Source: Mesorhizobium sp. 131-2-1 (GTDB taxonomy: Bacteria > Pseudomonadota > Alphaproteobacteria > Rhizobiales > Rhizobiaceae). From it: a DNA stretch of 64,000 nucleotides. The stretch is taken from positions 6,572,501 through 6,636,500 of the forward strand of contig NZ_AP023247.1 in assembly GCF_016756535.1 (NCBI RefSeq), given 5' to 3'. The translations under genes were made by a program, and so were the position numbers. The notes under the pieces were generated by a model. It saw only the letters and a program-made list of their open reading frames with translations. It ran no database searches and was not told where the DNA came from. Shown here one piece after another: positions 1 through 64,000 of the stretch; position 1 is the stretch's first letter, and each line of letters begins with the position of its first letter.

Positions 1-1150
1 GAAAATCAATGAACGATTCATCCACGATCAGCCGTCGCCCTCGAGATCCTAGGGCCTCCGCCAGCCATGCCACGTCAGCATGATCAACAAGTCGACCGGT
101 CGGATTGTTTGGATTTACAACGATTGCCGTATCCGCGCCTGTCGCCAGTACGAATTCCAGGAAAGCTCGAACGTCGAGATCGAAATAGGGCGGGGTGAGG
201 ACGAAGTTGTTCTTTTGTTCGTCATCGAGAGGTGTTTGAAAGCCGGCGAACGTCGGCACGGGAATCGCGATTGTTGGGTTCAGCGTTGAATAGAGCGCCT
301 GGATGAGGTCGGTCACCCCGTTTCCGACTGCAATAAAGTCCGGCTGCTGCGAGGTCATCGTGCCAACAACTGAAGCGATATCGATCTGCTGAGAAGGATA
401 GCATGTCAACACGCCTTCGAGCCTCGCCGCCAGCCGATCGTAAAAAGTCTTGGGAGGGAAGCGGGTATTGCAAAGAAGCATGTGCTCGGCGATTGGCTTG
501 CGCCAATAACCTCCGACGCTCGTTTCCAGACGCCGCAGCACGTTCTCCTTGTCACACCGAAATTCCGCGATGGATGCGTCGACACCGTCGCAAATATCGA
601 GCAGCTTGGAGCCGGCAGTCAGCACATTGCCAGGCAACGCTACGTCCAGCTGGGACAGGCCCGCGACTAACCTGCTGAAGGCCTGATGCAGAGATGCCGC
701 GGCGCGGCTTTCGGCCAGAAGATTGCGTAGAACATCAGCACTCAATCGATAAATCCCGGTCGGCGCGTCGGGCCGCCAAGCGGAGCCGCGCAAACCCTTG
801 TTGGTATTGATACCGTCAAGAACCTCACTGTCGAAAAGCGGTGTTCCCCATATCAGGAGAGTATCGCCATCATGTTGGCGGAACTTCTCAATGAGATCGC
901 CGTCATGCGCGTCGTGCCACGAAAGCGTATTTGTGCTGTCCTGCAGGCGGAACCCATCGAATGTGCCGCTACTCAAGTTTTCAACGAGAGTGACATCTTC
1001 AATGCCGTTTTCGACACAGGCGTTGACGAGACGGTCCAAGAGCGGCTGACCGTTGATAGGAACCAACGGTGCATCGTAGCTGCCACTCCACAGATGTATT
1101 TTTGGCCCTGCGAAATCGAGGATAAAAATAGCACGGGTCGTATCGGCCAT
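1..1150 (-). CDS. Nucleotidyltransferase-like domain fused to HisC/CobD-like PLP enzyme (3' end outside window)
   Basis: The frame is open from an ATG at 1150 to the window edge (383 codons seen), with AAAGGAG about 8 bases before the start. Residues 1-110 resemble a sugar-nucleotide transferase fold (LVPINGQPLLDRLV then NGIEDVTLVE), but the usual GxGTRL nucleotide loop is missing. From about residue 205 it is a class I/II aminotransferase of the HisC/CobD type: AVGNGVTDLI near 275, NPNNPTG near 346 and IVDESFIDF near 375; the PLP lysine would lie beyond the edge. Fusions of a nucleotidyltransferase with a PLP decarboxylase or aminotransferase are known in phosphonate pathways (FrbH of FR-900098, PntC-AEPT). 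Its place beside pepM suggests it acts on a CMP-activated amino phosphonate; that is inference. Confidence 0.72.
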   Translation of the reverse strand, partial: MADTTRAIFILDFAGPKIHLWSGSYDAPLVPINGQPLLDRLVNACVENGIEDVTLVENLSSGTFDGFRLQDSTNTLSWHDAHDGDLIEKFRQHDGDTLLIWGTPLFDSEVLDGINTNKGLRGSAWRPDAPTGIYRLSADVLRNLLAESRAAASLHQAFSRLVAGLSQLDVALPGNVLTAGSKLLDICDGVDASIAEFRCDKENVLRRLETSVGGYWRKPIAEHMLLCNTRFPPKTFYDRLAARLEGVLTCYPSQQIDIASVVGTMTSQQPDFIAVGNGVTDLIQALYSTLNPTIAIPVPTFAGFQTPLDDEQKNNFVLTPPYFDLDVRAFLEFVLATGADTAIVVNPNNPTGRLVDHADVAWLAEALGSRGRRLIVDESFIDF

Positions 1151-1316
1151 CTCGGACTCCTTTCTTCTGAAGGAAGCAAAAAGAGCGCGTAGAAGCGCCC
1201 ATTCCCAAAATCAAAACGACCCACTGGCGCTCGAAGTATCCCGTGATGCGTTCATACCGGCGTCATCCGAAGCCTATAGGGGGCTTTGGTTTCGATCGGT
1301 CTCTTCCAGGTGCAAC

Positions 1317-2624
1317 ATGACCCACACCAATCCATCCAGGCCTACCGCTCGTTTTCAGACGCCTGCCTCGATAAAGCCGCGCGCTCCTACGAAAGCGATT
1401 CTGATCCTCATGGACGGCGTAAGCGCGGACTATTTCGAAAAGCACAAACATCGGTTGCCGACGCTTCTTCGTTTGGCAGGAGACGGTCTGTCCATCACTC
1501 GCCTGCGCTCAACGGTGCCGGGAACGTCGATGCCGGGGCGCGCAAGCATGCTAACCGGCGCGGCGCCTCAAGCGAACGGGATCTACGGAAACCACATTGT
1601 GCGAGATGGCTCGTTTGTCTGCGCCGACGCGTCTGATCTGCGGGTTCCGACCATTGCAAAGCTTGCCAAAAATAGCGGGCTTGATGTCGCGTCCATCGGC
1701 GCTGGGTTGATCGACCCAGCCGATTGCGATGTCTTCGTGCCGGCCTGGTGGGAACGAGGGTTTCTCCAGGGAAGCCGGTCATTTAAGAGCCTGCCCGAAA
1801 ACCGCATCGCTCGCTCGCGCATGATCAAAGATCCAAATGGGCGGTTGCGAGCCGCCGGCGTGCTCGATCTCTTCGGCTTCCCGTCCAGTAGCGACACCGT
1901 TGCGAGCACTGCTCTCGTTGCGGGCCTGGCCGCGGATCATCTCATGATCGGGGCTGCAGGAGCGCTGGCTTGCTCGGAGAACCCGCCTGATCTCATTTTG
2001 ACCGAGATCGACATGACGGATTCGATTCAGCATCAGTTCGGATACGAAAGCGAGGCGGCACATTGGTCTATCGCCGCGGCCGACATGATGATTGGCGCTC
2101 TCATCGAAGGACTGAGGCGAGTCGGGCGGAAAGACGATTACGCGATCGTAGTCGCAAGTGACCATGGACATAGCGCCGTCCACACAACCATTTATCCGGA
2201 TGCGATCATCCCTGACTTGCTTTGGGAAAGTGAAGGAGCGACGCTCCATGTCCTGGTTGACGGAGCTCATGACCGCAGAATCGCAGACGGACTGTTGGCG
2301 CGCTTCCAAGTGGAGCCGTGGTCGAGCGACCATGTTCCGGTAAATGAACGCGATTGCATAGCGACCTATGTCGCACCTCCTGGACACTCCTTCGAGGAGA
2401 CCGTTGGAGACACGCAAGAAGCTGGCCCGACGGGCAGACCTCGATACTTGTCCACCCACGGTTTTCGACCGGGCAGCGCGGAGGACGATCGGATATGCCT
2501 GTTGAGCATCCCTGGAATGCAACCTTGCAATATTGCCTGGGGCTCCGCTGAAGAGTTCACGCCAACCATTGCTCAGATCTTGGGATTGTCCGACGCCCCG
2601 TTTTCGGCAAGGGGTCTTCTGTAA
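1317..2624 (+). CDS. Alkaline phosphatase superfamily hydrolase (phosphodiesterase / phosphonoacetate hydrolase-like)
   Basis: 435 residues. The metal-site motifs of the nucleotide pyrophosphatase/PhnA branch are in order: LILMDGVSADYF (first Asp), the nucleophile segment VPGTSMPGRASMLTG, EIDMTDSIQHQFG (Asp and His), VVASDHGHS, and a late STHGFRPG histidine. No signal peptide is evident, so it is probably cytoplasmic. It is the only plus-strand gene of the phosphonate region: it diverges from the fusion gene at 1-1150 and converges on the asparagine synthase gene. It could hydrolyse a phosphonate or phosphodiester intermediate, or release a C-P bond as PhnA does; the substrate cannot be read from sequence. 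A weak AGGTG lies ahead of the ATG. Confidence 0.75.
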   Translation: MTHTNPSRPTARFQTPASIKPRAPTKAILILMDGVSADYFEKHKHRLPTLLRLAGDGLSITRLRSTVPGTSMPGRASMLTGAAPQANGIYGNHIVRDGSFVCADASDLRVPTIAKLAKNSGLDVASIGAGLIDPADCDVFVPAWWERGFLQGSRSFKSLPENRIARSRMIKDPNGRLRAAGVLDLFGFPSSSDTVASTALVAGLAADHLMIGAAGALACSENPPDLILTEIDMTDSIQHQFGYESEAAHWSIAAADMMIGALIEGLRRVGRKDDYAIVVASDHGHSAVHTTIYPDAIIPDLLWESEGATLHVLVDGAHDRRIADGLLARFQVEPWSSDHVPVNERDCIATYVAPPGHSFEETVGDTQEAGPTGRPRYLSTHGFRPGSAEDDRICLLSIPGMQPCNIAWGSAEEFTPTIAQILGLSDAPFSARGLL

Positions 2625-2662
2625 CATGCCCGCAAGCGACCGCCTGCGGGCTCGCATATTCG

Positions 2663-4555
2663 TCATGAGAATACCTCTTTGAAGAATATCCCAAGGTTGG
2701 CCAACAGCCAGAACTTCCGACCAAACGAGTCTGAAGGATTTCGTCGTCCGGCCTCGAACCAACGCCGCAAAGCAGCAGGATCGAACAAATCTCCCAGTGG
2801 AGAGTCCTTATCAAACAGCAGCCTTCGATATTCCGTTGCTCCCTCGCCAACGGCCCACTGACCCAGTGGCAGCGGAAATCCCATCTTTTTGCGAGATAGA
2901 ACAGATCTGGGCAAGACGCTCCGGTATTCCCTTCTTAAGGGGAATTTTGAGACATCGAGACGTTCGCTGAAGGAAGCAACCGGATGCCACAGTGCCTGGA
3001 CCGAAGCGATTGGAGACCTCCACCTCAACCGCTGTGAGCCGGGCATCGCCATTGCGGCGGTAACGAGCTGGTGATCGGTATAAGGAACGCGAGCTTCAAG
3101 CCCAGCTGCCATTGTGGTGTTGTCAACCATTTCCAGCAATGCGGGCAAATGCGTAGAGACGAGAACATATGAGATCTTGCTAAAGAAATCTCCGCCGGCC
3201 TCTGCAAATTGAGTCGAGAAGTGATCGAACAGAGCCATCTCGTGCTCCCTTCGTACCCGCCCATCGATGACAAGCGAGCGGATTTCATCGGTCGGGAAGT
3301 AGCTGTAACGCGCCAGGAAGAACTGCAATTGACTGCCATGGACGTCGAGTCCGAGGCGCCGGCGTGCGACCTGGGCAAGAGCACGTGGTAATGCGGCGAT
3401 GATCTTGCTTCGATTGTAATCATACGGCGTACGGAACAATCGGCTGTAGCCAGCAAAAATCTCATCGGCCCCCTCGCCGGTGAGGACGACCTTATGCTCC
3501 TTCGAAATCGCCTTTGCGAGCGTAAACATTGCGATTTCGTTATGCATCCCAAGCGGATGTCCGCGCAGGCGAACCAGCTCTGACACAGCGTAGATATCGG
3601 AAGGTTCTCCAATTGGGACGACCCGGTGAGTGAGCCCAAATTCTGCGGCGACCTCCATCGCATAGGCCGTCTCGTCATAATCGGCGGTCTCGACCTTGCC
3701 GGTATAGCAGATCGGACGGATTTGGGAGCGGGTGGACGCCTCATAGGCGAGGATGCTCGAGTCAAGTCCACCGGACAACAATGCGGCGACCGGTACGTCA
3801 GACACCAGCTGACGTTCGACGGCGCTTCCAAATAGTCTCCTTATGTCGGAATAGTCCGGCTTCGATCGCGAAATGCGCTCCGACAGATTCCACCAACGTT
3901 CGGACGTGTGTCGCCCGTTCCTTATTGCGAGGAGATGGCCGGGCTCTAACTTGGAGATCCCGGCGAACAGCGTCCTGGCACCGACAACCGCGCGATAGGA
4001 AAGAAAACTGAGCGCGCCGATGATGTCGGGTCCGCGCATGACGCCCGGCCAGCGAATGAGAGCGTTCGGCTGCGACGCAAAGAGAAGGCCAACATCGCAG
4101 ATCGTGTAGTAAAGGGGTTTTACCCCCAAACGATCTCGGGCGATGAGAGCAAGCGAGTTCCGGGGATCGAAAAGCGCGAAGGCAAACATCCCGTCAAGGC
4201 GGTTTAAGAATGACTTTCCCCAAGCAATATAGCTAAGAATTAGAACCTCGGTGTCGGACACCGTCGAAAAGGAAAAACCCATATCCCTCAATTCAGCTCT
4301 AATTTCCCGATAGTTGAATATCTCGCCGTTGTACGTCACCACAACTCCGGTATTGTCATCGCGATAGGGCTGATTGGCGCGAGAATGAGCGTCGACAATC
4401 GATAGCCGTCGATGCGCGAATGCGACCGATTGATCAATGTATAGGCCGCTGGCATCAGGCCCGCGATGAGCGAGAGCCTCAGCGCAACGCTCAACGGCCT
4501 CAGCACAAACGGGTGTTCCCTCGTTTTTGAGGACTATCCCAAAGATTCCGCACAT
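2663..4555 (-). CDS. Asparagine synthase (glutamine-hydrolysing) family protein
   Basis: 630 residues. It starts MCGIFGIV, so Cys2 is the N-terminal nucleophile of the class II glutaminase domain (about 1-210; HRGPDASG, YNGEIFNY and DRLGVKPLYY follow). The synthetase domain carries the pyrophosphate loop ALLSGGLDSS and the LTGEGADEIFAGY segment. The family transfers glutamine ammonia to an AMP-activated carboxylate; members in secondary-metabolite clusters amidate substrates other than aspartate. Here it is the last minus-strand gene of the run beginning with pepM, with 33 bases between it and the methyltransferase gene. A phosphonate bearing a carboxyl group is a plausible substrate; this is inference. 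Confidence 0.85.
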   Translation of the reverse strand: MCGIFGIVLKNEGTPVCAEAVERCAEALAHRGPDASGLYIDQSVAFAHRRLSIVDAHSRANQPYRDDNTGVVVTYNGEIFNYREIRAELRDMGFSFSTVSDTEVLILSYIAWGKSFLNRLDGMFAFALFDPRNSLALIARDRLGVKPLYYTICDVGLLFASQPNALIRWPGVMRGPDIIGALSFLSYRAVVGARTLFAGISKLEPGHLLAIRNGRHTSERWWNLSERISRSKPDYSDIRRLFGSAVERQLVSDVPVAALLSGGLDSSILAYEASTRSQIRPICYTGKVETADYDETAYAMEVAAEFGLTHRVVPIGEPSDIYAVSELVRLRGHPLGMHNEIAMFTLAKAISKEHKVVLTGEGADEIFAGYSRLFRTPYDYNRSKIIAALPRALAQVARRRLGLDVHGSQLQFFLARYSYFPTDEIRSLVIDGRVRREHEMALFDHFSTQFAEAGGDFFSKISYVLVSTHLPALLEMVDNTTMAAGLEARVPYTDHQLVTAAMAMPGSQRLRWRSPIASVQALWHPVASFSERLDVSKFPLRREYRSVLPRSVLSRKKMGFPLPLGQWAVGEGATEYRRLLFDKDSPLGDLFDPAALRRWFEAGRRNPSDSFGRKFWLLANLGIFFKEVFS

Positions 4556-4587
4556 TGGGGTCGCTCTCTTGGCACGAATAACGCCAA

Positions 4588-5502
4588 CTACGTGCTCGGC
4601 TTTTCGCCGATCATCTGGATGCAGCCATCGCCGAACCAGAAGCGGGCCAGCGGGTGGTCATAATGACGGTACATCGGAGCGAGAAAGCGCCGAAGATTAT
4701 GGAAATTTTTTGTATACCTTGAGATCCTGCGGATCTTCTCGAAGCCGCACTCGCCATACCAGCCTCGGATTTGCACCTCTGTGAATGCGAACCCGTGATA
4801 GGTCGGCGCCTGGAAACGATCCCGGATCGTCACGAACAAATCATCGTCAAAAAGACTCCGAAAGAATTCGTTTTCGCCGGGTATATATTCTTTCTCTTCG
4901 CCGTCCTTTATTCGCAACAGCCAGTTGATGGCTTCGCGTGCGGTGGATGCATCCAGATTGTCAATGGAACTGCGGAATTGTTCGTCGCTTTGGTAGAGTT
5001 CTCGCAAGTGATTGATGCATCGGTAAATGACGCCGTTGGCGGTACCCATAATCGTCAAAAAGAAGCTGCCGCCGGGGCGGGTTACACGGGCAAGCTCTTC
5101 AAAGCCTTTTTTCGGATTGCTGGTGTGCGGCAAAACCCCTGCGCAATGGACAAAATCGAAACTGAAGTCGTCAAACGGCAGATCGAGCACACTGCCAGCG
5201 ACCAGTTCCGAGCGCGGCCCAAATCGGCTGAGCCGTTTGCGCGCGCAATCCATCCAATCATTGCTCAATTCAAGCGAAACAACGTTTCGTGCCCCCTTGT
5301 CGAGAAACGCATAGGACGCATTCGCGTTGGAGCCGCAGCCCGCATCCAGGACATCAAGGCCGCGGAAGCTACCGGTTGGCAGGCCGAAATATTCCTCCTC
5401 GATTAGAGAGACCAACCTGTCGAATATGTGGTCATCATTCTCCTGCTGGCGCTGGTAGCGATCAAAGACGGTGCGAGTTTCGACCTCGAAAGAGCTTTCC
5501 AT
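4588..5502 (-). CDS. SAM-dependent class I methyltransferase
   Basis: 304 residues. The Rossmann SAM site VLDAGCGSNANAS is near residue 50, followed by VSLELS, LVAGSVLDLPF, FDFVHCAGVLPH and LARVTRPGG, the standard order of a class I methyltransferase (Methyltransf_11 type). The C-terminal third is helical and aromatic-rich and not recognised. The gene sits between the CDP-alcohol phosphatidyltransferase (30 bases upstream) and asparagine-synthase genes on the same strand, so it is probably co-transcribed. N- or O-methylation of an amino phosphonate or of its lipid conjugate is a reasonable guess, but the acceptor is unknown. Confidence 0.8.
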   Translation of the reverse strand: MESSFEVETRTVFDRYQRQQENDDHIFDRLVSLIEEEYFGLPTGSFRGLDVLDAGCGSNANASYAFLDKGARNVVSLELSNDWMDCARKRLSRFGPRSELVAGSVLDLPFDDFSFDFVHCAGVLPHTSNPKKGFEELARVTRPGGSFFLTIMGTANGVIYRCINHLRELYQSDEQFRSSIDNLDASTAREAINWLLRIKDGEEKEYIPGENEFFRSLFDDDLFVTIRDRFQAPTYHGFAFTEVQIRGWYGECGFEKIRRISRYTKNFHNLRRFLAPMYRHYDHPLARFWFGDGCIQMIGEKPST

Positions 5503-5532
5503 GTATTCTCTTCCCTATGGCTACAAACTGAT

Positions 5533-6132
5533 TCACGCTGTGAGCAAGGCGACAGATCCGGCTGCGGCGAGTGTAAGGTTGCCCAAGCGCAATGCACTGC
5601 CGGTACCCGGAAATTTGAAGTTTGAAAGATGCAGGACCGACAGCACAAACCCTGCACCGATCAATAGGTTGCCCAGGCCTTGCACCGGCAAGTGATGGTC
5701 GGCGACGAAGAGGAACGCCAACACGAAGAGATTATTGTTCAACGGCAATCCTCTGCCGAATCCGTCAGCGTCCAGTCCGAACGTCGAAAAATAGCTGAGG
5801 CGCAGAGCCCCTGACAGGATGAGGCAGTTGGCAGCCAACAATGCGGGAACGGAGAACGCGTTGAAGGACAAAATCAGAACCGCTGGAAAGACGGCTGCGT
5901 AGACCAAATCAAGCAGCCCGTCCAACGCGCCACCCAGCTGTGCCATCAAAGCGGACCGGTTCGGGGAACTCTTCGCGACCATGCCGTCGGCATCATCTGC
6001 CAAAAGAGCCCACAAGCCGAAACAGATGCCAATCTCGAAGCGCCCGATCAAAGCAAAGTAGATCGCCGTGGTGGCCAAGATCAGCCCAAGGGCCGTAATG
6101 GCATTTGCAGCGTCGAACAGATAGCGGATCAT
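5533..6132 (-). CDS. CDP-alcohol phosphatidyltransferase family membrane protein
   Basis: 199 residues, mostly hydrophobic with about five or six membrane segments. The signature of the family is normally DG-x2-AR-x8-G-x3-D-x3-D. Here DADGMVAK is followed by 12 rather than 8 residues and then GGALDGLLD, so the acidic residues are kept, the arginine is lysine and the spacer is longer. The family displaces CMP from a CDP-linked alcohol by an acceptor hydroxyl. Its ATG overlaps the stop of the nucleotidyltransferase gene by four bases, which implies translational coupling and suggests it uses the CMP-activated product of that enzyme, for instance to make a phosphonolipid. Confidence 0.72.
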   Translation of the reverse strand: MIRYLFDAANAITALGLILATTAIYFALIGRFEIGICFGLWALLADDADGMVAKSSPNRSALMAQLGGALDGLLDLVYAAVFPAVLILSFNAFSVPALLAANCLILSGALRLSYFSTFGLDADGFGRGLPLNNNLFVLAFLFVADHHLPVQGLGNLLIGAGFVLSVLHLSNFKFPGTGSALRLGNLTLAAAGSVALLTA

Positions 6133-6947
6133 CCTCCTACCCCCGCCACGGCGGCCGGCGCGTCGGCACTATGTCTGTGAGGTCGCTCGAAGGCGAAAAT
6201 CCTTTCCGCTACCCGCAGGTCCTGTTCACTGTCGATCTCGTACCATCGCAAATCGTCACATCGCGCCGCGGCGAGTTGCAGTCCGCGCTGCTCGATGAGA
6301 TGCGCGAGCAGCTCCTCGCTATAGGCTTTGATTGCGCCCGAGCCGATCAGGTCGTGGAGGACCGGGACGATCGCCGTTTGGAGTTCGGCGCCAGAGAACC
6401 GGATGAGGTTCATCATCTTGAAGAGCACCGGGGTGCCTGATACCAGATTTGCCGCCGTTTGCTTCAACCGGACTTCGGATATGAAGCCGTTGCTGGAAAG
6501 GACGACCGCGGACCCTTCCATGGATGGATCGAAGGGCGCGACCGCGGCGGCATTGGCCGCCTCCACCCTGATCAGGTGGCGCAGCGCATCTTCTTCAAAG
6601 AAGACGTCACCTTCGAGGAGATAACAGTCGCCGGAAAGAAGCGTGTCGCGTGCCAGCCAGAGCGAGTAGGCGCTCCCTGTCTTGTCGAAGACCGAGGACT
6701 CGACATAGTTGATTTCAAGTCTACCGAAGCGTTCGCCACAGGCATGGCGAATGGCATCCTTGCGATAGCCGACAACAATCGTCACCTCTTCAACTCCCAC
6801 CGTCTGAAGGTTCCACAGTGCATTGTAAAGTATCGGTGTGCCGTTGACTTCGACGAGGGGCTTGGGACACAGATCGGTCAGCGGACGCAGGCGGGAGCCG
6901 AAGCCGGCAGCGAGAATGACGGCTTTCCTGGGAGCAGCGGGAGGCAT
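6129..6947 (-). CDS. NTP transferase, probably a CTP:phosphonate (2-AEP/phosphocholine-like) cytidylyltransferase
   Basis: About 272 residues from the ATG at 6947, which has GAGGTG six bases upstream; a GTG at 6956 is a less likely start because it overlaps that site. AVILAAGFGSRLRPLT is the nucleotide-binding loop, CPKPLVEVNG the conserved lysine region, and EGDVFF the metal-binding aspartate. The combination with DKTGSAYSLWLA resembles LicC/PntC-type cytidylyltransferases more than sugar-1-phosphate enzymes. Lying between the aminotransferase and the CDP-alcohol transferase of a pepM cluster, it most likely activates a phosphonate with CTP. The choice of phosphonate is inferred. Confidence 0.75.
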   Translation of the reverse strand: MPPAAPRKAVILAAGFGSRLRPLTDLCPKPLVEVNGTPILYNALWNLQTVGVEEVTIVVGYRKDAIRHACGERFGRLEINYVESSVFDKTGSAYSLWLARDTLLSGDCYLLEGDVFFEEDALRHLIRVEAANAAAVAPFDPSMEGSAVVLSSNGFISEVRLKQTAANLVSGTPVLFKMMNLIRFSGAELQTAIVPVLHDLIGSGAIKAYSEELLAHLIEQRGLQLAAARCDDLRWYEIDSEQDLRVAERIFAFERPHRHSADAPAAVAGVGG

Positions 6948-6977
6948 CTCATTCACCTCTTTCGTTGTGTTGCGGTG

Positions 6978-8168
6978 TCATTTCCAGGAGTTGAGGAATT
7001 CGACGAGCCGGGCCAGGCCGGTCGCGAGTTTTTCAGATGGAATTCCATAGGACAGGCGCAGGCCGGCGGGGTCACCGAACGCGGCGCCCGACACAGCTGC
7101 GACGCCAGTTTCGGCAAGCAGTGCCGTCACGATATCGTCGGCTGTCGTTGAGGCGCCGTCTTCCGATGCCGATCGCAGCAGATGGGAAAGGTCGAGATAG
7201 AAATAGAAGCCGCCTTGCGCCCTGGGGACCGGTACACGCGTCAACCAAGCAAGCACGTCAAGACCGATCCGTCTGGCGCTTGTGAGGCGTGAACGCAGCT
7301 TGCCTTCATAGTCCGAGCCACCCCTTTGCAAATGGGCGAGCACCGCGTGCTGGGCAATTACGTTTGGATTCGAAGTGGTGTGCGATTGCAGCGCGTTGAC
7401 GGCATTGATCACCTCTTTTGGACCCGCCAGATAGCCGATGCGCCAGCCGGTCAATGCCAGCGATTTGCTGAAGGAGCTGACGATCAGCGCGCGTGCTCGA
7501 ATTTCGGGGGCGACCGAGACGATCGGATGGTGGGTATGATCCTCATGCACGAAGTCGCCATAGCACTCGTCGAAAATGATCCACAGGTTGTGGCTGACCG
7601 CCAGTTGAGCGATGGCCATCAGGGTCTCAACATCGTAGACCGCACCGGCCGGATTGCTGGGCGTGTTGACGACGATCGCCCGCGTTCGTTCGGTGACCGC
7701 CTCCTTGATGTGCTCGGGGCGCGGGACGTAACCATTGGATTTGGTGTCGACGAAGACCGGTGTCCCGCCGGCGATTAGCACCTGGGCCGGAAACGTTGTC
7801 CAGTAAGGCGCCGGGATGATGACCTCGTCGCCCGGGTTCAGCAGCACCATTGCGGCATTGAACAAGGCCTGCTTCGCTCCGGACGTCACGGCAACTTCCT
7901 CGGCCTTCCAGATCTGTCCGGTATCGAGGGAGATCTTCCGCGCCAGTGCCTCGCGCAGCTCCACCATGCCAACCGTATCGGTATAGCGATTGACGCCCTT
8001 ATTGATGGCGTCGATCGCGCCGTCGCGAATCGTGGGAGCAAGCTCGCTCCAGATCTCGCCGGCGGTCAGATCGATGATCTCCTTGCCAGCATCGGCCGCC
8101 GCTTTTGCGGCAGCGCGCGCCGCGGCGGTACCCGATGTACCGAACAGGTTTGTCCGATGCGCAAGCAT
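6978..8168 (-). CDS. Class I PLP aminotransferase (aspartate aminotransferase Ib-like)
   Basis: 396 residues. AVTSGAKQALFNA, the APYWTTFP loop, NTPSNPAGAVY, IIFDECYGDF and the PLP lysine segment SSFSKSLALTGWR (K235) are all present, as is the late arginine in LRLSYGIP. This subgroup normally transaminates aspartate with 2-oxoglutarate. It follows pepM by 44 bases on the same strand, and phosphonopyruvate is a structural analogue of oxaloacetate, so it could convert phosphonopyruvate to phosphonoalanine. No phosphonopyruvate decarboxylase is seen in the window, which makes this draining reaction more plausible. A role in ordinary amino-acid metabolism cannot be excluded. Confidence 0.82.
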   Translation of the reverse strand: MLAHRTNLFGTSGTAAARAAAKAAADAGKEIIDLTAGEIWSELAPTIRDGAIDAINKGVNRYTDTVGMVELREALARKISLDTGQIWKAEEVAVTSGAKQALFNAAMVLLNPGDEVIIPAPYWTTFPAQVLIAGGTPVFVDTKSNGYVPRPEHIKEAVTERTRAIVVNTPSNPAGAVYDVETLMAIAQLAVSHNLWIIFDECYGDFVHEDHTHHPIVSVAPEIRARALIVSSFSKSLALTGWRIGYLAGPKEVINAVNALQSHTTSNPNVIAQHAVLAHLQRGGSDYEGKLRSRLTSARRIGLDVLAWLTRVPVPRAQGGFYFYLDLSHLLRSASEDGASTTADDIVTALLAETGVAAVSGAAFGDPAGLRLSYGIPSEKLATGLARLVEFLNSWK

Positions 8169-8212
8169 GTGCGCTCCCGTTTTCGTTTGCTTTCAAAGAC
8201 GGGCTGGGCCTG

Positions 8213-9121
8213 CTACCGCACGCCGGTCGCCGTCTGCGGCAGATATTTCTCTTCCGCCGCTGAGAGTTCCTGGTAATTGAGCAGATCGAAGAGTTCGTCG
8301 AGCGTCGCCACCTCGTCCTCGATACCGGCGGTACTTTCTTCGCGGAGGATGCGGTCGCAGACCTGGCGCATGGCCGAGATCGCCGCGCGCATGTTGTGGT
8401 TCGCCCATATGACCGTGGAGATTCCGGCCGCCCGATACGCGGAGACCGGTGTGCGGTAATATTTCGTAGGCACGATCACGACCGGAAGGCGGTTCTGCCA
8501 GGCGCGCGTGAAGGCGAAAATCTGCTCAGCGTTGGACTTGCGGGAATGAATCAGAATAGCATCGGCGCCGGCCTCAGCGTAGGCTTGTGCTCGCGCCAGC
8601 GCCTCATCCTCTCCGCGGCCGGCGATGAGCGCCTCGATCCGGGCGACCAGAACGAACTCCGCATCCGGCACTTGGTCCTTCACCGCCTTAAGCCGGCCGC
8701 AGAACTCGGGAATATCGGCCAACGGGTGCCGATCACCGATGAACGAGTTCATTTTCGGGAACGCCGTGTCCTCGATACATATGCCGCTCGCGCCATGTTG
8801 GCGCAGCTTGCGGGCGACCAAACGGGCATTGTTGAAGTTCCCGAACCCGCTGTCCCCGTCGACGAGGACTGGAATGTCCACCGTGTCGGAAATTCGCTCA
8901 ACGACATCGACGAGTTGGGACCAGGAAGCTTCGTTCGCATCTCGATATCCGAGACTGGATGAAATCGAGAGGCCGGACGCCCAGAGCGCCTTGAAGCCAG
9001 CGCGCTCGGCAATCGCCGCCGAAAGGCCGTCATGAGCCTCCATTGCGAAGGCGAGTTCACTGGACGCGATCATTCGGCGCAAGCTCTCTCGCGTCTGCGC
9101 ACCAGACTGCCTCTCCACCAT
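8213..9121 (-). CDS. pepM: Phosphoenolpyruvate mutase (phosphonopyruvate synthase)
   Basis: 302 residues of the PEP mutase/isocitrate lyase superfamily. WASGLSISSSLGYRDANEASW matches the PEP mutase N-terminal signature, and VDGDSGFGN (D88, D90) gives the metal ligands. The gating loop is IEDTAFPKMNSF: the mutase hallmark EDK-x5-NS is kept except that Lys is Thr119, while K123, N125 and S126 (equivalent to the catalytic Lys and Asn) remain, as does R161. The enzyme makes the C-P bond of phosphonopyruvate and commits carbon to phosphonates. GGAGGTGA precedes the ATG. It heads the minus-strand cluster and has a NifA/sigma-54 type promoter about 130 bases upstream. Confidence 0.88.
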   Translation of the reverse strand: MVERQSGAQTRESLRRMIASSELAFAMEAHDGLSAAIAERAGFKALWASGLSISSSLGYRDANEASWSQLVDVVERISDTVDIPVLVDGDSGFGNFNNARLVARKLRQHGASGICIEDTAFPKMNSFIGDRHPLADIPEFCGRLKAVKDQVPDAEFVLVARIEALIAGRGEDEALARAQAYAEAGADAILIHSRKSNAEQIFAFTRAWQNRLPVVIVPTKYYRTPVSAYRAAGISTVIWANHNMRAAISAMRQVCDRILREESTAGIEDEVATLDELFDLLNYQELSAAEEKYLPQTATGVR

Positions 9122-9255
9122 ACGGTCTCACCTCCACCGACGCTGTCCAGCCGACAAGCCTGTCATCGCTGCCGACGAAGTACTTTCAGAGGCGAACCGC
9201 TCTGCCCACCGATCGGCGATCTGCCACTGTCGTGCACACGTACAGAATCAATGAA

Positions 9256-9270
9256 GCAAGGCGCGTGCCG
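9256..9270 (-). promoter_or_regulatory. Sigma-54 (-24/-12) promoter of the pepM cluster
   Basis: Reading the minus strand, CGGCACGCGCCTTGC has GG and GC separated by exactly ten bases and matches the TGGCACG-N4-TTGCW consensus except for the first base. It points toward pepM, whose ATG is about 135 bases downstream, and lies 66 bases from a NifA site. It should be read by RpoN with NifA. Confidence 0.7.
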
Positions 9271-9335
9271 AATTGGCGAACCACCTGCGCCGCACCAGTT
9301 CTCCATACCGGCGGGCCAGGTCCCCTCTCGACATT

Positions 9336-9351
9336 TGTCGGGCTTCCGACA
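9336..9351. promoter_or_regulatory. NifA upstream activator sequence (pepM)
   Basis: TGTCGGGCTTCCGACA is a perfect TGT-N10-ACA site with a palindromic core. It lies 66 bases upstream of the minus-strand -24/-12 element. A second, imperfect half (CGTCCAACTTCGGACA) follows directly, the same arrangement as upstream of prxS. Confidence 0.72.
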
Positions 9352-9632
9352 TCCTCGTCCAACTTCGGACACAAGAGGGGTAGCGGGAGGGAGTGGCTAT
9401 TCGTCTACGCCATGGCGGCCGTTCCGAGGCTGCCGATCAACGGTCTCAAGCGAGATGGACAGGGAGCGGAAGACCGGCGGTCCGTGCAGGCAAGGACGGA
9501 CGACGTTGGTCTTCGATCCCGGTGATCGCCGGTCGGCTTGATTATTTATCCATGCCTCATGGACGAAGTGTCGAGCATCGGCATGCGAGATTTCAGCTCC
9601 CCCAGTGGCCGTTCCGAACTTCAAGCCTTGAC
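9352..9632. other. Intergenic, no gene seen
   Basis: Between the pepM NifA site and the 3' end of the flavin monooxygenase gene no frame with coding character or RNA gene is recognisable on either strand. Confidence 0.5.
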
Positions 9633-10676
9633 CTAACCAAGCGACTTGTTGATCGATGGGATGATCTTGTCTCCCCAGAGCTCAATCTGGCGTAGCATCG
9701 TCTTTTGGTCGAAATCTCCCAATTGGGTCTGAATTGCGATCTGGTCCGGCTTCAGGATACTTATCTCTTCCAGCAGGCGATCGATGACGCGACTTACGCT
9801 GCCGATCGGCAGGTTCTGGCGCATGGTCTCGAACGACAGATCCTGCTGCGTCGGTGTTTCCTGCAGCAGATAGCCGTCCCGGCTCTGCTGGCGGCGCTGA
9901 TGAAGTGCTTCAGATAGCCGGCGCTGGAAGCGGGCGTTGTCGAGATAGCTGTCGATCTCCGCCTGATCGTCGCTGGCATAGCAGCAGCGCAGAAGCCCTA
10001 TCTTGGCGGCGGTGACATCCTTACCCCGCGAGGCCGCTGCTGCCTCGATGGTCTCACGCAGCGTTCTTAAGTTTTCCAAGCCGTTGTGGAACGCCGTGAC
10101 GAAAAGATTGTGGCCCTCACGATAGGCCCGGCACATGCTTCGCGCGGACCCGCAGGCGATCCAGATCGGTGGGGCTGGCCTTTGGATGGTGCGCAGCGAA
10201 ATCGCCGTTAAAGGTATCTTCTCATACTGGCCATTGTGCTCGAAGACCTTCTGGTTAAGGCCCTTGAGAAGGATATCCAGGTATTCCGCAAACACGGCCG
10301 GCGCCTGATCGACATCGACGCCGAAGCGCTCGAACTCGAACTGCTGGTATCCCGAGCCGACGCCGAGTTCGAGGCGGCCGTTCGAAACGATCTCGGCAAA
10401 GCCGATCTCGGAGAGCAGGCGCTGCGGTTGATATAGCGGCAGCACACACACACCGGTGCCAAGGCGAATGGTGCTCGTAAGGCCAGCACAGTGCGCCACC
10501 ATCATCAAGGGCGAGGGAACCAGGCTGTAATTGTTGAAGTGGTGCTCGGCGAACCAAGCGGTGTTGAAGCCAGCCTGCTCCGAAGCGATTGTCTGTTCAA
10601 TGGAGTTACCTATGACGCTGTCGCACGATTGATGATAGCCTCGCTGGGCCGCCAAGATGAACGTCGCGAATTCCAT
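9633..10676 (-). CDS. LLM-class (luciferase-like) flavin-dependent monooxygenase, y4vJ-like
   Basis: 347 residues from the ATG at 10676, which has GAGGGA eight bases upstream; a longer frame to 10790 lacks homology at its N-terminus. MEFATFILAAQRG, AEHHFNNYSLVPSP, RLGTGVCVLPLYQP and ELGVGSGYQQFEFERFG are typical of the bacterial luciferase alpha/beta family, which use reduced FMN and oxygen. It is the last gene of the P450 cluster and matches the position and type of y4vJ in NGR234. It would need a separate flavin reductase, not found here. The substrate is unknown. Confidence 0.82.
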   Translation of the reverse strand: MEFATFILAAQRGYHQSCDSVIGNSIEQTIASEQAGFNTAWFAEHHFNNYSLVPSPLMMVAHCAGLTSTIRLGTGVCVLPLYQPQRLLSEIGFAEIVSNGRLELGVGSGYQQFEFERFGVDVDQAPAVFAEYLDILLKGLNQKVFEHNGQYEKIPLTAISLRTIQRPAPPIWIACGSARSMCRAYREGHNLFVTAFHNGLENLRTLRETIEAAAASRGKDVTAAKIGLLRCCYASDDQAEIDSYLDNARFQRRLSEALHQRRQQSRDGYLLQETPTQQDLSFETMRQNLPIGSVSRVIDRLLEEISILKPDQIAIQTQLGDFDQKTMLRQIELWGDKIIPSINKSLG

Positions 10677-10926
10677 GGCGTGTCCCTCGTTTACACAAAG
10701 TGGCCAATCAAGCCTTCGACTTGTGCCGATTGCGGGTGGGTCGCGGTATCGATGCGGCCTGGCGACGACGTAGTCGACGATCTTGCGCAAAGCCGCTTAT
10801 CGTTCGGCGGCCGCAGGCAAGCGCCAAAACCTGGCTAGTCATTCGACCCTGATGACGAGTTTTCCGTCACCGATGAAGACGATCACTTGGCAAGCCGCGC
10901 TTGGCACGTTCCATGCAGCCGCAGTC

Positions 10927-12567
10927 TCAATCCTCGAACCTCGTCGGCTTCGACGAACCGCAACCCGTCGCCGGCGAACATTCCGTTGGATTTTCTTGAT
11001 CGGTTGGCTGGGCGTTTCGCGCGTCAGCCAACGAGGTCAAGCCGCCGTCCACGTAGAGGGTCGAGCCGTTTACGTATGAGGCATCAGGCGAGGCCAGAAA
11101 GAACACTGCCTCGGCGACGTCTTCGGGCTCTCCCATCCGCCCCATCGGGATGCGCCGTTTGATCGCTACGGAATCGATGCAGCCGGACTCGACCAACTGA
11201 GCAATGTCAGGCGTACGGATATAGCCAAGAGCGACGGTGGCCGTTCGGATGCCGACCGACCCGAGTTCGGCCGCCATGCACCGGGTCAGAATGTTCATAC
11301 CCGCCCTGGACGCCCCATAGGCATGGCGCGCCACGAAGGGCAGGAAACTATTGATCGATCCAAGATTGAGGATTACGCCGCCGGCGTCCATCGACTTGAT
11401 CGCCTCGCGCGCGCAGGTGAAGGTGCCGGTGAGATTGACGTCCAGCACCCGCTCGATCTGTTGCGGGATTTCGATCCCTCGCACAAACGTATCGGCAATA
11501 GCAGCACAGTTGACGAGGACCTCGATGCGACCGAAGCGCCCCCGTATTTCCTCGAACAGCGCCACCACGTCGCTCTCGACCGCCAAGTCGACGGATTTCG
11601 CCACGTGCCTGCCGCCCAGCAAATCAGCGAGTTCTGCCGCCCCAGCACCATCTTTATCAGCAATCACGACTGTGTCGGAGTTCGCGGCAAAGCGGCGAAC
11701 GACGGCGGCGCCTATACCGTTCGCGCCGCCCGTCACGACCACTGTGCGCGCGCCAGTTCGTTCGGCCGGCCGGAAGAGTTCGGCTCGAGGCGTCTCGTCG
11801 ACCGGCGGGTGCGCGTCGCCCGGCTGGTTGAACGACATCCAACCGCCGTCGACCGTCAGCACCGATCCTGTGATGTAGCCCGTCTGTGCGCTGGCCAAAA
11901 AACGCACGGCCCGAGCGATCTCGTCGGGGCGCGCCATTCGCCCCATGGGCACGCGGCGGCGCACGGCCGCGAGGTCCATCTTGCCCGCACGTTCCAGTTC
12001 CGCCACCATCGGCGTGCGCACGTATCCTGGCGCTACCGCCGTTACGCGGATGCCGCGCGAGGCCCACTCGCATGCAAGCGATCTCGTGAGAGCGATCAAG
12101 CCTGCCTTCGAGCTGGCATAGGCGTTGCGCTTGGGATTGCCGAGCACGCCCGCCAGCGAAGCGACGTTGACAATGGCAGCGCCGGGCTGCATGCGCCTCG
12201 CCGCTTCGCCGGCCATGATGAAAGGCCCGATCAGATTTGTTGCCAGCACGCGTCGGAAGGCCTCGAAACCGGTGTCGATAGTCGCAGCCATGGCGGGTCC
12301 TATCGCCGCGTTGTTGACGAGAACATCGATTTTCGCGAACTGCGCTTCGATGCGGCCGTATAGGGCGACAATGTCCTCTTCTCGTGAGACATCGCATTCG
12401 AGGCCCAGATGCGGATGGCCGAGACCGCCGGCCAGTTCAAGAACGCCGCTGCCAGGAAGGTCCACCGCAACGACGATGTCTCCATCGGCGGCAACGATCT
12501 CGACCAGCGCACGGCCGATTCCGCCTGCCGCTCCCGTTATGATGACGACCCGTCCTGCCTGCTTCAT
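10927..12567 (-). CDS. Tandem two-domain short-chain dehydrogenase/reductase, y4vI-like
   Basis: 546 residues containing two complete SDR domains. The first has the cofactor loop ITGAAGGIG near residue 10, NNAAIGP, YASSKAG catalytic Tyr/Lys and GGWMSF at its end. The second begins with VTGGANGIGAAVV near residue 270 and has YGASRAG in place of YxxxK, so its catalytic lysine is arginine. Each domain ends in VDGG. NGR234 y4vI is a similar fused SDR. The start at 12567 has GAGAGG ahead of it. Two oxidoreductions on one small molecule, perhaps an alcohol made by the P450, is a fair inference. Confidence 0.85.
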   Translation of the reverse strand: MKQAGRVVIITGAAGGIGRALVEIVAADGDIVVAVDLPGSGVLELAGGLGHPHLGLECDVSREEDIVALYGRIEAQFAKIDVLVNNAAIGPAMAATIDTGFEAFRRVLATNLIGPFIMAGEAARRMQPGAAIVNVASLAGVLGNPKRNAYASSKAGLIALTRSLACEWASRGIRVTAVAPGYVRTPMVAELERAGKMDLAAVRRRVPMGRMARPDEIARAVRFLASAQTGYITGSVLTVDGGWMSFNQPGDAHPPVDETPRAELFRPAERTGARTVVVTGGANGIGAAVVRRFAANSDTVVIADKDGAGAAELADLLGGRHVAKSVDLAVESDVVALFEEIRGRFGRIEVLVNCAAIADTFVRGIEIPQQIERVLDVNLTGTFTCAREAIKSMDAGGVILNLGSINSFLPFVARHAYGASRAGMNILTRCMAAELGSVGIRTATVALGYIRTPDIAQLVESGCIDSVAIKRRIPMGRMGEPEDVAEAVFFLASPDASYVNGSTLYVDGGLTSLADARNAQPTDQENPTECSPATGCGSSKPTRFED

Positions 12568-12750
12568 ATGAACCTCTCCGCAGCCAGCGTCAGAGATATC
12601 GACGCGAGTCAGCCGCAAGACCGGTCGCGGACGTCCTGGTGACGGCGAGTTTCCATACCGGGTAGACGTGTTGCGTTCCGCGACCGCTCCCGCGACGCGG
12701 CTCCGCAATTGGGAGCCTTGGAAAGCATTGTGGTGACATGCATGGCATTT

Positions 12751-13290
12751 TCATTTTGATGACGAGCTGCGGCGCTTCCTGAGCGCGTAAACCGGGTCAT
12801 TGGGATGCGCTGCTCCGATCGGTTGCCGCAAGCCGAACCGTTCTGCCTCGGGGACCGCTGGTGGGGTCTGCTCTTCGAGCCAATCGTAAACGACGGTCCG
12901 TTCGGCAATGCGCCACGCCCCTTCCCTCTTCTGAAAAAGATCGCAGTAACGGCCGCAGAGAAGCACCTGGCGTGCTTCTCCGTCATTGTCTGGTCCGCGT
13001 TGCAGCGCGGTGAAATAGCTTTCGACCACGGCCTCCGACGGGTCGATGAATTCGATCAAGACGTTCGTGATCTGGTGGATTAAGCGCGGTCCGGTTTTGA
13101 AGAGACCAAGCGCAAACTCAAAGAAGCCCTCGGCTGAGCCGCGATAGGCACCGTGATTGTCATGCGCATCGGGCCAATATGCACTGCGCAGCGCAGCCTC
13201 ATCCGCGCGGTCTATGCCGCGGCAGTACCGATAAAGGCAGTCGCGGATCGCCTCGCGGTCGCGCAGTTCGGTGATTTTTGCCTGGCCCAT
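12751..13290 (-). CDS. SnoaL-like (NTF2-fold) protein of the P450 cluster
   Basis: 179 residues from the ATG at 13290. [23 protein letters not shown], then [21 protein letters not shown] and [13 protein letters not shown] follow the pattern of the SnoaL_4 group, close to the small subunits of ring-hydroxylating dioxygenases and to scytalone-dehydratase-like lyases. The acidic and histidine residues (D, H in DAHDNHG) could be catalytic. The gene lies between the tandem SDR and ferredoxin genes on the same strand, so it is probably part of the same pathway as a dehydratase or isomerase. Confidence 0.78.
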
Positions 13291-13501
13291 CGCTCTGTCG
13301 CAAATTTGAGATTGGAAGAGGCGTTTCGTGCCTCTAGGTGCGTGCAAGGTCGAACCGATCGGCAACTGAAGAAGCCAGAACGGAGACGAACTTCACGTGT
13401 CGCGTGCGTGTCATTGAGGTCTCGATGCCGGAGAGGAGGTTGGCAGGGAAGCGGCCGGACATCTTGCTTTGCGGTGTGGGGCCACGTCTCGTCGATTCCA
13501 C

Positions 13502-13747
13502 CTAAGCTTCCCCAGTTCTTGGTTGCATGGCGGCTGGTTCGAACCGCGCTGCCGAGGTGCGATCGACTTCCAGCGCACGTTCGGGGCAGGATCGCGCGCC
13601 TTGTGACGCAAGCAGTTGCTCCCCCTCCGCAACCTGAATGTCACCGGGCAGGATGTAGCCATCGTCATCAAGCTTGAAGATGTCCGGCGCTTGCGCCCAG
13701 CATCGCGCGTGCCCCTGGCATTTGGCATTGTGGACGATAATGCGCAT
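13502..13747 (-). CDS. 3Fe-4S/4Fe-4S single-cluster ferredoxin (P450 redox partner)
   Basis: 81 residues; GGAGG lies eight bases before the ATG at 13747. The cluster ligands are C10-x2-H13-x2-C16 and C54-P, the CxxHxxC...CP pattern of 3Fe-4S ferredoxins that serve cytochromes P450 in actinobacteria and rhizobia. It is 38 bases downstream of the P450 gene on the same strand. It should pass electrons from a ferredoxin reductase, not present in the window, to the P450. Confidence 0.85.
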   Translation of the reverse strand: MRIIVHNAKCQGHARCWAQAPDIFKLDDDGYILPGDIQVAEGEQLLASQGARSCPERALEVDRTSAARFEPAAMQPRTGEA

Positions 13748-13785
13748 AGCGCTGCCTCCATTGTCTTGGCATGGCTCGGCGATGG

Positions 13786-15003
13786 TCATGACCAGTCCAG
13801 GATCAGATTTTCGATCCCGAACACATGGCCGCCACAGGTGATGGGCGCTGTACCCTCCTTGATCCGGAAGGTCGGTATGCGCGCCAGCCATTCCTCCAGG
13901 CCAATGACAATCTCGCGCCGGGCAAGGTGTGAGCCAAGGCAACGGTGGGGACCATAGCCAAAGGCGGCGTGGCGGTTGTGATCTCGCGCCAGATCGACCG
14001 TGTTGGGGGATTCGAATTCCTCCGGGTCGCGATTTGCAATCATCGTGGCGCACGAAACATAGTCCCCCTTTCGGATCGGCGCGCCTTCGAAGTCGATATC
14101 TTTCGTAGCCACGCGGATCAACTGAATGGGCGGATAGGCCCGCAGCAACTCTTCGGTTGCGAGCAGGATGCGGGCCGGTTCGCTGCGCAGCAGTTCCTGA
14201 TCCTTGAGGTTGCGCGCTAGATAAGCCAGGTCAAAGCCAATAGCTGCTGCGACAGTGTCAAGTCCCGCGACGAACACAAGCACGCCGATGCCACGGATCT
14301 CCCCGTCGGTTAGCCGGCGGCCCTCGATCTGTGCCTGCACGATGAAGGTCATGAGATCGTCGACCGGATCCTTGCGGCGATTGGTTGCAAGTTCATCGAT
14401 GAAAGCCACAATCTTGCGGGCAGCCACAGGTCGTTCCACATCGTCGCCGTGGAGCAGATCTTTCGCCCAGCCGACAAATGTATCGAGTCCCTGATCCGGC
14501 AACCCCAGAAACCGAAGGAAGATGCTGACAGTGAACGGAAAGGCAAAATCCTTCATGACGTCGCAGCTCGTGGCCGATGCGGTGATCCGGTCGATCAGGG
14601 CTATCGCTCGCTCACGGACAGCCGGTTCCAGTGCCGTCACCCGCTTGGGCGAAAGCAGCGGACTGAGCAGTGAGCGAAATGCGCCATGGGCCGGTGGATC
14701 GAGCTCAAGCGGGATCGTCGGCCAGGTTTCGCCCAGTATGGAGGAGAAGATGCTGCGATGGCTGGAAAAAGTTTCAGTGTCCTGCAGCACCTTACGCTGA
14801 TCTGCGGCGCGGGTGATGACCCAGGTGCCCCGGCCATCTTGCGTGTTGTAGGGGGAATAGAAGATCGGAGGCCCGTCATGGGCGCAAGCGACGGCTGCGT
14901 GTGGATCCCCGTTGGGCGTTGGTGGCATGCCTGGCGATGTGAACAGGCTGAAGTCTCTCACCATTTCGGGCGGGACATGATCTGGGACCGGGTTGATCGC
15001 CAT
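13786..15003 (-). CDS. Cytochrome P450, CYP127A (y4vG) type
   Basis: 405 residues. The heme-binding loop FGYGPHRCLGSHLARR (Cys proximal ligand), the I-helix VAGLDT oxygen-activation motif and EELLR (ExxR) are all present, giving an intact soluble bacterial P450. AGGAG precedes the ATG at 15003. It is the first gene of the cluster P450-ferredoxin-SnoaL-tandem SDR-flavin monooxygenase and corresponds by gene order to y4vG (CYP127A1) of NGR234. Symbiosis-linked P450 operons in rhizobia make terpenoid-like products in some cases, but no terpene cyclase is seen here, so degradation of a plant compound is equally possible. Confidence 0.88.
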   Translation of the reverse strand: MAINPVPDHVPPEMVRDFSLFTSPGMPPTPNGDPHAAVACAHDGPPIFYSPYNTQDGRGTWVITRAADQRKVLQDTETFSSHRSIFSSILGETWPTIPLELDPPAHGAFRSLLSPLLSPKRVTALEPAVRERAIALIDRITASATSCDVMKDFAFPFTVSIFLRFLGLPDQGLDTFVGWAKDLLHGDDVERPVAARKIVAFIDELATNRRKDPVDDLMTFIVQAQIEGRRLTDGEIRGIGVLVFVAGLDTVAAAIGFDLAYLARNLKDQELLRSEPARILLATEELLRAYPPIQLIRVATKDIDFEGAPIRKGDYVSCATMIANRDPEEFESPNTVDLARDHNRHAAFGYGPHRCLGSHLARREIVIGLEEWLARIPTFRIKEGTAPITCGGHVFGIENLILDWS

Positions 15004-15020
15004 TGCATTTCTCCTGCCGC

Positions 15021-15310
15021 CTAACCACTAACCAGGCCGCGCACCATGGCATCTTGGTCATCTAGAGAGCCGACGAGCGAAATCGTCGGAGACCCGGCGT
15101 TTTCCAGCTTCGAACGGCGAACCGGAATGAAGCTCTTGCTCCACAGCGGTTCGGGGTCGATCATCTCTGCGAGGATATCCGCAGCGCGGCACGCGAAAGA
15201 CCGGTTGGCCGCCGAAGTGCTCGCCGGTCTCCTCAAGCGCCGGCGAGAGGACAGGAGCAAGCACATTCTGGTCGAACCGTATCTGCGGATCGATCGGTGG
15301 CCATTGGCCG
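15021..15310 (-). pseudogene. nifQ remnant (frameshifted)
   Basis: On the minus strand WPPIDPQIRFDQNVLAPV matches WPPTDQAAAFDRHVLACV of the intact NifQ at 18529-19176. After a frame change TGLSRAALR matches IGLSRADLR, and in a third frame DPEPLWSK follows. The C-terminal cysteine cluster is missing. It is thus a second, decayed nifQ copy lying directly upstream of the P450 gene and downstream of promoter-like module C. Confidence 0.65.
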
Positions 15311-15399
15311 GTGCCGGGCGGTTGTGACGGTGACGCCAGTCACGCCGGTCGATATTGCATTCCGCGGGCAATGCCCGTTTCGGATAGAATCTGAACTGA

Positions 15400-15690
15400 C
15401 GCTGACCTGACATGTCGTCTTCCTTCATTGCATTGAGCGCGATATCACTCACGAATGGACGCCAGTCGGTATCTCCTGCCGTCTCACATGAGAGCTTCAA
15501 AAGTCGTGCCAACGGCGCGGAAAGAGCCCTGCAGGAGATTTTCTACATATCATTCAACAGCTTGAACGAATGCGCAGCCGCAAGCCTGGCTGTCCCGGAC
15601 ATGACAAACCCGACAGCAAAGTCGCGGCAGCTTCAAAATGCTCCGAGAGCACAAGGCGGCTTTTTCCATCACCTTGGGACCGTGCCCGCC
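15400..15690. repeat. Promoter-like repeat module C (diverged copy)
   Basis: Shares blocks with the region upstream of the ABC exporter (module B, about 22232-22560): CCTGACATGT at the start codon position, a TTCCTTC...GCGAT...TCAC block, ATTTTCT-CATAT, and GACAAACCCGACAG. It contains a TGT-N10-ACA site (15591-15606) and a minus-strand TGGCACGACTTTTGA whose -12 GC has become GA. It therefore appears to be a duplicated, weakened NifA-type promoter region. Confidence 0.6.
15591..15606. promoter_or_regulatory. NifA-type UAS in module C
   Basis: TGTCCCGGACATGACA fits TGT-N10-ACA. It is 80 bases from the degenerate minus-strand -24/-12 element at 15496-15511 that faces the nifQ remnant and the P450 cluster. 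Confidence 0.5.
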
Positions 15691-15993
15691 TCACGCAAGC
15701 GCGGTTCAGAAAGATCACATGGCCAGCTTGCTAATGGACGTGCTGGCTTTTTTGTACCCGTTGTCGATTTCGAAGCGGTCTCGCGAGCGTCGATAGGGCG
15801 AAGCGCGTGGGCCTGTCAGCCGTCTCAATCCTGAGAACGGAGGCCATAGGGACCCTCGTCAGGTTAACCCCGATCGACTCCTGTCCCTCGTTCCGAGTTT
15901 GAGCCCAGATTTTCGCTTCGAATACGAGCCACGTGTTCGCCGCGCCGGCGACCCGGCGACCCGGCGACCCTCCGGTCCGACTTCCGACATTTT

Positions 15994-16009
15994 TGTCCAG
16001 CTTCGGACA
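15994..16009. promoter_or_regulatory. NifA upstream activator sequence (prxS-rpoN2)
   Basis: TGTCCAGCTTCGGACA is a perfect TGT-N10-ACA site. The segment preceding it (ACTTCCGACA) is a partial second site. It stands about 160 bases before the plus-strand -24/-12 element. Confidence 0.72.
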
Positions 16010-16170
16010 AAGAGGGTCGCGGCTTGATACCCATAAAGGGGATCCCCTCCGCCCAGAGCCCACGATCTGGTGATTATGGGCGCGCTCGGTCTCGGCGAAG
16101 GCATGGTTCTGGCCGCTCAAGGCAAAGAGGGTCGCTGCAAAAAACAGTGTGAACCCAAGCCTAAATCAAA

Positions 16171-16186
16171 TGGCATGGCGCTTGCG
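16171..16186 (+). promoter_or_regulatory. Sigma-54 promoter of prxS-rpoN2
   Basis: TGGCATGGCGCTTGCG has GG-N10-GC spacing and a near-consensus -24 and -12. It predicts a leader of roughly 255 bases before prxS. The homologous prxS-rpoN2 pair of Rhizobium etli is also NifA-dependent. Confidence 0.72.
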
Positions 16187-16454
16187 TCGTACTCGGCAGA
16201 ACCCATCACAAGGTGGCCAGGAGTAAGACCATTGCTGACATCGCGACGCCCCGTACAAGCGCGTACCGTTCTCGTTGCCGCGGCAAATCGAGAGCTCGTT
16301 TCTTCAGACGCCCGTGCTTGCGAGCGGTTTTGCCATGGCTGATCCAAGGCCGACACAAAACGCGCGGCGCCCGGCCGAATTGCCGGCCGAGGTCGATGCC
16401 GTGTCAGTTTCAACCGAAAAAGCAGCGCACCAGTTTTCCTCCAGGAGCACATTG

Positions 16455-17003
16455 ATGACCGTCAAAAAAAAGGTTCCTTTCGTCACCTTTCGCACGCGTG
16501 TTCGCGATGACTCCATCGAGGGGCCAAACCCGTACCGCTGGGAAGACAAGACATCCGACGACTATTTCCGCGGCAAGCGCATCATCCTGTTCTCGCTGCC
16601 CGGTGCCTTCACCCCGACCTGCTCGACCTTGCAGTTGCCCGATTTCGAAATGCTCTACGACGAGTTCGAGAAGGAGGGAATTGACGCGATCTACTGCGTT
16701 TCCGTCAACGATGCCTTCGTCATGAATGCCTGGGGCAAGGCCCTGGGGCTGCAGAAAGTCCAGCTCATCCCAGACGGCTCGGGCGAGTTCACCCGCAAGA
16801 TGGGCATGCTAGTTGCCAAGGACAATCTCGGCTTCGGCATGCGCTCCTGGCGCTACGCTGCCGTGATCAACAATGGCGTAGTGGAGCAGTGCTTCGAGGA
16901 GGACGGTTTCTGCGACAACTGCGAGGCCGATCCCTATGGCGTATCGTCGCCGCAGAACGTCCTTGAAACGTTGAGAGCCGCCAAAGCCGTGACGGCTGCA
17001 TGA
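16455..17003 (+). CDS. prxS: Peroxiredoxin (Prx5-like), symbiotic PrxS
   Basis: 182 residues from the ATG at 16455, with CAGGAG upstream. SLPGAFTPTCSTLQLP holds the peroxidatic cysteine in the Prx5/type II context, and a C-terminal FCDNCEADPYG segment supplies further cysteines. The family reduces hydrogen peroxide and organic peroxides with thioredoxin or glutaredoxin. It is placed 75 bases before rpoN2, as in R. etli prxS-rpoN2 (y4vD in NGR234), and behind a NifA site and -24/-12 promoter, so it is likely made in bacteroids to deal with oxidants of the nodule. Confidence 0.9.
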   Translation: MTVKKKVPFVTFRTRVRDDSIEGPNPYRWEDKTSDDYFRGKRIILFSLPGAFTPTCSTLQLPDFEMLYDEFEKEGIDAIYCVSVNDAFVMNAWGKALGLQKVQLIPDGSGEFTRKMGMLVAKDNLGFGMRSWRYAAVINNGVVEQCFEEDGFCDNCEADPYGVSSPQNVLETLRAAKAVTAA

Positions 17004-17077
17004 TCTAGACGAGTCAACGTCTCGAAAATCCCCTTGCACAAGGCGAAGGGTCGCTCGGTAGGAGTTTCACGCTAGCC

Positions 17078-18532
17078 ATGGAGTCCTCAGCAAGCCTGCT
17101 TCAGCGTCAGAAGCAATCGTTGGTTTTGACGCCGCAAATGATGGAATCCATTCGCCTGTTGCAACTGGCGCATCCCGAACTGCATCAGTTCGTCGAGCAG
17201 GAAATCGAGAAGAACCCCTTTCTGGAACGGGCCTCAAACCGGGCGCCGAAGGACATTCCGTCGATTTCGGCCGGGAACCCGCGCATCGGGCCGACCACGG
17301 GCGGAATATCGGATCGGGCCTCGCAGTGGAAATCAATCCGCGGCAAAAACAATGTCCAACCGGGGGGAAACCATGCGTTCGAAGATTCCTGGACGTCCAT
17401 CGAAACATTGCACGACCATGTCGCTCGTCAGATCGCTCTCAGCGCATTCGCGCCGCTGGAGCGGCGAATAGCTGGCGAGCTTGCCGGTCATCTGGAAGAC
17501 ACCGGATACCTTCCGGTGAACCTTTCGGAACTGGCCCGCAGCCTGAATGTCCGGGAGGCTGTTGTGGAACGGGTTCTCGGAACCTTGCAGCAGTTCGATC
17601 CACCGGGTATTTTTGCGCGAACTCTCAGCGAATGCCTTGAGATACAATTGCGGCAGCTAGACAGGTTCGACCCGGCAATGGCAGCGCTGGTCGCCAATCT
17701 TGAAGCGCTGGCGCGACGCGATTTTCAAACATTGAAGCGCCATTGCGGTGTCGATGAAGACGACCTTCTCGAAATGTTGCACGAAATCCGCGCGCTCGAT
17801 CCCAAGCCCGGAAACCGATTCCAATCCGGAGGGCCTGAATCGATCATTCCCGACGTCTTGGTCCAGCCCTCTCCCGGAGGTGGGTGGCAAATCGAACTCA
17901 ATCCAGACACGCTGCCTAGGCTGCTGATGAACCAAAACTATTTTGCCCAGGTCTCCCGCCTAAGCGCTCAAAATTCGAAAGATCAGTCATTTCTCAACGA
18001 ATGCCTCCAAAACGCGAACTGGCTAATCCGCAGCCTTGATCAGCGCGCCAAGACGATCCTCAAGGTAGCGGCTGAAATCATCCGCCAGCAGGACGCCTTT
18101 TTTGAACATGGGGTCGCCCACCTGCGGCCTCTCAATCTCAGGACTGTCGCGGATGCGATCAACGTGCACCAGTCGACGGTAAGCCGGGTAACGTCGAACA
18201 AGTACATGCTGACCCCGCGCGGCGTGTTCGAACTGAAGTATTTTTTCACTGTCGCGATCGGCTCCTCCGAAGGCGGCGACGCGTACTCCGCCGAAGCTGT
18301 CCGCCATCAAATCAAGGCGATGGTTGCCGTGGAATCGCCCAACGAAGTGCTTTCAGACGACGACATTGCCACCCGGCTCAAGGAAACCGGGATCGACATT
18401 GCTCGCCGCACCGTTGCGAAATATCGTGAGGCGCTGAACATCCCGTCCTCCGCGCGACGTCGCCGGGAAAAGCGCGTGCGTCTTCGATGCCAATCAAGCC
18501 CGGTCGGCGGCGGCGACGAAAGCGGCTCTTAA
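17078..18532 (+). CDS. rpoN2: RNA polymerase sigma-54 factor, symbiotic copy
   Basis: 484 residues, full length. Region I is the glutamine/leucine-rich LQRQKQSLVLTPQMMESIRLLQ; the core-binding and HTH regions follow (VADAINVHQSTVSRVTSNKYM), and the RpoN box ARRTVAKYRE lies near the C-terminus. It directs RNA polymerase to -24/-12 promoters that need AAA+ activators such as NifA and DctD, both encoded in this window. It lies behind prxS and is probably transcribed from the same NifA-dependent promoter, which would give positive feedback. In M. loti R7A the island rpoN2 is the copy needed for fixation. Confidence 0.95.
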   Translation: MESSASLLQRQKQSLVLTPQMMESIRLLQLAHPELHQFVEQEIEKNPFLERASNRAPKDIPSISAGNPRIGPTTGGISDRASQWKSIRGKNNVQPGGNHAFEDSWTSIETLHDHVARQIALSAFAPLERRIAGELAGHLEDTGYLPVNLSELARSLNVREAVVERVLGTLQQFDPPGIFARTLSECLEIQLRQLDRFDPAMAALVANLEALARRDFQTLKRHCGVDEDDLLEMLHEIRALDPKPGNRFQSGGPESIIPDVLVQPSPGGGWQIELNPDTLPRLLMNQNYFAQVSRLSAQNSKDQSFLNECLQNANWLIRSLDQRAKTILKVAAEIIRQQDAFFEHGVAHLRPLNLRTVADAINVHQSTVSRVTSNKYMLTPRGVFELKYFFTVAIGSSEGGDAYSAEAVRHQIKAMVAVESPNEVLSDDDIATRLKETGIDIARRTVAKYREALNIPSSARRRREKRVRLRCQSSPVGGGDESGS

Positions 18533-19176
18533 GCGAGCCCGTTCTTGATCCGTGCCAAGTGGCTTTCGCCTTCCTCCGGGCCAAAACAGCTTTCGAAATC
18601 GCCGCATTCCTGACAACTGGGCGCGGTGCATAGCGAAAAGCCTTCAGCCTCGCAGAGCTTACGATAGAAATACTTCTTCCATTTCATGTTTTTGGTGTTG
18701 CCGGCCGCCAGCGCCGGGAAATGCCTGGCCATTAAGCGGCTGAGTTCGGCCCGATTGAAAAGGCCAAGGTCCTGCCACAGATGGTCATTGCGCAAACTGC
18801 GCCTGGCGATGATCTTGGCGAAGAGGGTGCTCGCCGGATCGCCTGGCCTGGCATGTCCAATAAGCAAGCCGCGCAGAAGCCCTTCCTCCATATCCGGCTC
18901 GGGATCGGTCAGCTTTTCCAGCGCGAAGGCGTTGACGGGAACAGCCGGGAAATAGCGTGTCATGACATCTCGCAGGTCGGCACGCGAAAGGCCGATTGCT
19001 TCGGTCGCGGTCGCCTTGCCGGCCTCGACCTCCTCGAACGCGAGGTAGAAAACACAGGCAAGCACATGCCGGTCGAACGCCGCCGCCTGGTCTGTCGGCG
19101 GCCATTGGCTGGTGCTGAAACAGCCACGGTGATGGGCGAATGTGGCGCCGTTCTGCTGGTCTTGTTCCCAGCTCAT
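18529..19176 (-). CDS. nifQ: NifQ, molybdenum donor for FeMo-cofactor synthesis
   Basis: 215 residues. The C-terminal iron-sulfur motif CTAPSCQECGDFESCFG gives C-x4-C-x2-C-x5-C, the NifQ hallmark. NifQ carries a Mo-Fe-S cluster and delivers molybdenum to NifEN/NifH. Its ATG overlaps the fdxB stop by four bases, so the two are translationally coupled. Its end overlaps the rpoN2 stop tail to tail by four bases. The intact gene contrasts with the nifQ remnant at 15021-15310. Confidence 0.92.
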   Translation of the reverse strand: MSWEQDQQNGATFAHHRGCFSTSQWPPTDQAAAFDRHVLACVFYLAFEEVEAGKATATEAIGLSRADLRDVMTRYFPAVPVNAFALEKLTDPEPDMEEGLLRGLLIGHARPGDPASTLFAKIIARRSLRNDHLWQDLGLFNRAELSRLMARHFPALAAGNTKNMKWKKYFYRKLCEAEGFSLCTAPSCQECGDFESCFGPEEGESHLARIKNGLA

Positions 19177-19490
19177 GCAGCAAGCTGGTCGGCCGCAAGG
19201 TGGGTCTGGCAGTTCTTCGGGCAGACGCGGCCGCAGGCGCCGCAGCCGATGCAGCGGCCGGCATGGTCGACGATCATGACCATGCGGTTGAGCTCGCCGT
19301 CGAAGTCGTCGTCCTCGCCCGCGCAGATGCCGAGGATTTCGCCTGCGTCATCGACGCCATGAAGGTGCATGACCTCGCGCGAGCAGACCTTGAAGCAGCG
19401 GCCGCAGCCGATGCAGGTCGCGCCATCGATCGCCGTCAGATAGTGCGGCGTCCAGGGAGAGCCGTCGCGGGTGACGAAAGCGCCCGTCAT
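19173..19490 (-). CDS. fdxB: Nif-specific ferredoxin III (2[4Fe-4S])
   Basis: 105 residues from the ATG at 19490, GGAG eight bases upstream. The first cluster is CIGCGRCFKVC, the second CIGCGACGRVCP; the insert between them (about 35 residues, with an acidic EDDDFDGE) is typical of FdxB, which is encoded near nifENX and nifQ. It likely serves FeMo-cofactor assembly or electron supply. The start overlaps the stop of the frameshifted DUF683 gene upstream. Confidence 0.9.
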   Translation of the reverse strand: MTGAFVTRDGSPWTPHYLTAIDGATCIGCGRCFKVCSREVMHLHGVDDAGEILGICAGEDDDFDGELNRMVMIVDHAGRCIGCGACGRVCPKNCQTHLAADQLAA

Positions 19491-19689
19491 TGTGAATTCT
19501 CCAACGCTGCGAGTTCTTCCTTTGCCGCATCCAACTCGGCAAAAACCTCGAAGGCTTTCCAGGAGACGCCTCGATCTCGGTCCAGTTGACCGGAAGGTGC
19601 TCGGCAAGGTCGTGCAATTCCATCTTGGCGGCTCCCGCGCGCGACTGCAGCTTGCGGACCTTCTTCTGCAACAGCGCAAGGTCTGACAT
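19487..19689 (-). pseudogene. CCE_0567/DUF683-type NifX-associated small protein, frameshifted
   Basis: Begins MSDLALLQKKVRKLQSR at 19689 with a GAAGGGG ribosome site, continues AAKMELHDLAEHLPVNWTEIEA, then changes frame near 19565-19575 into KAFEVFAELDAAKEELAALENSQ and a stop that overlaps the fdxB start. Joined, it is a standard 60-70 residue helical protein found between the NifX-associated gene and fdxB. One indel breaks it; a sequencing error is possible. Confidence 0.65.
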
Positions 19690-19714
19690 GATCCCCTTCC
19701 TCGCAAGCCGGTCG

Positions 19715-19815
19715 TTACGCCCGCGCCATGTCGGGACGCGCTTCGATGGCCACGAGCGCATCGCCGGCGCGCCGGCCTCGGCGGGTTTCCGGAACGTCTC
19801 GAAGCCGAACCGGTG
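19715..19815 (-). pseudogene. Remnant of DUF269 NifX-associated protein (C-terminus)
   Basis: DALVAIEARPDMARA before a stop at 19715, and in another frame FGFETFRKPAEAGA just upstream, match the C-terminal end of the NifX-associated DUF269 family. The rest of that gene and nifENX itself are absent, so this is the broken tail of a former nifENX-type operon. Confidence 0.55.
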
Positions 19816-20019
19816 ATGCCGATGGACGCTGCAGCCAGCTTATGCAATCCCGCGCGGCGAGACGCAGGTCCGTATCCTTCGAGTTCGGCATAAGAGCGGT
19901 TGAGCGCAGACGACAATCAAGATCTTGTTCCCGACGTCGACGCGGGCGGTGAGCGCATATTGTGAGGGTGTCGATTTGGCGACGCCCCTATGCCAGAGAA
20001 GGCGGATCTCGCGTGGATC

Positions 20020-20330
20020 CGGCGCGTTGCTTTCCTTCGCTCCATTGATCGCATCAACCAGGATCTAAATAATCGCGAGGCGGCTGCCGCCTCAGGAGGA
20101 AGCCTCAAGCGCCGTGCCGGGAACGCAGGACGCAGCTCATAAAAAGTTGTCTTCATCCCATTCATGGGTTTGCTCAAGAGCGCGGCAGGAAGACAGGCCG
20201 GCACCAGGCGTGTCGTGGATTGGACAAGCCCGACGACAGGTTGCGGCCGCCTTTTCAGGAACGGCCCGACAGGATTGCTGGGGAGGCAAGCTGAATTCAC
20301 GCCGCGTTCAACCGCGTTGCACATTGGTCT
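20020..20330. repeat. Promoter-like repeat module A
   Basis: Resembles module B (22232-22560): GTTGCTTTCCTTCGCTCCAT, a TGTCG...GGACAAGCCCGAC block, then CGGCCCGACAGGATTGCT and AAGC-GAATTCACGCCG. It carries UAS 20211-20226 and a minus-strand CGGCACGGCGCTTGA (20105-20119) whose -12 GC is GA. The 3' end of the ABC exporter gene (20308) overlaps its right end. Modules A and B lie in the same orientation on either side of that gene. Confidence 0.6.
20211..20226. promoter_or_regulatory. NifA-type UAS in module A
   Basis: TGTCGTGGATTGGACA fits TGT-N10-ACA. It lies upstream (minus strand) of the nifX-associated remnants, fdxB and nifQ, and could still serve them, although the -12 element is imperfect. 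Confidence 0.5.
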
Positions 20331-22242
20331 CATCCCACCCCCCCTTTGTCAGTTCCAAGGCCTGCCGCTCGAACAGGCGGCGGTAGATGCCGTCGCGACG
20401 GATCAGCGCGGCATGGTCGCCCTGCTCGGTGATGCAACCACGGTCGAAGACAAGCAGCCGGTCGAGTGCCCGCACCGTCGAAAGCCGGTGCGCAATGACG
20501 AGCGTGGTGCGCCCGACCATGAGCCGCTCCATCGCCTTCTGGATCAGCACCTCCGATTCCGAGTCGAGGCTTGATGTCGCCTCGTCCAGAATCAGGATCG
20601 GGGCATCGGCGAGGAAGGCGCGCGCTATCGCCACACGCTGGCGCTCGCCGCCTGAAAGCTTAACGCCGCGCTCGCCGACCAGCGTACCGTAGCCGTTCGG
20701 CAGGCGCGCAATAAAGTCATGCGCGCTGGCGAGCCGCGCCGCCTGCTCGACATCGGACCAAGAAGCACCCGGCCGCCCATAGGCTATGTTCTCGGCCAGC
20801 GAGCGGTGGAACAGGAGGGGCTCCTGCTGTACGATCGCGATCTGGGAGCGCAGCGAGCCCTGCGTCACCCGCGAGATGTCCTGCCCATCGATCAAGATTC
20901 GTCCAGCATCCAGGTCGTAAAGCCGCTGGATGAGCTTGACGAAGGTGGTCTTGCCGGAGCCAGAGGGGCCGACCAGACCGACCCGTGCGCCGGCCTCAAT
21001 CGAAATCGACAAGTCGCTGTAGAAGGGCGACCAATGATTGCCGTAGTGGAAATGGACGCTCTCAAAATCGATGTGACCCTTCGTGATCCGGATCGGCTTG
21101 GCGCCCGGAACATCGGCCACGTCGGGCGGCTGGCTGTAGGTTTGGACCAGTTCCTCCATCTCATTTACAGAGCGCTGGATGTTGCGCACGTGTATGGAAA
21201 CATCACGCAAGTACCCATACAGGACGGTGAAAGACCCGAGCACCAAGGCGATGTCACCTGGGGTAGCCTGGCCGCGCGACCACAAAAATAAGGCATAGCC
21301 GATCAAAGCCGCTCTCAGCGCAAGAAGCATGATCCCCTGGAATGCAGCACTGACCGTCCCGCGCACCCAGGTCCGGAGGGTGCGGTGCCGCCACTTGGAG
21401 ATAACTTTCGCCAGGCGATGATCTTCCCGCACCTCGGCGCCGAAGCCTTTGACCACAGCGTTACAGCTGATCGCGTCCGCAAGCGAGCCGCCAAGCCTCG
21501 TATCCCAGTTGTTGGCGAGGTTTGCGGCTGGCGCCACATAGCCGAGCGACAGGACAATGATCAGCGCCACATAGCCAACCGAGCCGCAAGCGATAATCAG
21601 CCCCATCATCGGCCAATACCAGCCGAGCAGAACGCTCGACCCCACGAGCATGATGAGCGACGGGAACAAGGCAAGAAGGATCGTGTCGTTAAGGAGGCAG
21701 AACGCCCACATGCCGCGCGTGATCTTGCGCACCGTAGAGCCGGCGAAGGTTTTCGCATGCCAATCGGTCGAAAAGCGCTGGACGCGATGGAACGCGTCGC
21801 TGGCGATGTCCGACATCATCTTTAGAATGAAGTCATTGACGGCAATGAAGGCGATGTTGCGCATGACGACGGCGCCGAGTGCGAGCGCAATCAACATTGA
21901 AAAGGCCGCAAGAGCCGCATCCCACACGACGGCGTCGGCTGCCGCTCCTTGGGCGACCGCGTTTACGAGCCGTCCGGAATAGAGCGGCGTCAGAACGTCA
22001 AGGAGCGTTGCGACAAGCACCGCGAGCATGATGATCGGGAGCCGGACCGGTTGCCTGCTCCAGTGGCGCATGGTGAAGGCGAAAACGTCGCGAAAGGCGG
22101 CGCCGCGGAGATCGATGTGAAAACGCCGCGTGGCTTTGTACGAGCGCAGCAGGCCGCTCGGTCTCAAGAAACCCGAAATGGAAGGTCTGCGTGAGGACGA
22201 AAACATCGCTCGGAATGCGGGTGACTGATCTGGACCTGACAT
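20308..22242 (-). CDS. ABC exporter (fused permease and ATPase), NifA-type promoter
   Basis: 644 residues from the ATG at 22242 (GGAAAG upstream). After a basic N-terminus come about six membrane segments (roughly 80-370), then an ATPase domain with Walker A GPSGSGKT, signature LSGGERQR and Walker B ILILDEATS. This is the MsbA/HlyB-like exporter architecture acting as a dimer in the inner membrane; the substrate is unknown. A minus-strand -24/-12 element (22333-22348) and a UAS (22438-22453) lie upstream, so it is divergent from nifS and probably expressed in bacteroids. Confidence 0.88.
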   Translation of the reverse strand: MSGPDQSPAFRAMFSSSRRPSISGFLRPSGLLRSYKATRRFHIDLRGAAFRDVFAFTMRHWSRQPVRLPIIMLAVLVATLLDVLTPLYSGRLVNAVAQGAAADAVVWDAALAAFSMLIALALGAVVMRNIAFIAVNDFILKMMSDIASDAFHRVQRFSTDWHAKTFAGSTVRKITRGMWAFCLLNDTILLALFPSLIMLVGSSVLLGWYWPMMGLIIACGSVGYVALIIVLSLGYVAPAANLANNWDTRLGGSLADAISCNAVVKGFGAEVREDHRLAKVISKWRHRTLRTWVRGTVSAAFQGIMLLALRAALIGYALFLWSRGQATPGDIALVLGSFTVLYGYLRDVSIHVRNIQRSVNEMEELVQTYSQPPDVADVPGAKPIRITKGHIDFESVHFHYGNHWSPFYSDLSISIEAGARVGLVGPSGSGKTTFVKLIQRLYDLDAGRILIDGQDISRVTQGSLRSQIAIVQQEPLLFHRSLAENIAYGRPGASWSDVEQAARLASAHDFIARLPNGYGTLVGERGVKLSGGERQRVAIARAFLADAPILILDEATSSLDSESEVLIQKAMERLMVGRTTLVIAHRLSTVRALDRLLVFDRGCITEQGDHAALIRRDGIYRRLFERQALELTKGGWDETNVQRG

Positions 22243-22332
22243 GTTGCTTTCTTTCCTTCGTTCCATCGATCGCGATGTCACCCGCGAGATGAATATCGGC
22301 CGCGGGCACGCGCTGCCCTACGGGGAGAGAAC

Positions 22333-22348
22333 CGCAAAAGCCGCGCCA
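22333..22348 (-). promoter_or_regulatory. Sigma-54 promoter of the ABC exporter
   Basis: The minus strand reads TGGCGCGGCTTTTGCG with GG-N10-GC spacing. It lies 90 bases from the UAS at 22438-22453 and about 90 bases before the exporter ATG. Confidence 0.65.
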
Positions 22349-22437
22349 AAGCTCAGAAAGAAGCTCAGAAGAATTTTCTGCATATTCTACAATGACAAAC
22401 GAGATCTCAGCAGGGCAACGGGGGCGTAACAGTGCCG

Positions 22438-22453
22438 TGTCGCGCACTCGACA
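22438..22453. promoter_or_regulatory. NifA UAS shared by nifS and the ABC exporter
   Basis: TGTCGCGCACTCGACA fits TGT-N10-ACA. It sits between a minus-strand promoter (22333-22348) and the plus-strand nifS promoter (22638-22653). Confidence 0.7.
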
Positions 22454-22637
22454 AACCCGACAGGACGCCTCGGTCGCGCCGGCATCCTTGGCGAACGGCC
22501 CGACAGGATTGCTCCTCACGCGAAGCGGAATTCACGCCGATTTAACGGCGTTCCGCGTTGAACAATTCCCTCCGATGTCGGACATGCGACATAGCAGTGT
22601 TGGAGCCATCATGTTGTTTTGAAATGATCCCCTCCTT

Positions 22638-22653
22638 TGGCACGGTCCATGCG
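22638..22653 (+). promoter_or_regulatory. Sigma-54 promoter of nifS
   Basis: TGGCACGGTCCATGCG has a consensus -24 TGGCACG and -12 GC ten bases on. It lies about 185 bases after the UAS and drives the small open frame and nifSW. Confidence 0.75.
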
Positions 22654-22696
22654 TAGCTGTTCGAGAACGCGTCCCGGCCTGAAGGAGAAACAGTCC

Positions 22697-22825
22697 ATGA
22701 TCCAGCACACCGAAACGCCCTGGCCTAAAGACGGCGTTTTCCCGAGCCGGCGCAAGCCTGGCGCATCAAGTCGAGGCGAGCGGCCGCGCCGGCTCCAAGA
22801 AGCGCGCGGCAACTCCTTCGGCTAG
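22697..22825 (+). CDS. Possible small protein in the nifS leader
   Basis: 42 codons (MIQHTETPWPKDGVFPSR...) with AAGGAG nine bases ahead of the ATG, located 45 bases after the sigma-54 promoter and 64 bases before nifS. It is basic and proline-rich with no recognised family. It could be a leader peptide, a small nif protein or chance; the ribosome site is the main support. Confidence 0.35.
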   Translation: MIQHTETPWPKDGVFPSRRKPGASSRGERPRRLQEARGNSFG

Positions 22826-22888
22826 CCATCATCATGACAGACCGGAAGTGCGCTTTGCGTGATTGCGCTCAGGAGAAGGATCACATCA

Positions 22889-24145
22889 ATGAGGCCTGTT
22901 TATCTGGATAACAACGCAACGACACGGGTCGATCCTGAAGTCGTTCAAGCGATGCTGCCGCTTTTTACCGACCAATTCGGCAACCCTTCGTCGAGCCACG
23001 ATTTTGGCACTTCCGCCGGGGCGGCGGTGAGAAAGGCGCGCCTGCAGGTGCAAACGCTCATCGGCGCGGAGTTCGACGACGAGATTACCTTCACCTCGGG
23101 CGGGACGGAAAGCGACAACGCCGCGATCCTTTCAGCGCTCGAGGTGATGCCTGAGCGCGCAGAGATCGTGACTTCCGCAGTCGAGCATTCGGCCGTGCTG
23201 ACGCTTTGCGCCCACCTGGAGAAGACGCGCGCCATCAAGGTGCATAGGATCCCGGTGGATCGCCACGGCCGGCTCGACCTCGACACTTATAAGGCCGCCC
23301 TCACCCCGCGCGTGGCGATCGTCTCGATCATGTCGGCGAACAACGAGACCGGAACGATCTTCCCGGTGGTCGAGCTTGCTGAGTTGGCCAAGGAAGTCGG
23401 CGCCCTTTTTCATACCGACGCGGTGCAAGCGGTCGGCAAGCTTGCGATCGACTTGAAATCGACGGCAATCGATATGCTGTCTCTCTCCGGTCACAAATTA
23501 CACGGACCGAAAGGGGTCGGCGCACTTTATGTAAAGCGCGGCGTGCGCTTCTGTCCGCTGATCAAGGGGGGAGGCCAGGAGGGCAACCGCCGCGCCGGCA
23601 CGGAGAATACGCCAGGCATCGTCGGTCTCGGCGTGGCAGCCGATCTTGCCTTGAAATTCATGGACGACGCGAACATACGGGTAAAGGCGTTGCGCGACCG
23701 CCTGGAGAAGGAACTTCTCCAGCGCATCCCACACGCCTTCGTCGCCGGCGATTTGCTAAAGCGGTTGCCGAACACCGCAAACATCGCCTTTGGAGATATC
23801 GAAGGTGAGGGCATACTGCATTTCCTCAATCGCGAGGGCATTGCCTGCTCCTCCGGCTCTGCTTGCGCCTGCGGCTCGCTGGAGCCGAGCCACGTCTTGG
23901 TGGCGATGAATATCCCCAATAACGCGGCACACGGCGCAATCCGTTTCTCCTTTTCGCGCAACAACGGCGAGGAGGACGTCGACCGGGTGCTCGAGGTCAT
24001 GCCCGGGATCGTTAAGGAGCTGCGTGAGCTTTCCCCATCTGCCAGCCAGGCGAGAGGACTTCAATCAACTCCAGGCCTGGGCGACAAGGCAAACCCGACA
24101 ACCGTTTCCGGCCCAGGAGAATGCAATGCGCAGTTGTTTCGCTGA
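22889..24145 (+). CDS. nifS: NifS cysteine desulfurase
   Basis: 418 residues from MRPVYLDNNATT. The PLP lysine is in LSGHKLHGPKG, and the active cysteine loop is CSSGSACACGS. NifS removes sulfur from cysteine to build the iron-sulfur clusters of nitrogenase. The tail beyond residue about 385 is longer than in most NifS and overlaps the start of nifW by 20 bases. It is the first large gene behind the NifA/sigma-54 promoter at 22638. nifU is not in the window. Confidence 0.95.
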   Translation: MRPVYLDNNATTRVDPEVVQAMLPLFTDQFGNPSSSHDFGTSAGAAVRKARLQVQTLIGAEFDDEITFTSGGTESDNAAILSALEVMPERAEIVTSAVEHSAVLTLCAHLEKTRAIKVHRIPVDRHGRLDLDTYKAALTPRVAIVSIMSANNETGTIFPVVELAELAKEVGALFHTDAVQAVGKLAIDLKSTAIDMLSLSGHKLHGPKGVGALYVKRGVRFCPLIKGGGQEGNRRAGTENTPGIVGLGVAADLALKFMDDANIRVKALRDRLEKELLQRIPHAFVAGDLLKRLPNTANIAFGDIEGEGILHFLNREGIACSSGSACACGSLEPSHVLVAMNIPNNAAHGAIRFSFSRNNGEEDVDRVLEVMPGIVKELRELSPSASQARGLQSTPGLGDKANPTTVSGPGECNAQLFR

Positions 24146-24509
24146 AAGCCGCGCCATCGATGTCACCGACATCCTCGCCCGGCTGAAGAGCCTGTCGGCT
24201 GCGGAGGAGTTCTTCGCAGTCCTTGGCATCTCTTATGATCCGAGGGTGCTCAATGTCTCACGGCTGCATATCCTGAAGCGCATGGGCCAATATCTCGCTG
24301 AAGAGGATTTCGCCGGTCTTCCCGACGGGGTGATCGCCGCGCGGGCGCGTGCGACGTTGGAACGCGCCTATGAGGATTTCGCGACATCCTCGCCACTCAC
24401 CCACCGGGTCTTCAAGGTGCTCAAAGAGCACGATCCCGACAAACCGGCCACTCGGGACCACACCTTTGTCCCGTTCGAGTCGATCCTGAGGCGGTTCGGG
24501 ACAGAATGA
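24126..24509 (+). CDS. nifW: NifW nitrogenase-stabilising protein
   Basis: 127 residues, AGGAG before the ATG at 24126. DILARLKSLSAAEEFFAVLGISYDP, HILKRMGQYL and AYEDFATSSPLTHRVFKVL are characteristic of NifW, which protects the MoFe protein from oxygen. It overlaps the end of nifS, so the two are one transcription unit. Confidence 0.92.
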   Translation: MRSCFAESRAIDVTDILARLKSLSAAEEFFAVLGISYDPRVLNVSRLHILKRMGQYLAEEDFAGLPDGVIAARARATLERAYEDFATSSPLTHRVFKVLKEHDPDKPATRDHTFVPFESILRRFGTE

Positions 24510-24535
24510 ACGCGACACGAGTGCGACGCGACAAT

Positions 24536-24551
24536 GTCGAAAAGCCGACAA
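24536..24551. promoter_or_regulatory. NifA UAS of fixABCX
   Basis: TGTCGAAAAGCCGACA fits TGT-N10-ACA with matching CGN/NCG ends. It lies 75 bases before the fixA -24 element. Confidence 0.72.
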
Positions 24552-24626
24552 ACTCGGTCATCACGACGGTACCGTTCGGAAGAAAACAACCCCATGTCAA
24601 AAGGAAACAGAGCAACGCAAAGCGGT

Positions 24627-24642
24627 TGGCACGAATGATGCT
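24627..24642 (+). promoter_or_regulatory. Sigma-54 promoter of fixABCX
   Basis: TGGCACGAATGATGCT has a consensus -24 and GC ten bases on. The fixA ATG is about 54 bases downstream. Confidence 0.75.
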
Positions 24643-24695
24643 GCGAAGGAGATGAACGCCAGGGCCGCTTGCGGATTGGAGCCGAGAAAGACGCA

Positions 24696-25547
24696 ATGCA
24701 CATTGTAATCTGTATCAAGCAGGTGCCGGACTCCGCGCAGATACGTGTCCACCCGGTGACGAACACGATCATGCGCCAGGGCGTGCCGACCATCATCAAC
24801 CCTTACGACCTGTTCGCCCTCGAAGAGGCACTGAGATTGCGCGACGCCCATGGCGGCGAGGTCACCGTGCTTACGATGGGTCCGCCGATGGCAGAAGATG
24901 CGCTGCGCAAGGCGCTCACCTATGGCGCCGACCGCGCGGTACTCTTGACCGACCGCTGTTTTGCCGGCTCCGACACGCTGGCGACCTCCTTCGCGCTTTC
25001 TCGGGCAATCGTGAGAATTGGCGAGACCTTCGGCGCGCCGGACATCGTCTTCGCCGGCAAGCAGACGATTGACGGCGATACCGCCCAGGTCGGGCCCGGC
25101 ATCGCCAAGCGCCTCGGCCTCCTGCAGTTCACCTATGTGGCGAAGATCGACTCTATCGATGTCGATGCTCGCGAGATCACCGTCAAGCGCCGTTCGGAAG
25201 GCGGTACGCAGATGCTGAAAAGCAGGCTGCCTTGCCTCATCACAATGCTGGAAGGCACCAACGAAATCCGCAGAGGCTCGCTCGAGGACGCCATGCGCGC
25301 CGCGCGCAGCCAGATCGTGAAATGGAGCGCGGCCGAAGCTGGCATTGAGGACCTCAACAAATGCGGCCTGCGCGGCTCGCCGACGGTCGTCAAGCGCGTT
25401 TTCGCCCCTACCACGCGGGCGGAAAAGGCGACGCAGATCGACATGACCGACAAGACGCAGCACGACCTCGCTGACGAACTGATCGCCTCAATCTTTACCC
25501 GCCAGCCAGCGCTGGAACACGAACTCGCCTTCGACGGCGGCCAGTGA
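24696..25547 (+). CDS. fixA: FixA, electron transfer flavoprotein beta-subunit type
   Basis: 283 residues. [50 protein letters not shown] and [17 protein letters not shown] are typical of EtfB/FixA. With FixB it forms a flavoprotein that, together with FixC and FixX, bifurcates electrons from NADH to quinone and ferredoxin/flavodoxin for nitrogenase. It has its own NifA/sigma-54 promoter. Confidence 0.95.
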
Positions 25548-25567
25548 CGGGACGGCAAGGAGAGATG

Positions 25568-26674
25568 ATGTCGAACGCTAACCGCGAAGCCCCTCCTTCC
25601 GCCGGCCGTGCCGGCATCAAGAGGGAATTGCCTGAGCACTTTAGGGACTATCGGCACGTCTGGGTTTTCATCGAACTGGAACGCGGCGAGGTCCATCCCG
25701 TGTCCTTCGAACTGCTTGGCGAAGGCCGCAAGCTCGCCGACAAGCTAGGCATCCAGCTTGCGGGGATCGTGCTTGGACCGCCGGGTGACGCGACGCAGCA
25801 TGCCGTTGCCGAGGCCTTCGCTTACGGCGCCGACCTTGTCTACCTCGTCGAGGCACCGTTGCTTGCCGACTATCGCAACGAGCCTTTCACTAAGGCGATG
25901 ACGGATCTGGTCAATACCCACAAGCCGGAAATCCTGCTTCTCGGTGCGACCACGCTCGGCAGGGATCTCGCTGGCTCAGTAGCGACGACCTTGCTGACAG
26001 GGCTCACTGCCGACTGTACCGAACTCGATGTAGATGTCGACGGTTCGCTCGCCGCGACCCGTCCGACTTTCGGCGGTTCCTTGCTGTGCACGATCTATAC
26101 GCTCAACTACCGGCCGCAGATGGCCACGGTACGACCGAGGGTTATGGCCATGCCACCGCGGACGGACAAGCCGGTCGGGCGTGTCATCCGGCACAAGCTG
26201 TCAATGACCGAGGAAGAGATCATCACCAAAGTCCTTGGCTTCAACCTCGATCGCCAATCGGCAAAGGCAAATCTCGCCTACGCCGACATCGTGGTTGCCG
26301 GAGGCCTCGGTCTCGGCTCAGCGGAGAATTTGCAGCTTGTGAAGAATCTAGCGCGGGCAATCGGCGCCGAATATGGCTGTTCGCGCCCGTTGGTCCAGAA
26401 GGGCTGGATGCCTGCCGATCGGCAGGTTGGCCAAACGGGCAAGACCATCCGGCCAAAGCTTTACATAGCGGCCGGGATTTCCGGCGCCATTCAGCATCGG
26501 GTTGGCGTGGAGGGGGCTGATTTGATCGTAGCCATCAACACCGACCCGAACGCCCCGATCTTCGAATTTGCCCATCTCGGCATCGTCACCGACGCAATCC
26601 GTTTCCTGCCGGCATTGACGGAAGCTTTCACCCGGCGGCTGTCGCCGCACAGCCACGACAAGCTTGCGAGCTAA
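25568..26674 (+). CDS. fixB: FixB, electron transfer flavoprotein alpha-subunit type
   Basis: 368 residues from the second of two adjacent ATGs (25568), which has AGGAG at better spacing than the first (25565). The C-terminal FAD-binding domain contains [20 protein letters not shown] and the [10 protein letters not shown] loop. An N-terminal extension precedes HVWVFIE. It pairs with FixA; the gap to fixA is 20 bases. Confidence 0.95.
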
Positions 26675-26685
26675 GGGAGAGGGCC

Positions 26686-27993
26686 ATGATCGAGGAAGAA
26701 TTCGACGCCATCGTCGTCGGGGCCGGTATGTCCGGAAACGCGGCCGCCTACACCATGGCAAGCCAGGGCCTGACGGTGCTGCAGTTGGAGCGCGGCGAGT
26801 ATCCGGGCTCCAAGAATGTCCAGGGCGCCATCATGTACGCCGACATGTTGGAGCAAATCATTCCGGATTTCCGGGATGATGCGCCTCTCGAGCGGCATCT
26901 GGTCGAGCAGCGATTCTGGGTGATGGACGACACCTCCCACACCGGGATGCAGTATCGATCGGACGATTTCAACGAGGCGAAGCCCAATCGCTACACGATC
27001 ATCCGCGCCCAATTCGACAAGTGGTTTTCGCGCAAGGTGCGCCAGGCCGGCGCGACGGTGCTGTGCGAGACGACGGTGACCGAACTTGTCCGCAATGCCA
27101 GCGGCAAGGTGATCGGCGTGCGCACCGACCGGGCTGGCGGGCCGATCTACGCGGACGTCGTCGTGCTCGCAGAAGGTGTCAACGGACTGCTCGGTACACG
27201 GGCCGGCCTGCGCAAGATGCCGAAGCCAGAAAGCGTGGCGCTCGCTGTCAAGGAAATGCATTTCCTACCCGATGAGGTCATTGAGCAGCGGTTCGGCCTC
27301 CAGGGCGACGAAGGCTGCGTGATCGAAGCGGCGGGCACGATTTCCCGCAGCATGGCCGGACTGGCCTTCCTCTACACCAACAAGGAGTCGATCTCTCTCG
27401 GCATCGGCTGCCTCGTCTCCGATTTCGCCCAGACAATGGAGAGCCCTTACGTCCTCCTCGACAACTTCAAAAACCATCCTTCGATCCGGCCGCTGATCGC
27501 GGGCTCGGAAGTCAAGGAGTATTCCGCGCATCTCATTCCCGAAGGTGGCTACAAGGCAATTCCGCAGCTCTTCGGCGACGGTTGGGTGGCGGTCGGTGAT
27601 GCCGCCCAACTGAACAACGCTATTCACCGCGAGGGTTCGAACCTTGCCATGACTTCCGGTCGCATCGCGGGCGAGGCAATCATTGAGATCAAGGGCCGCA
27701 ACCAGCCGATGATCAGGAGGAACCTCGCCCTCTACAAAACCATGCTGGACAAGTCCTTCGTAGTCAAAGACCTGATGAAATATAAGGACATGCCGGCCCT
27801 GATACACACCAATTCCCGCAATTTCTTCATGACTTACCCGCAGTTGATGTCGCAGGCCGCGCAGAACTTCATGCGGGTCGACGGAACCCCGAAAATCGAG
27901 AAGGAAAAGGCGACCACTGCTGCCTTCATCAAGGCGCGTTCGCGCTGGGGGCTGATCAGCGATGTGGTCCGCCTGGCACTCGCCTGGCGCTGA
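26686..27993 (+). CDS. fixC: FixC, flavoprotein:quinone oxidoreductase
   Basis: 435 residues. The FAD dinucleotide fold is [18 protein letters not shown], and [22 protein letters not shown] carries the second FAD motif. It belongs to the ETF-QO family without the fused iron-sulfur domain, which is provided by FixX. Associated with the inner membrane. Eleven bases after fixB. Confidence 0.95.
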
Positions 27994-28005
27994 AGGAGAA
28001 ACAGG

Positions 28006-28305
28006 ATGACGATGGCCGTGACGAAGTTACGTGTCGAGGAGAAGCTTTATCAGAACCGCTATCTGGTCGATCCGGGCCGCCCGCATATCAAAGTGCGACC
28101 GCACGAGAGGCCGAGCGCGAACCTGCTCGCGCTGACACACATCTGCCCGGCCAAATGCTATGAGTTGAACGACAAGGGACAGGTGGAGACCACTTCCGAC
28201 GGCTGCATGGAATGCGGCACCTGTCGCGTGCTGTGCGAGGCCAGCGGTGAGATCGTGTGGAATTACCCGCGCGGCGGCTTCGGCGTTCTCTTCAAGTTCG
28301 GATGA
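28006..28305 (+). CDS. fixX: FixX ferredoxin-like protein
   Basis: 99 residues, AAGGAG ahead of the ATG. Cysteines in CPAKC and [11 protein letters not shown] bind a 4Fe-4S cluster as in the C-terminal domain of ETF-QO. It completes the FixABCX complex. Confidence 0.94.
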
Positions 28306-28461
28306 CTGGCGCAAAGAGCGGGAAACGAGAGGCTCGGAATGCGGTCAAGACCGCCAATATTGTTCACAATTGCCGAAAGGCTGAAAATACTATGTTTCTG
28401 GAACTCAAAATACAAAAAAGGGCCTGGGAGGAGCACCTTGGACAACCCTTGAGGTGTTTGC

Positions 28462-30222
28462 ATGGCTCACATGCTTCCAGATCAGGTCGGTGAAATTGTA
28501 TCTCGGAACACCCCGCCTGAACCTGCGGTCGAAGCGGCGCTCAATGCGGATAGCTTGCTCGGGGGAATCTACGAGATATCGAAGATTCTGACTGCCCCGA
28601 CCCGGCTGGAGATTACGCTTGCCAATGTCGCGAATATCCTCTCCTCGTTTGTGCAAATGCGTCATGGCGCAATTGTCGTCCTGGACGCTGAAGGAGAGCC
28701 GCAGATTAGCGCAACTACCGGCGGCGCTGTGCCTCAGTCAGCCATCGGCAGTGTCATACCCCAGGCCGTAATAGACAAAATCGTCGCTACTGGAGTGCCG
28801 ATCGTCATACAAGACACAAGCACGTCGGAGCTGTTTCAGGCCGATCCTCAATCGACCAGCGGCACGATCGCAACTGCGTTTATCGGTGTCCCGCTAAAGG
28901 CTGAGGAAAAGATCTTCGGGACGCTGTCGATCGACCGGGTCAGGAACGGTACCACCAAGTTCCGTTACGAGGAGGACTTACGTTTCCTGGCCATGGTCGC
29001 CAATCTGGTCGGCCGGACCATCCGCCTGCATCGCACTTTGAGCACGGCTGGTCAGCGACTTATCGAGAAGCAACCGAGACCAGAGCAATCGCTCGACGAG
29101 GACAGGACCCATCCGGCCCGACATCCGCATGTCAAGATCGACGGAATCATCGGAGAAAGTCCCGCACTCAAGCAAGTGCTGGAGATCGTCTCGGTCGTGG
29201 CCAGGACCAATTCCACCGTGCTTCTGCGAGGCGAAAGCGGTACCGGCAAGGAGTTCTTTGCACAGGCCATCCATAAGCTTTCGCATCGGAGGGAGAAATC
29301 CTTCGTCAAATTGAACTGCGCCGCATTGCCCGAAAGCGTCTTGGAATCGGAGCTCTTTGGCCACGAGAAGGGCGCCTTCACCGGGGCTATCCTGCAGCGC
29401 GCCGGCCGGTTCGAATTGGCGAATGGCGGAACCCTGCTGCTTGATGAAATCGGCGAGATTTCGCCTGCCTTTCAAGCCAAGCTGTTGCGCGTCTTGCAGG
29501 AAGGAGAACTTGAGCGAGTGGGCGGCACCAGGACCCTAAAGGTTGACGTGCGGCTCATATGCGCCACCAACAAGGACCTCGAGATGGCTGTCCGGAATGG
29601 AGAGTTCAGGGCCGACCTTTATTACCGCATCAATGTGGTGCCAATAGTCTTGCCTCCCCTCAGAGAGCGGCCGGGCGATATTCCACGCCTTGCCAAAGCT
29701 CTCCTCGATAGATTCAACAAGGAGAACCATCGCGATCTTGCCTTCACGCCGTCGGCGCTTGACCTGATCTCGCAATGCTATTTCCCTGGCAACGTGCGTG
29801 AGTTGGAGAATTGTGTGCGACGGACGGCCACACTTGCGCGTTCAATGACAATAACTCCGTCGGATTTCGCCTGCCAGAACAGCCAGTGCCTTTCTTCGCT
29901 TCTGTGGAAAGGAGTCGGCCGTTCGCACGGCGCCTATGCCGTCGACGAGTTCGCACGTGGCAATATGATGCCGGTTGGATCGCCGCTGCCTGCCATGCGA
30001 GTCGGCCCCTCCCAGAATGAGGCATCGCCCGGCGAGACCTGCGACCCCAACCATCCAGCTTGCCCAGCAATCAACCAGCGTCTGACGGAACGCGACCGAC
30101 TGATCGATGCGATGGAGAAAGCCGGCTGGGTTCAGGCCAAGGCGGCTCGTTTCCTCGGTCTCACGCCGCGGCAGGTCGGCTATGCTCTGCGCCGGCATCA
30201 TATCGAAGTGAAGAAGTTCTAA
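28462..30222 (+). CDS. nifA1: NifA transcription activator (copy 1)
   Basis: 586 residues. GAF domain about 35-195; AAA+ domain about 225-460 with Walker A GESGTGKE (257-264), canonical sigma-54 loop GAFTGA (304-309) and Walker B LLLDEIGE (325-332). The oxygen-sensing cysteines C439, C451, C471 and C476 follow C-x11-C-x19-C-x4-C exactly. Then comes a long linker and a Fis-type HTH at 558-580 (AKAARFLGLTPRQVGYALRR). GAGGTG lies before the ATG. No UAS is seen in the 156-base gap after fixX, so it is probably read from the fix promoter. In M. loti R7A the copy not linked to fixV is nifA1. Confidence 0.93.
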   Translation: MAHMLPDQVGEIVSRNTPPEPAVEAALNADSLLGGIYEISKILTAPTRLEITLANVANILSSFVQMRHGAIVVLDAEGEPQISATTGGAVPQSAIGSVIPQAVIDKIVATGVPIVIQDTSTSELFQADPQSTSGTIATAFIGVPLKAEEKIFGTLSIDRVRNGTTKFRYEEDLRFLAMVANLVGRTIRLHRTLSTAGQRLIEKQPRPEQSLDEDRTHPARHPHVKIDGIIGESPALKQVLEIVSVVARTNSTVLLRGESGTGKEFFAQAIHKLSHRREKSFVKLNCAALPESVLESELFGHEKGAFTGAILQRAGRFELANGGTLLLDEIGEISPAFQAKLLRVLQEGELERVGGTRTLKVDVRLICATNKDLEMAVRNGEFRADLYYRINVVPIVLPPLRERPGDIPRLAKALLDRFNKENHRDLAFTPSALDLISQCYFPGNVRELENCVRRTATLARSMTITPSDFACQNSQCLSSLLWKGVGRSHGAYAVDEFARGNMMPVGSPLPAMRVGPSQNEASPGETCDPNHPACPAINQRLTERDRLIDAMEKAGWVQAKAARFLGLTPRQVGYALRRHHIEVKKF

Positions 30223-30316
30223 ACGTCCCTGATGACATCAAACGTGGGGGCGCGGTTGCTGCCCGCACCGGGCGTAACTGAGACAAGACGTCACTTTTCG
30301 CGTTGCTTTTGACCGT

Positions 30317-30332
30317 TGTCGGCGACCTGACA
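30317..30332. promoter_or_regulatory. NifA UAS of nifB
   Basis: TGTCGGCGACCTGACA fits TGT-N10-ACA. It is 85 bases before the nifB -24 element. Confidence 0.72.
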
Positions 30333-30416
30333 AAACCGTGTCGCAGGAAACGGACACAATTGGACACAAAAGGCCGACGTAAAAGCCAACATGACGGATA
30401 AGACCGCTTTTGGGGT

Positions 30417-30432
30417 TGGCATATCTCTTGCG
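30417..30432 (+). promoter_or_regulatory. Sigma-54 promoter of nifB
   Basis: TGGCATATCTCTTGCG with GG-N10-GC spacing, about 41 bases before the nifB ATG. Confidence 0.75.
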
Positions 30433-30472
30433 CTCTGAAGTGCGATGTTCACACCACGCACGGAGCCGCTCC

Positions 30473-31954
30473 ATGTCCGCACCGATGATTTCGCTACAGG
30501 GCCTTTCCGGCACGACAGTCTTCGATCAGTCGCCGGCGAGAGCGAAATCCGGTGGCTGCGCATCTTCATCCTGCGGCTCCTCCGCGAAGCCGCACGAGAT
30601 GGACTCGGCCGTCTGGGAGAAGATCAAGGATCATCCCTGCTTTTCAGAGGAAGCGCACCACTATTTCGCGCGCATGCATGTGGCGGTCGCCCCAGCCTGC
30701 AATATTCAATGCAACTACTGCAATCGCAAATATGACTGCGCCAACGAAAGCCGGCCTGGGGTCGTTTCGGAAAGGCTGACGCCCGACCAGGCGCTGCGCA
30801 AGGTGATCGGGGTTGCCAACGAAGTGCCGCAGCTTTCCGTGCTTGGCATCGCCGGACCGGGCGATGCCTGTTACGACTGGAAGAACACAAAGGCGACATT
30901 CCAACGGGTCGCCAAGGAAATCGGCGACATCAAGCTGTGCATCTCAACCAACGGGCTCGCGCTGCCAGACCGCGTCGCCGAGCTTGCCGAAATGAATGTC
31001 GATCACGTGACGATCACCATCAACATGGTCGACCCGCGGATCGGTGCCAAGATCTATCCGTGGATCTTCTATGGCAACCGCCGTTATACCGGCGTTGAGG
31101 CCGCCACGATCCTGCACGAACGACAGATGTCGGGGCTGGAGATGCTGACGGCGCGCGGCATCCTCACCAAGATCAATTCGGTAATGATCCCCGGCGTAAA
31201 CGATGAGCACCTGATCGAGGTGAATAAATGGGTCAAGGAGCGCGGCGCGTTCCTGCACAATGTCATGCCGCTGATTTCCGACCCGGCGCACGGTACGCAT
31301 TACGGCCTGAGTGGGCAGCGCGGCCCCAAGGCAATGGAGCTGAAGGCCCTTCAGGATCGTCTCGAAGGCGGCGCCAAGTTGATGCGCCACTGCCGGCAGT
31401 GCCGGGCCGATGCTGTCGGCCTGCTCGGCGAGGATCGTGGCCAGGAATTCACGCTCGACCGGCTTCCCGACAAGGTCACGTACGACGCCAGCAAGCGCGA
31501 GACATATCGGGCAGTGGTCGCGCGCGAGCGGGGCGATCGCCTGGCGGCCAAGAGCGAGGCGCTCGGGATGGTCAAGACCGCAGGCTCCGGCAAATCGCTT
31601 CTGGTAGCGGTGGCGACCAAGGGTGGCGGCCGCATCAACGAGCATTTCGGCCATGCGAAGGAATTCCAGGTTTATGAGGCCTCTCCGAAAGGGATCAGTT
31701 TCGTCGGTCATCGCAAGGTCGAACAGTATTGCCTCGGCGGCCGGGCCGAGGACAAGAGCCTCGACGGCGTCATCTCTACGCTCGAAGGCGTAGACATCGT
31801 GCTGTGCGCGAGAATTGGAAATTGCCCCGAGGATCGTCTCAAGGAAGGTGGGATCCGAGCAACGGAGGCTTACGGGTATGACTACATCGAGACCGCGATC
31901 GGCGCGCTTTACGCCGCCGAGTTTGGGAGTGAGCCACTGGCTGCGACGGCCTGA
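30473..31954 (+). CDS. nifB: NifB, FeMo-cofactor precursor (NifB-co) synthase
   Basis: 493 residues from the ATG at 30473 (GGAG upstream). The radical SAM motif is CNIQCNYC, and the NifX/NafY-like domain at the C-terminus starts near [35 protein letters not shown] holds further conserved cysteines. It fuses two 4Fe-4S clusters with carbide from SAM. It begins the unit nifB-fdxN-nifZ-fixU-SIR2-like gene, driven by the promoter at 30417. Confidence 0.97.
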
Positions 31955-31986
31955 GCCGCCTCATTGTAACCGAACCGGAGTTGAAA

Positions 31987-32181
31987 ATGGCCTTTAAGAT
32001 CATCGCTTCCCAATGCACCCAGTGCGGTGCCTGTGAGTTTGAATGCCCTTCGGGCGCGATTAAGTTCAAGGGCGAGACCTACGTGATCGATCCGAAAAAG
32101 TGCACCGAATGCGAGGGGACCTTCGAAACGCAGCAATGCGCCTCGGTATGTCCGGTGTCGAAGACTTGCGTCCCTGCCTGA
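31987..32181 (+). CDS. fdxN: FdxN 2[4Fe-4S] ferredoxin
   Basis: 64 residues. The first cluster motif is [12 protein letters not shown]; the second is [18 protein letters not shown] with the eight-residue insert found in FdxN. It feeds electrons to nitrogenase or NifB. It starts 32 bases after nifB, with CCGGAG ahead of the ATG. Confidence 0.94.
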
Positions 32182-32271
32182 CCTCCATTTCGGCTACTGA
32201 CACGGTCGAGGCGCCTCCGCAGGACCATCGACCTCCTGTTGGAAAGATGCAGCCGAGAGAAAGGAACGGCC

Positions 32272-32598
32272 ATGAGCCTCGGACGCGAACAGGACATCGA
32301 AATCCGTACACCCCCGCGATTCATGCCGGGTGAGCGGGTCCGCGCCACACGCCACATAAAAAATGACGGCACCTATCCGGGCAAGGAGATCGGTGAAAAT
32401 CTGGTGCGCAAAGGCGACGAGGGCTATGTGCGCGACATCGGCACCTTTCTCCAGCAGTTCTACATCTATGCGGTCGAATGGGTCGATCGCGGCACCGTCG
32501 TCGGCATGCGTGCGCGTGAACTCATGAGCCTTGAGACGGCCCGGACTCCTTCCAGTGCCGAAATCGGTGCTGGGTTTGACGAAGGAACGGCCCGATGA
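32272..32598 (+). CDS. nifZ: NifZ, MoFe-protein maturation factor
   Basis: 108 residues. PPRFMPGERVRATRHIKNDGTYPG and LVRKGDEGYVRDIGTFLQQFYIYAVEW match NifZ, which helps form the second P-cluster. AAAGGAA precedes the ATG. Its end overlaps the fixU start by four bases. In M. loti nifZ and fixU are needed for full symbiotic efficiency. Confidence 0.92.
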   Translation: MSLGREQDIEIRTPPRFMPGERVRATRHIKNDGTYPGKEIGENLVRKGDEGYVRDIGTFLQQFYIYAVEWVDRGTVVGMRARELMSLETARTPSSAEIGAGFDEGTAR

Positions 32599-32807
32599 GG
32601 GTAATGATCCGCAGGACCCGTGCTGGCTTGTCGGCATATATTCCCAAAAAGGATCTCGAAGAGCCGATCATCAAGGTCGACAACGAACACCTATGGGGTG
32701 GCGCCGTGACGCTGAAGAACGGCTGGCGGCTAGTCCTGCCCGACCTTCCGCGCGATACGCCTTTGCCGATTACCGTGGAAGCAAGGAAGATTTCCGACGA
32801 GGACTGA
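32595..32807 (+). CDS. fixU: FixU (NifT family)
   Basis: 70 residues: MRVMIRRTRAGLSAYIPKKD, then WGGAVTLKNGWRLVLPD, the standard NifT/FixU fold. Function is not defined biochemically. ATGA overlap with nifZ indicates translational coupling. Confidence 0.9.
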   Translation: MRVMIRRTRAGLSAYIPKKDLEEPIIKVDNEHLWGGAVTLKNGWRLVLPDLPRDTPLPITVEARKISDED

Positions 32808-32848
32808 CCTTCGGGTTGACACAAAGAGAGCGGCAAAGGGATACGAGC

Positions 32849-33760
32849 ATGAACACAATGACCTCGGGCCATCTCGTCGTCATTCGGGACAGTTTTGCCG
32901 AAAGGCAGCTTGACCTTTTGAAGAAAGGGCTCGCGGCCGATCAGGTCATTCCCTATCTCGGCCCGGGTCTGCTTGAGATCCGCTCCGCGGGACCGCCCGT
33001 ACCGCATACCCCCGAAGCCGTTGCCGCAGCGCTCAACAAGCGCGCGCCAGCCCCTTCGAAGATTCGCACCAACATGTGGTCGGTAGCGCAGTATATCGAA
33101 CAGCGCCGGCACCGCCGGACGCTTCAAGTTTGGATGGCCGAAATATTCGCGGCCCCGGTGGTGCCGACCATCTTGCATGCCTGGCTTGCAACGCTGCCGC
33201 TCTCCGTGATCGTCGACAGCTGGTACGACGGTGCCATGCGCGCGGCTCTAATACAGACCCGCCGAACGGACGTCGTCGAAATACAGGGCGTAACACGGGC
33301 GCACGAGATCGGTGACATTTGGACGAAAGCCTACGATTTGTCCGGGATATTACTCGAATCCGCACCAGCGGCGAAGACGGTTCTCTACGCCCCTCACGGC
33401 GGTGCCAGGCCGGCCGCAAACTTCCTCGTCGCAGATTCCGACTACGTTGAAGTGCTGAGCGAAATCGACATCCAGACGCCGATCCCTGACCTGGTGAAGG
33501 AACGGCGAGCTAGTCGTGGTCTTTTCTTCATCGGCTGCCGCTTCAACGATCAGATGCTGCGCACCTATGCCCGGCAGATCATGAAGCGCTCCAATGGCCC
33601 ACATTTTGCGGCAATCGATACAGCGACGCTGACCAAGAACGAGCGTCGTTTCCTTGCGGCAAGCGCAATCACGGTCATTGACATGCCGACGGGTCAGGCC
33701 GCAGCCCGTCTCGTCGGACTGGGCGAGACATTGCATGAAGCCAAACGGGGTATCGTTTGA
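32849..33760 (+). CDS. SIR2-like family protein at the end of the nifB operon
   Basis: 303 residues from the ATG at 32849, preceded by AAAGGGA. VIPYLGPGLLEI near residue 37 is like the first NAD-binding strand of SIR2_2 proteins; LSVIVDSWYD, YAPHGG and GLFFIGCRFNDQMLRTYARQI (a GxxFxD-like C-terminal motif) support a sirtuin-like Rossmann fold. The zinc cysteines of deacetylating sirtuins are not seen. It is 41 bases after fixU and so probably part of the NifA regulon. It may act on NAD or on proteins; no role is established. Confidence 0.75.
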   Translation: MNTMTSGHLVVIRDSFAERQLDLLKKGLAADQVIPYLGPGLLEIRSAGPPVPHTPEAVAAALNKRAPAPSKIRTNMWSVAQYIEQRRHRRTLQVWMAEIFAAPVVPTILHAWLATLPLSVIVDSWYDGAMRAALIQTRRTDVVEIQGVTRAHEIGDIWTKAYDLSGILLESAPAAKTVLYAPHGGARPAANFLVADSDYVEVLSEIDIQTPIPDLVKERRASRGLFFIGCRFNDQMLRTYARQIMKRSNGPHFAAIDTATLTKNERRFLAASAITVIDMPTGQAAARLVGLGETLHEAKRGIV

Positions 33761-34840
33761 GCCATTCTCAGACACCTCAACATTGCCGAAAAGGTAAAAC
33801 GGGCAATTGACTTCCGGGTTTTTCAACAACTCCGAGAGGCACTCTGAAAAGCTACGACGGTTATTGCATTCGAGGCTGCAGCGGATATGGCATTCGATGC
33901 TGCGGATGAACACAGCGGCGACGGGCTCGAACCAGCCGAGCAGAGCATAGTCTGGCGCCAGGGTTGTCGCGGCGAGCGGTCGCAGCTGATCGGCTTCACT
34001 TGGCGGTAAAAGCTGTGGCACGGCGCGATGACCAGGGCCGGTTGGGGTCGATGCCAATCGAGCTAAGGCCAAGCGTGCTCACCGCATAGGCGGTCACCTG
34101 CCACTGCCATATAGGCGGTCACCTGCCACTGCCATCCCAGAGCGTCAGGATGATCGCGTTGCGCGACAGCTTGGCGCGCCGCAGACGCGAGCGATTGGTT
34201 CAGGGCAGCCCGCTTCGCCATCAACGAGACCCGCTGCTGCATGAGTTGTAACGCCCGCACCACGGCGCCGCGAATCCGCGCTTGTGGCGCCATGACCTTG
34301 AGGCGAGTGAGTTCGGCGCTAACAACGCAGACTGAACCAATCCGATCAGCCCGGCCCATGCCGGAGAGCACGGCGACCAATGCCGCCAGCTCCACCACGC
34401 AGGGGACACGATCCCGCCTGCGGCTAAGCGCGAGTTGAAAAGCATACGTCGACGCCCGCCATTTCCGCATGCACCGCCTTGGATAAGGCCTGCCTCGAGG
34501 CATGATGCGGGCCTGGTTGGCTTTCCTGTCGATGCCAGCTTCGTAAGCAGCGGCTCCCGCGAGGTCGAGCAGTTCTAACTGGCGGCTTGAGTTGACGGCG
34601 CTCACGCACAGCCGTTCCAGGTGCGGCCAGTTATGCGGCCTTCCCCTTCCCATTTGGCTTGGGCAAGCTTCTGGGTGATCCTCTGCATCGCCGGTCGCAG
34701 AGAGGTCCGGTCTGCAAAGTCAGCACAGGCCACTATTGCGGCCGCCTCGAGATGTATGCGTCCCTCTCATCTGTTTGGCCGGACTGGGCGAGCTTGCACC
34801 CGGTCGGACATGCAGTCCAACTTGGATGCGCGCTTCCACA
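33761..34840. other. Decayed intergenic stretch, no intact gene
   Basis: About 1.1 kb between the SIR2-like gene and nolK. A minus-strand frame of about 196 codons at 34063-34653 has low-complexity Ala/Arg-rich sequence and no recognisable domain. The only clear structure is a 25-base tandem duplication (34086-34135). The stretch probably derives from old insertion events. Confidence 0.45.
34086..34135. repeat. Perfect 25-base tandem duplication
   Basis: The unit beginning ATAGGCGGTCACC occurs at 34086-34110 and again at 34111-34135 without mismatch. It looks like a recent slippage event. Confidence 0.85.
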
Positions 34841-35809
34841 TCAAGCCGCATGAAGGCGAAGAAAATCCTCATACGTCGCTTGCAACCCGGCACCAAGGGA
34901 CGTTTTGGCTTTCCAGCCAAGGTTACGCAAGCGCGTTACGTCCAGTAGCTTGCGCGGAGTACCGTCTGGCTTCGTCGTGTCGAACACCAAATTGCCCTCC
35001 CAGCAGACCGCCGCCTTGACGAGTTCCGCCACCTCGCGAATTGTGACGTCCTCACCAACGCCAACATTAATCAGGGGCGCAGTGTCGGGGGCTGTCAAGG
35101 CGTCAAAATCCGAATCTGGCAGGCCAAGCAGGAACGCAATGGCATCGCCTACATCCGACGAATACATAAACTCTCGCCGAGGATTTCCGGATCCCCAGAC
35201 CCCCACAGAGGAGTCGCCGTTCATTTTAGCTTGATGAAAGCGGCGTATCAGAGCAGGCAGAACGTGACAATTTTCGGGGTGATAATTATCGCCGGGACCA
35301 TATAAATTGGTCGGCATCAACGCGAGATAGTGCGCCTTGTACTGCCGGTTGAAAGACCAGCACGATTCGACACCTGCGATTTTTGCCAAAGCGTAGGGAC
35401 GATTCGTCGCTTCAAGCGGACCGGTGAGAAGGTATTCCTCCCGTATCGGCTGCGGACAGTCGCGTGGATAGATACACGAGGAGCCAAGAAAAATCATCCG
35501 TTCGACGCCGGAAGCGTAAGCGGCATCAAAAACACTGACTTGAATCGCGAGGTTGTTATGAAGGAAATCGACAGGGGAGCTGGCGTTCGCCAGTATACCA
35601 CCAACCTTCGCGGCGCACATAACGACGTAATCTGGCCGCTGCGACATGAAGAACCTGCGCGTCTCGCTCCGGTCAAATAGATCCAGTTCGTCGTGAGTAC
35701 GTGTTATTATCTCATAGGATCCTAACGCCTCGAGGGCTCTCATCGTGGCCGATCCAACAAGGCCGCGATGGCCTGCCACATAGACTTTCTTCATCTTTTT
35801 GTTTTCCAT
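34841..35809 (-). CDS. nolK: NolK, GDP-L-fucose synthase
   Basis: 322 residues. The NADP fold [11 protein letters not shown] and catalytic YALAK are present, with [15 protein letters not shown] and [20 protein letters not shown] typical of GDP-fucose synthase (WcaG). It epimerises and reduces GDP-4-keto-6-deoxymannose to GDP-fucose for Nod-factor decoration. Last gene of nodZ-noeL-nolK. Confidence 0.94.
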
Positions 35810-35881
35810 TGTTAACGCTCTGGGCGCTCCTTAAGAAGGCCAACATAGCACTGACAACAACCCCGCATGGCGCCGCCGTTG

Positions 35882-36982
35882 TCAGCATAACTCTCGTGGA
35901 CTGTGTGAATAATAACCCTGATTCATCAGCACTGCTTCACGCTCCGCCATGCGCAAATCTTCCCGAACCATCTCCCTAACCAATTCGATGAAGGAGATTT
36001 TGGGCTCCCACCCAAGTTTTTCTTTCGCCTTGCGGGCATCGCCGAGAAGTGTCTCGACTTCTGCAGGACGAAAATAGCGGGGATCTACTTTTACGATCAG
36101 AGCTCCCGTCTTTGCATCGTACCCCTCTTCGTCGACCCCTTCCCCCACCCAACGAACATCGATGCCGAGTTCAGCGGCCGCGACGGTGACGAATTCGCGC
36201 ACCGAATGTTGCTCACCGCTAGCGATCACAAAGTCTTCAGGTTGCTGCTGCTGCAGCATCAACCACTGCATCTGGACGTAGTCTCGAGCGTGCCCCCAAT
36301 CGCGACGCGCATTAAGGTTGCCGAGGAATAGAGTGCGTTGCATTCCAAGCTTAATCCGAGTCAAGGCGCGCGTGATTTTGCGAGTTACAAATGTTTCTCC
36401 GCGCGCAGGTGACTCATGATTAAATAAAATGCCGTTACATGCATACAAATTGTAAGATTCTCGATAATTTACGGTGATCCAGTGAGCATACAATTTGGCA
36501 ACAGCGTAGGGGGACCGGGGGTAGAACGGTGTCGTCTCGGTCTGTGGCGTTTCCCGCACCAGCCCGTAGAGCTCAGACGTCGAGGCTTGGTAGTAGCGCG
36601 TATGCTTGACGAGCCCCAGGATCCGAATTGCCTCGAGGATACGCAGCGCACCCAAGGCATCGGAGTTCGCGGTGTATTCTGGTTCTTCAAAGGAGACTGC
36701 AACGTGGCTCTGAGCTGCCAAATTGTAAATTTCGTCCGGCTGAACCAGTTGGATGACGCGCGTAAGGCTCGACGAGTCTGTCAAGTCCCCGTGGTGAAGT
36801 GTAAGATCAACGCCACTTTCATGAGGGTCATGATAGAGATGGTCTATACGGCCCGTATTAAAAAGAGACGATCGTCTCTTTATCCCATGCACAGAATAGC
36901 CCTTTTCTAAAAGCAATTCTGCGAGGTAGGAACCGTCTTGTCCCGTAACCCCGGTGATTAAAGCTACTTTTCTCTTTGACAA
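35882..36982 (-). CDS. noeL: NoeL, GDP-mannose 4,6-dehydratase
   Basis: 366 residues from a TTG at 36982 ([17 protein letters not shown]) with AAAAGGA upstream; longer in-frame extension to 37096 has no homology. [15 protein letters not shown] is the NAD fold, ASTSELYG and YAVAK give the catalytic residues, and [11 protein letters not shown] is the conserved GMD motif. It makes GDP-4-keto-6-deoxymannose, the substrate of NolK. Base composition is lower in GC than the neighbouring vitamin genes, in keeping with acquired nod DNA. Confidence 0.94.
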
Positions 36983-37124
36983 GCTTGAATCCTTTTGATT
37001 TTGACGCGCCCATGAAAACGCTCGCCTGCGGCGGGATTGCGTGGCGAGAAAGGGGCGTGTTGGGCAGGGCGAACGGGGGCCTCTGCGCGAAGGCAAGGGA
37101 GAGTTCGATCGGGATGCCAGCCTT

Positions 37125-38114
37125 TCATGGAGCCGGGGAACGTTCGAAAGTGTTGTCGATCAAGATCAAACGACGCGGGTCATTCAAATCGAATTCGACA
37201 ATTCGTGGCACGAAGAGGCGGGCGTAGCGGGTGAAGGCGCTAGTCGGAGGAAAGCGAATAACAGTGTCGCATCGACCGAGGAGATACATCTCAACGAGCG
37301 CGGAAAACCCCCCGTCGGTGCCCAGTGCTGCACTGTGTAAGGGGCCGGCCTGATCCGCCTGGAAGCGTTTTGGGACGGTGAAAAGTTCGGGAAATACGCC
37401 CGACAGGTGATCAACAACCTTGGCGCTGTCTGTACACAAGAACACCCTTACAGGTCTTGAATGCGGTTGCGCCTTCGCCATACGAATGGCAGTGCATACC
37501 TGCTCTAAGGCAACCTTCGGATCAGCCCAGTAAGGTGCGTGATCCATAATATCTTCGCCGTTGCCGTGGCGGACATGGACTCCAATTATGCTGTGCCCGT
37601 CAAAATGTTCCTGGTAGAGCGCTTCAATGCGATCCTCAATTTCGACCCTCGGTGTGATGCTCCTAAATATGGTTCGCTCGGCCTTTTCATCGCAGCGCCA
37701 CATCAAGCAAGCATCACACACTACCGTGTTGGCTTCACAATCATCTTGGGCCTGGAAAAGATCGTTAAGCTCGTCACGTTCTTGGAAAATCTGTTCATCC
37801 GGACGGTACACGCAGTCGATGGATGGCTTGTTCCACCACGACGGGAAGAAGGGACCAGGGAATGAGACGTGGTTGATCTGGTCATCGCAAATGACCCGTA
37901 CACCACCGATATCCTCAATTGGCTTGAAGAAAGCTGGAAAGGCATTCGCAAACGGGTTGTCAAGGTAACAAGAGCCGCGCCAATCTATTGCTAAAGCTCG
38001 TCCCGTCCGATGTGCGTAGTCCCAAGCCGACGCGAGAGACCACAGGCAATCACCGAGACCCGTGCGCCGTCGAGAAACAACGAACCGATCGTTCCTTGAG
38101 CGATCAACAAGCAT
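37125..38114 (-). CDS. nodZ: NodZ, Nod-factor alpha-1,6-fucosyltransferase
   Basis: 329 residues. [16 protein letters not shown] starts the fold; [12 protein letters not shown] is the arginine-containing GDP-fucose motif of alpha-1,6-fucosyltransferases, and [13 protein letters not shown] the second motif. It adds fucose to the reducing-end glucosamine of the Nod factor. A nod box lies 267 bases upstream, so flavonoids and NodD should induce nodZ-noeL-nolK. Confidence 0.94.
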
Positions 38115-38380
38115 CTAAATTGCCTCTCTCCAGAACACCACAAGCCTCAGCTTTGCTGCTGCGTTTGAGGCAAGCGCCTGCGCAATTCGGGGAAGATTGT
38201 CGTGCTGTGCCAATGCGATGTAGCTTGCGTCTGTCGCGGAAGTGCCTGGCCGCGATGGACGCGCGCCTGGGCTGGTCTTCCGCGCAGACCAGAAAATGCT
38301 CTTCGGAGCCAACGCAAACATCAACCACTTTCCTTAAGGCTGCTACATTCTTGAATTCTTTCTATGCATCGTGCCGTAAC

Positions 38381-38427
38381 ATCGGTAAAATCGTCTGTTT
38401 CGATGAAACGCATCCACGCCATGGATG
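38381..38427 (-). promoter_or_regulatory. nod box upstream of nodZ
   Basis: On the minus strand the segment begins CATCCATGGCGTGGATG and continues CATCGAAACAGACGATTTTA then CCGATG. This matches the nod box consensus (ATC-N9-GAT pairs and the ATCNAAACAATCRATTTTACC core). It is the NodD binding site for nodZ-noeL-nolK. Confidence 0.85.
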
Positions 38428-38599
38428 GCTAGTGACATGGGTTCCAGAGCGTTGGCTGTGAACCCTCTCGCTGTGCTCGACGCACCGCTAACCCCAGCGG
38501 AACCTCACGGTGACAGCACGCAGCATCGACCTAAGTAAGCCGGCCATGAGCGCGGGCCGCGGCCACGAAGCTTCGACTGGGCCAGGTTCTGCATGGGAG

Positions 38600-38965
38600 C
38601 GCCACAAAGAAAGAGGCGATGCGTCGAGCTGTAAGCGAGCCTGAGCTCGCTTTCGAAGCGCTATGCCATCAACCCCAAGACGGTCGCGAAGTGGAGGAGC
38701 GGAGTTCGACCGCCGATCTGCCCACCGGCCCCAGGGAGCCGAGATCGAAGGTGCTGTCTGCCGTAGAAGAGGACCGTTGTTGTGGCCTTCCGCCGCAACA
38801 CACTGCTGCCGCTGGACGATTGCCTCTACGGCCTTGCAGCCGACGATCCCGCATCTGACGCGCTCTTCATTGCACCGATGTCTGCAGCGCAAGCATCGGC
38901 TTCTTCCACATTGATATTGCGGAGATCCCAACCGAACAGGGCAAGCTAAACATCAAGGCCTTTGT
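38600..38965 (+). mobile_element. IS481-family transposase remnant (plus-strand copy)
   Basis: SLSKRYAINPKTVAKWRSG is the HTH of a rhizobial IS481-type transposase; after several frame changes LLPLDDCLYGL and FFHIDIAEIPTEQGKL (the rve domain start) follow. It is frameshifted and truncated. A second copy lies in the opposite orientation at 40956-41510. Confidence 0.7.
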
Positions 38966-39045
38966 ACCGCGGCACCGCCTGTCGCGAACCTTCGCGCCCC
39001 TCTGTCCCGCCGGCACCAAAGGAGACCGTCGCGGCGCCGTTGTTG

Positions 39046-40212
39046 CTAGATCACATTCAATTCCCTAAACGCCCGCCCTTCGGCGACACGGATGTACCCA
39101 AACGCGGAGCAATCGACCGTGCGGTAGCCGCCATGCACGAGAAGCTCGGCCAGCGCCTTGCCGACCGCCGGGGCCTGCTGCAGACCGTGGCCTGAAAATC
39201 CGTTGGCGAAGAGGAAATTTTTCACCTTGGGGTGCGGCCCGATCACCGCGTTCTGGTCGAGCGTGTTGTAATCGTAGTGCCCGGCCCAGGCGCGGGTAGG
39301 CTTGATGGCCTCGAAGGCTGGAATGCGGGTCGCCAGCACCGGCCAAATCACCTCTTCGAACAGCGGCCAGTCGACCTCGAAATCCTGGGGGTCGGCCGGG
39401 CCGTCGCCTTCTTCCGGTTCGGCGCCGCCAGTGAGATAGACCGGGCCTTCCGGCCTGACATAGATGCCGGAGGGATCGACCAGCAGCGGCATGTCGGCAT
39501 ATTTTTCGCGCGCCTCGAAGACGAAGACATTGCGCTTGCGCGGCTCGACCGGCAGCGCCAGCCCGGCGAGAGCGGCGACCTTGCCGGCATTCGGCCCGGC
39601 GGCATTGAGGACGGTGCCTGCTTCGATCGTCTCGCCATTGTCGAGCCTGACGCTGGTGACACGGTGGCCCTGCCGCTCGATGCCGATGACCGAGGCGGTC
39701 ATAAAGTCCACGTTCTTGCCGCGCAGCGCCTTGCGGAACAGCGTCAGCATCGCATGCGCGTCGAACCAGCCTTCGCCGCTGCGGCCATAGGCGCCGGCAG
39801 AAATGCCTTCGGTCGACAGCCAGGCGAAGCGCTGCGTCAACTGCTCGGCATCCTCGAGCACGATGTCGGCGCCCTCGGCGATCTGCGCCTCGTGATTGGC
39901 CTTGAGGATCGGTAGCCCGGCTTCTCCGGCGAGGATCAGATAGCCGCTCTCGCGGAACCCGATATCGGCATCCGTGCCGAATTCTTCCTTCAGCCGCCGG
40001 AACAGCTTCAGCGCGAATTGCGACAGGCGGATGTTTTCAGGAATCGAAAACTGCTGGCGAATGGAGGCGCAGGACAACGTCGTTGCCGCGTGCGCGAACT
40101 GCGGATCGCGCTCGATCAGCGCGATCGAGCCGGAAAACCCTTCCTCGCGCAGATAGTAGGCGATCGAGGAGCCGACGATGGCTCCTCCGATGATAACGAT
40201 GTCGTAACGCAC
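39046..40212 (-). CDS. FAD-dependent oxidoreductase (DAO family, glycine/sarcosine/D-amino acid oxidase-like)
   Basis: 388 residues from a GTG at 40212 (GGAAAGG upstream); the frame to 40680 is an extension without homology. DIVIIGGAIVGSSIAYYLRE binds FAD; GYLILAG, GWFDAHAM, NAAGPNAG and the C-terminal NGFSGHGLQQAPAVGKA are typical of the DadA/SoxB group. It should oxidise an amine or amino acid, cytoplasmic. It lies between two inverted IS481 remnants and so may have arrived as a passenger; the substrate is unknown. Confidence 0.85.
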   Translation of the reverse strand: MRYDIVIIGGAIVGSSIAYYLREEGFSGSIALIERDPQFAHAATTLSCASIRQQFSIPENIRLSQFALKLFRRLKEEFGTDADIGFRESGYLILAGEAGLPILKANHEAQIAEGADIVLEDAEQLTQRFAWLSTEGISAGAYGRSGEGWFDAHAMLTLFRKALRGKNVDFMTASVIGIERQGHRVTSVRLDNGETIEAGTVLNAAGPNAGKVAALAGLALPVEPRKRNVFVFEAREKYADMPLLVDPSGIYVRPEGPVYLTGGAEPEEGDGPADPQDFEVDWPLFEEVIWPVLATRIPAFEAIKPTRAWAGHYDYNTLDQNAVIGPHPKVKNFLFANGFSGHGLQQAPAVGKALAELLVHGGYRTVDCSAFGYIRVAEGRAFRELNVI

Positions 40213-40339
40213 TTTTTTGTCGCCTTTCCGGTAACCGCCCGTGTCGATCACACAGCCGTCAGCATGATGTCGAAGCGCGTGCCGCGGCGGGCGCGGGCCT
40301 AGCGAGTTGAAAGGCCGCATGCGCTTGATCCAGCGGCGT

Positions 40340-40790
40340 TCACGCAGCTGCCGGTCCTGCCTCACGCAGCAAGTCGTCGGCTCTGTCCGTCTTCTCCCAG
40401 GTGAACTCAGGCTCTTCACGGCCGAAGTGTCCGTATGTCGCCGTGTTGCGGTATATCGGGCGTACGAGATCAAGCATCTTGATGATGCCTTTCGGTCGGA
40501 GATCGAAAACATGCGAATCCAAACATGAGGCCCTGATCCCGCCCTTGCTCGAGATCCTGCCATCGTTGGCATCGTCGTAGCCAATATCGAGTATCGTATC
40601 GCGGGCGACTTGGGTGTAATCGATGTGCGCATGGCTGGTACCCTCGTCCTGCTGGCTTTGTCATTTCGCGCTCTTCGCAAATGCTGTTTGGCGGCGGAAC
40701 ATAAAACGACACCAGATTTCTGCCGCCACTGATCTCGAAAGTTGTGATGAGCGTACCATTGACAGCGATTTGCGCTCGCAACGATTCCAT
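40340..40790 (-). pseudogene. metK (S-adenosylmethionine synthetase) remnant
   Basis: The end [20 protein letters not shown] then [20 protein letters not shown] is the MetK C-terminus. Upstream in another frame are [15 protein letters not shown] and possibly VNGTLITTFE. Most of the enzyme is missing and several frames are used, so it is a relic. Confidence 0.7.
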
Positions 40791-40955
40791 GAATTTCTTT
40801 GAAGGATCTGTTGCAACGCTAAACAACAACGCAACGAGATTGGCGGGGGCCTGGTAAGACGGCAAGCTCGAACTGGTTGGCCAAGAGGGAGGCGATCGGC
40901 GCACCTTTCCCCAGGCGACGTGCTAACTTGCATCGTGCACCTCATCCGCCATTTG

Positions 40956-41510
40956 CTAAATGTTTAGTCCCGGCATTTGCTGGAGCGGATTGAAAGTGAA
41001 CGCTCGGGCTGGGAAGCCCATGCCTTCCAGATGAACTCGCAGGGCGTGAGGCCCTTGAGGGTCTTCAGCTTGCGGCCGAAATTGTAGGCCGCGACGAAGT
41101 CGGCAAGATGCCGACGCAGTTGGTCGCGATCGTCGTAGTGGAAGCGCTTGACGGTTGCGTCTTGATGGTCCGGTTCATTCTCTCGACTCTTCTCGCCGGC
41201 CTGTCGCCGTCGACATCTGGCAATCGGCCGATGCTTGCCTGCAGGCAGCGGTGGGAGCGCGTCAGATGCGCGACGTCGGCTGCAACGCGTAGAGGCAATC
41301 GTCGAGCGGCAGCAGCCTTGTTGCGGCGGAAGGCCACAACAACGGTTTTCCTCGACAGACAGAACTGTCGACTCCCTGGAGCCGGTGGACAGATCGCGGT
41401 CGAATTCCGCTTCTCCACTTCGCGACCGTCTTGGGGTTGATGCCATAGCGCTCCGAAAGCGACCTCAGGCTCGCTTCACCTAGCCCATAGTGCATCCTTT
41501 GAGTCGGACG
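40956..41510 (-). mobile_element. IS481-family transposase remnant (minus-strand copy)
   Basis: SLRSLSERYGINPKTVAKW near 41450 and, at the other end, KRFHYDDRDQLRRHLADF with AAYNFGRKLKTLKGLTPCEF and QQMPGLNI before a stop. Middle parts are lost or frameshifted. Compared with the plus-strand copy it keeps the C-terminal half. Confidence 0.75.
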
Positions 41511-41554
41511 AGAATGGCGAAATTTCTTTTCCGCGACATGCAAGCAAGAAGGCT

Positions 41555-42922
41555 TCAGCCAATGGCGGTTTTTCGATAATCGGCCGTGTCTATCCCATGT
41601 CGTTTCAGCTTGTCGTAGAAGGTCTTGCGGGGAACTCCCAGGACTTCGATCGTGCGCCTCACGTCGCCGCCGCATTCCTGCAAGGCATCGCGGATGATAG
41701 TCGCCTCATAAAGGCTGACCTTCTCGGACAAGTGGAGGCTTGATACCGCTTGTTCCTTTCGACCTGATGCAATGGGCGTGCCCAGCCTTTCAAGTCCCAA
41801 TGCAACGCGATCGGCGAAATGCACGAGTTCACGGACATTGCCGGGCCAATTGTGGCTCACGAGGCGATCGCGCACGCCAGCGCTGATGTCCGGAACTGGC
41901 CTGCTGAAGCGTTTGGAGGCGCGTTCCAGGAAATGCCCAAAGAGCATCGGGATGTCTTCGCGCCTTTCGCGAAGCGGCGGGATGCGGAGCGTCACCACAT
42001 TCAGCCGGAAATAAAGGTCTTCCCGGAAATCTCCGCGGGCGGCCGGATCGCCGAGATCGGCCTTGGTAGCCGACACGACACGAAGGTCGATGCTGCGGGT
42101 TTCGTTCGTGCCAAGCGGCGTGATCTGCCGGGTCTCAAGCACCCTCAGAAGCTTCACCTGGAGTGCTGGCGGCATCGACTCGATTTCGTCGAGGAAGAGC
42201 GTCCCTCCGTTCGAATGCTCGATGCGACCGGTCCTGCGCCTCTGCGCGCCAGTAAAGGCGCCTGCCTCGTGCCCGAAAAGTTCGCTATCGATGACGCTTT
42301 CGGGCAGCGCTCCACAATTCAGGGCAACGAAGGGCTTCGTGCGTCGTCTGCTCCAGCGGTGAAGCAGATCCGCGACCACCTCCTTGCCCGTGCCCGTCTC
42401 GCCTTCCACAAGGACATCCACATCGGTATCGGCGATCTGGCGGAGAGTTTCGCGCAATCGAATCATGGTCGGTGCCTCCCCGATCAGCGGGATATCGCCC
42501 GCAGATCGGACAACCGCATCCCTAAGACGTCTGTTTTCCAGGACCAGGCGCCGTTTTTCCGAAGCGCGATGCAGCGTCACGAGAAGCCGGTCGTTCGCAT
42601 ATGGCTTCGAGATGAAATCGTAGGCGCCATCCTTGATGGCGGCAACGGCCAGCTCGACGTCGGCATGCCCGGTGATCAGGACAACCGGAATTTCCGGGTC
42701 GATCGCCTTCACTCGCTCGAAGAGCTGAAGTCCGTTCAGCCCGGGCATACGGATGTCACTCACGACAGGGCCATCGAAGTTCCCGTCGATTCTGGCGAGT
42801 GCGGCCTCAGCCGAACCGAACACGCTCGGTGAGAACGAGGCAAGCTTCAGCATCTGCGTGGCTGCGCGAAGCACATCCTCGTCATCGTCGATAAAAATGA
42901 CCGGTCCTGATTCAGCACTCAT
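41555..42922 (-). CDS. dctD: DctD, C4-dicarboxylate response regulator (sigma-54 dependent)
   Basis: 455 residues. The receiver domain (about 8-125) has IDDDEDVL and the phospho-acceptor in [12 protein letters not shown]; the AAA+ domain has [14 protein letters not shown] and LFLDEIES; the C-terminal Fis-type HTH is [22 protein letters not shown]. It activates dctA at -24/-12 promoters when phosphorylated by DctB. Its ATG overlaps the dctB stop. Confidence 0.93.
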
Positions 42923-44811
42923 GCCGCTCGCCTCAGCTCGACCGTGAAGGAAGTCCCTCTCCCGTGGCCGGCATCATCATGCCGCAACGAGCCGCCGAGC
43001 TCACGTGCGATCTCTTGCGAAATGACCAGGCCAAGACCGAGACCCTTTTCCTTGTTGGTAACGAACGGCATGAAGAGGCTCCTGCGAATGTCGGGGGCAA
43101 GGCCGGGGCCGTTGTCCCGAAGGGAAATAGCGACCATTTCCCCGTTTTCGGCGAGCGCTATCTCGACGCGGGGCTCCGGTTGATCCTTCAGAGCGTCAAG
43201 CGCGTTCTGGAGAAGGTTGACGAGTATCTGCTCCAGTCGCATGCGGCTTGCCATGACAATTGGAGACGGATCGATCCGCTTCCGTTCAATCGTCACCCCG
43301 GAATCGCGAATTCGGCCTGAAAGAAGCGACAGAGCGCCGTCGATCGCGTCGTCCGCCAGTATCGGTCCCATCGATCCGCTGGCGCGGCGGGAAAAGGACC
43401 TTAGCGTTTCAGTGATCGTGCCGATCCTGCCGGTCATGGCGACGATCGAGGTCAGATTCTCGGCGGTTTCTTGCGACCGGCCGATCCCTAGAAGACGCGC
43501 GGCATTTTCAGCATAGGTGCGGATTGCGGCGACCGGCTGGTTGATCTCGTGGGCGACCCCGGCCGTTATCTGTCCCAGGATTGACAAGCGGTTCGCCTGG
43601 GCGAGTTCGTCGCGCAGGCGACGCACTCTTGCTTCAGCGTTCTCTCGCTCGGCGATCTCACCGGCGAGCGCTGCGTTCGAGCTCTGGAGCTCCGCCGTGC
43701 GCAGTTCGACGCGATGCTCCAGTTCCGCATTCAGCAACACAAGCACTTCTTGCCGCTGCCGGGCCGCCCGCCGCCGTCGAACAATGATGAAAATGACGAA
43801 TCCAACGAGAACGAGGGCAAGCAGCGTTGTCACGCGGGCTGTCATGACCGCCGAGGAGATCTCGGTGTCGGCGGGGATGAGCAACGACATGCGCCAGCCC
43901 GGAACTGCTTTGCCGAGATCCTGCGAAACCGCAACGAAACCGGCTGATCGACTCTCAGGAGTTGCGGTGACCAGGTTGTCGCCGCGGCGGGAAAGCGGCA
44001 CCGGCTCGAAAGTCACGCCCGGTAGCTGCAGACGATCGCGAGCGGTTTGCTTCTCCTTTGCGGAAAGCGGTGAGAGAGCGCCAAAACGCCATTGGGGCAC
44101 GCTCGTGGCAAGAACCACGCCTCGCTCATCGGTCGTGAAGACCACGAAGCCGCTCTCCAGCCAACGCAACTCGACGCGGTCGAGCTCCACCTTCACCACA
44201 ACCACACCGAGCGGCCCCTCCGGCCCATCGACCCGGCTCGACAGATAGAGACCAGGGCGCGCGCTAACCGTGCCGAGCGCATATTGCATAGCCGCGCCAT
44301 CCGCCATCGCCTCGGTGAAGTAGTGGCGAAAGCGGTAATCGCTGCCGACGAAACTGGTCGGCTCGCCAGCGTTGCTTGCAGCGACCGCTACGCCCTCAGG
44401 ATTAATGATGTAGAGTATAGAAGAGCCGGCGTCGCGCGCGATGGCGCGAAGCTTCTCATCAAGCGCGGCTTCGTTGGCAGTGCTCGGACTGCGAAGCATC
44501 TCCTGAACGGCACCGTCGCGTGCCAGAACCAGCGGAATCATTCGCTGCTTCTCGATCTCTCCTTTCAAACTGTCGGCTGCAAGCGGGAACGCGGCAAGAG
44601 CACGGTCGCGTAGGGCATACTCTGCTCTGGTGCCGGCGATGCGTCCCGTTGCAAAGACGACGAAACAGAGCGCCGCACCAAGAATTGCAAGCAAAACCAC
44701 AAGCCAGAGAGATCGACCGCCGGATCTACCAGGGAAGACCAATGGGGCGCGCTGGAAGGCGCCATTACCCATGTCTTCTTCTTCTGCCATCGTATTCTTA
44801 AAACCGATCAT
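42919..44811 (-). CDS. dctB: DctB, C4-dicarboxylate sensor kinase
   Basis: About 630 residues if the ATG at 44811 is used; ATGs at 44790 and 44772 are alternatives and none has a strong ribosome site. One membrane segment near residue 40 ([17 protein letters not shown]), a periplasmic sensor domain, a second segment near 345, then a coiled region, HisKA with [12 protein letters not shown] (phospho-His) and the ATPase boxes DNGPGL and GLGLGL. It senses dicarboxylates with DctA. Divergent from dctA. Confidence 0.92.
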
Positions 44812-44823
44812 TGACGAACCATA

Positions 44824-44871
44824 GTGCGGGGTTCCGCCAGAAGGGAAGGCGATCCGTGCGGAAAACCGCAC
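44824..44871. promoter_or_regulatory. Tandem DctD binding sites
   Basis: GTGCGGAAAACCGCAC at 44856-44871 is a perfect inverted repeat of the DctD type, and GTGCGGGGTTCCGCCA at 44824-44839 is a weaker second site. Both lie upstream of the dctA -24 element. Confidence 0.75.
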
Positions 44872-44934
44872 AATCTTGCTGCGCGATTTGTTGAAGATAC
44901 CTGAGGCTCCGGCGATTTCCGCGCTCTCTTGGCT

Positions 44935-44950
44935 TGGCACGGCTATTGCG
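44935..44950 (+). promoter_or_regulatory. Sigma-54 promoter of dctA
   Basis: TGGCACGGCTATTGCG matches the consensus very closely. It is about 65 bases after the strong DctD site and about 97 bases before the dctA ATG. Confidence 0.82.
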
Positions 44951-45046
44951 GTCAACAACGCAGCAGCGTTCGACCGGGGCGCCGCGATGGGAGAAGCCGC
45001 GGGGAGGAACAGCCCGCCCCAAACCGGTCAGGGAGAGAAAACTTAC

Positions 45047-46480
45047 ATGTTGACCCCACTGGCTCCAAGCGTAAAGCGCGCACCCCGCAAGACCCTTTTT
45101 GCCAAGCCTTACGTGCAGGTGCTTGTCGCAATCCTGCTCGGAGTCGCGGTTGGCCATTTTTATCCGCAAATCGGAGAAAACCTGAAGCCGCTCGGCGATG
45201 CCTTCATCAAGCTCGTCAAGATGATCATCGCGCCCGTTATCTTTCTGACCGTGTCGACTGGAATTGCCGGCATGAGCGATCTTCAGAAGGTCGGCCGTGT
45301 TGCCGGCAAGGCGATGGTCTATTTCTTCACCTTCTCGACGCTCGCGCTTATCGTCGGCCTCATCGTCGGCAATGTCATTCAGCCTGGCGCCGGCCTCAAC
45401 ATCGATCTGACCTCGCTCGACGTCCAAGCCGTCAATGGCTATGCCTCAAAGGCCCATGAGCAGTCCGTGACCGGCTTCCTCATGAACATGATCCCGACCA
45501 CGATTGTCGGCGCCTTTGTGGAAGGCGACATTCTACAGGTGTTGTTCTTCTCCGTCCTCTTCGGCATCGCGCTGGCGATGGTCGGAGAATCGGGCAAATC
45601 GGTTCTTTCCTTCCTTCAGGACCTCACTGCACCCGTTTTCAAATTGGTCGGCATCCTGATGAAAGCCGCGCCGATCGGTGCTTTCGGAGCAATGGCCTTC
45701 ACGATTGGCAAATATGGCATCGGTTCGGTAGCCAACCTTGCGATGCTGGTCGGGACCTTCTATCTCACGGCCTTCCTCTTCGTATTCGGGGTTCTCGGTG
45801 CAGTCTGTCGCTACAATGGCTTCTCGATCTTTTCTCTTATCCGCTACATAAAGGAAGAGCTGCTGCTGGTCCTCGGAACGTCCTCCTCCGAGGCTGCGCT
45901 GCCCTCTCTCATGGAGAAAATGGAAAAGGCCGGCGCCAAGCGCTCGGTCGTGGGCCTGGTTATCCCGACCGGATATTCCTTCAATCTGGATGGCACCAAT
46001 ATCTACATGACCCTCGCGGCCCTTTTCATCGCGCAGGCGACGAATACGGATTTGTCAGTTGGCGATCAGGTCCTGCTGCTGCTCGTCGCGATGCTTTCCT
46101 CCAAGGGTGCAGCAGGTGTCACAGGTGCCGGCTTCGTCACGTTGGCTGCTACGCTCTCCGTAGTGCCGGCAGTTCCCGTTGCTGGAATGGCGCTGATCCT
46201 TGGCGTCGATCGCTTCATGTCGGAATGCAGGGCACTGACGAATTTGGTCGGTAACGCGGTGGCATCGCTCGTCGTCGCCCGCTGGGAAGGCGAACTGGAT
46301 CAGGCGCAATTGAAAGCTGCATTCTGCGGCCACCAGCCTGCCGAGACATCAACCGGCCAGCCACTGATAACGCCCGCGCCGAGCAACTCGGCAGCATCGC
46401 TGCCGGTTGAATCGCCTGGCTGGTCCCAAACGCCGGACGATCGGGCCGCGGGTTCCAAACAAACTTTCGCAGGCCGATGA
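45047..46480 (+). CDS. dctA: DctA, C4-dicarboxylate:cation symporter
   Basis: 477 residues with about eight membrane segments and two re-entrant loops. The serine-rich [12 protein letters not shown] and the [12 protein letters not shown] motif are hallmark substrate/cation sites of the family. It imports succinate, malate and fumarate, the carbon source of bacteroids. AGGGAGAG precedes the ATG. The C-terminal 45 residues are longer and more polar than in most DctA. Confidence 0.95.
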
Positions 46481-46798
46481 AATCAAGAATCCCGAAATGC
46501 AGTGGGTGCAAAATCATCTGCGCCTTGCGAAGGTCTTGCACCGGTCACGACACACAAGCCATCGATGATGCGCTTAATGCCTCCGAAGTTTGCGACGGTT
46601 CGTGGAACCGGGCGCGGAGCTGGGTCGGAGCCGTCGGCACGGCTGAACAATTCGCCCAGGCTCTACGTTTCGGCTTCTACCTCGCACCATGCCACGACAA
46701 GAATTCGGTAGCGAACAGGATCAATGCAGGAATGACAGATTTTACTGAATCGACCTTTGCCGGATTTCTTCTTGATGTCGTTTAATCAGACTCGAACA
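46481..46798. other. Intergenic between dctA and fixV, no gene seen
   Basis: Open frames overlap here but none has a recognised product or a ribosome site. No -24/-12 element with correct spacing was found. Confidence 0.5.
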
Positions 46799-47830
46799 AT
46801 GGCGAAGCGACCCATAATTGCTGATATCGCCCGGGAAGCCGGGGTTAGTGTTGCCACCGTTGACCGAGTTCTGAATGCCCGTCATCCGGTGCGGAAGGAG
46901 ACTGCGCAGCGGGTCTTAGCGGCGGCACAGGCCATCGGATATCACGCCGCAGGTCTTATCAAGCAGCGCCTGCAGCCGGACCTGCCGCAATATCGGCTTG
47001 GCTTCATCTTGAGAAAACCGACTCACCACTTCTACCAGGGCTTCGCGCGTGAGGTCGAAGCGGCGGTCAACGCGGCGAAGTGCTTCCATGGCACTTCGCT
47101 CATCGAATTCGCGCCGTCGCACATGCCGTGCGACCTTGTTCCATTGCTCAAGGAATTCGGAGCGCGCTGCCACGCGATCGCCATGGTGGCGCCGGACCAT
47201 CCGGCGATCACGGCAGCCGTCCAAGAACTCAAGGCAAAAGGAATCCCCGTTTTCTCGCTGCTTTCCGATTTCGCCGAAGGTGTTCGTGAGGGTTATATCG
47301 GCCTCGACAACCGCAAGGTCGGGCGGACGACAGCGTGGATGCTTTCAAAGGTCGCAAGACGGCCGGGCAAGGTGGCGGTTTTTGTCGGCAGCCACCGTTT
47401 TCAGGGGCAGGAGCTGCGGGAGGTCGGCTTTCGCTCCTATTTCCGTGAGAATGCACCGGCATTCGAGCTGCTCGATCCGCTCGTGAACCTTGAGGCACGG
47501 CAGATCACCTACGAGGCCACGCTGGATCTCATGCAACGGGAACCCGAACTCACCGGCTTCTATGTGGCCGGCGGAGGTATGGAGGGAGCGATCTCCGCGC
47601 TCCGTGAAGAAGGCGAAAGCCGGGGTCTCGTCGCGATCGTTAACGAGATCACGCCGGAGTCACGGGCTGCACTCGCAGATGGCATGATCACGATGTCGGT
47701 CGCCACGCCCCAGCGCCTGCTTTGCCAGGAACTGATGACGCTGATGGCCCAGGCCATCAAGGTCGGCACTTCGGAGACGCTTGGGCAGACTTTTCTGCCG
47801 TTTGAGATCTATCTGCCGGAAAACATCTGA
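46799..47830 (+). CDS. fixV: FixV-like LacI/GalR-family regulator
   Basis: 343 residues from the ATG at 46799; 46775 is an alternative. The HTH is ADIAREAGVSVATVDRVLNARHPVRKET, followed by a periplasmic-binding-protein fold. In M. loti R7A a LacI/GalR regulator called FixV lies upstream of nifA2 and activates it, possibly in response to an inositol derivative. The gene order here (dctABD region, LacI regulator, isomerase relic, nifA) supports the same identity. A 16-base palindrome 37 bases after its stop may be its operator. Confidence 0.8.
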   Translation: MAKRPIIADIAREAGVSVATVDRVLNARHPVRKETAQRVLAAAQAIGYHAAGLIKQRLQPDLPQYRLGFILRKPTHHFYQGFAREVEAAVNAAKCFHGTSLIEFAPSHMPCDLVPLLKEFGARCHAIAMVAPDHPAITAAVQELKAKGIPVFSLLSDFAEGVREGYIGLDNRKVGRTTAWMLSKVARRPGKVAVFVGSHRFQGQELREVGFRSYFRENAPAFELLDPLVNLEARQITYEATLDLMQREPELTGFYVAGGGMEGAISALREEGESRGLVAIVNEITPESRAALADGMITMSVATPQRLLCQELMTLMAQAIKVGTSETLGQTFLPFEIYLPENI

Positions 47831-47866
47831 AAAACTGATAAAATACTATCATGAGAGCCTAATTTC

Positions 47867-47882
47867 CTTTCATTCATGAAAG
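47867..47882. promoter_or_regulatory. 16-base palindrome, candidate FixV operator
   Basis: CTTTCATTCATGAAAG is a palindrome with seven-base arms and a two-base centre, a size usual for LacI-family operators. It lies between fixV and the relic preceding nifA2. Confidence 0.45.
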
Positions 47883-48011
47883 AAAAGCAGCGGGAGTTTG
47901 ATTGACTCACCTGCCTCATTCCGGTCTCGTTTAACAACGAATGATTGCTGCGCGGCGGAAGCCAGTCAGCCGAGAACGACGACCCGCACTTCATGAAGAG
48001 AGAGGAAAGCC

Positions 48012-48388
48012 ATGCGTCAAGCATCGCTCCGCTTTGCTATCGACCGCATGACGCCGCCCCATCTTGCCAGGGCCGCACTTGCTCGCGGCCGGGGCCTGAC
48101 TGGCATCGACATTAGCTATCATCTCAATGGCAATTTCATTGCGCGCGAAAAGCCGGCTGCAGACGTCCGTCTTGCTGACGGATCAATCGTCACGACTATC
48201 TTCATCAACGCCTTTTCGTGTTTCAATGAATCCCCGCGTGCAAGGGCGAGGCGAGCAAACTCGTCGATTGTGCAGCGGCCTGCGGAGCGAAGACGCCGAC
48301 GAATGCGATTCGCCAAGGACATCCACGCGCTGGACAATAGGCGCACTTGCCTCGGGCATCGATTTCATGGCGCGAGATGGATGATCAC

Positions 48389-48400
<12 letters not shown>
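48012..48400 (+). pseudogene. TIM-barrel sugar/inositol isomerase remnant (frameshifted)
   Basis: Starts at an ATG with GAGGAAAG ahead: LRFAIDRMTPPHLARA, GIDISYHLNG, then VTTIFINAFSCFNESP, the N-terminal pattern of IolI-like epimerases/isomerases. After a frame change KGEASKLVDCAAACGAK continues the homology, then it ends. About one third of a normal gene remains. It lies between fixV and nifA2 and recalls the inositol link proposed for FixV. Confidence 0.6.
48128..48143 (+). promoter_or_regulatory. Possible -24/-12 element before nifA2
   Basis: TGGCAATTTCATTGCG has GG-N10-GC spacing and faces nifA2, but no TGT-N10-ACA site was found close upstream and it falls within former coding sequence, so it may be chance. 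Confidence 0.25.
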
Positions 48401-50200
<1,800 letters not shown>

Positions 50201-50341
50201 ACGGGCTGTCGAACTTTCGATATGTGGGGGCCGCGCGACTGAGCGAGCGAGGCGAATAGCTGGGTCAAATCAAGGGTTGGTTCATTCGGCACGGACCTCC
50301 GCGAGGCGGTCCAGCCTATCGGCGCCAAGAACGGCCCGCCG

Positions 50342-50896
50342 TTATGGTCGCTCTGTCGGTCCTGTCGATCGGCTCTGCGAACTAGTGCAATGAGGATTTG
50401 CCTGTGTAAAACCAGTTCGCCGGGTAGCCGGGCAGGGCGCCGGCGTTGTCGACGGAGTTCGCGCCAGAACCGTCCCTGTAGTACCCCACCGTCTGAAAGA
50501 TGAAGCTATGCGTTCGATATCAACGAGAGCGATGACGTGCGGCCTCCACCCTAATCTCGGATCGAAATCGTTCGTCGGATCCTGGAAACGTGAGTCAACG
50601 CCCGCGGTCAGGTAATCCTTGCTGCCTTGTTCGCCGAATCCGCAGAGCATGTTATTGTCCTCCCCAAAAACGTGCGGTTTGTCGCGGCTTCTGTCACCGG
50701 AGAGTTCGTGCCATGCCTTGTCGCCGTAGGGTCGGTGATCGGCCTCGCGGGCTAAAGATTGAGAGTCGCCTCGACAAGCGTCGGTTCTGTCGCTGCGGTC
50801 AGGTCCCACGCTCACATCGTCCCGCTCATTTTCGATTGCTTCGGGAGTTGGTTGACCCCTAAGAAACTGTTTTAGCTGCAGGACAAGCTTTCTCAT
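50342..50896 (-). CDS. Unrecognised protein, possibly truncated
   Basis: 184 codons from an ATG at 50896 with GGGAG seven bases upstream. MRKLVLQLKQFLRGQPTPEA is followed by a charged, Asp/Arg-rich stretch and NMLCGFGEQGSKDYLTAG; after about residue 130 the composition turns to Ser/Thr/Pro, suggesting a frameshift. No family recognised; could be spurious. Confidence 0.35.
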   Translation of the reverse strand: MRKLVLQLKQFLRGQPTPEAIENERDDVSVGPDRSDRTDACRGDSQSLAREADHRPYGDKAWHELSGDRSRDKPHVFGEDNNMLCGFGEQGSKDYLTAGVDSRFQDPTNDFDPRLGWRPHVIALVDIERIASSFRRWGTTGTVLARTPSTTPAPCPATRRTGFTQANPHCTSSQSRSTGPTERP

Positions 50897-51179
50897 TGCA
50901 GTCTCCCGATGCCCCCGCGACGAAGCACTTCGTATACCGCTCACCGAGCCATTGCGGTAATCGTTTGCCGTTATGAATGCATTTGCCGGATGGATGTTTT
51001 TTCACGTGCTCTTCGCGCTGCTGCCTTCAGTGACGGGCGGGACCGCGGCGGCCTGCACTTGGCGACATTCGACGCGCGAAACCGCTGGACGAGGATGTCG
51101 GCGATGCCCGCGCAGGACCGCCAGCTTGTAGCCAAAGGGCCATTGGGCCGATGCAGTGACCAACTGGCCAGCACGGCTC

Positions 51180-51330
51180 TCCGAGGTGGCTTATTCGCTG
51201 CTCGTGCTCAGCAAGAAAGGGTCGGGCCTCAGAGCGTGGGGCATGAACGTCGCCAACTGCGCAGTATGCCTCCGGCCCTTGTTGCTGTTGCCCGCGCGCT
51301 CGCCGTCATTCTGCGTCGCATGAGAGGTCG
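51180..51330 (+). mobile_element. IS110-family transposase C-terminal remnant
   Basis: SGLRAWGMNVA in one frame and RSMPPALVAVARALAVILRRM in the next correspond to the C-terminal end of IS110-type transposases (RAWG...RAxVAxARKLAVILHRMW). Only this tail is left; the rest of 50897-51559 shows nothing recognisable. Confidence 0.5.
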
Positions 51331-51559
51331 GTCTCGTCCATCAACACAAGCTTCGCCGGACCCGCGAAGGCAGACGCTCAAGGCGCTTTGGCTGATCCGC
51401 ACCGACTGCTCACCTCCGTTGAAGGATTTTGAATCAGCACAAAAGCAACTGTCACACGACCATCGAGTCATCATCACAGGACATGCTGTAGTTGCAGCTC
51501 GGTCGGCTGGTCCGTAAAAGCAGATCGGGATCATCGTCGGCCCGTAGTCCGAGATATTC

Positions 51560-52221
51560 AACTTCTCTGTAGCCGGCGGCTAGGATGGCGTCGCCTCTCG
51601 CAGTGCCTTGGCCAGCCTCTCGGCCGCTTTAACAGTATTTCGCTTTGGGGGACCGCCACGCGCTGCTCGGGCGGCAGCTGAGAATTGCGATCGCCCATCC
51701 ATGTGCTTCGCGCCTTTTCGGAAAGGCGATGATCTCGAGAAAGCGGGCAGGACGGCGCACGAGTTTCAACTGCTGGAAATCCTTCTCGCCAAGAAGGCCG
51801 GACCAGCAGCGGTCTGGAAAAGAGCTTCGTCACCAATCGCGCCACGCCGTCGAAATGGCCGGGGCCGAACGCGACGCACAGCCTTCGCTCGCCCCGCTCA
51901 CCGAGACCGCGGTGGCAACCACTCAAGATACATCTCTCGTGCGGCCGCGTAAAGCATCCGGCGCCTAGCAGCTTGGCAGCGTCCTCATGCTCCGTGGGTG
52001 GGTAGGCGGCAACGTCCGCGGCGGTCGTTCAACTGCTTCTGGTTCGCGAAGAGGGTAAGGATCACCCGGTCGGCGCCTGAAGTGCGGCGCGCACCAAGCT
52101 GAGATGGCCCTTCATGCAGGGCGCCCATGGTTGACACGACCGCGACTTTCATGCCCTGCCTTCGCCATGCCGCCACGGATTTGCGCGACTCGGTGGCGGT
52201 CCGGACGATCGGTGTGCTCAT
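51560..52221 (-). pseudogene. panC: panC (pantothenate synthetase) pseudogene
   Basis: Begins at an ATG that overlaps the panB stop: [20 protein letters not shown] then VAVVSTMGALHEG (PTMGALHEGH in the family, Pro changed to Ser). Frame is then lost; FGPGHFDGVARLVTKLF appears further on in another frame with pieces of later motifs. Several indels make it non-functional. Confidence 0.8.
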
Positions 52222-53063
52222 GTCGCTTCTCCTCCTTTGATGGCTTTCGGTTCATCGCCGAAGACATGTTCGGCCGCCGGAAACCGGCGCTCCTTCACGT
52301 CGCACGCGTAGGCCTCGATCGCTGCCGAAGCGGCCTCTCCCAGTTCGACATAGCGCTTGACGAATTTCGGGCGGAAGTCGCCGAACAGGCCCAGCATGTC
52401 GTCGACGACCAGGATCTGCCCGTCGCAGGCCGCCGAGGCGCCGATGCCGATCGTCGGGATTGGGATTTCCTCGGTGATGCGGCGGGCGAGCGGTTCGGGC
52501 ACTTTTTCCAGTACGACGGAAAAGGCGCCAGCCTCGCTGACCGCAAGAGCATCGCGCCAAATGCGCTCGGCATCCTCGCCCCTGCCCTGCACGCGATATC
52601 CGCCAAACAGGTTGACCGCCTGCGGCGTCAGGCCGACATGCGCCATGACCGGGATTCCGCGCGCTGTGAGGAAGCGGATCGTCTCGGCGATCGTCGCGCC
52701 GCCCTCGAGCTTGACCGCAGCGCATCCGGTCTCCGCCATAAGGCGCGCGGAATTGCGGAAGGCCTGCTCTAGGCTTTCCTCGTACGAGCCGAACGGCATG
52801 TCGACAACCAGCAGCGCCCGCTCCATTCCCCGCCGAACCGCCTTGGCGTGCATGATCATCATATCGAGCGTCACACTGAGCGTGGAGGGAAGGCCGTGGA
52901 GAACCATGCCGACGCTGTCGCCGACAAGAACGATGTCGCAGTGGCCGTCAACCAACCTTGCGACCGGCGTGGTGTAGGCCGTCAGGCAGACCAGCGGCGT
53001 GCTGCCCTTTCGCGCACGGATGTTCGGCGGCGTGATCGCCTTGACAACACCAGCGGCGCTCAA
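52218..53063 (-). CDS. panB: PanB, ketopantoate hydroxymethyltransferase
   Basis: 281 residues from a TTG at 53063 that has GAGGAG nine bases upstream; a GTG at 53090 is the alternative. [34 protein letters not shown] and AVKLEGG and AHVGLTPQ are the metal and ketoisovalerate motifs. It makes ketopantoate from 2-oxoisovalerate and methylene-THF. It was evidently the first gene of a panBC operon whose panC has decayed. Confidence 0.93.
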
Positions 53064-53241
53064 TCCACGTCTCTCCTCACCCAGCGTCACCCACGGCCAG
53101 TGTCGTGTTTGGCATATTTTTGTCGAGGTGCGAAGAGGTAAAATCGCCAGAGCGCGTGGTGTTGACGCGACGGGTGGAATGATAAAGAACAGAACTAAAT
53201 CGGTTTAGACAGGCGGAGCTCTGCCAAGTAGGTCAGGAACT

Positions 53242-54198
53242 ATGGATCAGGCAAAGGGACCAAGGAAAGGCAGAGTCACAGGCAAGACCAACGACGTCAA
53301 TGCGGACCTCATCGCAGTCGTCGTTGCCGTGAACGACGCTGGACCTTGTGTTCTGACCATCGAACAGGGGGGCGCCCTTCCCTCGGGCCCGTTTGAGCTC
53401 GCTCATCGTTCGCTCCAGTCGGGCCTCAGGGCATGGGTGGAACTGCAGACCGGTCAGCCTCTCGGTTATATCGAGCAGCTCTACACCTTCGCCGATCGCG
53501 ATCGGATCGGCGCCAACGAGCGCGTGATCTCGATCAGCTATCTCGCACTCACCCGCGAAGAAGATGCGGGCGCCTCGGGCAGGCGCAGCTGGGCCAGCTG
53601 GTACGACTATTTCCCCTGGGAGGATCATCGCTCCGGCAGGCCCCCGATGCTGGAAGAATTGTGGCCGCGCCTTATCGAATGGGCGGACGGCGCGGACGAC
53701 GGCGCGACGCGCTTCGATCGCCGGCGGCGAGCGGCGGTCGCCTTTGCCTTGGACGACCGGGCATGGAACGAAGAGCTAACACTGCAGCGCTACGAGCTGC
53801 TGTATGAAGCCGCCCTGGTGGAGGAAGCAAAACGCGGCGGAGATTCGGCCATCCTCGCTCCGGTGCCGGGCAGATCGATGAGCGCCGATCATCGCCGCAT
53901 TCTGGCAACGGCTATTGCGCGGCTGCGCTCCAAGATCAAATACCGGCCTGTTGTGTTCGAACTGATGCCGCCGCTCTTCACGCTTTTACAGCTACAACGA
54001 ACCGTGGAGGCGCTCTCCGGCAGGCTCATCAACAAGCCGAACTTTCGCCGGCTCATAGAGCAGCAGGAGCTGGTTGAGAAGACCGGCGCGACGACCGCCG
54101 AGACCGGCGGCCGGCCGGCGCAGCTCTACCGCTTCCACCATGCCATTCTAGACGAGAGGCCTGTGGCCGGCACAAAATTGCCGCTCGCACGGGCTTGA
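53242..54198 (+). CDS. nrtR: NrtR, Nudix-type regulator of NAD synthesis
   Basis: 318 residues. The N-terminal half is a Nudix-fold domain ([21 protein letters not shown]) without an intact catalytic Nudix box; the C-terminal third has a winged HTH ([27 protein letters not shown]). NrtR proteins bind ADP-ribose or NAD metabolites and repress nad genes. It lies just before nadABC with a palindromic operator in between (54206-54250). Confidence 0.85.
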
Positions 54199-54205
54199 CA
54201 CCACT

Positions 54206-54250
54206 TATAGTCACAACGATTATATAGGCCTTATAATCGCGTTGACTATA
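54206..54250. promoter_or_regulatory. Palindromic operator of nadABC (NrtR)
   Basis: TATAGTCACAACGATTATA and its near-inverse TATAATCGCGTTGACTATA are separated by seven bases. The position directly before nadA and after nrtR indicates an NrtR site overlapping the promoter. Confidence 0.7.
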
Positions 54251-54262
54251 ACTGGAGGCTCG

Positions 54263-55237
54263 ATGAGCGCCGTCCTGCCTTCGAGCGCCTCACTATACGA
54301 CCGCGTTCGGCGCGTTATCCCACCGATCGAGTGGCCGCTCTTCGTCGAGGACATCGACGCGATCCTGGAACTGAAGCGACAGCGCAACGCGGTCATTCTG
54401 GCGCATAACTACCAGACGCCGGAGATTTTTCACTGCGTGGCTGACATCGTCGGCGACAGCCTGGCGCTGGCCCGCAAGGCGATGACAGTCGATGCCGAAA
54501 TCATCGTGCTCGCGGGCGTGCATTTTATGGCCGAGACCGCCAAGCTCCTCAATCCGGACAAGACCGTGCTCATCCCGGATCTCGGCGCCGGCTGTTCGCT
54601 GGCCGAGTCGATCACCGCCGAAGACGTGCGCCTGATGCGGCAGCGTTATCCGAGCGTTCCAGTGGTGACCTACGTCAACACCTCCGCCGCGGTGAAGGCT
54701 GAATCCGACATCTGCTGCACCTCGGGCAATGCGCTCGCGGTGGTGAAATCGCTCGGCGCGCCGCGTGTGATCATGCTGCCCGATGAATATCTGGCGAAGA
54801 ACATCGCGGCGCAGACCAAGGTCGAGATCATTGCCTGGAAGGGGCGCTGCGAGGTGCACGAACGCTTCACCGCGGCCGACATCCGCGAGCTGCGTGAGGC
54901 CCATCCCGGCATCAGTGTACTTGCCCATCCCGAATGTCCGCCTGAAGTGGTCGCGGAAGCCGACTTCGCCGGCTCGACGGCGGCGATGTCCGACTATGTC
55001 GCGCGGCATAGGCCGGCGCGTGTGGTGCTGATGACGGAATGTTCCATGAGCGACAACGTCGCGGTCGAGCATCCGGAAGTAGATTTCGTGCGCCCATGCA
55101 ATCTGTGCCCGCATATGAAGCGCATCACGCTCGCCAACATCCGGACCGCGCTCGACGAGAACCGCCACGTCGTCACGATCGATCCTCATGTCGCCGAACG
55201 GGCCCGCTGGGCTGTGGAACGCATGCTCTTTGTATGA
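54263..55237 (+). CDS. nadA: NadA, quinolinate synthase
   Basis: 324 residues. [29 protein letters not shown] and [10 protein letters not shown] include the three cysteine ligands of the 4Fe-4S cluster. It condenses iminoaspartate with dihydroxyacetone phosphate. GGAGG precedes the ATG. The stop overlaps the nadB start. Confidence 0.95.
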
Positions 55238-56775
55238 CGGCGGACATCCATCACATTGGCGGAGCGCCGGTCATTATCGGCGCTGGTATCGCCGGGCTCA
55301 TGACGGCGCTACACTTGGCGCCGCAACCAGTCGTCCTTCTGTCAAGGACCTCGCTCGGAACCGAAGCCTCGAGCATTCTAGCCCAGGGCGGGCTCGCAGC
55401 GAGTCTGGGGGAGGACGACAGCCCCGACCTGCACCTCGCCGATACGCTTGCTGCCGGCGAAGGGCTTTGCGACGAACAAATGGCCAGGCGGGTGGTAGAG
55501 GCCGCACCTCAAGCCGTCGAGAATCTCATTCGTCTTGGTACTCCTTTCGACCGCTCGCTAGACGGGAGGCTGCAGCTGGGCCTGGAAGCGGCGCATTCGC
55601 GTCGCCGCATCGTGCACGCCGCCGGCGACGCAACCGGCCGCGAGTTGTTTCGGGCGCTACTCGGCGTGGCGCGGCGAACCCGTTCGATCACGATCATGGA
55701 AGGCATGACAGCGCTTCGCTTGGTTGTCGCAGAGGGCAGCATTGTTGGCTTGCTGACTGTCCTGCATGGCGCCGTGTTCGCATTGCCCACACGCCGCGTG
55801 GTGCTGGCGACCGGTGGTATAGGCGGCCTGTTTTGCGATACAACCAATCCGCTCTCCTCATTCGGGCACGGCCTGGCGCTTGCAGCCTGTGCTGGAGCGG
55901 AACTAGCCGATCTCGAATTCGTGCAATTCCACCCGACGGCCCTCGACATTGCGCGCCGGCCAATGCCGCTTGTCAGCGAAGCAGTGCGTGGCGAAGGCGC
56001 GGTGCTGATCGATGAGCACGGCCATCGCTTCCTGGCAGACACGCCCGGGGCAGAACTCGCATCGCGCGATGTGGTCGCGCGGGCGATCTCCGATCAGCTC
56101 GCAGCCGGGCATGGCGTCTATCTCGATGCCCGACATTGTCTCGGGCAGAAATTCGCAAGACGCTTTCCGGCAATCGACGCTATTTGCAAGCATGCCGGCA
56201 TCGATCCGGCGGTGGAACCCATTCCCGTACGGCCCGCTGCTCACTATCACATGGGCGGCGTGGCCGTTGACGCCGAGGGGCGAACTTCCGTTAGCGGCCT
56301 GTGGGCCTGTGGCGAAGTCGCATGCACAGGACTGCATGGCGCCAACCGGCTTGCCAGCAACTCGCTGACCGAAGCGGTTGCAACCGCCGCCTGGGTGGCT
56401 GAAAGCGTCGCGGGTACCTCTGCGGGTTGGCAGTGGCCTAGGCTTCCGGCAACTGTTCCCATCCGGCCCGACCCTTCACCTATTCGCACGATTGTGTCCA
56501 ATGCGCTTGGCATTGTTCGGAATGGGAAATCATTGTGCGACACGGTCGCGACACTGCTGCCGATCTCTGTTTGCGAGACGGCCGCGGCCGATCCGGCCCT
56601 GGTGGCATTGTTGATGGCGATCGCCGCCCTTCGGCGCGAGGAGAGCCGCGGCTCCCACTTTCGATCCGATTTCCCCGGGCGCGATGCCGCCGCCCTCCCC
56701 TCACGATTGACGCTCTGCACAGCTTTTGAGAATGCCGTCACGCTCAGATGGCAAGCATCCGAACGGAGCCGTTGA
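55234..56775 (+). CDS. nadB: NadB, L-aspartate oxidase
   Basis: 513 residues. [17 protein letters not shown] and [11 protein letters not shown] bind FAD; QFHPTAL and [14 protein letters not shown] carry substrate residues. It oxidises aspartate to iminoaspartate for NadA. ATGA overlap with nadA; nadC begins one base after its stop. Confidence 0.95.
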
Positions 56776-56776
56776 C

Positions 56777-57658
56777 ATGACTTCACTTGCACCACTTCCC
56801 CAGATCATCATGGAGCCCATCGTGCGTTCTGCCCTGCTTGAAGACCTGGGCAGAGCCGGCGACATCACAAGCGATGCGATCATCCCCGCCGATTGCAAAG
56901 CGACGCTGGCGTTGAATGCCCGGCAGGCAGGCGTTGTTGCCGGGCTCGACTTGGTCATGTTTGCCTTCCTGCTGGTCGATCCCGGGATCAGCATCCAGCT
57001 GCGGTGTCCTGAGGGCGGCAAGGTTTCGGCCGGCCAGACCATCGCGATCGTAAACGGGCCGGCGCGCAGCCTGCTGACGGCGGAGCGGACGGCGCTCAAT
57101 TTCTTATGCAAACTCAGCGGCATCGCGACGGCAACGGCTACGCTCGTAAACGCGGTGAGGGGCCATAACGCAAAAATCGTGTGCACACGCAAAACGACGC
57201 CCGGCCTGCGTGTCCTGGAAAAGTATGCGGTACGAGCGGGCGGCGGTGCCAATCACCGCTTCGCGCTCGACGACGCCGTGCTGATCAAGGACAACCACAT
57301 CGCCATTGCCGGCGATATCCGCACCGCAATCGAGCGGGCGCGCCGCGCCATCGGTCACATGGTCAAGATCGAGGTCGAGGTCGACAGGCTGGACCAGTTG
57401 GAGATCGCGCTTACAGCGGGCGTCGACGCCGTGCTCCTCGACAACATGTCGGTCGAGGACCTTGCGCAGGCTGTGGCTATGGTCGGTGGCCGCGCGATCA
57501 CCGAGGCTTCGGGCCGGGTGACGCGGGCGAGCGCCCCGGCAATTGCGGCGACCGGCGTGGACCTCATATCGGTCGGCTGGCTTACCCACAGCGCGCCCAT
57601 CCTCGACATTGGTCTCGACATGCCGGCCGACCGAAATTGCAACAGGCATCTGAACTGA
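56777..57658 (+). CDS. nadC: NadC, nicotinate-nucleotide pyrophosphorylase
   Basis: 293 residues. LEDLGRAGDITSDA, RKTTPGLRVLEKYAVRAGGG and HRFALDDAVLIKDNH are the PRPP and quinolinate motifs. It turns quinolinate into nicotinate mononucleotide and completes de novo NAD synthesis. Confidence 0.95.
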   Translation: MTSLAPLPQIIMEPIVRSALLEDLGRAGDITSDAIIPADCKATLALNARQAGVVAGLDLVMFAFLLVDPGISIQLRCPEGGKVSAGQTIAIVNGPARSLLTAERTALNFLCKLSGIATATATLVNAVRGHNAKIVCTRKTTPGLRVLEKYAVRAGGGANHRFALDDAVLIKDNHIAIAGDIRTAIERARRAIGHMVKIEVEVDRLDQLEIALTAGVDAVLLDNMSVEDLAQAVAMVGGRAITEASGRVTRASAPAIAATGVDLISVGWLTHSAPILDIGLDMPADRNCNRHLN

Positions 57659-57668
57659 TGGAGAGGAC

Positions 57669-58016
57669 ATGAACCGGGATCGCAGGAACTCCTTTGGTCG
57701 CAGTCTAACCTGCGTCAGCACGTCCCAGGTTCCACCAACAGCCGACGCAAGCCTTCTCGGCGCCAGGCGACACGCTTCAACAACGGAGGCGGGAGGGACG
57801 GACCAGCAAGGCACAGAAAGCCGCGTCGCAGCCCTTGGCGTCATCATCTGCCGACTCGACGAGATGCGCCAGTTGGCGGCCTCTCACGGGCTGGAACTTC
57901 TGGGTTATCTGCTGGACGTCGCCTTCACCGAATCCTGCGACGCGATCAGAAAGGAGCATTCCTGTGCTCAGAGTAATATAACGGAAACCGTAATCCCCAC
58001 GGATGACGTGAGTTGA
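57669..58016 (+). CDS. Small protein of unknown function after nadC
   Basis: 115 residues, GGAGAGGAC before the ATG, ten bases after nadC. The N-terminal half is polar; the C-terminal half (ALGVIICRLDEMRQLAAS, LELLGYLLDVAFTESCDAI) looks like an amphipathic helical pair. No family recognised. Tight spacing suggests transcription with nadABC. Confidence 0.6.
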   Translation: MNRDRRNSFGRSLTCVSTSQVPPTADASLLGARRHASTTEAGGTDQQGTESRVAALGVIICRLDEMRQLAASHGLELLGYLLDVAFTESCDAIRKEHSCAQSNITETVIPTDDVS

Positions 58017-58161
58017 GCCTGCGGGCAGCAGTTGGAGAGTCCGCTCAAGAGCGCCACCAGTCGCGTTTCGATAGAAGACTTCCCGCTGGCATGCGCCTGG
58101 TCTTCAGCATCCACTGCAACGCTCCAGGTCAAGGACGGAAGATTATGGAGAACAAGATTTT

Positions 58162-59157
58162 ATGAACGAACTCAGCCCAGACCTGACCTCGGATCCAATC
58201 GGTTGGGCGCTTCCCCCTTGGACGCGAGCGGAAGCCCAAGCGCTCCACGACGCGCCATTCAACGACCTTTTGTTTCAGGCGCAGACCGTTCACCGGCAGA
58301 ATTTCGATCCCAACAAGGTCCAGCTCAGCCGGCTTCTCAGCATCAAGACGGGTGGATGTCCGGAGGATTGTGGCTATTGCAGCCAGTCGGCGCATCACGA
58401 AAGCGGATTGAAGGCGTCGAAGCTGATGGAGGTCAGGCGCGTCATCATGGAGGCGACTAAGGCGCGTGACGCCGGCGCCACCCGCTATTGCATGGGCGCC
58501 GCCTGGCGCAATCCCAAGGCGCGCGACATGGATGCGGTCGTGGCGATGGTCGAAGGCGTCAAGGCACTCGGCATGGAGACCTGCATGACGCTCGGCATGC
58601 TCGATCTTGAGCAGACCGCTCGCCTGAAACAGGCTGGTCTCGACTATTACAACCACAACATCGATACGTCGGAACGCTACTATAGCGAGATCATCAGCAC
58701 GCGCAGCTTTGCTGACCGGCTCGAAACACTCGAGCTTGTCCGCCAATCCGGCATCAAGGTCTGCTGTGGCGGCATTGTCGGCATGGGCGAAGAGCCGGTG
58801 GACCGGATCGACATGCTGGTGACACTGGCCAATCTGCCGGAACATCCGCAAAGCGTTCCGATCAACATGCTGATCCCGATCGAAGGCACCCCGCTTGCCG
58901 AAACCAGGCCGATCGAGCCGATCGAATTCGTGCGTGTGATCGCGCTGGCCCGCATCATGATGCCGAAGTCGCACGTGCGTCTTTCCGCCGGCCGCACCGC
59001 CATGACCGATGAAATGCAGGCGCTGTGCTTTTTTGCCGGCGCCAACTCGATCTTCGTCGGCGACACACTGCTGACGGCGGACAATCCCGGCGAAGACAAG
59101 GATACTCTGCTGTTCCAGCGTCTCGGCATCGAGCCGATGGAAATCGGCACGCAATGA
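58162..59157 (+). CDS. bioB: BioB, biotin synthase
   Basis: 331 residues. The radical SAM motif is CPEDCGYC, with YNHNIDTS and SAGRTAMT giving the 2Fe-2S and substrate residues. It inserts sulfur into dethiobiotin. It is first in bioBFDAZ, with GGAG 11 bases before the ATG. Confidence 0.95.
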
Positions 59158-60293
59158 ACGAGGCACTTCTTGCCCGGTATGACGCGTCCTTGCGCGGACT
59201 GGCGCGCAAGGACCGGCTGCGCACACTTGCACCGCGCGCCGGGCTCGACTTCTCGTCGAACGACTATCTCGGGCTTGCCGCCTCCAAAAGACTTGGCGAA
59301 GCGGTCGCGGCGGCGATTGCGCGGGGGACGCCGGTCGGCGCGACCGGATCGCGGTTGTTAAGGGGCAACTCACCGGAGCACGAGGCCCTGGAGGCAGACG
59401 CCGCGGCGTTCTTCGGCGCCGAACGCGCGCTGTTCTTCGGCAGCGGCTATATCGCCAACTTCGCTCTGCTGACGACGCTGCCGCAGAAGGGTGACCTTTT
59501 GGTCCTCGACGAACTCGCTCATGCCAGCATGCATGAGGGGGCCCGCGCTGGCCGCGCCGAGTTCAAGCTCGCCGCGCATAACGACATCGATGCTGTCGAG
59601 GATGCGATCACCCGCTGGCGCGCCGAAGGCGGCATGGGCCGCATCTGGATCGCGGTCGAAAGCCTCTACAGCATGGATGGCGACCGCGCCCCGATGGCGC
59701 GCCTGGTCGCGCTTGCCGATCGGCACGAGGCATTCCTCGTCGTCGACGAGGCGCATGCCACCGGCATCTGGGGACCGAACGGCCGCGGGCTGGCCGCCGC
59801 TTTCGAGGGCCGCGACAACACTGTCGCACTTCACACATGCGGCAAGGCGCTCGGCGCGTCCGGCGCACTCGTCACCGGGCCGGGAACGCTATGCGACTAT
59901 CTCGTCAACCGCTGCCGGCCATTCATCTACGCCACCGCGCCGTCGCCTCTGATGGCGGTGGCAGTGCGCGAAGCGCTGGCCATGCTGTCCGACGAGCCCC
60001 AACGCCGTGTCCAGCTGCAGGAGCGCGTAGCCTTCGCGGGCCGCCAATTGGCCGAGCGCTGCGGCGTGAAGCCCAGCGGCTCGCACATCCAGCCCTTTGT
60101 CATCGGCGACAACAGGCGCACCATGGCGGTGGCGGCGGCGCTGCAGACGCGCGGCTTCGACATACGCGGCATCCGTCCGCCGACGGTGCCCGAGGGCACA
60201 TCGCGACTGCGCATTTCGCTGACGCTCAACGTCGACGAAGCGGACATTTCGGCCATGGTCGAGGCGCTCGTCGAGGTGTTGGCCCAGACATGA
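59154..60293 (+). CDS. bioF: BioF, 8-amino-7-oxononanoate synthase
   Basis: 379 residues. [33 protein letters not shown] and the PLP lysine in [12 protein letters not shown]. It joins pimeloyl-ACP/CoA with alanine. Starts in an ATGA overlap with bioB. Confidence 0.95.
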
Positions 60294-60940
60294 CCAGAAG
60301 TGGCATGACCAAGCGCATCGTCGTCACCGGAACAGACACCGGAATTGGCAAGACAGTATTTTCGGCCGGGCTCGCCGGCCTGCTCGACGGCTTCTACTGG
60401 AAGCCGGTGCAGTCGGGCCTCGACGAGGAGACGGACAGCGAGGTCGTTGCCCGGCTTTCCGGCTTGCCCGCCGGTCGCGTGCTGCCCGAAGTGTATCGCC
60501 TGAAGGAGCCGCTGTCGCCGCATCGTTCAGCCGAACTCGACGGCGTAGCGATAGACGTCGCGGAGCTGTCGCTTCCGGACTTGCCGGGTCCGCTCGTCAT
60601 CGAAGGTGCCGGGGGACTGATGGTGCCGCTCAATCGGCGCACCAAGTTCATCGACATATTCGCGCAGTGGCGGGTGCCGGTCATCCTGTGCGCCCGTACC
60701 AAACTCGGCACGATCAACCACACGCTGCTGTCGATCGAGGCGCTCAGGGCCCGTTCCATCCCGCTCATCGGCATTGCCTTCATCGGCGATGAGGTGGCCG
60801 ATACGCAGAGAACAATCGTGGAATTCAGCGGCGTGCGCCAGCTTGGCAGACTGCCACTGCTCGATCCGCTGACGAGTGGGACGCTGCGGGAAGCGATGGT
60901 TGCCAGCTTCGACCTCACGACGATCGCAGGGGGCGAATGA
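60290..60940 (+). CDS. bioD: BioD, dethiobiotin synthetase
   Basis: 216 residues. P-loop [24 protein letters not shown] and [10 protein letters not shown]. It closes the ureido ring using CO2 and ATP. ATGA overlaps at both ends show a tightly coupled operon; an ATG at 60305 is an alternative start. Confidence 0.94.
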
Positions 60941-62205
60941 TGTCGCAGTCTCAAGTCTGGCATCCGTTCACCCAGCACGCGCTCGAGCACGCCATCCCTG
61001 AAATCGTGCGGACGGAAGGCGCCTACCTCCACAAGGCCGACGGCACGCGCATCCTGGATGCCATTTCCTCCTGGTGGGTCGTCACCCACGGCCACCGCCA
61101 TCCCCGCATCATCAAGGCCATCGAGACGACTGCGGCGAGCCTCGACCAGATCATCTTCGCCGGCTTCACCCACGAGCCGGCCGAACGCCTGGCCGAAGCA
61201 CTTGTCGGCCTCGCTCCGCCCGGCCTCGACTGGGTGTTCTACTCCGACAGCGGCTCGACCTCGGTCGAGGTCGCGCTGAAGATGGCGCTCGGCTATTTCC
61301 GCAACATCGGCGCGCCGCGCGCGCGCATCGTCGTCATGGAGCACAGCTATCATGGCGACACGATCGGCACGATGAGCGTCGGCGCCCGCGGCGTGTTCAA
61401 CGCTGCCTACGAGCCGTTGCTGTTCGAGGTCGACACCATCCCCTTCCCGGCCGCCGGGCGCGAGCAGGAGACGCTGGATCGGTTCGAGGCAGTTGCCCGC
61501 GACCGGCGCGCGGCCGCGCTGATCGTCGAACCGCTCGTGCTAGGCGCCGGCGGCATGCTGATGTATCCGGCCTGGGTTCTGGCCGAATTGAAGAAGATCG
61601 CAGAAACCTCCGGCACGTTGCTGATCGCCGATGAAGTAATGACCGGCTGGGGGCGGACCGGAACCATGTTCGCCTGCGAGCAGGCGTCCATTTCTCCGGA
61701 CATCCTATGCACGTCGAAGGGCTTGACCGGTGGCGCGATCCCTTTGGCGGCCACGCTCGCCACCGATGCCATCTTCCAGGCCCATTATTCCGAAGACCGT
61801 AAGAAAACCTTCTTTCATTCGAGCTCATACACCGCCAATCCGATTGCCTGCGCGGCAGCACTCGCCAATGTCGAGATCTGGCGCGACGAGCCGGTGGCCG
61901 AGCGGGTCGCGGCTTTGAGCGCGAAGCAGGCCGCCGGGCTGCAACGCTTCCGGGACAACCCATATTTCACCGACTGCCGAGCCACTGGCACGATCGCTGC
62001 CCTCGACCTGCGCACCGGTTCCGCCGGCTATCTCGCCGAGATTGGTCCGAAACTGCGCGCGTTCTTCCTCGAGCGCGGCCTGCTTGTTCGTCCGCTCGGC
62101 AATGTCCTCTATCTTCTCCCGCCCTATTGCATCACCGGCGGCGAGTTGGACGCACTCTACGACGCGATCGAGGAGGCCGCCGAACGCTTCGGGTCTAGGC
62201 CATGA
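60937..62205 (+). CDS. bioA: BioA, adenosylmethionine-8-amino-7-oxononanoate aminotransferase
   Basis: 422 residues. [44 protein letters not shown] and the PLP lysine in CTSKGLTGG are diagnostic. It uses SAM as amino donor to form diaminopelargonate. Confidence 0.95.
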
Positions 62206-63185
62206 GCAAGTCGTCGCGCATTCTCGGGTTCGGTCATCATACGCCTGGGCGCAAGGTGGCGAATGCCGAGATCGAGAACAATCTCGGCCTCGAGCCGGGC
62301 TGGATCGAAAGGCGTACCGGAATCCGTTCGCGCTTCTGGGCAACGGACGGAGACACGCTGTCTGGTCTTGCCGCGCAAGCCGGCGACATGGCGCTGGCGA
62401 ACGCCGGTATTGACCGCAGCGACATCGGGCTGCTGTTGCTTGCCACCTCGACACCCGACCACCTTCTGCCGCCCAGTGCACCCTTGGTCGCGCACAAGCT
62501 CGGCCTTGGCCGCGCAGGCGCGGTCGATCTGACCGGCGCCTGCGCCGGCTTCGTCTATGCGCTGATGTTCGCGGACGGGTTCACCCGCCTGCACGGCAAA
62601 CCAGCGCTGGTCATCGCCGCCAACATCCTCAGCCGCCGCATCAATCCAGCCGAGCGCGCGAGCTCAGTCCTTTTCGCCGATGCCGCCGGCGCCCTGGTGA
62701 TCGGTCCTTGCGAGGATCCCTATCAGGGTATTCTCGGCGCTTCGGTGGATTCCGACGGCTCGCGCTACGGGCTGATCCAGATCCCGGCAGGCGGAAGCAA
62801 CACCCCGTTCCATGGCGAGCTCGATCTCGAGCAGACCCGCATGACGATCACCGACGGCCGCGAAGTGTTCGCCAAGGCGGTTGAGATGATGACTGCCTGC
62901 TCGCAGGACGCACTCGCGGCGGCCCGGATGCGGCCGCAGGACATCGATCGGTTCGTACCGCACCAGGCCAATGCCCGCATTTTCGATGCGGTCGGGCGAA
63001 ACCTCGGCATCGCCGATGAAGCGATCGTCAAGACGATCGCCGAGTATGGCAACTCTTCCGCCGCGACGATCCCGCTCTCGCTGTCGCTCGCCCATCGGGC
63101 GGCGCCGTTCCGGCCGGGGGAGAAGGTTCTTCTGGCGGCCGCGGGTGCGGGTCTTAGCGGCGGTGCGCTCGTCGTTGGAATTTAG
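62202..63185 (+). CDS. bioZ: BioZ, KAS III-like synthase for the pimeloyl moiety
   Basis: 327 residues of the beta-ketoacyl-ACP synthase III family with the Cys-His-Asn triad in [18 protein letters not shown] and EYGNSSAAT. BioZ was first described from the Mesorhizobium R7A island bio operon; in alpha-proteobacteria it condenses glutaryl-CoA with malonyl-ACP to start pimeloyl-ACP. Overlaps bioA by four bases. Confidence 0.93.
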
Positions 63186-63243
63186 CCGCGCGAACCGAAC
63201 TGCCAAGACTGACCTTGAACGATGAATACAGGGACAACGACCA

Positions 63244-63696
63244 ATGCGAAAACTAGTCGCCGGCAAGCTGCACGGCATCCACGTCACAGAAGCGAACCTC
63301 AACTACCATGGTTCGATAACGCTCGACCCCGACCACTGCGAGGCAGCCGGGATCCTGCCGATGGAATTCGTGGAGATATGGAACAAGAATTCCGGTGCGC
63401 GGATTTCGACCTATGTCATCCTCGGCGAGCGCGGCTCACGGTGCTGCATCCTCAACGGAGCGGCGGCTCGCACCTGTCAGCCCGACGACCCGATTATCGT
63501 CTGCAACTCCATCTACCTGGACGAAGCGCATATCACTTCGCTGAAGCCGCGCATCGTCACGTTCGACCAGGATAACCACATACTCGACCGCCTGAGCTAC
63601 TCCGTCGATATTGACACAGACGGCCGTTACAGTTTCGCCATTCTTGACGAGGCGGATGAGCCTTTGGTCATTCCTGCCCTGGTCTCCGGGGCGTGA
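63244..63696 (+). CDS. panD: PanD, aspartate 1-decarboxylase precursor
   Basis: 150 residues. Self-cleavage should occur at G23-S24 in NYHGSITLD to give the pyruvoyl group; GERGSRCCILNGAAARTCQPDD follows. It makes beta-alanine for pantothenate. It is 58 bases after bioZ, probably the last gene of the bio operon. Confidence 0.93.
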   Translation: MRKLVAGKLHGIHVTEANLNYHGSITLDPDHCEAAGILPMEFVEIWNKNSGARISTYVILGERGSRCCILNGAAARTCQPDDPIIVCNSIYLDEAHITSLKPRIVTFDQDNHILDRLSYSVDIDTDGRYSFAILDEADEPLVIPALVSGA

Positions 63697-63885
63697 GCCG
63701 CGCTCCACAGATGTGCGAGCCTCGGCACTGAAGAGCGTCTGGTCTAAGACTCGACGAAGTTGCTGATGCTCAGCTTCGAAAGGCTGATGCCCACCACGCC
63801 TTGGGCACCGTGGGCCTTCGTGGGATGGCGCAATGTCTCGCAGCTGCTGATCCGCGAACAGCGGTTTGCATGTCTGACCCTTGTC
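63697..63885. other. Intergenic after panD, no gene seen
   Basis: No coding frame, repeat or clear terminator hairpin was recognised. Confidence 0.4.
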
Positions 63886-64000
63886 TCAGGTTACTTGCGG
63901 TGGCGGCTTGCAAATTCTTGCTGCTTTCTCAAGCGCCGCGGCCGGGTCCTTGACGACCTGGCTTTTCATGATCTTTGCCGCCGTGTCGATCAAGCAGGCT
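63886..64000 (-). CDS. C-terminal end of a minus-strand gene leaving the window
   Basis: The minus strand is open from the right edge to a TGA at 63886 and ends LIDTAAKIMKSQ...AALEKAARICKPPPQVT, an amphipathic helical tail with coding-like composition. Only 38 codons are seen and no family can be given. Confidence 0.4.
   Translation of the reverse strand, partial: ACLIDTAAKIMKSQVVKDPAAALEKAARICKPPPQVT

Follow-up and report, generated by a model that had tools for sequence, protein, structure and literature searches.

A nif-linked phosphonate gene cluster in Mesorhizobium sp. 131-2-1 and its possible role in a phosphonate rhizopine system

The window analyzed here is a stretch of 64,000 nucleotides of Mesorhizobium sp. 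131-2-1 (G000:C1:6572501-6636500). It carries a phosphonate gene cluster near the nif genes (Table 1). The cluster is real and not a chance reading, because pepM is present in 41 of the 146 genomes of the genus and an annotated record of Mesorhizobium sp. 131-3-5 shows the same genes beside nif genes. We consider it somewhat probable that the cluster makes a small phosphonate in nitrogen-fixing bacteroids, within a rhizobial make-and-retrieve system. Such a product would be a phosphonate rhizopine.

Gene content and enzyme families of the cluster

Six minus-strand genes are collinear and intact, from pepM to AsnB, with intergenic spacing of 44, 21, -4, 30, and 32 bases. The gene nifH (G000:C1:6558104-6558928) lies 22.6 kb from pepM, in agreement with the initial annotation, which had placed the cluster in a nitrogen-fixation region. 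The genes that it named are present as intact frames. The nucleotidyltransferase/PLP fusion was also found. This gene runs off the left end of the window, and the sequence left of position 1 completes it to 568 amino acids (L005:8444-10150, minus strand).

Table 1. Features of the phosphonate cluster and of the region upstream of pepM (positions in the window)
Feature	Position	Strand	Basis or remark
Fusion, 5' part: nucleotidyltransferase-like N-terminus and CobD-like PLP domain	1..1150	-	extends left of the window
Alkaline-phosphatase-superfamily phosphodiesterase (PF01663), proposed hydrolase of an imported phosphonate ester	1317..2624	+	family match
AsnB-type glutamine-dependent amidotransferase	2663..4555	-	start MCGIFG and SGGLDSS
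Class I SAM methyltransferase, tailoring	4588..5502	-	family match
CDP-alcohol phosphatidyltransferase-like protein, divergent	5533..6132	-	4-base overlap with nucleotidyltransferase gene; sub-cut-off TIGR matches, motif
LicC/PntC-like nucleotidyltransferase, proposed CTP:phosphonate cytidylyltransferase	6129..6956	-	1jyk and 6pd1 matches; motifs AGFGSRLRPLTDLCPK, EGDV
aatA, AspAT-like aminotransferase, proposed phosphonopyruvate transaminase	6978..8168	-	family match, motif SFSKS
pepM, phosphoenolpyruvate mutase	8213..9121	-	TIGR02320 score, PDB match, motif EDTAFPKMNS
Candidate sigma-54 -24/-12 element CGGCACGCGCCTTGCT	9255..9270	-	1 mismatch to TGGCAC-N5-TTGCW
Candidate NifA upstream activator sequence, TGT-N10-ACA, TGTCGGAAGCCCGACA	9336..9351	-	dyad, before pepM

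The PEP mutase start of the pathway, as annotated, is borne out by the profile search. PepM scores 358.7 bits with TIGR02320 (cut-off 319.55), and none of the other listed models, including those for phosphonopyruvate hydrolase and PrpB, reaches its cut-off. The best solved relative is the PEP mutase 1m1b (E 6e-102). The available text of PMC6697681 gives EDKXXXXXNS as a filter motif for PepM. The enzyme does not match this motif, having threonine instead of lysine, and still reaches the family score. Among 117 PEP mutase copies with at least 60% identity (some genomes counted twice), EDK occurs in 59, EDS in 34, EDT in 23, and QDS in 1. The lysine at position 7 and the NS pair are kept in all of them. 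A survey filtered with EDKXXXXXNS would lose 58 of the 117 copies.

Beside pepM stands an AspAT superfamily enzyme, as would be expected of a PnaA-like transaminase. Its SFSKS sequence is presumably the motif with the PLP lysine. Transamination of phosphonopyruvate with no decarboxylase had been proposed for this cluster. This route is supported, and the PnaA route has been described before (PMC11867202, in the part available). No phosphonopyruvate decarboxylase of the genome exceeds the TIGR03297 cut-off, which agrees with the lack of a visible decarboxylase in the annotation but is weak evidence, with 0 of 14 control genomes reaching the cut-off either.

The nucleotidyltransferase matches 1jyk, a CTP:phosphocholine cytidylyltransferase (E 1e-14), and 6pd1, a nucleotidyl transferase/aminotransferase (E 2e-8) that we take to be the PntC fusion of T. 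denticola. Its nucleotidyltransferase loop is intact, and together with its place in a pepM cluster this suggests a PntC-type activation. The annotated nucleotide activation is supported, and its logic is already published (PMC6697681, available text).

The CDP-alcohol-transferase-like protein is more divergent. Its best profiles are TIGR04217 (48.1 bits) and TIGR00473 (42.5 bits), neither of which reaches its cut-off, and the Pfam search gave no match for it. It reads DDADGMVAK-x12-GGALDGLLD, with a spacer that we take to be longer than in the canonical motif. The phosphodiesterase matches TIGR02335 (PhnA) only partially. In relatives, other PF01663 proteins adjoin importers.

The N-terminal part of the fusion looks nucleotidyltransferase-like by eye, without a family match. 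The nearest solved relative of its CobD-like domain is 6oux, threonine phosphate decarboxylase-like (E 1e-33). The structure prediction (13 sequences) had a mean pLDDT of 49.2, with residues 1-256 below 50. For this reason, the fold search was omitted and nothing rests on the model. The CobD-like domain might, as an option, be a phosphonoalanine decarboxylase; the literature search found nothing on such an enzyme. We held this reading back because CobD-like genes also cluster with phosphonopyruvate hydrolase (L060, L063/L064, and L059/L176), which is not expected to act on aminoethylphosphonate. These clusters conflict with a simple aminoethylphosphonate product.

An importer beside the cluster and breakdown genes linked to it in relatives

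The cluster adjoins an ABC importer with an AccA-family binding protein, two ATPases, two permeases, and a DeoR-family regulator. The best PDB matches of the binding protein are AccA (268 bits, E 1e-78), and the next family gives 91 bits. In the pairwise alignment, the AccA phosphate contacts N54, Y375, Y376, and S419 correspond to N56, Y372, Y373, and S415. In the multiple alignment, AccA N54 falls on isoleucine, and the two tyrosines and the serine are still kept. None of the 15 other family-5 binding proteins of the genome has the Tyr-Tyr-Ser set (0/15, unchanged with the frame matching the family). The contacts on the pyranose side (N284, E510, T430, and E434) are replaced by W, P, M, and I. 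With these sugar-side contacts mostly changed, the importer likely takes a ligand different from that of AccA, within the same family. Differing importer types adjoin the same core in relatives. The AccA family is found in many of them, and 10 of 26 pepM-positive genomes with loci examined have no AccA-type binding protein at the locus.

The search of pepM neighborhoods in Mesorhizobium connects the core with phosphonate breakdown. Phosphonopyruvate hydrolase occurs in 26 of the 146 genomes. Of these, 24 are among the 41 with pepM, and pepM is present in 17 of the remaining 120. In 23 of the 24, both genes are on one contig at 5-25 kb. The gene nifH is present in 37 of 41 pepM-positive genomes (not found in the other 4) and in 63 of 105 pepM-negative ones. 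These counts include related rows, and some of the genomes enter twice, which makes p values look too strong. Four of five hydrolases of relatives score above 374.4 with TIGR02321, and L066 is below (358.9). All eight have TS in place of NS. In relatives, the hydrolase gene is accompanied by genes for an aminotransferase and a LysR regulator.

Plasmids show the same association. Where a plasmid carries the hydrolase, pepM lies 7-34 kb away in at least 14 of 35 records. It also accompanies PhnI, 9-45 kb away, in at least 7 of the 9 plasmid records closest by PhnI among the matches listed. These are lower bounds, obtained with 60 of 82 pepM records (E<=1e-70) and 60 of 202 PhnI records. C-P lyase is linked to the core on several plasmids and islands. 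It is present in all 47 pepM genomes tested, so its presence alone is uninformative. In the genome studied here, no phosphonopyruvate hydrolase match was found at E<=1e-95, and the single C-P lyase and the phosphonatase lie megabases from the cluster. The full kit is thus unlinked, with linkage limited to the importer, the DeoR regulator, and the phosphodiesterase.

The initial annotation had favored a membrane phosphonolipid or phosphonoglycan. There, the CDP-alcohol enzyme would move the phosphonate of a CMP-phosphonate to bacteroid diacylglycerol or to a surface sugar. Published cases of PntC-type activation mostly concern surface tailoring (PMC6697681, available text), and the models that come closest to the CDP-alcohol protein are those for phosphatidylserine/archaetidylserine synthase, although below cut-offs. 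In addition, an MsbA-like ABC protein at 20308-22281 is probably exsA, which is NifA2-dependent in M. loti R7A (PMC3538637, in the part available). However, the recurrent neighbors of the core in relatives are importers, a phosphodiesterase, and breakdown genes, and such a set would suit a diffusible product with later re-uptake. No scanned gene of the cluster or its left flank matched a glycosyltransferase family in Pfam, and R7A mutants in pepM and asnB are fully Fix+ (same source). We therefore replaced this reading as the best one and consider it unlikely.

Candidate promoter of pepM and nodule expression in R7A

The candidate sigma-54 element starts 149 bp before the pepM start and 65 bp after the candidate NifA activator sequence. 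The former is identical in all 15 distinct upstreams of the Lotus clade. The latter ends in ACC instead of ACA (last base C) in 7 of the 15. Among the 10 cluster and importer genes scanned, the pair is present only at pepM. Across Mesorhizobium, the sigma-54 elements before pepM are of three types, and at two loci the element is exactly that of M. loti nifH.

With GC demanded at -12, as in the initial promoter scan, the pair was present in 22 of 122 upstreams (including 8 hydrolase copies) and in 18 of 1176 control ORF starts. We then allowed GA, a post hoc relaxation, once A had been seen at this position in promoters of the M. loti nifH type (PMC3538637, available text, and the L086 upstream). 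With it, the pair appears before 30 of 114 pepM copies. Control ORF starts have it in 25 of 1176 cases, and the regions upstream of the hydrolase in 0 of 8. Matches to pepM starting after residue 30 or ending before residue 250 were excluded. The control is conservative because it includes genuine nif promoters and maybe pepM with another start. Every promoter-positive row is Mesorhizobium. The pair was found in none of the Bradyrhizobium loci scanned, nor in the 12 loci from Rhizobium, Sinorhizobium, Agrobacterium, and Xaviernesmea.

For the R7A version of the cluster, expression in bacteroids has already been shown (PMC3538637, available text). In 14-day nodules, pepM, aatA, and asnB gave 827, 2456, and 862 units, and the corresponding values with the nifA2 mutant were 7.7, 16.2, and 22.0. 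In broth, the three fusions stayed below 20 Miller units. Insertion strains were made for the three genes and the mutants are Fix+. The authors of that work judged direct NifA activation highly unlikely. Against their judgement, we infer from the promoter pair that pepM may be under direct NifA/sigma-54 control.

These data also bear on two other explanations. First, the product could be a phosphonate antibiotic, a toxic ester entering competitors through AccA-type transporters in the manner of agrocin 84, with the breakdown genes as self-protection. AccA does import both agrocinopine and agrocin 84 (PMC4526662, available text), and the route to the antibacterial phosphonoalamides begins with the transamination of phosphonopyruvate by an AspAT-like enzyme (PMC11867202, available text). 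Nevertheless, expression in R7A is very low in broth and high in nodules, the linked breakdown routes of relatives lead to phosphate and look nutritional, and the genes scanned include no ATP-grasp ligase. This makes an antibiotic quite unlikely.

Second, the phosphonate could serve as a signal to the host or store phosphorus in the bacteroid, with the importer as an unrelated neighbor. NifA2-dependent nodule expression agrees with this, as does the absence of the hydrolase and of a linked C-P lyase in this genome. On the other hand, the mutants fix nitrogen. The short distance between pepM and the hydrolase in relatives and the varied importers beside the same core argue for uptake as part of the system. 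We regard a plant-directed or internal use as quite unlikely.

A proposed make-and-retrieve pathway and its known counterparts

In the phosphonate rhizopine reading, NifA and sigma-54 would turn on pepM in the nodule. PepM would convert PEP to phosphonopyruvate, and the AspAT-like enzyme would pull it to phosphonoalanine, as their families suggest. The LicC/PntC-like enzyme might then form a CMP-phosphonate, from which the CDP-alcohol-transferase-like protein may pass the phosphonate to an alcohol, yielding a phosphonate ester. The methyltransferase, AsnB, and the CobD-like fusion would be tailoring enzymes, in any order and with or without removal of the carboxylate. The ester would leave the bacteroid by a putative exporter; no dedicated one was seen in this cluster. 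Free-living kin would take it up by the linked AccA-family importer, and the phosphodiesterase would cleave it. Finally, the hydrolase with its aminotransferase, or a linked C-P lyase, would free phosphate and carbon, as the linkage in relatives suggests.

A wider proposal, which we put forward more tentatively, is that rhizobial Sym plasmids and symbiosis islands encode phosphonate rhizopines as a whole family. In bacteroids, with NifA as the regulator in Mesorhizobium, carbon and phosphorus supplied by the plant would be tied up in C-P compounds specific to the strain. Only kin that have the fitting importer and phosphodiesterase, together with the hydrolase or C-P lyase, could use them. Nodule-only and free-living expression would separate the otherwise futile pair of PEP mutase and hydrolase. 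The literature examined gave no report of a phosphonate in nodules and no prior statement of the idea, with subscription journals thinly covered; term searches in the available text of PMC7643969 and PMC4999443 found no mention. If true, the proposal would explain strongly nodule-induced genes without effect on fixation, widen the rhizopine/opine idea to phosphorus, and give a natural phosphonate source in soil. The existing R7A insertions in pepM, aatA, and asnB make the question directly testable.

Rhizopines (mos/moc) are made in nodules under symbiotic control and are dispensable for fixation, with linked genes for their uptake and degradation on the symbiotic element. The known rhizopine named in PMC3538637 (available text), which also gives the moc genes, is an inositol derivative. 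The present cluster may be alike in having symbiotically regulated nodule synthesis, as the R7A expression data and the promoter pair in the sequence suggest. Breakdown is linked to synthesis in many relatives, and here linkage covers the importer, regulator, and phosphodiesterase only. In contrast, the predicted product is a C-P compound and the cluster genes belong to other families. Variovorax sp. Pal2 reportedly degrades phosphonoalanine by PalA/PalB. The hydrolase of relatives also has an aminotransferase and a LysR regulator as neighbors but, unlike in Pal2, it adjoins the enzyme making its substrate.

PepM-PntC phosphonyl tailoring (Rice 2019, PMC6697681, available text) shares PepM, a nucleotidyltransferase, and a transferase. 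The cluster differs from it in having no decarboxylase seen, EDT instead of EDK, a linked importer, and, in relatives, linked breakdown. The PnaA/PnaD phosphonoalamide route (PMC11867202, available text) also follows PepM with an AspAT-like transaminase. It differs by the nucleotidyltransferase present here and by the ATP-grasp peptide ligases, absent among the genes scanned. The agrocinopine acc operon of Ti plasmids (AccR, AccA-E, AccF, AccG; PMC4526662, available text) has the same DeoR regulator, AccA-family binding protein, two ATPases, two permeases, and separate phosphodiesterase. However, the phosphodiesterase of the cluster is PF01663, perhaps unlike AccF, and most AccA sugar contacts are missing. 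Synthesis in the cluster is bacterial, whereas agrocinopine is made by plant T-DNA.

Gene content and spread of the pepM cluster

The window spans positions 6572501-6636500 of contig C1 in a 7.1-Mb genome of Mesorhizobium type, the genus being judged from near-identical clusters in named relatives. Its PepM passes the equivalog cut-off for PEP mutase and falls short of the cut-off in every other model listed, the hydrolase model included. The motif is EDTAFPKMNS. In Rice 2019 (PMC6697681), EDKXXXXXNS was applied as a filter. Among 117 PepM copies at 60% identity or more, with some genomes represented twice, EDT, EDS or QDS was present in 58 and NS in all.

From pepM to asnB, the intergenic gaps are 44, 21, -4, 30 and 32 bases. 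The pepM gene is 22.6 kb from nifH. The C-terminal part of the fusion protein is CobD-like; by eye, the N-terminal part seems to resemble a degenerate nucleotidyltransferase.

Features of the cluster and its surroundings (window positions unless a locus is named)
Feature	Position	Strand	Remark
pepM, AspAT-like aminotransferase, LicC/PntC-like nucleotidyltransferase, CDP-alcohol-phosphatidyltransferase-like protein, methyltransferase, AsnB		minus	
PF01663 phosphodiesterase		plus	next after AsnB
Fusion gene	extends beyond the left edge		after the phosphodiesterase; 568 aa in total
DeoR regulator and Opp-type ABC importer (binding protein, two ATPases, two permeases)			left of the fusion gene
P450-ferredoxin-NTF2-SDR-LLM set	9633-15003	minus	immediately upstream of pepM
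ABC exporter-type protein	20308-22281	minus	
Group II intron reverse transcriptase	fetched locus L004: 10155-11669		between nifH and the importer operon

Among 146 genomes of the genus, we found pepM in 41 (E<=1e-60), each with a best E below 1e-136. The fusion gene was found in 19 of 144 genomes searched, and 14 of these share at least 82% identity over its length. The order pepM-aminotransferase-nucleotidyltransferase-CDP is shared by many of the fetched loci, with differing flanks. The core, or part of it, is also carried by symbiotic or accessory plasmids of Rhizobium, Sinorhizobium and Mesorhizobium, and by Agrobacterium Ti plasmids. S. garamanticum has a nearly complete set (phosphodiesterase, DeoR, importer, fusion-like aminotransferase, AsnB, methyltransferase, CDP, pepM, aminotransferase and nucleotidyltransferase). 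In Bradyrhizobium loci, the core is often missing or scattered.

A second pepM-like copy, or pieces of one, lies about 3-5 kb from the first in L172, L129, L076 and L077. Genome G087 has a fusion paralogue (82% identical) on contig C2, in a 20-kb stretch (L056) without a pepM match; its pepM is on C1. In G032, contig C41 (L058/L184) carries a CobD-like/fusion gene with nucleotidyltransferase-like and CDP-like genes, DeoR and an AccA-type importer, and no pepM was found in that genome at E<=1e-60. One Ti plasmid (L168) combines pepM-aminotransferase-nucleotidyltransferase with an annotated 3-phosphoglycerate dehydrogenase, a 400-aa CDP-alcohol transferase and an ABC importer. The Ti-plasmid core is a possible phosphonate link to opine biology.

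The P450-ferredoxin-NTF2-SDR-LLM set is also near pepM in R. gallicum (L169) and S. mexicanum (L209). R. leguminosarum Vaf10 (L210) likewise has it near pepM, with no annotated ferredoxin; M. albiziae (L161) has its LLM and SDR genes there, as does R. mayense (L140).

Putative NifA-type promoters and nodule expression

Upstream of pepM, TGTCGGAAGCCCGACA stands 65 bp ahead of CGGCACGCGCCTTGCT, which starts 149 bp before the pepM start. In a scan of ten genes of the cluster and importer, a pair of this kind, a putative NifA upstream activator plus a sigma-54 element, was confined to pepM. Another (TGTCATGTCCGGGACA, TGGCACGACTTTTGAA) precedes the P450 gene, which lies farther upstream and is read in the direction of pepM. 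With up to two mismatches, the pair was present in 30 of 114 pepM upstreams, versus 25 of 1176 control ORF starts; the 30 positives are all from Mesorhizobium, and many of them are near-duplicates. It was absent from five further Rhizobium and Sinorhizobium pepM upstreams.

The sigma-54 elements of pepM are of three types: the Lotus type, the TGGCATGG type and a nifH-like type. In the Lotus clade, the element is invariant in 15 of 15 distinct upstreams, and the activator ends in ACC in 7. Four different activator sequences precede the nifH-like elements; those of L086 and L161 match the nifH element TGGCACGAGTTTTGAA exactly. The simplest reading of these sequences is that NifA-type promoters were repeatedly recruited before pepM in Mesorhizobium.

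CJ3sym (L093), which we take to carry the R7A island, has a pair upstream of pepM. In R7A, lacZ fusions were built for pepM (msi327), aatA (msi326) and asnB (msi323) (Sullivan, Brown and Ronson 2013, PMC3538637). As that paper reports, 14-day nodules gave 827, 2456 and 862 units, respectively, and the nifA2 mutant 7.7, 16.2 and 22.0; in broth all were below 20. The mutants were fully effective. The paper classes these genes as without NifA/RpoN promoters, with direct activation "highly unlikely", and the string "phosphon" is absent from its text. It assigns a nifH-type promoter to msi321-320, a cluster that it reports for R7A and describes as missing in MAFF303099 (PMC3538637). In CJ3sym, that promoter has the fusion gene on one side and PhnF on the other. 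The NifA promoter elements given for the R7A P450, nifS, fixA and nifB operons (PMC3538637) also occur, letter for letter, in the window.

The ABC exporter-type gene is probably exsA, judging by synteny with 131-3-5 and R7A. Its protein is a candidate exporter of the cluster product. In R7A, exsA is described as NifA2-dependent (PMC3538637).

Phosphonate breakdown genes near pepM

Many relatives have another PEP-mutase-like gene close to pepM, which is a phosphonopyruvate hydrolase. TS replaces NS in 8 of 8 copies, and 4 of 5 exceed the TIGR02321 cut-off. The gene adjoins an aminotransferase and, in several relatives, a LysR regulator. None of eight hydrolase upstreams had the promoter pair.

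The hydrolase occurs in 26 of 146 genomes of the genus. Of these, 24 have pepM, versus 17 of the 120 others (Fisher p 2e-14, relatedness ignored). In 23 of the 24, one contig carries both genes at a spacing of 5-25 kb (median 15 kb); in the remaining one, they are on separate contigs. G103 and G143 have the hydrolase and no pepM, the pattern expected of strains that use the compound and do not make it. Of 35 plasmid records with the hydrolase, at least 14 also carry pepM, 7-34 kb away.

In R. gallicum, S. meliloti M270, S. mexicanum and G024, an Opp-type importer, phosphodiesterase, PhnF and C-P lyase genes adjoin the core in place of the hydrolase. In G027, about 21 kb separate pepM from a second phnJ. 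Core-linked PhnI is close-knit: of the 9 plasmid records nearest to it, at least 7 carry pepM, 9-45 kb away. The window's own genome has no hydrolase at E<=1e-95, and its C-P lyase and phosphonatase are megabases from the cluster.

A PEP mutase and a phosphonopyruvate hydrolase in one cell would make a futile cycle. Therefore, their linkage is sensible if making and eating differ in time or cell.

A proposed rhizopine-like product and its putative importer

A phosphonate rhizopine, made in bacteroids and retrieved by kin, fits the nodule expression, the Fix+ mutants, the phosphate-ester-type importer, the phosphodiesterase and the breakdown genes carried by symbiotic elements. The two steps would be separated by time or cell, avoiding the futile pairing. 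The initial annotation proposed a phosphonate lipid or glycan; this product is possible with lower odds, and so are an antibiotic and a host-directed compound.

The binding protein of the cluster-linked importer matches AccA, the agrocinopine binding protein, at 268 bits, and the next family at 91. Among 15 other family-5 binding proteins in the genome, the closest reaches 111 bits against this importer protein, versus 1192 for the self-match. An AccA-type protein is present in the fetched stretch of 16 of 26 pepM-bearing genomes; in its place, ABC importers annotated as sugar-type occur in S. meliloti pCpl and R. indigoferae.

AccA contacts phosphate through Asn54, Tyr375, Tyr376 and Ser419 (PMC4526662). 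Pairwise alignment retains all four in this importer protein and in that of R. gallicum, and in the Asn54 column of the multiple alignment the former is not N. Across 24 cluster-linked rows of that multiple alignment, near-duplicates included, Tyr376 and Ser419 are present in all, and position 375 has Y in 20 rows and W in the other 4. None of the 15 other binding proteins of the genome has Tyr375, Tyr376 and Ser419 together. Compared with AccA, however, most sugar contacts are changed in this importer protein and in that of R. gallicum.
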